DNA from: Clostridia bacterium
GTDB lineage: Bacteria; Bacillota; Clostridia; Oscillospirales; Acutalibacteraceae
Length of the DNA: 36,753 nt
Direction of reading: 5' to 3'
Assembly (NCBI GenBank): GCA_017380615.1
Contig: JAFODQ010000040.1
Location: 1 to 36,753 of the forward strand
Below are positions 1 through 36,753 of the stretch, piece after piece. The notes beneath the pieces are model-generated. The model did no database searches. It was not told the origin of the DNA and saw only the letters and a program-made list of their open reading frames with translations. Position 1 is the stretch's first letter. Each line of letters begins with the position of its first letter. Both the position numbers and the translations under genes were made by a program.

Positions 1-78
1 GACTTTTACAACAATGAAAGAATTCAACTTAAAACAAAACTGACTCCGCTTGAAAAACGAAATCAGTTTGTTGCTTAA
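1..78 (+). CDS. IS3-family transposase (OrfB), C-terminal end only
   Basis: Frame 1 is open from the first base and ends at TAA 76-78. It encodes 25 residues beginning DFYNNERIQLKTKLTPLEKR. This is the classic C-terminal tail of IS3/IS150-type integrase-fold transposases (YNNERxQ...LTPxEyR), which lies just after the last acidic residue of the DDE domain. The rest of the gene is outside the window, so intactness cannot be judged. The terminal repeat of the element follows at once, which supports the call. The tail itself has no frameshift or stop. Confidence 0.8.
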   Translation, partial: DFYNNERIQLKTKLTPLEKRNQFVA

Positions 79-140
79 ATTTTAATTTTATCTACCATTA
101 TGGTCGTTTTTGTACTGTCCGCACAATTTGGGGCAGTTCA
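1..140 (+). mobile_element. Right end of an IS3-family insertion sequence
   Basis: After the transposase stop, the sequence at about 107-140 ends in CACAATTTGGGGCAGTTCA. Read on the other strand it begins TGAACTGCCCCAAATTGTG, which resembles the TG...CA terminal inverted repeats of IS3-family elements in Firmicutes. The boundary is placed at base 140. The left end, the other repeat and any target duplication lie outside the window. The first few bases after the element (TCTT) would be one copy of a 3-4 bp duplication, but this cannot be tested here. Confidence 0.65.
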
Positions 141-165
141 TCTTTGAACACTCGGTTTTTTTGTG

Positions 166-194
166 TTGATTATATATGTCTATTATGATATAAT
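166..194 (+). promoter_or_regulatory. Sigma-A promoter of the GH3-acyltransferase operon
   Basis: TTGATT at 166-171 and TATAAT at 189-194 are separated by exactly 17 bases, with a TGA just before the -10 box (extended -10). It lies 37 bases before the TTG start of the first gene and just outside the IS3 terminal repeat, so the operon appears to have its own promoter rather than depending on the insertion sequence. Confidence 0.75.
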
Positions 195-230
195 TACTAC
201 GATTGAATTTAGCATTCAGGGGTGTTTATT

Positions 231-1913
231 TTGTTAGACAGATTTCTTTCAGGCTGGGGTGCCTTTGTTGGTGTGTGCGAGCACATCAAGCTGTTCATTT
301 ACTCAAAAAGAGCCAACAAAATGCAGGCAACCTGTATCAAGAGGCTTATGAGAAAAAACAAATCTACTGTTTACGGCAAGCTTCACAATTTCAAGGATGT
401 TCATTCCATTGAAGACTACCAGAGAATTGTTCCCCTCTCTGTTTACGACGACTATGATGAATATGTATGGCGTATGGCAAATGGTGAAAAGGGTCTTATA
501 ACAAACATGTATGTAAGACGTTTCACTGAAAGCTCAGGCTCTACAGGTAAGCAAAAGCTTGTGCCACTTTCTTATTGGGCAGAGTGGGTTTGCCAGTGCT
601 TCAGCTTCAGTGCACCTATCGGTTGTGCTGTTAAATGGTTCGGAAGAAAAGGTAAGACTTTGCCACCACAAAACGGGCTTTTAACTGCTGAAATCGGTTG
701 CAGAAAGGTAAAGGGTGGCACAATCAGCTGTCTTTCATCTATCCCCCTTCTTAACGTTAAACCAATAATCACTCTTTTCACAACATCTCCGAGAGAGGTG
801 CTTTTCCCTGATCCTGACAGCAAAATGGATATGAATTATCTTAAACTCCGTTTTGCTTTACCTAACAGAAAGATAAGCTATCTTGGTACAATATTCATTA
901 CAACTCTTGAGTCAATGTTCTTTTACATGGAAGAAAATTGGGAAATGCTTTGTGATGACATTGAAAAAGGCATTATCAATGAAAGCATAGAAATGCCTGA
1001 TGAGCTACGAGCAAAATTCAATAAAAAGCTTAAGCCAAATCCTAAAAGAGCTAATGAGCTTCGCGAAGAATTCAGAAAAGGCTTTGATGAATCCCCTATT
1101 ATCCCGAGAATTTGGCCCAGAGTCGGCTGGATGTATGGTATGGGTACCGGCTCTCTGAGTTTCTATGCAAAGAAGCTCAGAAGATACATTGGTGAGGATT
1201 TACCAATGCATTATCTCGGCTATACAGCAACAGAAGCCTTTATGGCTGTGCCCATTGAGCTTAACTCATATGATTATGTTATTCTTCCCCAGAACGGTTT
1301 CTATGAATTCCGTCCTATTGAGCAGGAAGGATATGATAATCTGCTTACAATCAAGGAACTTGAGGTTGGCAAGGAATATGAAATTATTCTCACAAATATG
1401 AGTGGCTTCTACCGATACAGGATAATGGATGTCATCAAGGTTACAGGCTACTACAATCAATCACCCAAAATCACCTTCCAATACAGACTCAACCAGATTG
1501 CAAATATCAGTGGTGAAAAGGTAAGCTCTCTTGCTTTTGATGAGATGATTGCAAACCTCTCAGAGCACACAGGTGATTTATATATCGGATACAGCATATA
1601 TGCAGACAGAAGCACATCTCCGGGTCACTACAAGCTCTTCCTTGAATTGAGTGAAAACATCAGTGATGAAAAAAAAGCCGAATATTCTGCACTGTTTGAA
1701 AAATTCCTTTGCAAGGGCAATGTAAGCGTTGAGCCGCTTATCAAAAGCGGCGCTTTAGGTCACCCTGAGGTTAAATTCCTAAAAAAAGGAACATATGATG
1801 AATACCGTGAGCTGCTCAGAAGCAGAGGTGCAAACCTCAACCAGGTGAAGCCACTCAAGGTTATTGACACAGAAGAGAAGAAGGATTTCTTCTTTGCACA
1901 CATCGAGGAATAA
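231..1913 (+). CDS. GH3-family acyl-adenylate amido synthetase-like protein
   Basis: A 560-residue protein of the GH3 family (plant JAR1/IAA-amido synthetase type, unrelated to glycoside hydrolase family 3). These ANL-superfamily enzymes activate a carboxylic acid with ATP and usually conjugate it to an amino acid. Motifs visible in order are TESSGSTGKQK near residue 105 (phosphate-binding loop), GYTATEA near residue 340 (equivalent to the YxSSE motif), and FYRYRIMDV near residue 400 (YRxGD-like). Length matches the family, and no signal peptide is evident. The TTG start at 231 is preferred because AGGGGTG at 218-224 sits six bases upstream; a GTG at 222 in the same frame would add three residues. 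The stop is three bases before the next gene, so the two are co-transcribed and probably coupled. Substrates cannot be read from sequence. Confidence 0.85.
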   Translation: MLDRFLSGWGAFVGVCEHIKLFIYSKRANKMQATCIKRLMRKNKSTVYGKLHNFKDVHSIEDYQRIVPLSVYDDYDEYVWRMANGEKGLITNMYVRRFTESSGSTGKQKLVPLSYWAEWVCQCFSFSAPIGCAVKWFGRKGKTLPPQNGLLTAEIGCRKVKGGTISCLSSIPLLNVKPIITLFTTSPREVLFPDPDSKMDMNYLKLRFALPNRKISYLGTIFITTLESMFFYMEENWEMLCDDIEKGIINESIEMPDELRAKFNKKLKPNPKRANELREEFRKGFDESPIIPRIWPRVGWMYGMGTGSLSFYAKKLRRYIGEDLPMHYLGYTATEAFMAVPIELNSYDYVILPQNGFYEFRPIEQEGYDNLLTIKELEVGKEYEIILTNMSGFYRYRIMDVIKVTGYYNQSPKITFQYRLNQIANISGEKVSSLAFDEMIANLSEHTGDLYIGYSIYADRSTSPGHYKLFLELSENISDEKKAEYSALFEKFLCKGNVSVEPLIKSGALGHPEVKFLKKGTYDEYRELLRSRGANLNQVKPLKVIDTEEKKDFFFAHIEE

Positions 1914-1916
1914 GAA

Positions 1917-3287
1917 ATGCTCAATTTTGAACAGGAAGCCAATGCATTGAAAAGCAAGGGCTTAACAGACGAAAATGTTATTAAAGCTCTTATTGATAAA
2001 AAAGAGCTTTCTCCATATATGCAAAAGCAGAGATTCCCTACCGAAATGTATGACAAGGTTAATCTTATGTGTCGGAATTATATGGACAGAATGGCAAGAT
2101 TCGAGGTTGACTATGACTTTGTAATAGACATCGAGAAATTCAAAAACACTGTCATCTGCTTTCTCGAATGTGCTCCATTTATGCATTCTCGGGTTATCAG
2201 CTCCCCTATTGCGCCATACTGGAAGGTGGCTGATTACCACATTGACGATATGATTAAGGTAGCCTTCGTTGAAGATATTGACACAGCCCGAGAGAATTTT
2301 TTCAAAAATTCAATTCCCTTAAAAAACAATGTTCAAATGCATATAGGAGTATTTATTTGCAACTCCCAAACATATATATGCTTTTACTGGAATCACATGT
2401 GCTTTGATGGTGGTGGCTTCAAAGCCTTTTGGGCAGATATCTGTAAAAATTACAGCAGATATGTGCAGGAGGGTATCCCCCCTATTGATTTCTCATCAGG
2501 CTCCCGAAGCTATAAAGATGTGTACAAGGATATGCCTCATGAGAAGCGTAAGAAAGCAATGAAGCAGCTTGCAAATATATCACCAAAAATCAAGCGCACA
2601 CTCCCCTTCACAAACGAAAAAACACTTGATGTTATAATCTCACACAGAGAAATCAGTGAAGAAAGCTTTACTAAAGCACTCTCTTATGCAAAAAGCATTG
2701 GTGCAACAGCAACAGATCTTGTGCTTGCAGCATATATCACTGCACTTAGTAAAGTGTCGCATCTCAAAGCAGATGATGAAATCAGCGTTGCATGTGCCAC
2801 TGATTTAAGAAGACACATCAAGGATTTATCCACAATCGGCTACACAAACCATGTTTCATTCATTCACTGCCACCTTCAGCACAAAGGAAATGACTTCAAA
2901 GAAACACTTAATCTCGTTGCCAAAAAGACGAAAGAGCTGAAGACGGACGAATTTATGGGTCTGCATGGCCTCCCCTTGCTAAACTTCGCGTACAAATCAA
3001 TGACCTATATTCAGGCAGAAACGCTTGTTAAGCTGTTTTACAACAACCCAATCTTATCAGTAAGCAATGTTGGTGCCATTGATACAGTTGCATTTTCAAT
3101 GGTAGGAAACAAGCCCTTCTCTGCATTTGTTGCAGGTGCTGCAAAAAATAAGCCTTGCGCTGTTATGACCTGTCTTAGTATTAACGGTATTTTCAAGGCA
3201 TCTATTTGCCTGAGAGGTACTCCGAGAGATAAAGAAATTCTTGAGGATTTCTTTACAGAATTCAAAAACACTATTGATAGCATATAA
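1917..3287 (+). CDS. Condensation-domain / acyltransferase-superfamily protein
   Basis: A 456-residue soluble protein. YWNHMCFDGGGFKAFW near residue 160 matches the HHxxxDG active site of the chloramphenicol-acetyltransferase-like superfamily (NRPS condensation domains, wax-ester synthases, alcohol acetyltransferases). The first His is Asn, but the catalytic His160 and Asp164 are kept. A later segment (LSVSNVGAIDTV, about residue 380) resembles the conserved region near the second half of the fold. The first ~45 residues form a short helical leader. ATG 1917 follows GAGGAA in the end of the GH3 gene, and the operon ends at the terminator at 3290-3321. The neighbour suggests it joins an acyl or aminoacyl group to an amine, alcohol or thiol; the acceptor is unknown. 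It could instead be an acyl-CoA-dependent O-acyltransferase. Confidence 0.7.
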   Translation: MLNFEQEANALKSKGLTDENVIKALIDKKELSPYMQKQRFPTEMYDKVNLMCRNYMDRMARFEVDYDFVIDIEKFKNTVICFLECAPFMHSRVISSPIAPYWKVADYHIDDMIKVAFVEDIDTARENFFKNSIPLKNNVQMHIGVFICNSQTYICFYWNHMCFDGGGFKAFWADICKNYSRYVQEGIPPIDFSSGSRSYKDVYKDMPHEKRKKAMKQLANISPKIKRTLPFTNEKTLDVIISHREISEESFTKALSYAKSIGATATDLVLAAYITALSKVSHLKADDEISVACATDLRRHIKDLSTIGYTNHVSFIHCHLQHKGNDFKETLNLVAKKTKELKTDEFMGLHGLPLLNFAYKSMTYIQAETLVKLFYNNPILSVSNVGAIDTVAFSMVGNKPFSAFVAGAAKNKPCAVMTCLSINGIFKASICLRGTPRDKEILEDFFTEFKNTIDSI

Positions 3288-3289
3288 AA

Positions 3290-3321
3290 AAACTGTACTT
3301 GAGAAAACTCAAGTACAGTTT
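3290..3321. terminator. Bidirectional terminator between convergent operons
   Basis: A perfect 14-bp stem (AAACTGTACTTGAG, loop AAAA, and its complement) is followed by TTGTTTT on the plus side and by a T-run on the minus side (AAAAAA at 3285-3292). It closes both the GH3 operon and the long minus-strand pyrH-to-M20 operon. Confidence 0.9.
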
Positions 3322-3329
3322 TTGTTTTA

Positions 3330-4817
3330 TTAGTCCTTAGTAAGCAGACGGATATATCTCTTGAAGAACGCAACACCGTTTTCAAGGGATGCAACTGGAA
3401 TTCTTTCGTCTGTTGCGTGGGCTGTGAGCACAAGACCCAAATCAACAAGGAATGGAGAATAACGATAAATATTATCGCAAACATCCTCAAACTGACGGGC
3501 ATCTGTACCACCCATAACAAGATAAGGTGCAACAATTGCCTGCGGATCCATGCTTTTGCAGGTCTGCTCAATAACCTTGAAGGCTCTTGAATCAGTTGGA
3601 GAAATCTTTGAAGGATTCTTACCTGCGAGAAGCTTAACATCTACGCCCTTGCCAACAACCTTTCTGATATGAGCTTCAACATCTTCAACTGTCTGACCGG
3701 GCATTATACGGAAATTAACAACAGCTGTTGCCTTCTGTGGAAGAACGTTTGGTGCAGGACTGCCCTGGGACATTGTTACAGCAGTTGTTGTTCTCATCAT
3801 GCTTGCAACCGGTGGAATGCTTGAACAAATTTTTGTTACAAGTGGCTTGAGAATCGGGAGATTACTTGCAACACATCTTACGGGATATGTTGTATTCTTT
3901 CCGATTTCATTGAACAGTGAATAAAGCTGAGGGGTAAGCTCTGCTTTAAACTGATTGTTTTCAAGTTTGCAGATAGCCTTTGCAAGCTTACCCAAAGCAC
4001 TGTGCTTGGGTGGTTGCGATGAGTGACCGCCCTTTGCATCAACAGAAAGCTCAAAGTCAACATGACCCTTTTCTGCAATACCGATACCTGCAAGGTGACC
4101 ATCTATAACCTTATCAACCTTTACACCAAGTATCGCACCACCCTCATCAATAAGACAATCAAGGTGAATGCCGTTATCCCTGAAATAGTCATTCATACAA
4201 GCAGCGCCACATGTCTTATCCTCTGCCATTACCTCTTCGTTGTGGCCGAGGCAGACATAGATATCTCTTTCAGGCTCATATCCCTCTTCAAGAAGTGTTT
4301 CAACAGCTTCCATAACACCGATAAGGTGATTCTTCATATCAATGGCTCCTCTGCCCCAGACAAAGCCCTCTTCAACAGCACCACTGAATGGTGGATATTT
4401 CCAATCCCCCTCAGTACCGGGTGTTACAGGAACAACATCCTGATGAGCAAGAAGACAAATCGGGTCTTTCTCGGGATGTGAGCTCTTCCAATGATACATA
4501 AGGCTGCGAGTTGCAATCATCTTCACATCGAGCTTTTCGTGCATAAGAGGATAGCTTTCCTTCAAGAACTCGTGGAACTCATCAAACTTTGACCAATCGA
4601 CAAGACTTTCATCTCTGTTTGCGATTGTTGGAATCTGAATAGCTTTTGAAAGGTGCTGAATAAATCTTTCAACATCAACCTTTTCAGGCTCAAGAGAAGC
4701 ATCAGCCACAATTGGCTTTGCCTTATAGGTGGTGGCTGCACGTGCCATGCTTACTCCAACACCTGCAGCAGCAAGGGCACCTACACCCTTTAATACATTT
4801 TTAACTTTCTTATTCAT
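3330..4817 (-). CDS. M20 family metallopeptidase (PM20D1 / carboxypeptidase S type)
   Basis: A 495-residue zinc amidohydrolase of family M20. Visible catalytic elements are LLAHQDVVPV (His125, Asp127), GRGAIDMKNH (Asp160), GHNEEV (Glu194 base, Glu195 ligand), LIDEGG (Asp224) and, near the C-terminus, HATDERIP (His ligand). This pattern matches PM20D1 and yeast carboxypeptidase S, which cleave or form N-acyl amino acids and blocked dipeptides. The N-terminus (GVGALAAAGVGVSMARAATT) is a small-residue hydrophobic stretch that could be a weak signal or membrane anchor. ATG 4817 has AAAGGG upstream. The gene follows polC by 15 bases, so it is read as the last gene of that operon, and it converges on the GH3 operon. 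Confidence 0.88.
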   Translation of the reverse strand: MNKKVKNVLKGVGALAAAGVGVSMARAATTYKAKPIVADASLEPEKVDVERFIQHLSKAIQIPTIANRDESLVDWSKFDEFHEFLKESYPLMHEKLDVKMIATRSLMYHWKSSHPEKDPICLLAHQDVVPVTPGTEGDWKYPPFSGAVEEGFVWGRGAIDMKNHLIGVMEAVETLLEEGYEPERDIYVCLGHNEEVMAEDKTCGAACMNDYFRDNGIHLDCLIDEGGAILGVKVDKVIDGHLAGIGIAEKGHVDFELSVDAKGGHSSQPPKHSALGKLAKAICKLENNQFKAELTPQLYSLFNEIGKNTTYPVRCVASNLPILKPLVTKICSSIPPVASMMRTTTAVTMSQGSPAPNVLPQKATAVVNFRIMPGQTVEDVEAHIRKVVGKGVDVKLLAGKNPSKISPTDSRAFKVIEQTCKSMDPQAIVAPYLVMGGTDARQFEDVCDNIYRYSPFLVDLGLVLTAHATDERIPVASLENGVAFFKRYIRLLTKD

Positions 4818-4832
4818 ATTAACACCCTTTCA

Positions 4833-7800
4833 TTAAAAGAAAGAAATCTGGTCACTATCAGGAAGGTCTCCGAATGCACCACAATACTTGAGGAGCTGAA
4901 CTGTAGATTTACCTGCGCCTGAACGGAACGCAAAATCTTCAATCGAAGAGAACTTACCTTCACCATCATCTCTTGCACTTACAAGCTGCTCTGCAGCTGC
5001 TGCACCGATACCGGCAAGAGATGCATATGGCATTCTGATTTTCTTTTTAATTGTCCCATCAGCTTCCTCAACCTCTTCAGGCTCGTAAGAAGCAGCTGAT
5101 GATTTATAAATATCAATCGGAAGGAATTCAATGCCACGAACCATCGCCTCATAAACAATCATCATAATTGTTTCTTTAGCTTTTTCAGCAGCTGATGCTT
5201 CCTTTCCCTTATTTCGAATCATGGCAAGAAGAGTTTTCACAGCTTCTTTACCCTTGCACATTGCCTCTGCATCAACATCATCACCACGAACAGTGAGATA
5301 TGCACAGTAATATTCAAGAGGATGATAAATCTTGAACCAAGCAAGACGAAGAGACGCAATGATATATGCAGCAGCATGTGCCTTAGGGAACATATACTGA
5401 ATTTTTTTACAAGAATCAATATACCACTCAGGGACACCGTGCTCACGCATCATAGCTTCCTGCTCAGGCTTAAGCTGTTTGTTCTTCTTACGGACATCCT
5501 CCATAATATCAAAGGCGTGCTTTGGCTCAAGACCCTTATGAAGAAGATAAACCATGATACTGTCTCTGGTACCAATAACCTCAGAAATTGTACATATGCC
5601 ATCTTTAATAAGATCCTGAGCATTACCAAGCCATACAGCAGTACCATGAGAAAGACCTGCGATCTGAATAAGGTCCGCAAAGCTTTGTGGTTTTGCTTCA
5701 AGAAGCATTCCCTTGGTGAAATCTGTTCCCATTTCAGGAATGGAAAGAGTACCTGTGGGCCAGCCCAACTCCTCCGCTGTTATACCAAGAGGCTCCGGAG
5801 AGGTACACAATTCATAAAGCTTTCTGTCACTGATATCAATATCAAGAACATCAATACCAGTAAGATCTGTAAGGTGCTTGTAAATCGTGGGAACATCATG
5901 GCCCAGCTCATCAAGCTTGAGAAGCGTATCGTGCATGGAGTTGAAATCAAAGTGAGTTGTGATGATATCCTTTGATTCATCCTCAGCAGGACGCTGAACA
6001 GGTGTGAAATCTTCAACCTCATAGGTATTAGGAACAACAACCATACCACCGGGATGCTGACCGGTTGTTCGCTTAACACCGGTGCATCCGATGGTGAGAC
6101 GATCTATTTCAGCCTTTGTTACACCGAGGTTTCTGTCCTCCACATATTTCCTCACAAAGCCGTAGGCTGTTTTATCTGCGATACCTGAAATTGTTCCTGC
6201 CTTGAAAACATAAGCCTTACCAAAAAGCTCTTCTGTATATTTATGAGATCTGCTCTGATATTCACCTGCGAAGTTAAGGTCAATATCAGGAGATTTGTCA
6301 CCAAAGAATCCCAGGAAGGTTTCAAATGGGATCTCGTGGCCATCTCTTATAAGAGGAGTGCCACACTCAGGACAATTCTTTGCAGGGAGGTCAAAGCCTG
6401 AGCCAACCTCATTGTGAAGGAAAAATTCGGAATATTTACACTGTGGGCAACGATAGTGTGGCTCAAGCGGGTTAACCTCAGAAATACCTGCCATAATGGC
6501 AACAAATGAGGAACCAACGGAGCCTCGGGAGCCAACATAATAACCACATTTTTCCGATTGTTTAACAAGAAGACGGGCAATCATATAAAGACCTGCGAAG
6601 CCATTTTTGATAATGGATTTAAGCTCCTTATCAAGACGGTTTGCAACAACCTCGGGAACGGGGTCACCATACCATTCCTTTGCTCGTTCCCAACAGAATT
6701 TTGTCAGGTCCTCCTCAGCACCTGGAATGATTGGGTTAAATGTGCCATCCGGAATGGGAAGAATTCCCGGCTCCACCATATCTGCAATAATATTTGTGTT
6801 GGTAATAACAACCTCTTTTGCAACATCTTCACCAAGATATGCGAAATCCTCAAGCATCTCCTCGGTAGTCTTAAGATAAAGTGGCGGCTGATAATCAGCA
6901 TCATCAAATTTCTGACCTGCCTGAAGGATTGCTCTGTATATAGCATCGTTTTTATCAAGGAAGTGAACATCACCGGTTGCAACAGTTTTCTTTCCGAGAC
7001 TATCGCCAAGGTGAATGATTCTTCTATTAATATCCTGAATATCCTCGTATGAATTTATGTTCTTGAATTTCTCTCTGTAGGCATCTCTCATACCTTCTTT
7101 ACGGAGCATATAAGCATTGTTTTCAACGGGCTGAATTTCAAGATAATCATAGAAGGATGCAATTTCCACAAGCCTTTCCTGAGGAGCTTCATCAACAAAA
7201 GCATCAAAAAGCTCACCCTCGGAACACGCACTGCCTATGATAAGACCCTCACGCATTTCGTGAATGAGGCTCTTGGGCATTCTTGGTTTTTTACGATAAT
7301 AATCAAGATTAGACTTTGAAATAAGCTTATAAAGATTCTTAAGACCTACCTTATTCTTTACAAGCAGAACACAATGGTAATATGGTGACGCTTTAATTTC
7401 ATCAATGGTTTTCTTCGTGCCATCAATATTAACATCATCCACAAGGTATGCTTCACAGCCATAGATAATCTTGAAATCTGTGCCTCTTGCAGTGTTGCAA
7501 GCCTCAGGGAAAGCCTGAACACAGCCGTGGTCTGTGATTGCAATTGCCTTGTGTCCCCACTTCATTGCTCTTTTAACAATGGATTTCGCGCTACTCATAG
7601 CGTCCATTGCAGACATATTGGTATGAAGATGAAGCTCAACACGCTTCTCCTCTGCCTCATCAACAAAATCCACCTTATTGATAAGTGAAACACTGGTAGG
7701 CTTAATTACATGATCCTTCATATAATCATCATAAATAACAGTACCACGCACGAGGACTGTGCAGCCCTCCTTAACCTTACCGTCAATATACTCAAGCTCT

Positions 7801-8591
7801 TCCTTAAGACCAAAGAATTTACATGTAAACGAGCCGGTATTATCTGTAATATTAAAATTGATTATGTAACGCTTGCCATCCTTGGTTTCACGCTTTTCGT
7901 ATTTGAAAACATCTCCCCAAACAATTACATCGCCACCATCAAAAGTAACATCTGACATTGCCTTGGGTTTTTCATATCTGAACTGTCCATAGATTGTTTT
8001 TACTGAACTGAAATCGAGAGGAACTCCCTCAAAGTTAGGGTTTTCCTCCGGTGGTTTAACAGGCTGATTAGCTCTGTCTATCTCCTTTTGCTTTTTGATA
8101 AATTCATCAGCATCGCTGTCCTTACCGGTGAGTTCAACCTGAATTTTTCTGTCAAAATGCTGAAGAACATATTCCTCAAGAAATCTGTCTGCCTTAGCAT
8201 TTGCGCAGATATCTCTGCCACTTTTAAGGAAATTGATTGTAAAAACATCATCAACAAAGCTTGTCTCAACATCATCAAGGAATCCGTTTGTCTGAGGCAC
8301 GCTCTTTTTAACAACCTTAAGAAGCATAGGAAAGCAGCTGTATGTAAGCTCCTCGGGAGGCAAAACAAATTCAAACTCCACCCTCTTCATCTTCAAGGAA
8401 AATTTAATTTCATTAGCAACAGCCTTGAGACACATGATATTTTCAAACTTATCAATGTGGAGAGTTGCTGTTATTGACTGCTCCTCTTTATTAATATTTA
8501 ATTCTGTAAAAAAAGTGTTTGAAAGCATTGAACGGTAACGCTCTGTTGCTATATATTCACCGAATATTTCCAGAAAATTATACAATTTCAT
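4833..8591 (-). CDS. polC: DNA polymerase III PolC-type alpha subunit, lacking the exonuclease domain
   Basis: The main Gram-positive replicative DNA polymerase, 1252 residues. Domains in order: N-terminal region 1-180; OB fold about 190-310; PHP domain from HLHTNM (321) to about 560; polymerase core with the zinc motif CPQC...CPEC and active site PDIDLNF; C-terminal clamp-binding tail DQISFF. PolC normally carries a 3'-5' exonuclease of about 170-180 residues inserted in the PHP domain after the (G)xEAxLVDD segment. Here EAYLVDDVNIDGT runs through about 20 residues straight into YYHCVLLVKN, so the exonuclease is absent and the protein is about 185 residues shorter than usual. The reading frame is uninterrupted, so this is not a frameshift. 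PHP ligands His321, His323, Asp354, His355, Glu380, His406, Cys456, Asp541 and His543 are all present. The start overlaps the ispG stop (ATGA), implying translational coupling. Confidence 0.97.
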   Translation of the reverse strand: MKLYNFLEIFGEYIATERYRSMLSNTFFTELNINKEEQSITATLHIDKFENIMCLKAVANEIKFSLKMKRVEFEFVLPPEELTYSCFPMLLKVVKKSVPQTNGFLDDVETSFVDDVFTINFLKSGRDICANAKADRFLEEYVLQHFDRKIQVELTGKDSDADEFIKKQKEIDRANQPVKPPEENPNFEGVPLDFSSVKTIYGQFRYEKPKAMSDVTFDGGDVIVWGDVFKYEKRETKDGKRYIINFNITDNTGSFTCKFFGLKEELEYIDGKVKEGCTVLVRGTVIYDDYMKDHVIKPTSVSLINKVDFVDEAEEKRVELHLHTNMSAMDAMSSAKSIVKRAMKWGHKAIAITDHGCVQAFPEACNTARGTDFKIIYGCEAYLVDDVNIDGTKKTIDEIKASPYYHCVLLVKNKVGLKNLYKLISKSNLDYYRKKPRMPKSLIHEMREGLIIGSACSEGELFDAFVDEAPQERLVEIASFYDYLEIQPVENNAYMLRKEGMRDAYREKFKNINSYEDIQDINRRIIHLGDSLGKKTVATGDVHFLDKNDAIYRAILQAGQKFDDADYQPPLYLKTTEEMLEDFAYLGEDVAKEVVITNTNIIADMVEPGILPIPDGTFNPIIPGAEEDLTKFCWERAKEWYGDPVPEVVANRLDKELKSIIKNGFAGLYMIARLLVKQSEKCGYYVGSRGSVGSSFVAIMAGISEVNPLEPHYRCPQCKYSEFFLHNEVGSGFDLPAKNCPECGTPLIRDGHEIPFETFLGFFGDKSPDIDLNFAGEYQSRSHKYTEELFGKAYVFKAGTISGIADKTAYGFVRKYVEDRNLGVTKAEIDRLTIGCTGVKRTTGQHPGGMVVVPNTYEVEDFTPVQRPAEDESKDIITTHFDFNSMHDTLLKLDELGHDVPTIYKHLTDLTGIDVLDIDISDRKLYELCTSPEPLGITAEELGWPTGTLSIPEMGTDFTKGMLLEAKPQSFADLIQIAGLSHGTAVWLGNAQDLIKDGICTISEVIGTRDSIMVYLLHKGLEPKHAFDIMEDVRKKNKQLKPEQEAMMREHGVPEWYIDSCKKIQYMFPKAHAAAYIIASLRLAWFKIYHPLEYYCAYLTVRGDDVDAEAMCKGKEAVKTLLAMIRNKGKEASAAEKAKETIMMIVYEAMVRGIEFLPIDIYKSSAASYEPEEVEEADGTIKKKIRMPYASLAGIGAAAAEQLVSARDDGEGKFSSIEDFAFRSGAGKSTVQLLKYCGAFGDLPDSDQISFF

Positions 8592-9646
8592 ATTTTATCT
8601 ATCTCGTCAAGCAACGCCTTGACAATTTCCGTTTCAGGAACCTTTCGTAATATTTCGCCTTTCCGGAAGATTACGCCACATCCATCGCCACCTGCGACAC
8701 CGATATCTGCCTCACGGGCTTCTCCCGGACCATTAACCACACAACCCATAACAGCGATTTTAATGGGTTTTCTTATATTCTTTACTGATTCTTCAACCTG
8801 ATTTGCAAGTGAAACCAAGTCTATTTTTGTTCTTCCGCAAGTCGGACATGCAACAATCTGTGGTGTCTCAACTCTTAAATTTACAGCGTTGAGTATATCT
8901 CGCGCTGCAGCAATTTCTTTAACGGGAGAATCGGTTATTGAGACACGGAGAGTATCACCGATTCCTTTAATGAGAAGTGAGCCTATTCCGATTGAGGATT
9001 TTATGAGAGAGCTTCTCTCTGTGCCTGCTTCTGTTACGCCGAGGTGAAGAGGATAATCACATCTTTCTGCAACAAGACTATATGACTTCACCATATTTTC
9101 AACATCGGAGGATTTGATTGAAATGATTGTGTCATAAAAACCACAAGCTTCAAGCATTGCAACATGACGGAATGCACTTTCTACCATTGCCTCGGGAGTT
9201 GCTCCACCAAATTTTTCAAGAAGTTCCTTTTCGACCGAACCGGAATTGACACCGATTCTTATGGGTACTCCTTTAAGGGCACAGGCATCAGCCACAGCTG
9301 CTACTCTTTCCTGTGAACCGATGTTGCCCGGATTGATACGGATTTTGTCAACTCCTGCCTGAAGACTTTCAAGAGCAAGCTTGTAATCAAAGTGGATATC
9401 TGCAACAAGTGGAATATTTGCGTTTTCCTTGAGCTTTCCAAGAACAGCAACAGCCTTCATGTCAGGCACAGCCATTCGAACAATTTCACAGCCTGCAGCC
9501 TCAAGCTCCTTAAGCTGCTTGAGATTTGCACTGAAATCATCTGCAGGTGCATTAAGCATCGATTGAATAGCAATTGGTGCATCTCCACCGATTTTTACAT
9601 TTCCGACATTTACTTGTCTTGTAATTCGTCTAATCATTTTAATCAC
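8588..9646 (-). CDS. ispG: 4-hydroxy-3-methylbut-2-en-1-yl diphosphate synthase
   Basis: The penultimate enzyme of the MEP isoprenoid pathway, converting MEcPP to HMBPP. It is 352 residues, the normal size for the short bacterial form without an insert. The TIM-barrel start RQVNVGNVKIGGDAPIAIQS and the [4Fe-4S] ligands in ACPTCGRT and MGCVVNGPGEA (three Cys plus Glu) are present. GTG 9646 overlaps the rseP stop as GTGA. An in-frame ATG at 9637 (MIRRITRQ, closer to the usual family N-terminus, with GGTGA five bases upstream) is an equally good start. The C-terminus overlaps polC by four bases. It lies in the same operon as dxr, another enzyme of the pathway. Confidence 0.97.
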   Translation of the reverse strand: MIKMIRRITRQVNVGNVKIGGDAPIAIQSMLNAPADDFSANLKQLKELEAAGCEIVRMAVPDMKAVAVLGKLKENANIPLVADIHFDYKLALESLQAGVDKIRINPGNIGSQERVAAVADACALKGVPIRIGVNSGSVEKELLEKFGGATPEAMVESAFRHVAMLEACGFYDTIISIKSSDVENMVKSYSLVAERCDYPLHLGVTEAGTERSSLIKSSIGIGSLLIKGIGDTLRVSITDSPVKEIAAARDILNAVNLRVETPQIVACPTCGRTKIDLVSLANQVEESVKNIRKPIKIAVMGCVVNGPGEAREADIGVAGGDGCGVIFRKGEILRKVPETEIVKALLDEIDKI

Positions 9647-10710
9647 CGAAATTGTTTTATTATATCACTGATTGTTACCACAGCCATAAAGCCGAGAAGC
9701 AACACAAGACCCACTGTATGAATTTTACCTTCCTTTTCTGCGGGAATTGGCTTTCTTCTTATCATCTCAATAAGGAGGAAGAAGAGTCTGCCACCATCAA
9801 GTGCAGGGAACGGAAGAAGATTAAACACGCCAACATTGATTGTAATTATCGAAAGGAAATTCAATGCTGTGAGAATTTTATCCTTAAAGCTTTCAGGCTC
9901 TGCTGTTGACTCGGCAATTGCTGATATCGTGCCGATGGGACCTGAAACATCTTTCATTCCGTATTTGCCGGTTACTAAATCCACAAGGCTTAACCTTACC
10001 ATCTGAACAATGGATGCAGATTCAAGGAAAGAGTTTTTTAAAACATTGGAAAAGTTAGGCTCTTCACCAAGAATTTTGAAATCTTGAGAAATATATTGCC
10101 TACCTTCAAACTCAAACTGTTGGAACTCAACATCCTTTAATTCAACCTTCTCACCATTGCGGCGCACAACCATATCGATTTTATTATCTCTGTCACGGAC
10201 AAGGTTAAATGGAATTCCTCTGAAGGAATAAACAGGTGTATCATTGATTTTAAGAATTTCATCATCAACCTGAAGTCCGCTAGCCTGACTTGTTGCATTC
10301 TCATCAAATCGTACAACCGTGCGTGTTCCTACAAGCTCACTTGAAGAAAGACAAATCGAAACAACCACGAGACCTAAAATAAGATTAAGAATTGCACCAG
10401 CAGCAATGATAATAAAGCGTTGCCATGCAGGCTTTTTGTTAAAGGCGTGGGCATCATCACTATCTTCATCCTCACCTTCCATGCTTACAAAGCCACCAAT
10501 AGGAAGCAGACGAACAGAATAAACAGTGTCACCCTTCTTTTTTGAGAAGAGCTTAGGACCCATCCCTAATGCAAATTCATTAACCTTAACCTTAAAAAGC
10601 TTTGCGAAGAAGAAATGACCAAATTCGTGAATACCCACAATCACGCCAAAAAGAAAAATGGCTAAAAGATAGGGCCAAACACTGCTCCAAATAGATAAAA
10701 ATGTGCTCAA
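9643..10710 (-). CDS. rseP: RIP metalloprotease RseP (site-2 protease, M50)
   Basis: A 355-residue intramembrane zinc protease. The first membrane helix carries GVIVGIHEFGHFFFAK (HExxH), and a later helix carries NLLPFPALDGGR with the third zinc ligand Asp. Between them lies one PDZ domain (about residues 130-200, SQASGLQVDDEILKIND). At least four hydrophobic segments are visible. Known relatives cleave anti-sigma factors and leftover signal peptides within the membrane. The start is TTG 10710, with GGTGGTG about eight bases upstream; no better ATG precedes the HEFGH helix. It sits between dxr and ispG, the usual Firmicutes order. Confidence 0.95.
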   Translation of the reverse strand: MSTFLSIWSSVWPYLLAIFLFGVIVGIHEFGHFFFAKLFKVKVNEFALGMGPKLFSKKKGDTVYSVRLLPIGGFVSMEGEDEDSDDAHAFNKKPAWQRFIIIAAGAILNLILGLVVVSICLSSSELVGTRTVVRFDENATSQASGLQVDDEILKINDTPVYSFRGIPFNLVRDRDNKIDMVVRRNGEKVELKDVEFQQFEFEGRQYISQDFKILGEEPNFSNVLKNSFLESASIVQMVRLSLVDLVTGKYGMKDVSGPIGTISAIAESTAEPESFKDKILTALNFLSIITINVGVFNLLPFPALDGGRLFFLLIEMIRRKPIPAEKEGKIHTVGLVLLLGFMAVVTISDIIKQFR

Positions 10711-10737
10711 TACGGTTACACCACCAAAATAATATAA

Positions 10738-11886
10738 TCAGATTTTTGCCAATTTACGGACTATTTCCCTCATAAATGAGTCTGTATTATAAACATCCTC
10801 TAAACTATAATCCTGCTTATCATTCAGCTCCTCGGCTGCTTCAGCTATGAGACGAGGGATATCAAGGAAAGAGATTTTCCCTTGTCTGAAGAGAAGATTG
10901 GCTTCTTCGTTAGCACAATTGACAGCTGCAGGATAAAGTCCACCCTTACGAATAGCAGCACGGCATATGTCCATGCAAGGAAATGTTTCATAATCAGGCT
11001 TATAGAAGCTAAGTTTTCCAATCTCCCACAAATCCAACTGCTTTTCAGGAGACGGATACCTTTCAGGATATGTTATTGCGAACTGAATGGGAAGCCGCAT
11101 ATCGGGATGACCAAGCTGCGCAATAACTGAATTATCATCATACTCAATAAGAGAATGAACAATGCTTTCTCTGTGAACAACAATATCAATCATATCTGCA
11201 GATACATCGAAAAGCCACACTGCCTCAATAAGTTCAAGACCCTTATTAAACATTGTCGCGCTGTCTATTGTGATTTTCTGTCCCATTGACCAGCTTGGGT
11301 GCTTGAGTGCATCTGAAAGGGTCACCTTTTCAAGCTCCTCTTTTGTTTTACCGAAGAAAGGTCCACCTGATGCAGTGAGGATAATTCTTTTAAGGGCCTT
11401 GTTAGATGGTGCACCAAGCAGACACTGAAAAATTGCAGAATGCTCACTATCCACAGGAAGAATTGAAACGCCATTCTTCTTTGCAGCATTTGTTACAAGC
11501 TTACCACCTGCAACAAGTGTTTCCTTATTGGCAAGGGCTATTGTTTTGCCTGCACCAATAGCATCAAGAGTGGGCTTAAGACCTGCCATTCCCACAACAG
11601 CATTAAGAGTGATTTCACCCTTACCCTCACTTGCACAGAAGCAAACGCCCTCCATACCGCTGAGCACCTTCACAGGCAAATCGCTTACCCTTACCTTAAG
11701 GTCCGCCGCTGCCTTTTCGTCCACAAGAGCTGCATATTGTGGTCTGAATTCTCGTATCTGATTTTCGATTATATCAACATTAGAATAGGCTGTAAGGGCT
11801 TCGATTTTATAGCCATGCTCTCTAGCAACATCAAGAGTCTGCACACCGATTGAGCCTGTGGAGCCTAAAAGATTTATAGTTTTCAT
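10738..11886 (-). CDS. dxr: 1-deoxy-D-xylulose-5-phosphate reductoisomerase
   Basis: The NADPH-dependent first committed step of the MEP pathway, DXP to MEP. NADPH-binding GSTGSIGVQT is at the N-terminus, followed by ALANKETLVAGGK, the metal- and substrate-binding PVDSEHSAIFQC, ASGGPF and ATMFNKGLELIEA, all typical of the family. The protein is 382 residues from ATG 11886. That start is chosen because GAGAG lies five bases upstream and homologues begin MKxINLLGSTGS. A TTG at 11898 in the same frame overlaps the cdsA stop and would add four residues. Fosmidomycin-type inhibitors target this family. Confidence 0.97.
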   Translation of the reverse strand: MKTINLLGSTGSIGVQTLDVAREHGYKIEALTAYSNVDIIENQIREFRPQYAALVDEKAAADLKVRVSDLPVKVLSGMEGVCFCASEGKGEITLNAVVGMAGLKPTLDAIGAGKTIALANKETLVAGGKLVTNAAKKNGVSILPVDSEHSAIFQCLLGAPSNKALKRIILTASGGPFFGKTKEELEKVTLSDALKHPSWSMGQKITIDSATMFNKGLELIEAVWLFDVSADMIDIVVHRESIVHSLIEYDDNSVIAQLGHPDMRLPIQFAITYPERYPSPEKQLDLWEIGKLSFYKPDYETFPCMDICRAAIRKGGLYPAAVNCANEEANLLFRQGKISFLDIPRLIAEAAEELNDKQDYSLEDVYNTDSFMREIVRKLAKI

Positions 11887-11894
11887 AATTTCTC

Positions 11895-12728
11895 TCAATC
11901 CATAAGATTTATTGCAGCGTAAAGGACAGGCATAACAAACAAAACACTGTCGAATCTATCCATTATTCCACCATGACCAGGCAGAAGCTTACCGAAATCC
12001 TTGACACCGAAGTTTCTTTTAATTGTGGAGGCTGCAAGGTCGCCACACATACTTACAACGGATAATATAATGCTGAGAATAACTATACCGACATAGGACA
12101 GGCTGCTTTCTCCTTCAAAAACATAATTTTTAAAGATGAATAATAACAACACGTTAAGTAATGCTGCACCAACAATACCACCAATAGCACCTTCAACAGA
12201 TTTCTTGGGGCTGATTTTGGGACAGAGCTTGTGTTTACCAAGCTTACTTCCAACGAAATACGCAAATATATCTGTCATCCAGGAAGCAAAGAAAACAAAG
12301 ATGATAAGAAAGACACCATCCATTTTTGTCAAGCCTTCAATATGCTTATGTACATCTCTGAAATATATCATTAAAGAAAACGAGAACGGCACACAAGCAG
12401 AGGCGAAAATCGCAATAACGGTCTGCTCAAATCTTGTGCTCTCGAATTTTATAAGCATAAACACAAGAAGAAGAACAACATATACACAGCCTATTGCTGC
12501 AAAAGGTACCTTGATTCCAAAATGAAAGACAAAGGGTATTATTGCAGAAAAAACCATACTTGCTGCCATTATCAGCTTATTTGTAAGCCCTGTTGCCCTT
12601 TCAATCTCCCACACTGCAATGCACGAAAGAAGTGAAACAAACACAGGGAAAACAATTGTGTTCATAAGAAGAAGCGCACCAATAAATACTATTCCAAATA
12701 AAAGTGCTGTTATAACTCTCTGCTTCAT
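11895..12728 (-). CDS. cdsA: Phosphatidate cytidylyltransferase
   Basis: An integral membrane enzyme making CDP-diacylglycerol from phosphatidate and CTP, the branch point of phospholipid synthesis. About eight hydrophobic segments are visible, and the C-terminal CDP-alcohol signature reads KDFGKLLPGHGGIMDRFDSV. The length (277 residues) is normal. ATG 12728 is preferred over ATG 12740 because GGAGAT, which lies inside the longer version, sits six bases before it, and MKQRVITALLFG is the usual N-terminus. It follows uppS after a short gap holding a hairpin. Confidence 0.95.
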   Translation of the reverse strand: MKQRVITALLFGIVFIGALLLMNTIVFPVFVSLLSCIAVWEIERATGLTNKLIMAASMVFSAIIPFVFHFGIKVPFAAIGCVYVVLLLVFMLIKFESTRFEQTVIAIFASACVPFSFSLMIYFRDVHKHIEGLTKMDGVFLIIFVFFASWMTDIFAYFVGSKLGKHKLCPKISPKKSVEGAIGGIVGAALLNVLLLFIFKNYVFEGESSLSYVGIVILSIILSVVSMCGDLAASTIKRNFGVKDFGKLLPGHGGIMDRFDSVLFVMPVLYAAINLMD

Positions 12729-12750
12729 AATTATCTCCATTAGCCCGGAA

Positions 12751-12774
12751 AAGCGTATCCTGAAAGATACGCTT
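12751..12774 (-). other. Intercistronic hairpin between uppS and cdsA
   Basis: A perfect 9-bp inverted repeat (AAGCGTATC, 6-base loop, GATACGCTT) lies in the uppS-cdsA gap. On the transcribed strand only TTTT follows the stem before CCGGG, so it is a poor terminator. It more likely slows reading, partly attenuates, or protects mRNA ends inside the operon. Confidence 0.5.
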
Positions 12775-12787
12775 AACCCACACTTAA

Positions 12788-13519
12788 TTATACTCCGCCA
12801 AAACGACGGTTACGTTTTTGAAAATCATTAATAATATCGTTAACATTTTCCTCTGTGAAATCAGGCCACAGAACATCTGAAAACCAGAACTCTGAATAAG
12901 CCGACTGCCACTGCAGAAAATTTGACAATCTGAACTCGCCACTTGGACGAACAATAATGTCAGGGTCAGGTTGACCCGCCGTGTAGATATTATCACTTAT
13001 GGTTTGCTCTGAAATTTCATCTATTAAAATTTCGCCCTTCTGCACCTTGGAGACAATCTCCTTGACAGCATGGGTAATTTCGGCTCTGCCACCGTAATTA
13101 AGAGCAACGTTAACTGTTATCTTACTATATTTTTTAGATTTACGTTCAGCCTTTTCAATAAGCTTTATCAAATCCTGAGGAAGTCCTTCTCTTTCACCGA
13201 TAAAACGTATCCGTGACTGACGAATATCGTTCTCACGCTCTCTGTCATCTGCTTCAAGAAGGTATTCCTTAAAAATCTTCATAAGTGCCTGAACTTCATT
13301 TTTGGGTCTGTTCCAGTTTTCTGTGGAAAAGGCATAGAAGGTAACATACTTTATGCCGATATCGGCACAATACTCCGTTATCCTCCTGAAGGTTTTGGCA
13401 CCTGCCTTATGACCCTCGCTCCGTTCGAGGCCACGCTGCTTCGCCCATCTGCCATTGCCATCCATAATGAATGCAATGTGCTGTGGCAAAACATCGAAAT
13501 GAGGTAAATTATTACTCAT
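12788..13519 (-). CDS. uppS: Undecaprenyl diphosphate synthase (isoprenyl transferase)
   Basis: A cis-prenyltransferase that extends farnesyl diphosphate to the C55 carrier lipid used in cell-wall synthesis. It is 243 residues. The signature HIAFIMDGNGRWAKQRG includes catalytic Asp20. FYAFSTENWNRP and the C-terminal IVRPSGEFRLSNFLQWQSAY (diphosphate-binding Arg/Ser) are present. The start ATG 13519 is two bases after the frr stop, and the SD must lie within the end of frr. With dxr and ispG it places precursor supply and carrier-lipid synthesis in one operon. Confidence 0.97.
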   Translation of the reverse strand: MSNNLPHFDVLPQHIAFIMDGNGRWAKQRGLERSEGHKAGAKTFRRITEYCADIGIKYVTFYAFSTENWNRPKNEVQALMKIFKEYLLEADDRERENDIRQSRIRFIGEREGLPQDLIKLIEKAERKSKKYSKITVNVALNYGGRAEITHAVKEIVSKVQKGEILIDEISEQTISDNIYTAGQPDPDIIVRPSGEFRLSNFLQWQSAYSEFWFSDVLWPDFTEENVNDIINDFQKRNRRFGGV

Positions 13520-13521
13520 AA

Positions 13522-14076
13522 TCAGATTTCCATTATTTCCTGAGTCTTTGATGCTGCGATCTCTTCAACCTTTTTGATGTACTCATCAGTGATTTTCTGA
13601 ATTTTCTCTTCAGCAAACTTCTGGTCATCTTCTGTGATTTCTGAGTTCTTCTTCATTGCCTTAATCTTATCAATGCAATCTCTTCTGATGTTACGAACGC
13701 CAACCTTTGCATCCTCAGCATACTGAGAAACTTCCTTTGAAATCTGCTTTCTGCGCTCTTCTGTGAGTGCAGGGAAAACAAGACGGATTACTCTGCCATC
13801 GTTTGATGGATTAATACCGATATCTGATGCCTGAATAGCCTTTTCAATAAGAGAAAGAGTTGATGCATCCCATGGCTGAATCGCGAGAATTCTTGCCTCA
13901 GGAACAGAAACTGCTGCCATCTGATTGATTGGTGTAGGGCAACCGTAATAGTCAACCTGAACCTTATCGAGAACAGCTGCATTTGCACGACCTGCTCTGA
14001 TTGAGTTGTATTCATACTTAAGTGATGAGATTGTTTTCTCCATTTTTTCTTTTGCTAAATTGAATACTGATTCCAT
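13522..14076 (-). CDS. frr: Ribosome recycling factor
   Basis: A 184-residue factor that splits post-termination ribosomes together with EF-G. The SIRAGRANAAVLDKVQVDYY motif, the AVSVPEARILAIQPWD segment and the long C-terminal helix with NIRRDCIDKIKAMKK are diagnostic. Length is standard. ATG 14076 is preceded by GGAGGAT at good spacing. It follows pyrH by 32 bases, the usual gene order in Firmicutes. Confidence 0.98.
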   Translation of the reverse strand: MESVFNLAKEKMEKTISSLKYEYNSIRAGRANAAVLDKVQVDYYGCPTPINQMAAVSVPEARILAIQPWDASTLSLIEKAIQASDIGINPSNDGRVIRLVFPALTEERRKQISKEVSQYAEDAKVGVRNIRRDCIDKIKAMKKNSEITEDDQKFAEEKIQKITDEYIKKVEEIAASKTQEIMEI

Positions 14077-14108
14077 AGATAAATCCTCCGTATATGTAAA
14101 TTTAATTT

Positions 14109-14819
14109 TTATGAATTTGTTACAACAGTACCTGCATTTTCACCACAGACAGCTCTGTTGATATTTTCCGGGTCATTGAGATTGAAAACAAGAATAGGGA
14201 TGTTGTTTTCCTGACAAATTGCTGCTGCAGCTGTGTCCATAACTGCAAGATGTCTTTCGAGAAGCTCGTTGTGAGTTATTCTGTCAAACTTAACAGCATC
14301 GTTGAACTTATTTGGGTCCTTATCATAGATGCCATCAACATTGGTTGCTTTAAGATAAACATCTGCACCAATCTGTGCTGCCCTGAGTGCTGCACCTGAA
14401 TCTGTTGAGAAAAACGGGTTACCTGTACCACCTGCGAAAATAACCACTCTGCCTTTTTCAAGGTGAGAAACAGCCTTATCCCTCATGAAGGTTTCAACAA
14501 CACCTGTTATCTGCACAGCAGACATTACCCTTGCTTCAACACCGATATCGAGAAAGCCCTGCTGCAAAGCAAGTGAGTTCATAACTGTGGCAAGCATACC
14601 AATGCTGTCTGCTCTTGTGCGGTCCATAGCACCACTGCTGCGTCCTCTCCAGAAATTACCACCACCAACAACAATACCAACCTGAACACCCTTGTCAGTG
14701 ATCTTTTTAACAGCACAGCAAACTTCGTTTACAACATTGAAATCAAAGCCGTGACCAGCCTCGCCTGCAAGAACCTCTCCACTGATTTTTAATAGAAGTC
14801 GTTTATAAACGGGTTCCAT
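14109..14819 (-). CDS. pyrH: UMP kinase
   Basis: Bacterial uridylate kinase (amino acid kinase fold, 236 residues), converting UMP to UDP with ATP. LLKISGEVLAG at the N-terminus, VVGGGNFWRGR, MDRTRADSIGMLATVMNSLA and FAGGTGNPFFSTDSGAALRA are the family motifs. ATG 14819 has AAAGGGGA upstream. It is the first gene of the long operon, with a promoter at 14866-14894. The genes that usually precede it in Firmicutes, rpsB and tsf, are not here; spo0A lies upstream instead. Confidence 0.98.
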   Translation of the reverse strand: MEPVYKRLLLKISGEVLAGEAGHGFDFNVVNEVCCAVKKITDKGVQVGIVVGGGNFWRGRSSGAMDRTRADSIGMLATVMNSLALQQGFLDIGVEARVMSAVQITGVVETFMRDKAVSHLEKGRVVIFAGGTGNPFFSTDSGAALRAAQIGADVYLKATNVDGIYDKDPNKFNDAVKFDRITHNELLERHLAVMDTAAAAICQENNIPILVFNLNDPENINRAVCGENAGTVVTNS

Positions 14820-14865
14820 TTATATTCCCCTTTCAGCCGTGAAATCACAGCACTTTTTCTCTATT

Positions 14866-14894
14866 ATTTTACAATAAATGGTCAATATTGTAAA
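14866..14894 (-). promoter_or_regulatory. Candidate sigma-A promoter of the pyrH-to-polC operon
   Basis: On the minus strand TTTACA (14889-14894) and TAAAAT (14866-14871) are 17 bases apart, in a very AT-rich gap downstream of the spo0A terminator. A second -35-like TTGACC (14880-14885) has no partner at good spacing. No other promoter is visible as far as the M20 gene, so this one may drive nine genes. Confidence 0.55.
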
Positions 14895-14943
14895 TAGTTA
14901 AATATCTAAAAAATTATATTATTTTATATATATTATATACAAC

Positions 14944-14973
14944 AAAAAAAGAGTTACCTATCACGGCAACTCT
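14944..14973 (-). terminator. Rho-independent terminator of spo0A
   Basis: On the minus strand AGAGTTGCC, a 6-base loop and GGTAACTCT form a 9-bp stem with one mismatch, followed by a run of seven T. It starts nine bases after the spo0A stop and separates that gene from the pyrH operon. Confidence 0.85.
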
Positions 14974-14981
14974 AAATTGGT

Positions 14982-15746
14982 TTATGATGCATATCGTTTA
15001 AGACGGATTCTGTCTGAAATCATTGCAACAAACTCTGAATTTGTTGGTTTACCTCGTTGACTCTGGATGGTATAACCGAAATACGAGTTAAGCACATCCA
15101 CATCGCCTCTGTCCCAGGCAACCTCAATCGCGTGACGTATTGCTCTTTCAACACGAGAGGATGTACTCTGGAAGCTTTTTGCTACTGTGGGATAAAGAAT
15201 TTTTGTTACTGAATTAAGCATTTCAGGGTTTTCAACAGTAAGACGGATTGCCTCACGGACATATTGATATCCTTTAATGTGAGCAGGAACACCTATCTGA
15301 TGAAGAATTTCTGTTATAACAACATTCAAATCTTTTTTAACCTCATAGCTTGAAGGTGTGTTAATGCCCTTCCAGCTTGAAATCTGCACAATTCTTTCTG
15401 CCATATTCTGTGCATCAAAGGGCTTAAGGAAGAAATAATCAACTCCACAGCGAGTCAATTCTCTTTCAAAATTGGGGTTATCAATACCGGATGTTACTAT
15501 AATCAAAGGTCTTTTAACAGGATCGGACATATTTATTCTTGATATAACACCCATTGCATCAATGTGCTGAAGGAAGGCATCCATAATGATAACATCGGGA
15601 TGTTCTTCTTCAAAAATGTGCAGCAATTCCGCACCATTTTTGGCGCAAAGCTTAACATTCATCTTGTTTGCACGAAGCACCTCAGCCAGCTTGCGACTTG
15701 CTTCGTCTTTTTCATCTGTTAACAGTACAGATAAATTTCCTATCAT
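14982..15746 (-). CDS. spo0A: Sporulation transcription factor Spo0A
   Basis: The master response regulator of sporulation, 254 residues. The N-terminal receiver has the acidic pair Asp11/Glu12, phospho-acceptor Asp56 (VIIMDAF), Thr85 and Lys108 (FFLKPF). The C-terminal Spo0A DNA-binding domain runs from about residue 140 (ITEILHQIGVPAHIKGYQY) and includes the recognition region SFQSTSSRVERAIRHAIEVA. The domain is specific to endospore-formers, so the organism is of that lineage. ATG 15746 follows AGGAGGAA, a very strong ribosome binding site. The gene is monocistronic here, with its own promoter and terminator; spoIVB, often next to it in Clostridia, is not adjacent. Candidate 0A boxes lie upstream, which would allow autoregulation. 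Confidence 0.97.
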   Translation of the reverse strand: MIGNLSVLLTDEKDEASRKLAEVLRANKMNVKLCAKNGAELLHIFEEEHPDVIIMDAFLQHIDAMGVISRINMSDPVKRPLIIVTSGIDNPNFERELTRCGVDYFFLKPFDAQNMAERIVQISSWKGINTPSSYEVKKDLNVVITEILHQIGVPAHIKGYQYVREAIRLTVENPEMLNSVTKILYPTVAKSFQSTSSRVERAIRHAIEVAWDRGDVDVLNSYFGYTIQSQRGKPTNSEFVAMISDRIRLKRYAS

Positions 15747-15860
15747 GGAAGGTTCCTCCTAATACAGTGAGTGTTTCCGACCTAACTGATTTAAGCTATC
15801 CGACAGCACACACCTGTGTATTTCCTTAACACTTCGGTATCTCATTTCCAAAGTGACTAG

Positions 15861-15889
15861 ATTATAACACCGTCTGTCATTATGTTCAA
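15861..15889 (-). promoter_or_regulatory. Sigma-A promoter of spo0A
   Basis: On the minus strand TTGAAC (15884-15889), a 17-base spacer and TATAAT (15861-15866). This places the transcript start about 110 bases before the spo0A ATG, leaving a long 5' leader (15747-15855) in which I see no clear riboswitch. Confidence 0.75.
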
Positions 15890-15968
15890 TAGGTAATGAT
15901 TATTATCGTTGTTTTCAACAAAACATTAAATTTTTCGTCCGTGAAAAGAAATATTTACTCTTGTATTG

Positions 15969-15985
15969 TGTCGAATTTTATCGAA
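15969..15985. promoter_or_regulatory. Tandem candidate Spo0A boxes upstream of spo0A
   Basis: TGTCGAA (15969-15975) matches the canonical 0A box exactly. TATCGAA (15979-15985), in the same orientation one helical turn later, differs at one position and sits in the context TTTTATCGAAAAC. The pair lies about 80 bases upstream of the spo0A -35 box. Known spo0A genes are autoregulated through such boxes. A single 7-mer would occur by chance in a window of this size, so the support comes from the pairing, spacing and location. The rest of 15747-16079 holds only the promoter and the terminator of the next operon. Confidence 0.5.
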
Positions 15986-16037
15986 AACATTGTGTATTTT
16001 GCCTCGCCTATTTTCTAAAAAAACAAAAACCTGAAGA

Positions 16038-16073
16038 TAAAAACAGAAATCCTGCAAATTATGCAGGATTTCT
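16038..16073 (-). terminator. Terminator of the GH42 / beta-helix operon
   Basis: A perfect 12-bp stem (AGAAATCCTGCA and TGCAGGATTTCT, 5-base loop), followed on the minus strand by GTTTTTA. It begins six bases after the stop of the beta-helix gene. Confidence 0.85.
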
Positions 16074-16079
16074 GATATT

Positions 16080-18692
16080 TCATTTTTTTATCGCCTTTAA
16101 CAATCTTATTGTCTGAACAACCATTGAAACAATGATAAAACCTATAGCTGTCAGAACAACACCGGGCTCATCCGAGCCGAGAATCATATTCATGATCCCC
16201 GCAACCCCAAGGAAGCCACCTACGGAAAGTATGAAGCTGATTATACCTGTAATTGTTACAGATTTCTTAGACTTTTCTTTCACACGAGAAACTGTTACGG
16301 GAAGAACGGTTGCAAGTGCACCTATGACCACTGCACATATATAGTAAGGAATTTCAATCCACTCAATATATAACGTATAGACGACAGCGAACACAGGAAC
16401 TATAAATAAAACCGCCACAAAAGGAGCTACCACATTTTTATCTTTTTTGAGCACAAGAATAACAACCCACATAAGAAGGAACAACAAAGAAACTGCAATG
16501 CCGATATCAGGAAGAACCATCTGATTGACAGATATCTTTCCTATCAATTTTGCTTCTATTTGCTCTGCACTGTCATTATAAGCTGTTTTGCCGCCCTGCT
16601 TTGAAAGTCCAACAACTGTATCTTTGAGTGTGCCCGCAAGAGAATAATCCCACGCGTCAAAATTAAGAGTAAATACCGGACTGTCCTCTGCAAGAGTAAA
16701 ATCAAATTCCGTCGGATTTTTGAACAATGGGTCTGTTACAAGAGGATTGTTTATGAAGCCCTTATCCTCAACAAAGCCGAGAGTACATGAATCCTCTGTG
16801 ATGTTGAAATAAAGCTCATCACCTTCTGTAAGGCTCCACATAAGGTTTCCGTTATCATAGAAGTGTTGCGTATCCTGCATATTCACATAAACAGGTACCT
16901 TATCATAGGTGAGGAAGATGTTATTGTAGTAGAAGGCTGTTGCATGGTCTTCTTCTCTCACACCGGGATTAACCTGTCCCTCGCCACTGAGAGCAGAAAT
17001 ATTATTTCTTATAATATTGCCCTCACCATAGTGAATATTCAAGCCCTGACTACCACAGCAATAAAGAAGATTTTTCTCCACCGTCATAAAAGATGAGCCC
17101 TCATCAAGATATACACCCCAGCCGCCATAACCACCTTCACCTGGGTCTGCGGCAACATTATGGATTACATTTTCCGTTAGCCTTGTACCGGGCTGTTTGC
17201 CGAGCATATAGATACCACCCATATCGGAAAGCCACCCTTGTCCGATGTTGTAAATAAGGTTTCGGCTTATATTGATATTTCGGGTGACATGGTAAGCATA
17301 GCCCCACACCCAACCAACAGAAATGCCTGTGTAATAGCCATCATGAATCTCGTTGTTAACAACCTCTGCTGTGTCACAATATGTGATATGAATGCCTATA
17401 CCACAAAAGAATTTTCTGCCGTATTTGTAAATTTCATTATTTTTTATTGTGATATTGGATGTGAAGTCAGCCTCACCGGGCAGACAGTTAGTGCCACCAA
17501 CATATATAGCTGTTGCAGCAATTTCCTCAAAATAACAACTTTGCACGGAGGAATCTCTTACTCCGTTTTTGAATTTCAGGGCTGTTCCACCAAGATTTTT
17601 GAATTCACAATTTCTGAAATGAATATTTTCAGCATATTCGACCTCAACAACACCATCAACAAACATGGCTGCCTGAGGAAAATCCACATTATACTCATCT
17701 TGCCAGGAGCCTTCATAAAGACCATCAGCCTCAGGCATCACCCAATCTGTTCTTGCAAAACGGACACCTTCAAAGGATATTGAATCAACACCACTGATTT
17801 TTACAAGCTTGTCTGTGTGAGACCCATAAAGAGTAAGCGAATCAGCATTTTCATTTTCAAAAGGAACATAGTACAAAACGCCATCCGACCTGTCAACATA
17901 ATATTCCCCTGATTTATCTAATGCTTCAAAAACATTTTCAAAATAATAACGGTCAATCTCCCGTATATTCATACCCGATGGTCTGGACATTGTGAGCTTA
18001 CCCTTTTCGAGGTCAAGTTCTTTTATATAAGCGAGCTCATCATGCCAATAATGAAGAATTCTTACATTGACATCATTTGTGTTTTTAAAGGGCGATTTAA
18101 TGTCATTTTTATCAAAATAGAATGAGCTCTGACCGAGACAATATTCCCATATTGCTGTCTCTGGTGTCCACAAATCATCTTCCGGACTAAGACCCTTAAC
18201 AGTGAAATAGCCTGTTTCGGGATATCTTGTTATACTGAGCGTGCATCTGTCACTGAAAAGTGTTTTGAAATACCAATTCTCGGCTGATGTGTCAAGCTGT
18301 TTTTTGAAAACCTTAACGCCATTGATCTCACCTTCAGTAAAACCTGTGATGACTTCTGCACCGGAAAATTCAACAACCTGACCGTTATATGCCTTGTATG
18401 TTACATTTGGCATATCCTCGGCGTTAAATTCAAGAACCTTATCTATAAAATATGTACCACCAAGCAAATAAACAACAGCTGTTTTTCCTGATGATTTGTA
18501 TTTTTTCAATTCATTCTTTGCCTGAAGAAGTGTGTAAGGTGAATCATTTGTGCCACTACCCTTTCCGTCTGCATCGGGTGAAGCATAAAGTGTGATGTCC
18601 ACACCGGTAATCGCTGAAGCACTCGTGCTGAATAAGGATAACCCTGAAATCAAAACAGCAAGAACTAAAACAAATGACAAAAGCTTTTTCAT
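16080..18692 (-). CDS. Secreted right-handed beta-helix protein (GH141-like) with five-helix membrane tail
   Basis: An 870-residue protein. A signal peptide (LLSFVLVLAVLISGLSLFS, then ASA) is followed by an N-terminal segment typical of GH141-like beta-helix proteins: GSGTNDSPYTLLQAKNELKK, then VYLLGGTYFID. From about residue 340 to 600 there are parallel beta-helix coils rich in N-x-I/V-x-x-N repeats (ENIHFRNCEFKNLGG, NITIKNNEIYKYG, TAEVVNNEIHDGYYTGIS). The last ~140 residues (from about 727) hold five hydrophobic segments, so the catalytic-type domain would sit outside the cell, anchored by a polytopic tail. The ATG is four bases after the GH42 stop, with AAGGTGAT inside the end of that gene. 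A role in binding or cleaving a plant or host glycan is inferred; I cannot name the substrate or the catalytic residues. Confidence 0.78.
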   Translation of the reverse strand: MKKLLSFVLVLAVLISGLSLFSTSASAITGVDITLYASPDADGKGSGTNDSPYTLLQAKNELKKYKSSGKTAVVYLLGGTYFIDKVLEFNAEDMPNVTYKAYNGQVVEFSGAEVITGFTEGEINGVKVFKKQLDTSAENWYFKTLFSDRCTLSITRYPETGYFTVKGLSPEDDLWTPETAIWEYCLGQSSFYFDKNDIKSPFKNTNDVNVRILHYWHDELAYIKELDLEKGKLTMSRPSGMNIREIDRYYFENVFEALDKSGEYYVDRSDGVLYYVPFENENADSLTLYGSHTDKLVKISGVDSISFEGVRFARTDWVMPEADGLYEGSWQDEYNVDFPQAAMFVDGVVEVEYAENIHFRNCEFKNLGGTALKFKNGVRDSSVQSCYFEEIAATAIYVGGTNCLPGEADFTSNITIKNNEIYKYGRKFFCGIGIHITYCDTAEVVNNEIHDGYYTGISVGWVWGYAYHVTRNINISRNLIYNIGQGWLSDMGGIYMLGKQPGTRLTENVIHNVAADPGEGGYGGWGVYLDEGSSFMTVEKNLLYCCGSQGLNIHYGEGNIIRNNISALSGEGQVNPGVREEDHATAFYYNNIFLTYDKVPVYVNMQDTQHFYDNGNLMWSLTEGDELYFNITEDSCTLGFVEDKGFINNPLVTDPLFKNPTEFDFTLAEDSPVFTLNFDAWDYSLAGTLKDTVVGLSKQGGKTAYNDSAEQIEAKLIGKISVNQMVLPDIGIAVSLLFLLMWVVILVLKKDKNVVAPFVAVLFIVPVFAVVYTLYIEWIEIPYYICAVVIGALATVLPVTVSRVKEKSKKSVTITGIISFILSVGGFLGVAGIMNMILGSDEPGVVLTAIGFIIVSMVVQTIRLLKAIKK

Positions 18693-18696
18693 AAAA

Positions 18697-20700
18697 TCAC
18701 CTTAATACTCTGTACCCACATGAGGCTACTGTAATTTTTCCTGAAATTTTTTCATCTGAGAGAATGTCTGTGTATTCCTTATCAAGACATATCACTTTAT
18801 CCGAATCTGTGAAATTCATTGCAAAGATTACATTACCTCTCTTACGGATTATAACACCCGACTCTGCCTCAAGTGCTGTATCGGAAGAAATATCAATTTC
18901 ATTCATAAGAGCATTGCAGAAATCAAACGAGAAATCCTCATCGTTTCTGAACGCAACATAATACGCCTTACCGGCACCATAGTTATTCACAGTGATCGCC
19001 GGTGAGCCTGCGTAAAAATCTTTTTCATAGTTTCCAAGCACAGAAGAACCATTTGCATGAATAATATCACAGACATGCTCAACAGAATATTCTTTTCCGT
19101 TATAAGCAACTGAATTCTTCATTCCCTCAGGAAGAGAATCTGTTTCCTCGCACCAGATACCGAAAACATCCTTTAATTCATTTGCAGGGAAGCCACCAAG
19201 ATAACAAAGGTCATTTTCATCCACAAGGCAGGAAAGATAGGTCGTAACAAAGCTACCACCTTTTTTCACATAGTCCTCAATTCTTTTAATTGTACCGGGC
19301 TTAAGCATATAAAGAAATGGTGCAATAACAAGGTCATATTTTGAGAAATCCGTATCCATAGGAATAATATCCACAGAAACACCCTTCTGCCAGAATGGTT
19401 TATACCACTTAACACATTCTTCAAAATATTTTCTGTTAATGTTGTTATAGCCACAGAAATGCTTTACAGCCCAAGAGTTTTCCCAGTCATAAATAACGGC
19501 AACCTTACTATCTGACCTGCCACCAACAACATCATTGAGCTTTTCAAGCTCTGCACCGAGACGAGAAACCTCACCAAAAACGCGAGTGTGCTCGTGCCCA
19601 CAATGGTCAACAACAGCTCCATGGTATTTCTCGTGACCACCTCTGCTTTTACGCCACTGGAAATACTGAACGCTATCTGCACCATGAGCAACAGCCTGAA
19701 TTGCAGAAAGAGACTGAAGACCCGGACGAGGAAGCTTGTTAACTTCATGCCAGTTAACCAGAGAGGTCGTGCTTTCCATCATAAAAAACGGCTGACCATC
19801 CTTCATTGAACGGAAGGTATCGTGAACAAATGCTGTATCACAAGCCTCTTCAACATTTCTGCCCTTATCCCATGCAGGATAGTTATCCCAGGAAACAAGA
19901 TCAAGATGCTTTGCAAATCCCTGATAATCAATGCCATCATACATTTTCATAAAATTTGTTGTGATGGGAATATCAGGTGTGATTTCACGAAGAGGCGCAA
20001 TCTCATTTTCGAAGAATGAAATGTGGCTATCGGATACAAATCTGTTCCAGCAAAGCTTCATTGCAGAAACATGGTTTTCGCCTCTGAATTTTGGTGAATT
20101 AATCTGTGACCAATCGGTCATTTTGTGGCTCCAGAAACCATTCCACCATTTGAAATTAAGTTCCTCCAAATCATTGTGATAATATTCCTTAAGCCAATTT
20201 CTGAATGCCTCCTGACACAAATCGCAATGACACTCACCACAATACTCATTGGATATATGCCACATTTTCACAGCAGGGTGATTCTTGTATCTCTCGGCAA
20301 GCTTTGTGTTAATGTTTCTCACCTTCTCACGGTACACGGGAGATGTGAGACAATGATTATGACGAACACCGTATTCATTTCTTATACCAGTCTCCTCAAC
20401 GCGCAGAACCTCGGGATATTTTTGCGAAAGCCACGCAGGTCTTGCACCCGATGGTGTAGAAAGAATAACAGCGATGTTATTCTCATGCAATTTATCAAGA
20501 ATCTTGTCAAGAAATTCAAAGTTATACACGCCCTCTTCCGGCTCAAGCATTGACCATGAGAAAATACCGACTGTCGCACTGTTGATGTGTGCAAGCTTCA
20601 TGAGCCGCATATCCTCATCCCAGATTTCGGGTGTATTTATCCACTGATCAGGATTATAATCACCACCATGAATTATATGATCAAAAATTGGTTTATCCAT
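18697..20700 (-). CDS. Beta-galactosidase, glycoside hydrolase family 42
   Basis: A retaining glycosidase of 667 residues, the normal GH42 length. The N-terminal TIM barrel starts IIHGGDYNPDQW. The acid/base is the Glu of WHISNEYCGECHC (about residue 152), followed by the Cys cluster CGECHCDLC that binds zinc in many GH42 enzymes. The nucleophile is the Glu of FFMMESTTS (about residue 309). A trimerisation domain and a small C-terminal beta domain follow. No signal peptide is present, so it acts in the cytoplasm on imported galactosides. ATG 20700 is chosen because AGGAG sits at good spacing just before it and the family start is MDKPIFDHIIHGGDYN; ATG 20715 in frame lies upstream of that SD. 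It is the first gene of the operon with the beta-helix gene. Confidence 0.94.
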   Translation of the reverse strand: MDKPIFDHIIHGGDYNPDQWINTPEIWDEDMRLMKLAHINSATVGIFSWSMLEPEEGVYNFEFLDKILDKLHENNIAVILSTPSGARPAWLSQKYPEVLRVEETGIRNEYGVRHNHCLTSPVYREKVRNINTKLAERYKNHPAVKMWHISNEYCGECHCDLCQEAFRNWLKEYYHNDLEELNFKWWNGFWSHKMTDWSQINSPKFRGENHVSAMKLCWNRFVSDSHISFFENEIAPLREITPDIPITTNFMKMYDGIDYQGFAKHLDLVSWDNYPAWDKGRNVEEACDTAFVHDTFRSMKDGQPFFMMESTTSLVNWHEVNKLPRPGLQSLSAIQAVAHGADSVQYFQWRKSRGGHEKYHGAVVDHCGHEHTRVFGEVSRLGAELEKLNDVVGGRSDSKVAVIYDWENSWAVKHFCGYNNINRKYFEECVKWYKPFWQKGVSVDIIPMDTDFSKYDLVIAPFLYMLKPGTIKRIEDYVKKGGSFVTTYLSCLVDENDLCYLGGFPANELKDVFGIWCEETDSLPEGMKNSVAYNGKEYSVEHVCDIIHANGSSVLGNYEKDFYAGSPAITVNNYGAGKAYYVAFRNDEDFSFDFCNALMNEIDISSDTALEAESGVIIRKRGNVIFAMNFTDSDKVICLDKEYTDILSDEKISGKITVASCGYRVLR

Positions 20701-20731
20701 TGAAATACTCCTCATTTATAAGTTGTCTTTG

Positions 20732-20760
20732 ATTATACAATCATTTTCACTTTATTTCAA
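20732..20760 (-). promoter_or_regulatory. Sigma-A promoter of the GH42 operon
   Basis: On the minus strand TTGAAA (20755-20760), 17 bases, TATAAT (20732-20737). It stands back to back with the promoter of the lipoprotein gene: the two -35 boxes are only five bases apart. Confidence 0.75.
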
Positions 20761-20765
20761 TATCC

Positions 20766-20794
20766 TTGACACCAAAAAACAACAATGATAGAAT
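20766..20794 (+). promoter_or_regulatory. Sigma-A promoter of the divergent lipoprotein gene
   Basis: TTGACA (20766-20771), 17 bases, TAGAAT (20789-20794) with TGA before it (extended -10). It lies 15 bases upstream of the ATG, so the 5' leader is very short. Confidence 0.78.
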
Positions 20795-20809
20795 AGTTGC
20801 GGTGATTTT

Positions 20810-21886
20810 ATGAAAAGACACAGCTTTCCTCTTATTGCGCTATTTCTCGCAATTGTTATGCTCACCTCTTGTGGTGACTCAAAGGTTATGCGTTCCGGAA
20901 AAATATCAAATGAAATAACACAAACATCGGTTATATTAAAAAGCACCATCACAGAGCAGGAGGCGTTCGGCGATTTCTTCCACAAATTCAACCCCTCCCA
21001 CACTGTTCCCGGCTTGCGTGAAGGTGTTATTCCTCAGGGAATGTGCTATGATGAAACAACAGGCTATCTTCTCATAACCGGCTATTATGAAAAAGAGAAG
21101 TTTCCTTCTGTTCTTATGGCGATTGATGCCAAAACCGGAGTATTCATTGGTGCGTATTCCCTCAAAACAGCAGACGGGAATGATTATTTCGGTCATGCCG
21201 GTGGAATTGCAGCATCACAGAACACCGTATATATTACATCCGAGGGCGAATGCCACACCTTTCCTGCAACATTACTTTCAGGCTTAAAAAATGGTGATGA
21301 GCTTCGATTCCAGAGCAGATTCAAGCTTAACACTGCAGGCTCATTCGCTTGTTTTTACAACAACATCTTATGGATTGGCGACTTTGTTGAGAGTGACGAT
21401 GAGGCGCGAGCAGAAACCGAAGATGTGACAACCCTTGAAAGTGGCGAAACCTTCTATGCATATTGCGAGGGATATACTCTTACAGATGGTCTCCCTGCTG
21501 TAAAAAAAATAAACAGTGAATCAAACGGCTACATTCCGGATTATTTTGTTGCTATTCCTGAGCAGGTTCAAGGAATGGCATTCACAAAGACTAACAAAAT
21601 AATTTTCAGCACAAGCTACGGCAGAAAGAATAACTCTAAGCTTTATGTTTTTGACGACATCTTCCTTGATGAAAAAGCAGGAACAAAAATCATTGATGGG
21701 AACGAGGTTGATCTTTACGCCTGCAGCAACGCAAAGCTGCTTGAGGAAATAACTGCGCCACCAATGGCTGAGGGCATGGCAAATCACGATGATGGTATTT
21801 TTATTGCTTTTGAATCCGGAGCAAGAAAATACCGCAAAAACGGTAAATTTCCCGTTGACACATTATATTTCACAACAATGGAATAA
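20810..21886 (+). CDS. Uncharacterised lipoprotein with beta-propeller-like motifs
   Basis: A 358-residue protein. The lipoprotein signal peptide FPLIALFLAIVMLTSCGDS has the lipobox LTSC, with Cys at about 21. The mature part carries spaced motifs VIPQGMCYD, FGHAGGIAAS, NNILWIGDF, EQVQGMAF, STSYGRKNNS and PPMAEGMANH. I recall these as a recurring set in an uncharacterised bacterial family that resembles six-bladed propellers, but I cannot give it a function. ATG 20810 follows GCGGTGAT. It is divergent from the GH42 operon with adjacent promoters, so it may help sense, bind or process the same glycan at the cell surface. The gene stands alone and ends at a strong terminator. Confidence 0.75.
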   Translation: MKRHSFPLIALFLAIVMLTSCGDSKVMRSGKISNEITQTSVILKSTITEQEAFGDFFHKFNPSHTVPGLREGVIPQGMCYDETTGYLLITGYYEKEKFPSVLMAIDAKTGVFIGAYSLKTADGNDYFGHAGGIAASQNTVYITSEGECHTFPATLLSGLKNGDELRFQSRFKLNTAGSFACFYNNILWIGDFVESDDEARAETEDVTTLESGETFYAYCEGYTLTDGLPAVKKINSESNGYIPDYFVAIPEQVQGMAFTKTNKIIFSTSYGRKNNSKLYVFDDIFLDEKAGTKIIDGNEVDLYACSNAKLLEEITAPPMAEGMANHDDGIFIAFESGARKYRKNGKFPVDTLYFTTME

Positions 21887-21890
21887 AAAG

Positions 21891-21928
21891 AAGAACACGG
21901 CTGATTGAAAACAATCAGCCGTGTTCTT
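21891..21928. terminator. Bidirectional terminator between lipoprotein gene and addA
   Basis: A perfect 17-bp stem (AAGAACACGGCTGATTG, loop AAAA, complement). The minus-strand side is followed by TTTTTATTC; the plus side has only TATAGTTT. The stem overlaps the addA stop codon by two bases. Confidence 0.9.
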
Positions 21929-24900
21929 ATAGTTTAATAAACTTTTCAAGCTTGAAGGAATAAATGTATTTCTCTTTCACAGGAATTCCTGTACACTTGA
22001 ATATCGCCTCTGAATAAATCTCAAGCTGTGGTGTATAGATATCTGCAAAGGTTTTCTCATCAGAAATATTATCAGTTTTATAGTCGATGAGCACGAAGCC
22101 ATCGTCCTCACGGAAGGCACAATCCAGCATACCCTGAACAAAAATATCCTCATCTGCAATTTCAGGTGAAGCATTTTCATACAGCTCCCCTGCCTTCTTA
22201 ATGAACGCAAAGGTATATTCTCTGTGAACTTCTTTTGATTTCAGAAGGCGCTGACCCACAGCTGACTCAAAGAAGCTGTTCACAGCCTTATCATCAAGAG
22301 AAGCTATTTCCTTAAGAGAAAGCTCGCCTGTGTCAACAAGACGTTTTTTCTCAGCAGCAATATCTGTTCTTGCATTCTCAAAATCACAAAGCTCAAAAAA
22401 TTTGTGAATAGCAGTACCTCTTTGAGCACCGGTGAATTCTTCACCCATAAATCGTGGCTTTCTTCTCGCAAAATATTTCCTGCCCTCTCTGTGCTTTTCC
22501 GTGGCAGAAGCAACAACCTTTGCAAGGACGCCACTGCAATCATAAGTGTATGCAAACCCTGTTTTTCCCCTCAAAGCAGCAAGAGCTGCTTCATCAACGG
22601 ATGCTGCTACCTCCTCATTTAAGGAATCATCAGCCATACAAACATCAACTGCCGGACTCTCGCTGACTCTGTATGCATTCACACTGTGCTTATAATCTCT
22701 TATGTTACACAGCTGACGGGTTATATTGCAATCATCCTGCTGAGAAAAACAAGTGAGAAGCCACTCACCCATTGACCTGGACTTATACACAGCAAACGGG
22801 TGCAGCTTACCCTCCTTATCAAAGCCAAGATAATTATTGAGTTTTATCTTCTTTGCAACGCCATCTCTTGATCTGAGCGAGCAAACAAAAAGTATATGCT
22901 CCTTTGCTCGTGTAGCTGCAACATACAATACACGAAGTGCCTCGGAGGCACCTCCATATAGAATATCCTTTTCAACAGCAACAGAAGACAAGGTGTTATA
23001 GGTTGTGAAAAGACTATCATCTCTTATTTTAAGACCGATACCTGTTTCACGGGATATCTTCAATGTTTTGTAAGCATCCTGCCTATTGAAGCCTGATGAA
23101 CAATCTCCCACAATAACATAAGGAAACTCAAGACCCTTGCTCTTGTGAATCGACATAATCTGAACGCCCGCCGGCACAGACATTCCACCATATGCACGAA
23201 GCTTTCCTGATTCTGCAGCATTATCCACGCTGCGTACAAATGCACTAAGACCTGCACGGCCACTCTGAGTAAAGCTGTCTGCAAGCTCAACAAAACCACG
23301 GATATTTGCCTGTCTTGCTGTACCATCCGTGCCCGCAAGAAAGATATTTGAAATATCAGTATCCTTAACAATAAATCTGACAAAATCATTTATCGGGTAT
23401 GTTGCTGCTATGTTTCTGTATAGCTGAAGCTTGTTTATAAAGTTTTTAGCTTTTTCTGATGTTTTGGCATAATCCTCCAGACAGATATATAAATCGCTGT
23501 ATCTGTCATTCACACGAAGCTGTGCAAGCTCATCTGCCGTGAAGCCGAATAACGGAGAAAACAAAACAGACAACAGTGCAATATCCTCCAACGGGTTATT
23601 AACAACCTTAACGAGAGCTAAAAGCAGCTGAATCTCGCGAGAAGCACTCACATCACCATCAAGCACAGTGTTTGCTGAAATGCCCACATCCTTGAGAGCC
23701 TCTGAAAAAACATACGCTTTATCCTTCATGCTTCGAAGGAGAATGCACACATCAGAGCTTTCAATAGGTCTGAGCCCTTGCTTGGTGCTCACCATAACAC
23801 CCGAAGAAAGCAAATTCTTTATATATACTGCAATCTGCTCTGCTTCAAGTGCAATCGCATCTGCCGACTTATACTCCGAATAATCGAGGCACATAAGACC
23901 AACATCCGGTGTATTTTTTTCAGGATAAGTAGCTCCACAGACCAGATACTCCTTTTCATTATAATCAATTTCTCCGACCTGCTCACTCATAAGAGTTTTA
24001 AAAAGATGGTTTGTCACCTGTGTGACACCGTTTCTGCTTCTGAAATTCTTATCAAGAGTTATCTGCGAGGGATGTATGATGCCATCGTAATCAGGAAGAT
24101 TCTTCTTCAATTCCATGAACAGCTGTGGACTTGCAAGACGGAACTTATAAATACTTTGTTTAACATCGCCAACGCAGTAAAGATTTTCACGATTTCTGGA
24201 TATGGCTTCGAAAATTATATTCTGTGCCTGGTTTGTATCCTGATATTCATCAATAAAAATCTCTTTATATTTTCCTTGAAGATTTTTGGCAATATCCGTT
24301 CTTTCCCATGAACCACCCTTAAACTCCACAAGAAGATTGATTGCCTTATGAAGAATGTCATCAAAGGAATATGCATTTCTTTCATTTTTGATTTCGGTGA
24401 GTGCTTTTTCGAGTCTCTTCACAGCCTCACAAAGCTTCACAATCATTGGATAAAGCTTTTTACAATCCTCTTGGTGCTCCTTGGTTGTGGGAAGGTCGAG
24501 ACCGACGATTGAATCAAGATCCGACCTGAACTCCTTGAATGAATCAGCAGCTATGTCCTTTATATAGTTATCAACCTTGCTGTTTCTCGCATCAGGCATA
24601 GAACACAAGCCCTCACGGATGAGCGATACCATACCGTCCCAGTTTCTCTGCTCTGCACAACTCTTAAGATTAAGAAGGTTTTCTCCTGAAAGCCTGAATC
24701 TTTCATAAAAAGCAGGACTGAAGCCACCCGACTCATCAAGCATGGAAATAACTCGCATAAAGCGTTTATAATGATAATCAGCAAACAATAAAATGTGCTT
24801 ATAAATAACATCTGCCCACAAAGTATCATTAGGCTCATTTTCACCCGAGAAGGCTTCCACAAGTGAATCAAGCCACAGCTCAGGTGATGGATATGAACGG

Positions 24901-25448
24901 GAATATTTATACAAATCTCTGATTATATCCGTAAGTTTTCCGTCATCTCTTTCGTTTATGAGCATTGATGTGAGCTGAATAAAGCCTTCATCATTCTCCT
25001 CATAAAGAGTATCAACAACCTCATTCATTGCCACAGCTGTGATTTCTTCAAGTTCTTTTTCATCAAGAAGAGCGAAATCGAGAGGAACCTGAGCTCTGCT
25101 GAAATTCTCCTTAACAAGCTTAGAACAGAAGGAGTCCATTGTGCAGATATCTGCAAGAGGAAGCAAGGATAACTGCTCGCGAAGGTGATCAGAAGACGGA
25201 TCTTCATTTGAGGCAATCTTCAGAGCCTTGTAAATTCTGTCTTTCATTTCCCCTGCTGCTGCACGGGTAAAGGTTACGACAAGAATATCGGAAACGGAGC
25301 AGGTGTCCGTTTTATCGGTAAGAATCCTCTTTACACGCTCTGTGAGAACAGCTGTTTTTCCTGAGCCAGCAGCTGCAGAAACAAGCACCTGCATCCCCCT
25401 TGCTTTAAAAGCCTTTTCCTGATTCGGTGTCCATTCTGTTTTACTCAT
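21927..25448 (-). CDS. addA: ATP-dependent helicase/nuclease subunit A
   Basis: The UvrD-like helicase and nuclease of the AddAB complex, which resects double-strand breaks and hands ends to RecA. It is 1173 residues, within the family range. Walker A VSAAAGSGKTAVL is near the N-terminus. Helicase motif II is FIDEYQDTNQAQ, then CVGDVKQSIYKFR, SIHKSKGLEFPYVIVGD and VLYVAATRAKEH. The C-terminal RecB-type nuclease has VLIDYKTDN, with catalytic Asp and Lys. ATG 25448 is chosen because it overlaps the addB stop by eight bases and has GGGAGGTGA inside the end of addB. A longer frame reaching 25496 lacks a ribosome binding site. Confidence 0.96.
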   Translation of the reverse strand: MSKTEWTPNQEKAFKARGMQVLVSAAAGSGKTAVLTERVKRILTDKTDTCSVSDILVVTFTRAAAGEMKDRIYKALKIASNEDPSSDHLREQLSLLPLADICTMDSFCSKLVKENFSRAQVPLDFALLDEKELEEITAVAMNEVVDTLYEENDEGFIQLTSMLINERDDGKLTDIIRDLYKYSRSYPSPELWLDSLVEAFSGENEPNDTLWADVIYKHILLFADYHYKRFMRVISMLDESGGFSPAFYERFRLSGENLLNLKSCAEQRNWDGMVSLIREGLCSMPDARNSKVDNYIKDIAADSFKEFRSDLDSIVGLDLPTTKEHQEDCKKLYPMIVKLCEAVKRLEKALTEIKNERNAYSFDDILHKAINLLVEFKGGSWERTDIAKNLQGKYKEIFIDEYQDTNQAQNIIFEAISRNRENLYCVGDVKQSIYKFRLASPQLFMELKKNLPDYDGIIHPSQITLDKNFRSRNGVTQVTNHLFKTLMSEQVGEIDYNEKEYLVCGATYPEKNTPDVGLMCLDYSEYKSADAIALEAEQIAVYIKNLLSSGVMVSTKQGLRPIESSDVCILLRSMKDKAYVFSEALKDVGISANTVLDGDVSASREIQLLLALVKVVNNPLEDIALLSVLFSPLFGFTADELAQLRVNDRYSDLYICLEDYAKTSEKAKNFINKLQLYRNIAATYPINDFVRFIVKDTDISNIFLAGTDGTARQANIRGFVELADSFTQSGRAGLSAFVRSVDNAAESGKLRAYGGMSVPAGVQIMSIHKSKGLEFPYVIVGDCSSGFNRQDAYKTLKISRETGIGLKIRDDSLFTTYNTLSSVAVEKDILYGGASEALRVLYVAATRAKEHILFVCSLRSRDGVAKKIKLNNYLGFDKEGKLHPFAVYKSRSMGEWLLTCFSQQDDCNITRQLCNIRDYKHSVNAYRVSESPAVDVCMADDSLNEEVAASVDEAALAALRGKTGFAYTYDCSGVLAKVVASATEKHREGRKYFARRKPRFMGEEFTGAQRGTAIHKFFELCDFENARTDIAAEKKRLVDTGELSLKEIASLDDKAVNSFFESAVGQRLLKSKEVHREYTFAFIKKAGELYENASPEIADEDIFVQGMLDCAFREDDGFVLIDYKTDNISDEKTFADIYTPQLEIYSEAIFKCTGIPVKEKYIYSFKLEKFIKL

Positions 25449-28400
25449 CACCTTCACCTCCCAACATTTCCAATGCCTTATTATGAGAAAAATCACTCAT
25501 CTCAATTATCGGGTCTCCGGCTTCATACCCACAAACAGATACATAAGAGCAATATTTGCACATCTTTCCTTTATTGTCCGTTCCGCACGGAATTGCGGGA
25601 ATCTCTCCACGATGAAGAGAGTCACCCATATTTTTTATCTTACCGTCAATCATTTTGGAAAGCAGCTTAAACTGAGCCTGTGAAAATGTATTTCCCGTAA
25701 ATTTATCCTTTACAGAATCAAAGCTTGCAGGAAAATAAAGTGGTGAATCAATTGCACCCATTCCATTGAGAACAACCAGGCTCTCAAGAAGCATGCCCGA
25801 AAGCTTGCCACTTACTGTTTTTTGTTTAGAAATCTCCTCTGCTTCAGGTGAGCGCTTCTTAAGATAATCTGAAATTCCTATACGAGAAGGAAGGTATAAG
25901 ACACCGGCGGGAACAATATCACCATAGATATCCTTACCATTTTTCTCAAGGCTCATAAGATAGAGCACCATCTGAATATTCAAGCCATCGAACAGCTCGC
26001 AAAGCTTAAATTCCTTTTTGCCTGTTTTATAATCAACGACACGAAGATATCTGATTCCGTCCTTTTCCATCATATCCACACGGTCAATAGAACCCTTAAC
26101 ACATACCCTGCCTCTTTCAAGTGGAATTTCATAAGAAGGAACCTCATCACCTATGGAAACTTCAAACCCACAAGGCTCAAAGCTACCCACGGAAAATTCG
26201 TTTTTCAGGCGTTCAATAACAGCCATGCATGTTTCCACAAGATGGTTGAACAGAAAAATAAAACGGCTCGACTTATTCTCCTTGCCACCCATTTTGTTTT
26301 CAATGTAATCGGTAAGCACTGCCTCAACATCACACTTAAGTGTCACACTGTCTGTTGAAAGAAAATCACCCCTTGGATATTTCTGAAGAATATGCTCCAT
26401 TACAAGGTGGATTATTGTGCCTCCTTGTGCAGGGTCAAGCTCCGCAACACGCAAGGGCTCTGCCCTCATACCATAGCGAAGAAAATAGGAAAACGGACAG
26501 TTATAATATGCTTCAATACGGCTTGCAGAAAGGAACATATCCTTACCGAAAAGCTGTTCTGATTTATCAATATCGCTGATGCGATAAGCTCTGTCTCCAC
26601 ACACGCTTTGGAGTGAATTTATCCTGCCCTCAAATTCAGGCTTATGAGAAAAATATTCAAGCAAGGTTGAACGGATTGAGTTGTTGAATCTGAAATTGCG
26701 GGCAAGAAGCGAGAATGCTTGTTCATCACTTTCTATTGCTTCAAATGGGTCCATTTCAGCTGTTGATACCTCTTCAATATCCGCGATGAGAGCTTTTGCT
26801 GAATCTATTATTTCAGACGGATAAACCTCAGCTCCATCAGCATCAACACTTCTATATGAAAGATAAAGCTTTTCAGTCGCTGATGTGAGAGCGCAGTATG
26901 CAATAAACTGTTCCTCACCTACACCATCTTTATATGGTGGCCTTACAAGTAAACCAAGCTGTGTGAGACGAACTCTGTCACTGTCTGTGAGGACACCCTC
27001 TTTAACACTGACAAGAGGGAATTCATCCTTATTGACACCAACGAGAAATGCAACCTTAATTTGTTCTGTTCTTATTCTGTCTGCACTGCCGATTCTTATT
27101 TCATCAAGGCCCTGGGGAATTTCACCAATTTCTCCTGAATCTGTAAGAATGGAAAACAGCTCATACCAACGGGAAAGAGTCATATATTTACCATTACCGA
27201 GCACTGCCATTTCATCAAGAAGAGAAACAAGCATATCCCAGGATGCCTCCTGACGATGAGCCTCCACCGGGAAGCCACTTTCTTTGAGCTCAACATGTAA
27301 ATCATACAGCTTTTCCTGAATGTGATGATTGTCAAGAAACTCAAACACAAGCCGTGTAATTTCGTCACCGGTTTTATCCTCACAATCTTTTTTCAGCTTC
27401 AGAAGAGGTGCAACGACTCTCTTCCTTGCATCATTTATAACCTCAAGTTTTTTTTGTGCTCTTTCATCAATCGCCTTACCAAAGCCATCAGGATGCATTG
27501 TGAAGCCGTCTCGCCATGCAGCTCCACCGATGTTCCATACGAGTGCATATTTCTCAAGAAGAGAAATCTCCTCAATGGACAAGCCACTGAGCCCCGACTT
27601 GAGATACATAAGAATATTTTCTGTTTTGAGTCCTGTTGAAATGCAAGCCAACGCAGAATTCAGATAAACAAAAAGCGCTTCATACTTCAAGGAGCGTCTG
27701 CTGTCCTCGAAAACAGGAATATCAAGAGCCTTAAGCTCCTGCACAAGTGTATCCTTATACTTACCACTTGATCTTTCAATAACAGCGATATCCTTACATC
27801 TGTATTCACCTGAACGCAGAAGCTTTTTGATTTCACAAGCAACAAATCTGCACTCATCATCAACATCAACACAACGGGCAATTTTCACGCTACCATTCGT
27901 TTCTGATGGTGATGGCTTCTTATCGGTAAAAATATACTTTTCCAGCTGTAATATATCGGATGAAAATTTATTTTCATCTGAAAAACAATATGTTTCATCC
28001 ACAACACAGCTGCACTCATTGGCAATTGTTCTTATCTGATTTTCAAATTCTTTTATAAAATAAAACGGGGTATTTTTGCCTGAATTTTCATCTAAACAAA
28101 GAGAAACATATACATCCTGCGCCTGGGACAAGATAATGCTGAAGCACTCCGCCTGCTGCCTTGAAAATGCTCTGAAGCCGTCAAAAAACACACTTCTGTT
28201 TTTAAATATACCCTTTTCACGGGCAACGTCACAAAGAAGAGAAACAGCATCTGTGTCATCAAAATAGCTTTGCTTAACGAGGGCGTCATAGGCTTCATTT
28301 ATAAGGAAGATATCCTGAAGCTTTTCTTTAAGAAAACCATCCTCAAGAAGCTGTGTTTTCTCCTGCAGCTCATCACCGGATATGCAGCAATACTTCAATT

Positions 28401-28773
28401 CGCGACAGAAATCAACAAGCGGAGAAAGAGCTGTAATGCCATATTTCCGGCTATTAAACACATTGATTCTACCAGCGAGTGAATCTATTGCTTCGCTCAT
28501 AAGCACGCCACGAACACCATCATTTGCAAAATTCTTATCAAACCCAGGCGTTCCTTTAAGACTATGGAAAGCTAATCTCTTAAAACTAAGAAATTCAACA
28601 TTCTTGAATTTTTTCGCACCATAGGTTTTAAGAAAGCTACGGTCAGTTTCAAAAGAAAACTGTTCGGGAACAATAAGCAGAGGCTTATTGTCAGGATTGG
28701 ATTTTTCACAAAGCTTGTTATGCAGCATTTTAGTCTTGCCACAGCCTGCTCTACCCTTAATTAAATGAAGCAT
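25441..28773 (-). CDS. addB: ATP-dependent helicase/nuclease subunit B
   Basis: The partner subunit of AddA, 1110 residues. LIKGRAGCGKTKML (Walker A) is at the N-terminus. Unlike AddA, the classical helicase motifs are degenerate, as expected. The C-terminal nuclease has RVVDYKTGKKE. A four-Cys iron-sulfur cluster is visible: one Cys in AYYNCPFSYFL and three in MCKYCSYVSVCGYE, as in other AddB proteins. ATG 28773 is chosen over GTG 28785 because GGAGGG sits just before it and MLHLIKGRAG matches the family start. It overlaps addA and starts the operon; its promoter is at about 28802. Confidence 0.95.
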   Translation of the reverse strand: MLHLIKGRAGCGKTKMLHNKLCEKSNPDNKPLLIVPEQFSFETDRSFLKTYGAKKFKNVEFLSFKRLAFHSLKGTPGFDKNFANDGVRGVLMSEAIDSLAGRINVFNSRKYGITALSPLVDFCRELKYCCISGDELQEKTQLLEDGFLKEKLQDIFLINEAYDALVKQSYFDDTDAVSLLCDVAREKGIFKNRSVFFDGFRAFSRQQAECFSIILSQAQDVYVSLCLDENSGKNTPFYFIKEFENQIRTIANECSCVVDETYCFSDENKFSSDILQLEKYIFTDKKPSPSETNGSVKIARCVDVDDECRFVACEIKKLLRSGEYRCKDIAVIERSSGKYKDTLVQELKALDIPVFEDSRRSLKYEALFVYLNSALACISTGLKTENILMYLKSGLSGLSIEEISLLEKYALVWNIGGAAWRDGFTMHPDGFGKAIDERAQKKLEVINDARKRVVAPLLKLKKDCEDKTGDEITRLVFEFLDNHHIQEKLYDLHVELKESGFPVEAHRQEASWDMLVSLLDEMAVLGNGKYMTLSRWYELFSILTDSGEIGEIPQGLDEIRIGSADRIRTEQIKVAFLVGVNKDEFPLVSVKEGVLTDSDRVRLTQLGLLVRPPYKDGVGEEQFIAYCALTSATEKLYLSYRSVDADGAEVYPSEIIDSAKALIADIEEVSTAEMDPFEAIESDEQAFSLLARNFRFNNSIRSTLLEYFSHKPEFEGRINSLQSVCGDRAYRISDIDKSEQLFGKDMFLSASRIEAYYNCPFSYFLRYGMRAEPLRVAELDPAQGGTIIHLVMEHILQKYPRGDFLSTDSVTLKCDVEAVLTDYIENKMGGKENKSSRFIFLFNHLVETCMAVIERLKNEFSVGSFEPCGFEVSIGDEVPSYEIPLERGRVCVKGSIDRVDMMEKDGIRYLRVVDYKTGKKEFKLCELFDGLNIQMVLYLMSLEKNGKDIYGDIVPAGVLYLPSRIGISDYLKKRSPEAEEISKQKTVSGKLSGMLLESLVVLNGMGAIDSPLYFPASFDSVKDKFTGNTFSQAQFKLLSKMIDGKIKNMGDSLHRGEIPAIPCGTDNKGKMCKYCSYVSVCGYEAGDPIIEMSDFSHNKALEMLGGEGDE

Positions 28774-28801
28774 AAAACCCTCCACACAAATTTATAAATA
28801 A

Positions 28802-28810
28802 ATTATACCA
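28802..28810 (-). promoter_or_regulatory. Extended -10 promoter of addBA
   Basis: TGGTATAAT on the minus strand, about 29 bases before the addB ATG. No good -35 box is seen at 17 bases, so it is read as an extended -10 promoter. Confidence 0.5.
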
Positions 28811-28860
28811 TATTTTCCAATAAAAAGAAATATGTAAAATGAGTTTATATGACCTATATT

Positions 28861-28869
28861 TGGTACAAT
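28861..28869 (+). promoter_or_regulatory. Candidate extended -10 promoter of the DUF378 gene
   Basis: TGGTACAAT on the plus strand, 66 bases before the ATG. The -35 region is weak. It is divergent from the addB promoter about 50 bases away. Confidence 0.4.
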
Positions 28870-28935
28870 GACGATGAATAAATAATTTTTCAATGTGAAT
28901 ACTATAAAAAGAAATCAGTGAAAGGAGAAGCATTT

Positions 28936-29160
28936 ATGTTGGACAGAATCGCTTTGATACTTGTAACAATCGGTGCCCTTAACTGGGGCGGCATAGGTCT
29001 CTTCAAATTTGATCTTGTTGCCTGGTTATTTGGTGGCCAAGCCGCAATAATGTCAAGAATAATCTATGTACTTGTTGCACTTGCAGGTATTTGGTGTATT
29101 TCACTTCTTTTCAGGGAAAATGAAATGCTCGATACCGTTACAAATGACAAGGTTGAATAA
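28936..29160 (+). CDS. DUF378 family small membrane protein
   Basis: A 74-residue protein with two hydrophobic helices. The first, ILVTIGALNWGGIGLFKFDL, carries the ALNWGxxG signature of DUF378; the second is IIYVLVALAGIWCISLLF. A short charged tail follows. Function is unknown in the family. ATG 28936 follows AAAGGAGAAG; an upstream GTG (28918) would place that SD inside the gene. It is monocistronic and ends at a strong terminator. Confidence 0.88.
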   Translation: MLDRIALILVTIGALNWGGIGLFKFDLVAWLFGGQAAIMSRIIYVLVALAGIWCISLLFRENEMLDTVTNDKVE

Positions 29161-29170
29161 AATATATAAC

Positions 29171-29204
29171 AAAAATGCACTCTCTGAAACGAGAGTGCAT
29201 TTTT
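29171..29204. terminator. Bidirectional terminator between DUF378 gene and greA
   Basis: AAAAATGCACTCTC, loop TGAAAC, and its perfect complement ending in TTTTT. A-run and T-run flank both sides, so it works for the convergent DUF378 and greA transcripts. Confidence 0.92.
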
Positions 29205-29214
29205 CTCTTTATTA

Positions 29215-29694
29215 TTATTTTGCGTTGTTTTCAAGCCTAACAATCTTGTAGGTAACAACACCAAGAGGAGATTCAACAGAAATCTTGTCGCCCTTCTTGT
29301 GACCCATAAGAGCTTTACCAACGGGAGATTCGTCTGAAATCTTGCCCTTGGTTGCATCTGCCTGTGCAAAGCCTGTGATTGTAAAGGTCATTTCAGATGA
29401 GCCCTTTGCAGTGCTCTTGATTGTTACAACAGAGCCAAGATGAACAACCTCTGAGTTGTTATCATCTTCAACAATAACAGCTCTCTGAAGCATTGCCTCA
29501 ACATCGTTAATCTCAGCTTCAAGCTTAGCCTGCTCTGACTTTGCCTCATCATATTCACTATTTTCGGATAAGTCACCAAAAGAACGAGCAACCTTAAGCT
29601 TCTCAGCAATATCAGAACGACCTACCTTGAGCATCTCAAGCTTCGCTTTGAGCTCCTCGTAGCCTTCCTTGGTTAAAAAGATATCCTGTGACAT
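29215..29694 (-). CDS. greA: Transcription elongation factor GreA
   Basis: A 159-residue cleavage factor that rescues backtracked RNA polymerase. The N-terminal coiled coil has the acidic tip ARSFGDLSENSEYDEAK, with the Asp/Glu pair that reaches the active site. The C-terminal FKBP-like domain contains ISDESPVGKALMGHKKGD. Length is standard. ATG 29694 is chosen because GGAGGATG lies eight bases upstream and the family starts M-x-x-xxxLTxEGYEEL. Frames reaching further upstream run through the promoter. It has its own promoter at 29741-29769. Confidence 0.97.
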   Translation of the reverse strand: MSQDIFLTKEGYEELKAKLEMLKVGRSDIAEKLKVARSFGDLSENSEYDEAKSEQAKLEAEINDVEAMLQRAVIVEDDNNSEVVHLGSVVTIKSTAKGSSEMTFTITGFAQADATKGKISDESPVGKALMGHKKGDKISVESPLGVVTYKIVRLENNAK

Positions 29695-29740
29695 AAATAA
29701 CATCCTCCACGCATTTAATATGCTCAATACATTAAAAAAC

Positions 29741-29769
29741 ATTATATAAAAGTTTTGTTCAAAAGTCAA
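29741..29769 (-). promoter_or_regulatory. Sigma-A promoter of greA
   Basis: On the minus strand TTGACT (29764-29769), 17 bases, TATAAT (29741-29746). It lies between the stop of the preceding gene (29794) and the greA ATG. Confidence 0.8.
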
Positions 29770-29793
29770 GTGATTTAATAGACTTATATTCCT

Positions 29794-30513
29794 TCAAGCT
29801 TCATCACTATTGCTCTTCCCAACAAAAATCCTCCTGAACGGAACAACCTCGGCGGCAGCACACGCAAGATAAGGTGAAATATTATAGGTCATTAATTTTT
29901 TTGCACATTCATCGGGAATAAAATAGCTTTTATCCATAAATATTTTCTTATCTTCATTTTTATGGCTTGCGTAAAAATAATCCTGTCCACAAACAGCATC
30001 ATCCAACCTCACAGTAAGGAAAGACGAATCCGACAGTGATGCTTCAGTAACAATATTCAGACCTAAATTCTTATAGCAGTAATCACGGAAGCTCTCAATC
30101 TCGATTGAAGTGGCTGAAGCAAGAATAAATTTTTTGCATTTTCGTGCAAGGTCAATCCATTCCTGAGAAAACCTGAAGTTTTTACAGATAACAAAAAGAT
30201 TGTTTATTCCGAAATTTTCCATATAAAGAGAAACTCCGGATAAACACGCTCTTTTGTGATACTGAGCAGGCTCAAAAAGACAGCCTGTGCCTACCTTATC
30301 AATCAAACCATCGCTACCACAAAGCACTGACCCTCTGAATCTGTTTATGAGCATTTTTGCACTATCGCTCAAGGGCCTTCTTTCATCCAGATATAATACA
30401 TTGAAAACAATTCCATTGCAAACAAAGCTATCCCTATTAAACCCTTCTTTAGCCTTCCGTTTTTTAAATATTGATTTTTTTACATTATGATTTTCTGATT
30501 TTAAGATTAACAT
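29794..30513 (-). CDS. Uncharacterised 239-residue protein
   Basis: I do not recognise this family. The protein has a basic N-terminus (VKKSIFKKRKAKEG), no signal peptide and no membrane segment. It is Cys-rich for a cytoplasmic protein. There is a possible alternating helix/strand pattern around NNLFVICKNFRFSQEWIDLA and KKFILASATSIEIE. ATG 30513 is taken as the start, with GGGAGAG about nine bases upstream; the open frame continues to 30645 without a better site. It follows the M23 gene by 55 bases, of which 35 form a hairpin that contains its ribosome binding site. It is probably the last gene of the ftsE-ftsX-M23 operon, or is read from residual read-through. Confidence 0.6.
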   Translation of the reverse strand: MLILKSENHNVKKSIFKKRKAKEGFNRDSFVCNGIVFNVLYLDERRPLSDSAKMLINRFRGSVLCGSDGLIDKVGTGCLFEPAQYHKRACLSGVSLYMENFGINNLFVICKNFRFSQEWIDLARKCKKFILASATSIEIESFRDYCYKNLGLNIVTEASLSDSSFLTVRLDDAVCGQDYFYASHKNEDKKIFMDKSYFIPDECAKKLMTYNISPYLACAAAEVVPFRRIFVGKSNSDEA

Positions 30514-30519
30514 AAAACA

Positions 30520-30554
30520 ACTCTCCCTCTTCCATAATACGGAAGAGAGAGAGT
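30520..30554 (-). terminator. Hairpin after the M23 gene; contains the SD of the next gene
   Basis: A 14-bp stem with one G-T pair (ACTCTCTCTCTTCC and GGAAGAGGGAGAGT on the minus strand, 7-base loop), followed by TGTTTTA. It could terminate the M23 transcript, though the T-run is poor on this strand. It is better (ATTTTTT) on the plus strand, where no gene is seen. The 3' arm holds the GGGAGAG ribosome binding site of the 239-residue gene. Confidence 0.6.
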
Positions 30555-30568
30555 ATTTTTTGTCATAA

Positions 30569-31903
30569 TCAGTCGGTTGCCTGAATATATTTTCCACCAG
30601 GTGTGTATCTTGTAAGATAATCACATGGGTTTTTCCAGCTACCATTTATCATAATACCGAAATGAAGGTGGGCACCAAAGGAATAGCCTGTGTTACCTGC
30701 TTGTCCGATAACCTTACCCTGTGTTACACGCTGACCCACACTTACTGTGATATTTGAAAGGTGTGCATAGTATGTGAGGACACCATTACCGTGGTTGATA
30801 ACAACATAGTTGCCATATCCACCACCATAGCCCCAGTTTGCAACCTCAACAGTACCTGCCTTAACAGCGATAACATCAGCACCATGAGTACCGGACCAAC
30901 GACAGGTGTCGATACCGTTATGCTGTTTGCCCCAACGCCACTTAAAGCTTGAAGAAATGTAGGTATCTTCGTATGGCAAAGGCCATACCATATCGCCCTC
31001 TACAACACCTGAGCCATAGTGAGTGTTCTTTTCTGCAAGCTTATCCTCAAGGTCAAGGATTGCCTCCTCACGCTTATCGATTGCTGCCTGATACTCTGCA
31101 CTCTGTGCATCAAGCTTATTGACAATTGCCATAACCTTATCCAGATCCTTCTGAATAAGCGCCTCAGCATCCTCAATAACCTTACGGGCATCTACCTGCT
31201 CCTGCTTCTTTTCTTCATATTCAAGCTTTGCTTCATCAAGCTCGCTGATTTTTGTGTTAAGACGCTTCTTAACATCCTCAATCTCTGCAACCTTTGCACC
31301 GATATCAATAATATTCTGCTCAAGCTGCTTGATTATTCTATCATCATTTTCGGCAATTCTCTGAAGAAGCTCAACTCTTTCAAGATAAACCTGGAACTCA
31401 AAATCATCTGATGTGAGAATGAATTCAAGAGGTGTGCTAGCTCCTGACATATATGAGGCTCTTATTCTTTCGCCGAGGAGCACATAGGTATCTGCCTTCT
31501 TCTGCTCAAGCTGAACAACCTGTTCATCAAGAGCCTTAACTTGCTTGTTAAGAGCTTCGATTTCGGCTTCAACATCTGAAATCTGCTGATTTACTCTGTT
31601 GATATCTTTATCAATAAGAGCAATTTCTTGGTTATAAAGGTCAATCTTATCCTGCAAAGCATCTATCTTGGACTGTAATGCAGAGATTTCACCATCATAC
31701 TGCGATGCCTCGTTATCGAGTGCATCAATTTTAGCCTGATTTTCAGCAATCTGCTGTTTGATTGCCTCAATCTGATTTTTATACTCCTGCTTCTCCGCAT
31801 CCGTTAAGGCAAAAGCTGAAAAGGAAAAGCTGCTGATCAAAATAACAACAGCAAGAAGCAAGGATACAGCCTTACCCGGCTTAAATACTGCTTTCAACAA
31901 CAT
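30569..31903 (-). CDS. Coiled-coil M23 peptidase (EnvC/PcsB-like murein hydrolase)
   Basis: A 444-residue secreted protein. The signal peptide VSLLLAVVILISSFSFSAFA is followed by a long coiled coil from about 35 to 290 (EAIKQQIAENQAKIDAL, and so on), then an M23/LytM domain from about 312. The zinc and catalytic residues are all present: His328 and Asp332 (KQHNGIDT), His381 (YYAHLS), and His412 and His414 (GAHLHFG). It should therefore be an active endopeptidase, unlike the degenerate EnvC of enterobacteria. The ATG lies 23 bases inside the end of ftsX, with AAAGGAGC upstream. The neighbours imply that the coiled coil docks on FtsX and that FtsE ATP hydrolysis activates wall cleavage during division. 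Confidence 0.92.
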   Translation of the reverse strand: MLLKAVFKPGKAVSLLLAVVILISSFSFSAFALTDAEKQEYKNQIEAIKQQIAENQAKIDALDNEASQYDGEISALQSKIDALQDKIDLYNQEIALIDKDINRVNQQISDVEAEIEALNKQVKALDEQVVQLEQKKADTYVLLGERIRASYMSGASTPLEFILTSDDFEFQVYLERVELLQRIAENDDRIIKQLEQNIIDIGAKVAEIEDVKKRLNTKISELDEAKLEYEEKKQEQVDARKVIEDAEALIQKDLDKVMAIVNKLDAQSAEYQAAIDKREEAILDLEDKLAEKNTHYGSGVVEGDMVWPLPYEDTYISSSFKWRWGKQHNGIDTCRWSGTHGADVIAVKAGTVEVANWGYGGGYGNYVVINHGNGVLTYYAHLSNITVSVGQRVTQGKVIGQAGNTGYSFGAHLHFGIMINGSWKNPCDYLTRYTPGGKYIQATD

Positions 31904-32801
31904 TGCTGTGCTCCTTTAAATACTTGTTAAGTGAAATTATACTACCGAATGCACCAATAAATACACCAATGAAAATAAACATTCCAAGAATAAGACCGAT
32001 GTTTTCACTGAATGCAACAACTGTGCCACCAAGCATTGACATTATGTCTGAAAGCCAAATTGAGGCGAGACTATAAATACCAAACTGGATGCCAAGACCC
32101 ACAATCGCTGAGAAAAGACCAAGAAGAACACCCTCAACAATAAATGGCCAACGAACAAAAGCATTTGTTGCACCAACAGCCTTCATGATGCTGATCTCAA
32201 GACGTCTGTTAAATATTGTAATACGGATTGTGTTTGAAACGATGAACAATGAAACAAAGAAAAGAATTGCAACAACGCCGATGCTGATGTATGTAACAGC
32301 ATCACGGATATTTGCAATTTTACCTGCAAGCTCACTGTTTTCGTGAATCTGAAGAACACTTGGAAGATTTTTAATCTGTGCAACTGTTTCATCAAACCTT
32401 GAAAGGTCTGCAACCTTGACTTTATAGGCATTAGGAAGAATTGTTGGTGAAAGACCTTCAAGAAGTGCTGCCTTGTCACCATAAGTCTCCTTCTGACGCT
32501 CAAAAGCCTCTTCGCGGGAAACAAAGACAATATCATCCTCAACATTATCCATCGCAAGAAGCTGCACCTTAAGGTGATCCGACTCAGCTTCGGTTGCATT
32601 ATCGTCAATATAAACCATAACAACATTCTGATCCTCAATCAAATCAAGAACAGAGCTGATATTAAGGAAAATAAGTGTGCCACTTCCCACAATTACAAGG
32701 CAGGAAATGAGAACGACTATTGTGGCAAGTGAGAGCAATCTGTTAACCCAGATATTTCTGAAGCCCTCTTTGGTGAGATAACCTAAGCTTGATCCGTTCA
32801 T
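31881..32801 (-). CDS. ftsX: Cell division protein FtsX
   Basis: The membrane partner of FtsE, 306 residues. The first helix is at about 25-48 (LATIVVLISCLVIVGSGTLI), then an extracellular domain of about 130 residues, then three more helices near 175, 225 and 275. IFNRRLEISIMKAVGATNAFVRWPF is the cytoplasmic motif typical of FtsX. The start ATG overlaps the ftsE stop (ATGA), and the 3' end overlaps the M23 gene by 23 bases. FtsEX links the division machinery to a periplasmic or extracellular murein hydrolase. Confidence 0.96.
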   Translation of the reverse strand: MNGSSLGYLTKEGFRNIWVNRLLSLATIVVLISCLVIVGSGTLIFLNISSVLDLIEDQNVVMVYIDDNATEAESDHLKVQLLAMDNVEDDIVFVSREEAFERQKETYGDKAALLEGLSPTILPNAYKVKVADLSRFDETVAQIKNLPSVLQIHENSELAGKIANIRDAVTYISIGVVAILFFVSLFIVSNTIRITIFNRRLEISIMKAVGATNAFVRWPFIVEGVLLGLFSAIVGLGIQFGIYSLASIWLSDIMSMLGGTVVAFSENIGLILGMFIFIGVFIGAFGSIISLNKYLKEHSNVVESSI

Positions 32802-33640
32802 TCTGCCTTCACCTCCTTAGTGTTTTCCTCCGCGGAGGTTTCCTCTACCTCTACATCAACAGCATAATTTTCCACAAGGTAGCTTAAATCCTCTCCGCTT
32901 TCCTCAAGGAAATATGTGCCTACTGATTCTTCAATAGATTCAAACTTATACGGCTCAACGTCAATATGTGATGCATCGGGATAATCTGATTCGATGCAAC
33001 CGTTTTTGATTGTGATAACTCTGTGATTGAAAGTTTTAACAAGATGCAAATCATGAGTTACCATGATAACCGTTGTGCCATCAGAATTGATGTGGTTAAG
33101 AAGATCAACAATTTCATATGACATTTTAGGGTCAACATTACCTGTCGGCTCATCGGCAATAATCATGCTGGCATTGTTGGCAAGTGCTCTTGCGAGAGCA
33201 ACTCTCTGCTGCTCACCACCGGAAAGCTGATTTGGCTTTGAACGTGCCTTTGAATTAAGGCCAACAAGACCAAGAAGATACGGCACACGCTTTCTTATTG
33301 CATTTTCACGGGATCCTATAACACGCATTGCATAGGCTATGTTATCATAGACATTCATACTCGGAATAAGTCTGAAATCCTGAAAAACTATACCCATTGT
33401 TCTTCTGAAAAACGGGATTTCTTTCTTTTTCATACTGTTAAGGTCATAGCCGTTGATGCTGATAGCACCACTTGTCGGAACTTCCTCTCTCATCATAAGC
33501 TTGAGCAAGGTACTCTTACCTGCACCCGATGAGCCGACAATGAACACAAACTCCCCTGTTTCAATTTCAAGACTGAAATCATTGAGGGCTTTGGTGTTTG
33601 TTTCGGCATATACCTTTGTAACATTTTCAAATTTTATCAA
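32798..33640 (-). CDS. ftsE: Cell division ATP-binding protein FtsE with acidic C-terminal tail
   Basis: An ABC ATPase of 280 residues. Walker A GSSGAGKST (36-44), the Q-loop MGIVFQDFRL, signature LSGGEQQRVALARAL, Walker B MIIADEPTGN and H-loop MVTHDLH are all intact. The usual family length is about 225-230. Here about 60 extra residues, strongly acidic (ESIEESVG, EESGEDL, VEVEETSAEEN), follow the ATPase. TTG 33640 is taken as the start because it gives the normal MIKFENVTKVY and has GGGTG at good spacing. An ATG at 33673 has no ribosome binding site and lies at the -10 region. Confidence 0.93.
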   Translation of the reverse strand: MIKFENVTKVYAETNTKALNDFSLEIETGEFVFIVGSSGAGKSTLLKLMMREEVPTSGAISINGYDLNSMKKKEIPFFRRTMGIVFQDFRLIPSMNVYDNIAYAMRVIGSRENAIRKRVPYLLGLVGLNSKARSKPNQLSGGEQQRVALARALANNASMIIADEPTGNVDPKMSYEIVDLLNHINSDGTTVIMVTHDLHLVKTFNHRVITIKNGCIESDYPDASHIDVEPYKFESIEESVGTYFLEESGEDLSYLVENYAVDVEVEETSAEENTKEVKAE

Positions 33641-33678
33641 AGTGAAACACCCAATCCTAAAAATTTTATTCATAAATA

Positions 33679-33707
33679 ATAATAGCACATTTAATTACAA
33701 AATGTAA
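33679..33707 (-). promoter_or_regulatory. Promoter of the ftsE-ftsX-M23 operon
   Basis: On the minus strand TTACAT (33702-33707), 17 bases, TATTAT (33679-33684), preceded by TGC (extended -10). The -35 box lies within a 26-bp palindrome. Confidence 0.6.
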
Positions 33708-33719
33708 CCCTTTTGTAAT
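33694..33719. repeat. 26-bp inverted repeat over the ftsE -35 box (candidate operator)
   Basis: ATTACAAAA (33694-33702), 8 bases, TTTTGTAAT (33711-33719). The arms are perfect complements. The AT-rich stem with no T-run after it is unlikely to be a terminator, and its position on the promoter fits a dimeric repressor or activator site. Confidence 0.5.
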
Positions 33720-33754
33720 AAAAATGTGCTAAAAATTTAAATATTTACTTTTTA

Positions 33755-34840
33755 TTAATATTTTGTTGGGTTTGCATCAAGATATTTCTTAACCATAAGA
33801 GCAACCTTGAACACAATAGCATCGTCAAACTCTCTCAAATCAAGACCTGTGAGCTTTTTAATTTTTTCAAGACGATAAACAAGAGTGTTTCTGTGAACAA
33901 AGAGCTTTCTTGAAGTTTCGGAAACATTAAGATTGTTCTCAAAGAAACGCTGAATTGTAAACAAAGTCTCCTGATCAAGAGTTTCAATTGAACCAACCTT
34001 GAAGATTTCCTTAAGGAACATCTCACAAAGTGTAACGGGAAGCTGATAAATGAGACGAGCAATACCCAAATGGTCATAGCTCACAATGTTACGCTCGGTA
34101 TCAAATACCTTACCAACCTCAAGAGCTACCTGAGCCTCTTTGAATGAACGGGAAAGATCCTTTACGCCAACAATTGGTGTACCGATACCAACAAGAGCAT
34201 GAGTATAGAACTCTGATGAAAGTGAATCGGAGATTGAACGAGCAAGCTTTTCAAGGTCCTTGCTCTCGATGTCACTCTTAACCTCTTTAACAAGAGCAAT
34301 ATCGCTCTCACTGATATTGATAACAAAATCCTTTGTTTTATCAGGGAAGAGATTCTGGATAACATCATAAACAGAAACATCATTTTTCTCAAGAAGTCTG
34401 ATAAGAAGAACAACTCTTGATACCTCATTATTGAAATGAAGTTCACGAGCCTTGAGATAAATATCGCCAGGAAGAATGTTATCGAGAATTATATTTTTGA
34501 CGAAATTGCTTCTATCATATTTTTCATCGTAGAACTGCTTTATGTTTGAGAGAGAAACGCTGAGAACACCTATGTAATTCTGTGCTGCAGTATCTTCACC
34601 CTCAACAAAAACTGCATATTCGGGATGCATATGAGTACCGAATGCCTGATAAAGATATCCTTCACTTGCAACCGGAGTTGTAGATGAGAAAACGGAAACG
34701 AGATTGCTTGTTCTTACCTCACCGATTCTACCTAAATCGCTACAGGAAATTACTGCACCCGACTCATCGATAACACCTATTGTTCTGTCAACGACATCAC
34801 GCATCTGGTGAATTATGCCTTGAAATAATCTGTTGGACAT
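33755..34840 (-). CDS. CdaR/PucR family transcriptional regulator
   Basis: A 361-residue DNA-binding regulator. The C-terminal PucR-type helix-turn-helix reads FFENNLNVSETSRKLFVHRN, followed by TLVYRLEKIKKLTGLDLRE. The middle (about 190-270) resembles the GGDEF-like domain of CdaR proteins. The N-terminal ~130 residues, with VVDRTIGVIDESGAVI, look like a ligand-sensing domain. Family members answer to sugar diacids, purines or other small ligands; the ligand here is unknown. ATG 34840 follows GGAGGT. The gene lies just upstream of ftsE on the same strand, with a candidate operator between them, so it may control the division operon. Confidence 0.85.
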   Translation of the reverse strand: MSNRLFQGIIHQMRDVVDRTIGVIDESGAVISCSDLGRIGEVRTSNLVSVFSSTTPVASEGYLYQAFGTHMHPEYAVFVEGEDTAAQNYIGVLSVSLSNIKQFYDEKYDRSNFVKNIILDNILPGDIYLKARELHFNNEVSRVVLLIRLLEKNDVSVYDVIQNLFPDKTKDFVINISESDIALVKEVKSDIESKDLEKLARSISDSLSSEFYTHALVGIGTPIVGVKDLSRSFKEAQVALEVGKVFDTERNIVSYDHLGIARLIYQLPVTLCEMFLKEIFKVGSIETLDQETLFTIQRFFENNLNVSETSRKLFVHRNTLVYRLEKIKKLTGLDLREFDDAIVFKVALMVKKYLDANPTKY

Positions 34841-34887
34841 ATTATGACCTCCGAGTATTTAACAAATTGACCATTTAACTGTTATAC

Positions 34888-34916
34888 ATAATACACAAGT
34901 TTAACTCATTTTGCAA
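34888..34916 (-). promoter_or_regulatory. Sigma-A promoter of the CdaR-like regulator
   Basis: On the minus strand TTGCAA (34911-34916), 17 bases, TATTAT (34888-34893), about 45 bases before the ATG. Confidence 0.6.
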
Positions 34917-34963
34917 GTGCTTTTTTTATATTTTCCAAATTTTTTTATGCAAAATGTTAATTT

Positions 34964-34970
34964 TTCGACA
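34964..34970 (-). promoter_or_regulatory. Candidate Spo0A box upstream of the CdaR-like regulator
   Basis: On the minus strand the sequence reads CTTTGTCGAAAAA, containing the exact 0A box TGTCGAA in a context close to the extended Spo0A consensus (TTTTGTCRAAAA). It lies about 48 bases upstream of the -35 box. The rest of the gap 34841-35012 is AT-rich with no clear terminator for rsuA. Confidence 0.35.
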
Positions 34971-35012
34971 AAGTTTATTGGTTTATATGTAAAAAACAAA
35001 GCTAAAAAACAA

Positions 35013-35747
35013 TTAAAATCTTTCGTCATTTTCAACAATAGATTCAAGCTCTTTCTCAGTCAGAAGTCGTGCTTCTCCCTCTTCAAGCGCTTCATCAAGC
35101 ATTAAACCACCGATTGCTATTCTTTTAAGCTGCTCCACATGAGAGCCCAGAGAGGCAAACATCCTTCTCACCTGGTGGTACTTTCCTTCCTTTATCACAA
35201 CCTTGTAAACAGGCTTGTCACCTGCTTCAAGCTGTATGAGAATCGCTGAAAGAAGAACTGTGCCATCTTCAAGAACAACGCCATCAAGAAAAGCCTTCTT
35301 TCCCAACTCATAATCAATCGGTCTTGACAAAACCGCTATATATGTTTTTGTTACATGCCTTGCAGGTGAAAGGATTCTGTGAGCGAAATCACCATCATCT
35401 GTTACGAGGCAGAAGCCCGTTGTATCCTTGTCCAATCTGCCTGCCGGAAAAAGATTTTTCCGCTTAAACTCTTCTGGCAGAATATCCACAACAGTTTTAT
35501 CCCTTTTGTCATTGGTTGCACTGACAACACCAGTTGGCTTGTTGAGCATTATATATGTAAACTTTCTTTGGAAAAGTGGTGCTCCGTTTATACAGATGTT
35601 ATCAGAGTATGAAACCTTAACGCCACTATCCTTGACCACATCACCATTAACTTCAACCTCGCCACGGCGTACCATAGCCTTGACCTCACTTCTTGAGGCA
35701 AGACCCTGCGATGCAATTATTTTGTCAAGTCGTTCTCTTTTATCCAT
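35013..35747 (-). CDS. RsuA-family rRNA pseudouridine synthase
   Basis: A 244-residue enzyme. The N-terminal S4 RNA-binding domain (RLDKIIASQGLASRSEVKAM) is followed by the catalytic domain with LFPAGRLDKDTTG, whose Asp106 is the nucleophile. KEGKYHQVRRMFASLG is the conserved C-terminal motif. The size and motif spacing fit RsuA (pseudouridine 516 of 16S rRNA) better than RluB, but the two cannot be firmly separated from sequence alone. ATG 35747 overlaps the stop of the preceding gene (TAATG), so translation is coupled. Confidence 0.93.
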   Translation of the reverse strand: MDKRERLDKIIASQGLASRSEVKAMVRRGEVEVNGDVVKDSGVKVSYSDNICINGAPLFQRKFTYIMLNKPTGVVSATNDKRDKTVVDILPEEFKRKNLFPAGRLDKDTTGFCLVTDDGDFAHRILSPARHVTKTYIAVLSRPIDYELGKKAFLDGVVLEDGTVLLSAILIQLEAGDKPVYKVVIKEGKYHQVRRMFASLGSHVEQLKRIAIGGLMLDEALEEGEARLLTEKELESIVENDERF

Positions 35748-36232
35748 TACTGATCCTTTTTAAACCCGTGCATAAAGCCGTTTAATTCAACAGAGCAGAC
35801 ATCACCGCCGATAACCTTACCGTCACAGATTAAAATATTGATTTTTATAAATTCTTTACCCTCATAGCCGGGATAATTTGTTACTGTAAATCTCCAGCTT
35901 TTGACACGCTCACCCGAGTACGGTGTTAAATCATAGCCTTGTGAAAGCTGAAGATTGTTATAATTGCTGTAAACATCATCAAACTCAACAGGAATAATAA
36001 TTTCTCTGACTTCGTCAGGCTCGGGAGACACAGTCCAACCGAAAAGAGAAATAAAATTCATTATTTCTTTAATATCGGATGCTGAATTATTGACAGAAAG
36101 TGTTGTGTTATCTTCAGCTGAAGAACCACAGTTATAGAAAATAATACCGACAACGCCGCAGATGCACACAACAGCCGCAAGACAAAGCGCCAGCCCTCTT
36201 ACCTTCCTTGATGAAACAGAAACCACAAACAT
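35747..36232 (-). CDS. DUF4830 domain protein, single membrane anchor
   Basis: A 161-residue protein. One N-terminal membrane helix (ALCLAAVVCICGVVGIIFY) is followed by an extracytoplasmic domain. FISLFGWTVSPEPDEV, IIIPVEFDDVYSNYNNLQ, QGYDLTPYSGERVKSWRFTV and GKVIGGDVCSVELNGFMHGF match DUF4830 as I recall it. Function is unknown. ATG 36232 follows AAAGGAG at seven bases, but that SD is paired in a hairpin (36236-36292). It is coupled to the pseudouridine synthase gene. Confidence 0.82.
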   Translation of the reverse strand: MFVVSVSSRKVRGLALCLAAVVCICGVVGIIFYNCGSSAEDNTTLSVNNSASDIKEIMNFISLFGWTVSPEPDEVREIIIPVEFDDVYSNYNNLQLSQGYDLTPYSGERVKSWRFTVTNYPGYEGKEFIKINILICDGKVIGGDVCSVELNGFMHGFKKDQ

Positions 36233-36235
36233 AAG

Positions 36236-36292
36236 TTAACTCCTTTGCAAATATCTTTTTCATAAAAGAATATGCCGTGCAAAGGAGTTTAA
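36236..36292 (-). promoter_or_regulatory. Long hairpin that pairs with the DUF4830 ribosome binding site
   Basis: On the minus strand TTAAACTCCTTTGCA (36278-36292) pairs with TGCAAAGGAGTTAA (36236-36249) over 14 bp with one bulged A; the loop contains a second, imperfect A/T-rich inverted repeat. The AAAGGAG of the 3' arm is the ribosome binding site of the next gene. There is no T-run after the stem, so it is not a usual terminator of the upstream prepilin peptidase gene. Confidence 0.6.
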
Positions 36293-36302
36293 TTCTCAAT
36301 TT

Positions 36303-36753
36303 TTAAATGTAGATGTTAAACATATTGAGGTAGGCATTGAATATAGGCTCGCCCACGAAGGCACATATCGCTGAAGCCATTGCGAGAAATGGACCGAAAG
36401 GAATAACACCCTTCATCTCTTTCTTTGCAATAAGCTTTCTGCCAACAGAGAAAATCACACCAAGCACAGCACTCATAAACAATGCGATAACAACGGCCTT
36501 CCAGCCGAGCACAAAGCCCACAGCAGCCATAAGCTTAATATCGCCGCCACCCATTGCTCTTCCACCAGAAACGAGTGCAATGATGAAGAAAAGGCCTGAA
36601 ACAGCAAAGAAACCGATTACTCTCGAAATAATCCATGACTTCGAAAACTCACCTGTTATGAGAGCATCACCAACAACTAAAACACCACCAACGAGAATGG
36701 CTATCCACATTGAATCCGGAATTATCTGGTGCTTGAAATCAATCCACGAAACC
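36303..36753 (-). CDS. Type IV prepilin peptidase (A24), 5' end outside window
   Basis: An aspartic membrane protease that processes type IV pilin-like leaders. The frame is open to the window edge; the visible 149 residues begin VSWIDFKHQIIPDSM, the first catalytic-Asp motif (D-x6-PD). The second, MGGGDIKLMAAVGF, is the GxGD motif. Several hydrophobic helices follow. The ATG at 36710 is internal and is not the start. The usual N-terminal methyltransferase/zinc region cannot be seen. It suggests a com- or pil-type pseudopilus elsewhere. Confidence 0.9.
   Translation of the reverse strand, partial: VSWIDFKHQIIPDSMWIAILVGGVLVVGDALITGEFSKSWIISRVIGFFAVSGLFFIIALVSGGRAMGGGDIKLMAAVGFVLGWKAVVIALFMSAVLGVIFSVGRKLIAKKEMKGVIPFGPFLAMASAICAFVGEPIFNAYLNMFNIYI

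Follow-up and report, generated by a model that had tools for sequence, protein, structure and literature searches.

The PolC encoded in the window (by which we mean the whole stretch of 36,753 nucleotides analyzed) is a further member of the published group of PolCs that lack the embedded DEDD exonuclease, here called exo-less, and it comes from uncultured gut Clostridia. On the sequence, we confirm that the absence is real. The domain has seemingly been lost on many occasions, in bacteria whose PolC retains a second possible site of proofreading. Replication fidelity is most probably maintained by PHP sites in both PolC and DnaE1, together with mismatch repair. As far as the literature was searched, the count of repeated independent losses, a genome with no RNase_T match, and the failure of a universal replacement acting in trans are apparently new.

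Identity and layout of the window PolC

The window PolC scores 1413 bits against NCBIfam NF001688 (cut-off 873) and 1287 bits against TIGR01405 (cut-off 1043). Its alignment to the Geobacillus PolC 3f2b covers residues 212-1252, and the best aligned stretch with the Enterococcus PolC 9qpc is residues 399-1252, but unlike these canonical PolCs it has no DEDDh domain. Pfam finds a single unbroken PHP domain at residues 319-487. An OB fold N-terminal to PHP is a feature by which PolC is recognized, and the window protein has it, whereas DnaE, the other C-family branch, has its OB domain at the C-terminal side according to the available part of PMC3919608. The polymerase core motifs are PDIDLNF at residue 769 and LLKLDELGHD at residue 891. 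The protein ends in QISFF, which by its sequence we take to be the likely beta-clamp binding motif. Coordinates are collected in Table 1.

Table 1. Features of the window PolC, its upstream genes, and the standalone exonuclease of the same genome
Feature	Position	Strand	Basis
PolC, 1252 aa (intact 1252-codon frame)	4833..8591	minus	ORF and family profiles
QISFF, C-terminal end of PolC	4836..4850	minus	
Helix-hairpin-helix (HhH) region, residues 1153-1243	4863..5135	minus	PF14579
Polymerase core and fingers	5448..6710	minus	PF07733, PF17657
PHP region, residues 319-544, nine metal ligands all intact	6960..7637	minus	
17-residue linker, residues 388-404, at the exonuclease insert site of other PolCs	7380..7430	minus	
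OB fold, residues 238-290, N-terminal to PHP	7722..7880	minus	PF01336
Upstream series pyrH-frr-uppS-cdsA-dxr-rseP-ispG	8588..14819	minus	Pfam families
Standalone DEDDh exonuclease, PolC-like type, 206 aa	L001:1399-2019 (G000 contig C84)		

The names of the upstream genes are inferred from Pfam families. Since polC lies behind this pyrH-to-ispG series of housekeeping genes, we regard it as the normal chromosomal polC, outside any mobile element. The closest named relatives of the protein are mostly from metagenome-assembled Clostridia and Oscillospiraceae, several of them labelled as water buffalo, deer, goat, or sheep gut. One clostridial PolC of the window's genus (L034, 82% identical) is labelled Prevotella, probably a mislabelled or contaminated assembly.

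Absence of the embedded exonuclease

A DEDDh exonuclease inserted in PHP is the usual hallmark of PolC, and the window protein does not have it. The flanking segments EAYLVDD and YYHCVLLVKN are residues 381-387 and 405-414. The earlier note, made from the letters of the DNA, had estimated that about 20 residues join them, which is correct within a few (there are 17), and the linker lies inside the interval it had marked. A Pfam search finds no RNase_T domain in the window PolC. Against a profile of the embedded exonucleases of 74 clostridial PolCs, the protein scores 3.8 bits (E = 0.76), with no significant match anywhere in it, and the highest score that any window frame reaches is 4.7 bits (E = 0.4), which is noise. 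The claim that no exonuclease is to be found in the 1252 residues is thus upheld by both searches, and a diverged but present domain, which by the note would have refuted the claim, does not rise above noise in any frame. The lack of a significant match within the protein also rules out that the exonuclease moved elsewhere in PolC; relocation is further countered by residues 4-389 aligning with the N-terminal part of the exo-bearing PolC of genome G023.

The profile separates the two kinds of PolC widely, with at least 253 bits in 74 of 74 exo-bearing PolCs and at most 9.9 bits in 45 exo-less ones, a set that includes two fragments (L021, L026) not reaching the junction. The length from EAYLVDD to the end of YYHCVLLVKN is likewise two-peaked, 22-48 versus 206-233 residues. 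These lengths come from 99 distinct PolCs, left from 116 loci after collapsing identical sequences, with values of 22-41 or 206-233 (two fragments gave none); further rows extended the short loops to 48, and their long loops, where printed, were 218-226. The profile scores and the two-peaked lengths together bear out the claim of a real domain absence.

The window's genome (G000) is a fragmented assembly of 1.97 Mb in 119 contigs, 91% complete, and the note had allowed that collapse of an in-frame 500-bp segment might have produced the short PolC. The polC gene is present in all 22 genomes of the genus that were searched, G000 included, and the junction reads uninterrupted in 21 of them, 16 in one frame of 1238-1255 aa and 5 in contig fragments extending across it. 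In the 22nd, G004, the match was limited to residues 597-1252. The same 34-residue stretch is found in all 18 genus rows reaching the junction, and exo-less PolC also occurs in genomes of other lineages assembled in one or three contigs (G399, G208). With a junction common to so many assemblies, collapse is almost certainly not the explanation.

Relation to published PolCs

The earlier note assumed that known PolCs all carry the insert. That premise is mistaken, as exo-less PolC was published in 2013. In the sections of PMC3919608 (Timinskas 2013) available, 86% of PolCs are like B. subtilis PolC and 6% lack Exo, the latter all from Clostridia and Negativicutes except for an additional copy in Thermotogae; apparently no PolC+DnaE1 system had been experimentally characterized at the time of writing. 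The exo-less PolC described there has the same architecture as the window PolC, with OB N-terminal and PHP without the Exo insert, and it is the variant of PolC+DnaE1 genomes, of which the window's genome is likewise one. We see no difference in kind from what those sections describe, the comparison being by description and not by individual sequences. Later work on natural exo-less PolC was not recognized in the open-licence literature, preprints being outside that scope. In excerpts of PMC11963600, a criterion of an RNase_T insert kept 620 of 1,158 proteins, and screens that define PolC in this way would miss the exo-less enzymes.

What we add is a count. We sampled the class evenly, requesting genomes of at least 97% completeness, and obtained 146; a PolC match is present in 137, and PolC is exo-less in at least 19 of these, the window's genome included. 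Fourteen of the 19 were checked on the sequence, and the other five (G305, G359, G361, G375, G388) are assigned from how they align, from the length of the frame, and from a congener that was checked. Most of the remaining 118 are taken as exo-bearing from a match that breaks near residue 390 and a long frame, and because they were not all checked individually, a few being contig fragments, 19 is a lower bound. In 5 genomes (G356, G386, G350, G360, G401), the alignment runs uninterrupted from before residue 350, yet the PolC is exo-bearing on its sequence, so an uninterrupted alignment alone is no proof of absence.

Probable repeated loss

To place the exo-less enzymes, we use PolC trees built without the exonuclease columns, which are unrooted quick searches that omit fragments and near relatives of rows already included. 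The minimum number of changes in exonuclease state is 8, 10, and 12 on trees of 95, 85, and 99 rows, respectively, and the changes forced by well-supported branches are 8, 7, and 8. Instead of grouping together, exo-less PolCs sit nested within exo-bearing ones at many separate points. The window's genus is part of a wider clade with 17 exo-less rows out of 18; the sister of this clade, G023, is exo-bearing. Clearly separate are G214, whose sister G220 is exo-bearing; genus g42 of family f19, next to exo-bearing g53; and L049/L051, next to exo-bearing L060. We interpret these changes as losses, since PolCs with the Exo insert are the common form in the literature. The nesting, found on all three trees, leads us to reject an ancestral exonuclease-free PolC, which the earlier note had offered as the alternative to domain loss.

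Two rows stand out on their own. The PolC of G214 (L206) has a 48-residue loop containing CxxC, and its absence of the exonuclease is perhaps a recent loss. The exo-bearing L063 falls, not firmly placed, among exo-less rows, a position that may reflect several losses or a regain.

Candidate replacement exonucleases

The earlier note asked how this lineage proofreads and suggested a search for a separate DnaQ-like exonuclease. The question is a fair one, and the search does turn up a candidate: at E up to 1, G000 has a single RNase_T match, the 206-aa standalone DEDDh protein on contig C84, with the motifs DLETTG, HNVLFD, and HRALSD intact. This protein is patchy in the genus, however, and its role in replication is only putative. 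If it proofread PolC in trans, as epsilon does for E. coli DnaE, one would expect a standalone exonuclease wherever PolC is exo-less, and the 206-aa type is in 9 of the 22 genus genomes. It is absent from G011, G013, G016, G018, and G019, each at least 95% complete, G013 carrying instead another RNase_T protein of 528 aa.

The bolder form of this proposal, that the protein is PolC's own excised domain, draws on its 14 best matches outside the genus, which are PolC-embedded exonucleases at 35-43% identity. The exonuclease domain tree gives it no support: none of the solo clades pairs with the embedded exonucleases of its family as a sister group, with the limit that one solo clade (G037, G146, G208, G214) shares an unresolved fork with most embedded domains. 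The tree holds 76 domains, 29 of them solo including E. coli DnaQ, with 29 of the 74 embedded exonucleases left out as close relatives, and its backbone is weak. One of the solo exonucleases, that of G256 (L176), has a C-terminal stretch resembling a BRCT domain by eye.

Solo exonucleases accompany exo-less PolC in genus g5 of family f2 (5 of 5 genomes) and genus g42 of f19 (3 of 3), which speaks for action in trans, but they occur in exo-bearing genomes too. We searched 26 exo-less genomes for RNase_T-family proteins at E up to 10, four of them (G064, G092, G115, G157) counted as exo-less by lack of an embedded exonuclease match. Some standalone DnaQ-like protein is present in 17, G000 included. 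In eight, a protein of about 300 aa, which from its sequence we take to be KapD/ERI1-like, is the sole DnaQ-like gene (seven confirmed as KapD-like, and G019 judged from frame and matched range). The last, G190, is 99% complete in 70 contigs and gave no match to the RNase_T family even at this threshold. The permissive threshold matters, as the solo exonuclease of G208 was found at E = 10 and missed at E = 1 × 10−12, and zeros at the latter were not relied on. With nine of the 26 genomes having no RNase_T protein or a KapD-like one alone, we consider proofreading in trans by a separate DEDDh exonuclease to be unlikely. In G190, the KapD-like protein is also absent, and its PolC piece (L212) is at a contig end.

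The KapD/ERI1-like protein itself is a very improbable substitute. Of the family's genomes searched, 14 of 18 exo-less ones encode it, but so do 19 of 20 exo-bearing ones (G114 lacks it), so it does not track exonuclease loss, and it is absent from exo-less G000, G008, G024, and G190. On this distribution, we reject it. A dedicated replacement that would explain the loss does not appear among these candidates.

PHP sites of PolC and DnaE1

In the part of PMC5636811 available, the PHP exonuclease site of Mtb DnaE1 is formed by nine residues, one of which is mutated in Gka PolC, a protein that shows no exonuclease activity; the same PHP loop is where the PolC DEDD exonuclease is inserted, and it has 18 residues in Taq, 29 in Mtb, and 9 in E. 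coli. The nine ligands that mark PHP-exonuclease polymerases are all in the window PolC as H322, H324, D331, H356, E381, H407, C457, D542, and H544, and the activity itself is predicted. Its short PHP loop and nine intact ligands are as in the DnaE1s with PHP exonuclease (Mtb, Taq), whereas D542 is Asn in Geobacillus 3f2b and Enterococcus 9qpc. The 3f2b construct, according to excerpts of PMC12592400, had its exonuclease deleted, and the same text identifies 9qpc as the PolC of Enterococcus faecium. The deletion was made for crystallization; 9qpc has its exonuclease.

The ligand pattern HHDHEHCDH is found in 54 of 54 exo-less PolCs (the fragments L021 and L026, which do not reach the site, are left out of the ligand counts) and in 84 of 85 exo-bearing ones, the 85th row being truncated before the first five ligands. 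Exo-bearing clostridial PolCs conserve these ligands to the same degree, so their conservation is no distinguishing mark of the exo-less enzymes, and it may be structural. DnaE1 was found in 30 of 30 genomes searched, on contig C40 in G000, and the nine ligands are intact in all 30, 21 of them from exo-less genomes. These counts would fit a rule that the DEDDh domain is lost only where PHP is complete, with the contrast to the Bacilli based on two solved structures and what is available of PMC12926913, not on a census. Among the matches listed, dnaE1 and polC are about 2.7 kb apart in four genomes of family f19 (G042, G075, G101, G060).

How fidelity may be kept

The reading that we favor, and consider probable, can be put as follows. 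The window PolC is the ordinary orthologous chromosomal PolC of its lineage, from which the embedded DEDDh exonuclease was cleanly lost, leaving a short DnaE-like PHP loop. By sequence, the polymerase core, OB fold, HhH, and likely clamp motif remain and, with these kept, it should still be a working replicative polymerase. Polymerization without Exo is plausible, since an engineered PolC minus its N-terminal and Exo parts was used for kinetics (PMC3656037, in the sections available). Clostridial PolC works beside DnaE1, and in both the PHP metal site has all nine ligands, a type of site reported as a 3′-5′ exonuclease in Mycobacterium and Thermus DnaE. With PHP as a second proofreader and MutS-type mismatch repair, for which genes are found in 28 of 28 genomes searched, the DEDDh domain would be dispensable, and this would be why it was lost repeatedly. 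The two PolCs examined from the Bacilli each have a changed PHP ligand, so in that group DEDDh presumably could not be spared.

The sequences themselves establish that the domain is missing and that this recurs, that the PHP ligands are intact, that DnaE1 and MutS are there, and that exonucleases able to act in trans are patchy. From these we infer that exo-less PolC is a working replicase, that the PHP of PolC or of DnaE1 proofreads, and that this redundancy makes the loss tolerable. The intact PHP sites of the two polymerases make a more general candidate than the 206-aa exonuclease. Against the PHP reading stands that the DnaQ-like protein of the 17 genomes mentioned above could act in trans.

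It is also conceivable, if rather less likely, that exo-less PolC is a subordinate polymerase, with DnaE1 doing most of the synthesis and proofreading by its own PHP so that the fidelity of PolC matters little. PMC3919608, in the text available, raises this possibility for PolC+DnaE1 genomes. DnaE1 is intact with its full PHP site, and in family f10 none of the 10 genomes sampled has a PolC match at E ≤ 1 × 10−100 among the matches listed. On the other side, PolC keeps its operon place and catalytic motifs, and the window PolC shares 59-83% identity with the 15 other full-length PolCs in its genus; it is therefore under constraint. The f10 genomes may rely on DnaE1 alone.

Returning to the PHP sites, a stronger version is offered tentatively, as somewhat doubtful. 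It says that several clostridial lineages, at least one of them represented by the 99%-complete genome in which no RNase_T gene was found, replicate with two C-family polymerases proofread by PHP alone, that the PHP of PolC is active, and that PHP and DEDDh are interchangeable in that a lineage can lose one or the other but not the two together. Naturally exo-less PolCs whose PHP site is complete are clean test material for this, above all those from genomes with no detectable DnaQ-like protein. With the embedded DEDDh absent, any mismatch excision by such an enzyme cannot come from it.

Substitution rates and neighboring genes

A raised substitution rate was considered as a trace of lost proofreading. 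The median root-to-tip distance is 0.72 in exo-less versus 0.53 in exo-bearing genomes for PolC (n = 21 and 9) and 1.06 versus 0.79 for DnaE1 (n = 21 and 7), the rows in both cases not being independent. In a wider sample, the unrelated IspG gives 1.35 versus 1.33 (n = 20 and 22), which is no difference, and PolC 1.16 versus 1.08 (P = 0.13), which is little.

Elsewhere in the window, positions 222-1910 on the plus strand encode a GH3-family protein (PF03321, E = 2.9 × 10−69), a family best known from plant hormone conjugation, and after it a condensation-domain match below cut-off lies at 1917-3284. A Spo0A-type regulator is at 14985-15746, and an AddA/AddB-type helicase-nuclease pair is encoded at 21930-28785 on the minus strand.
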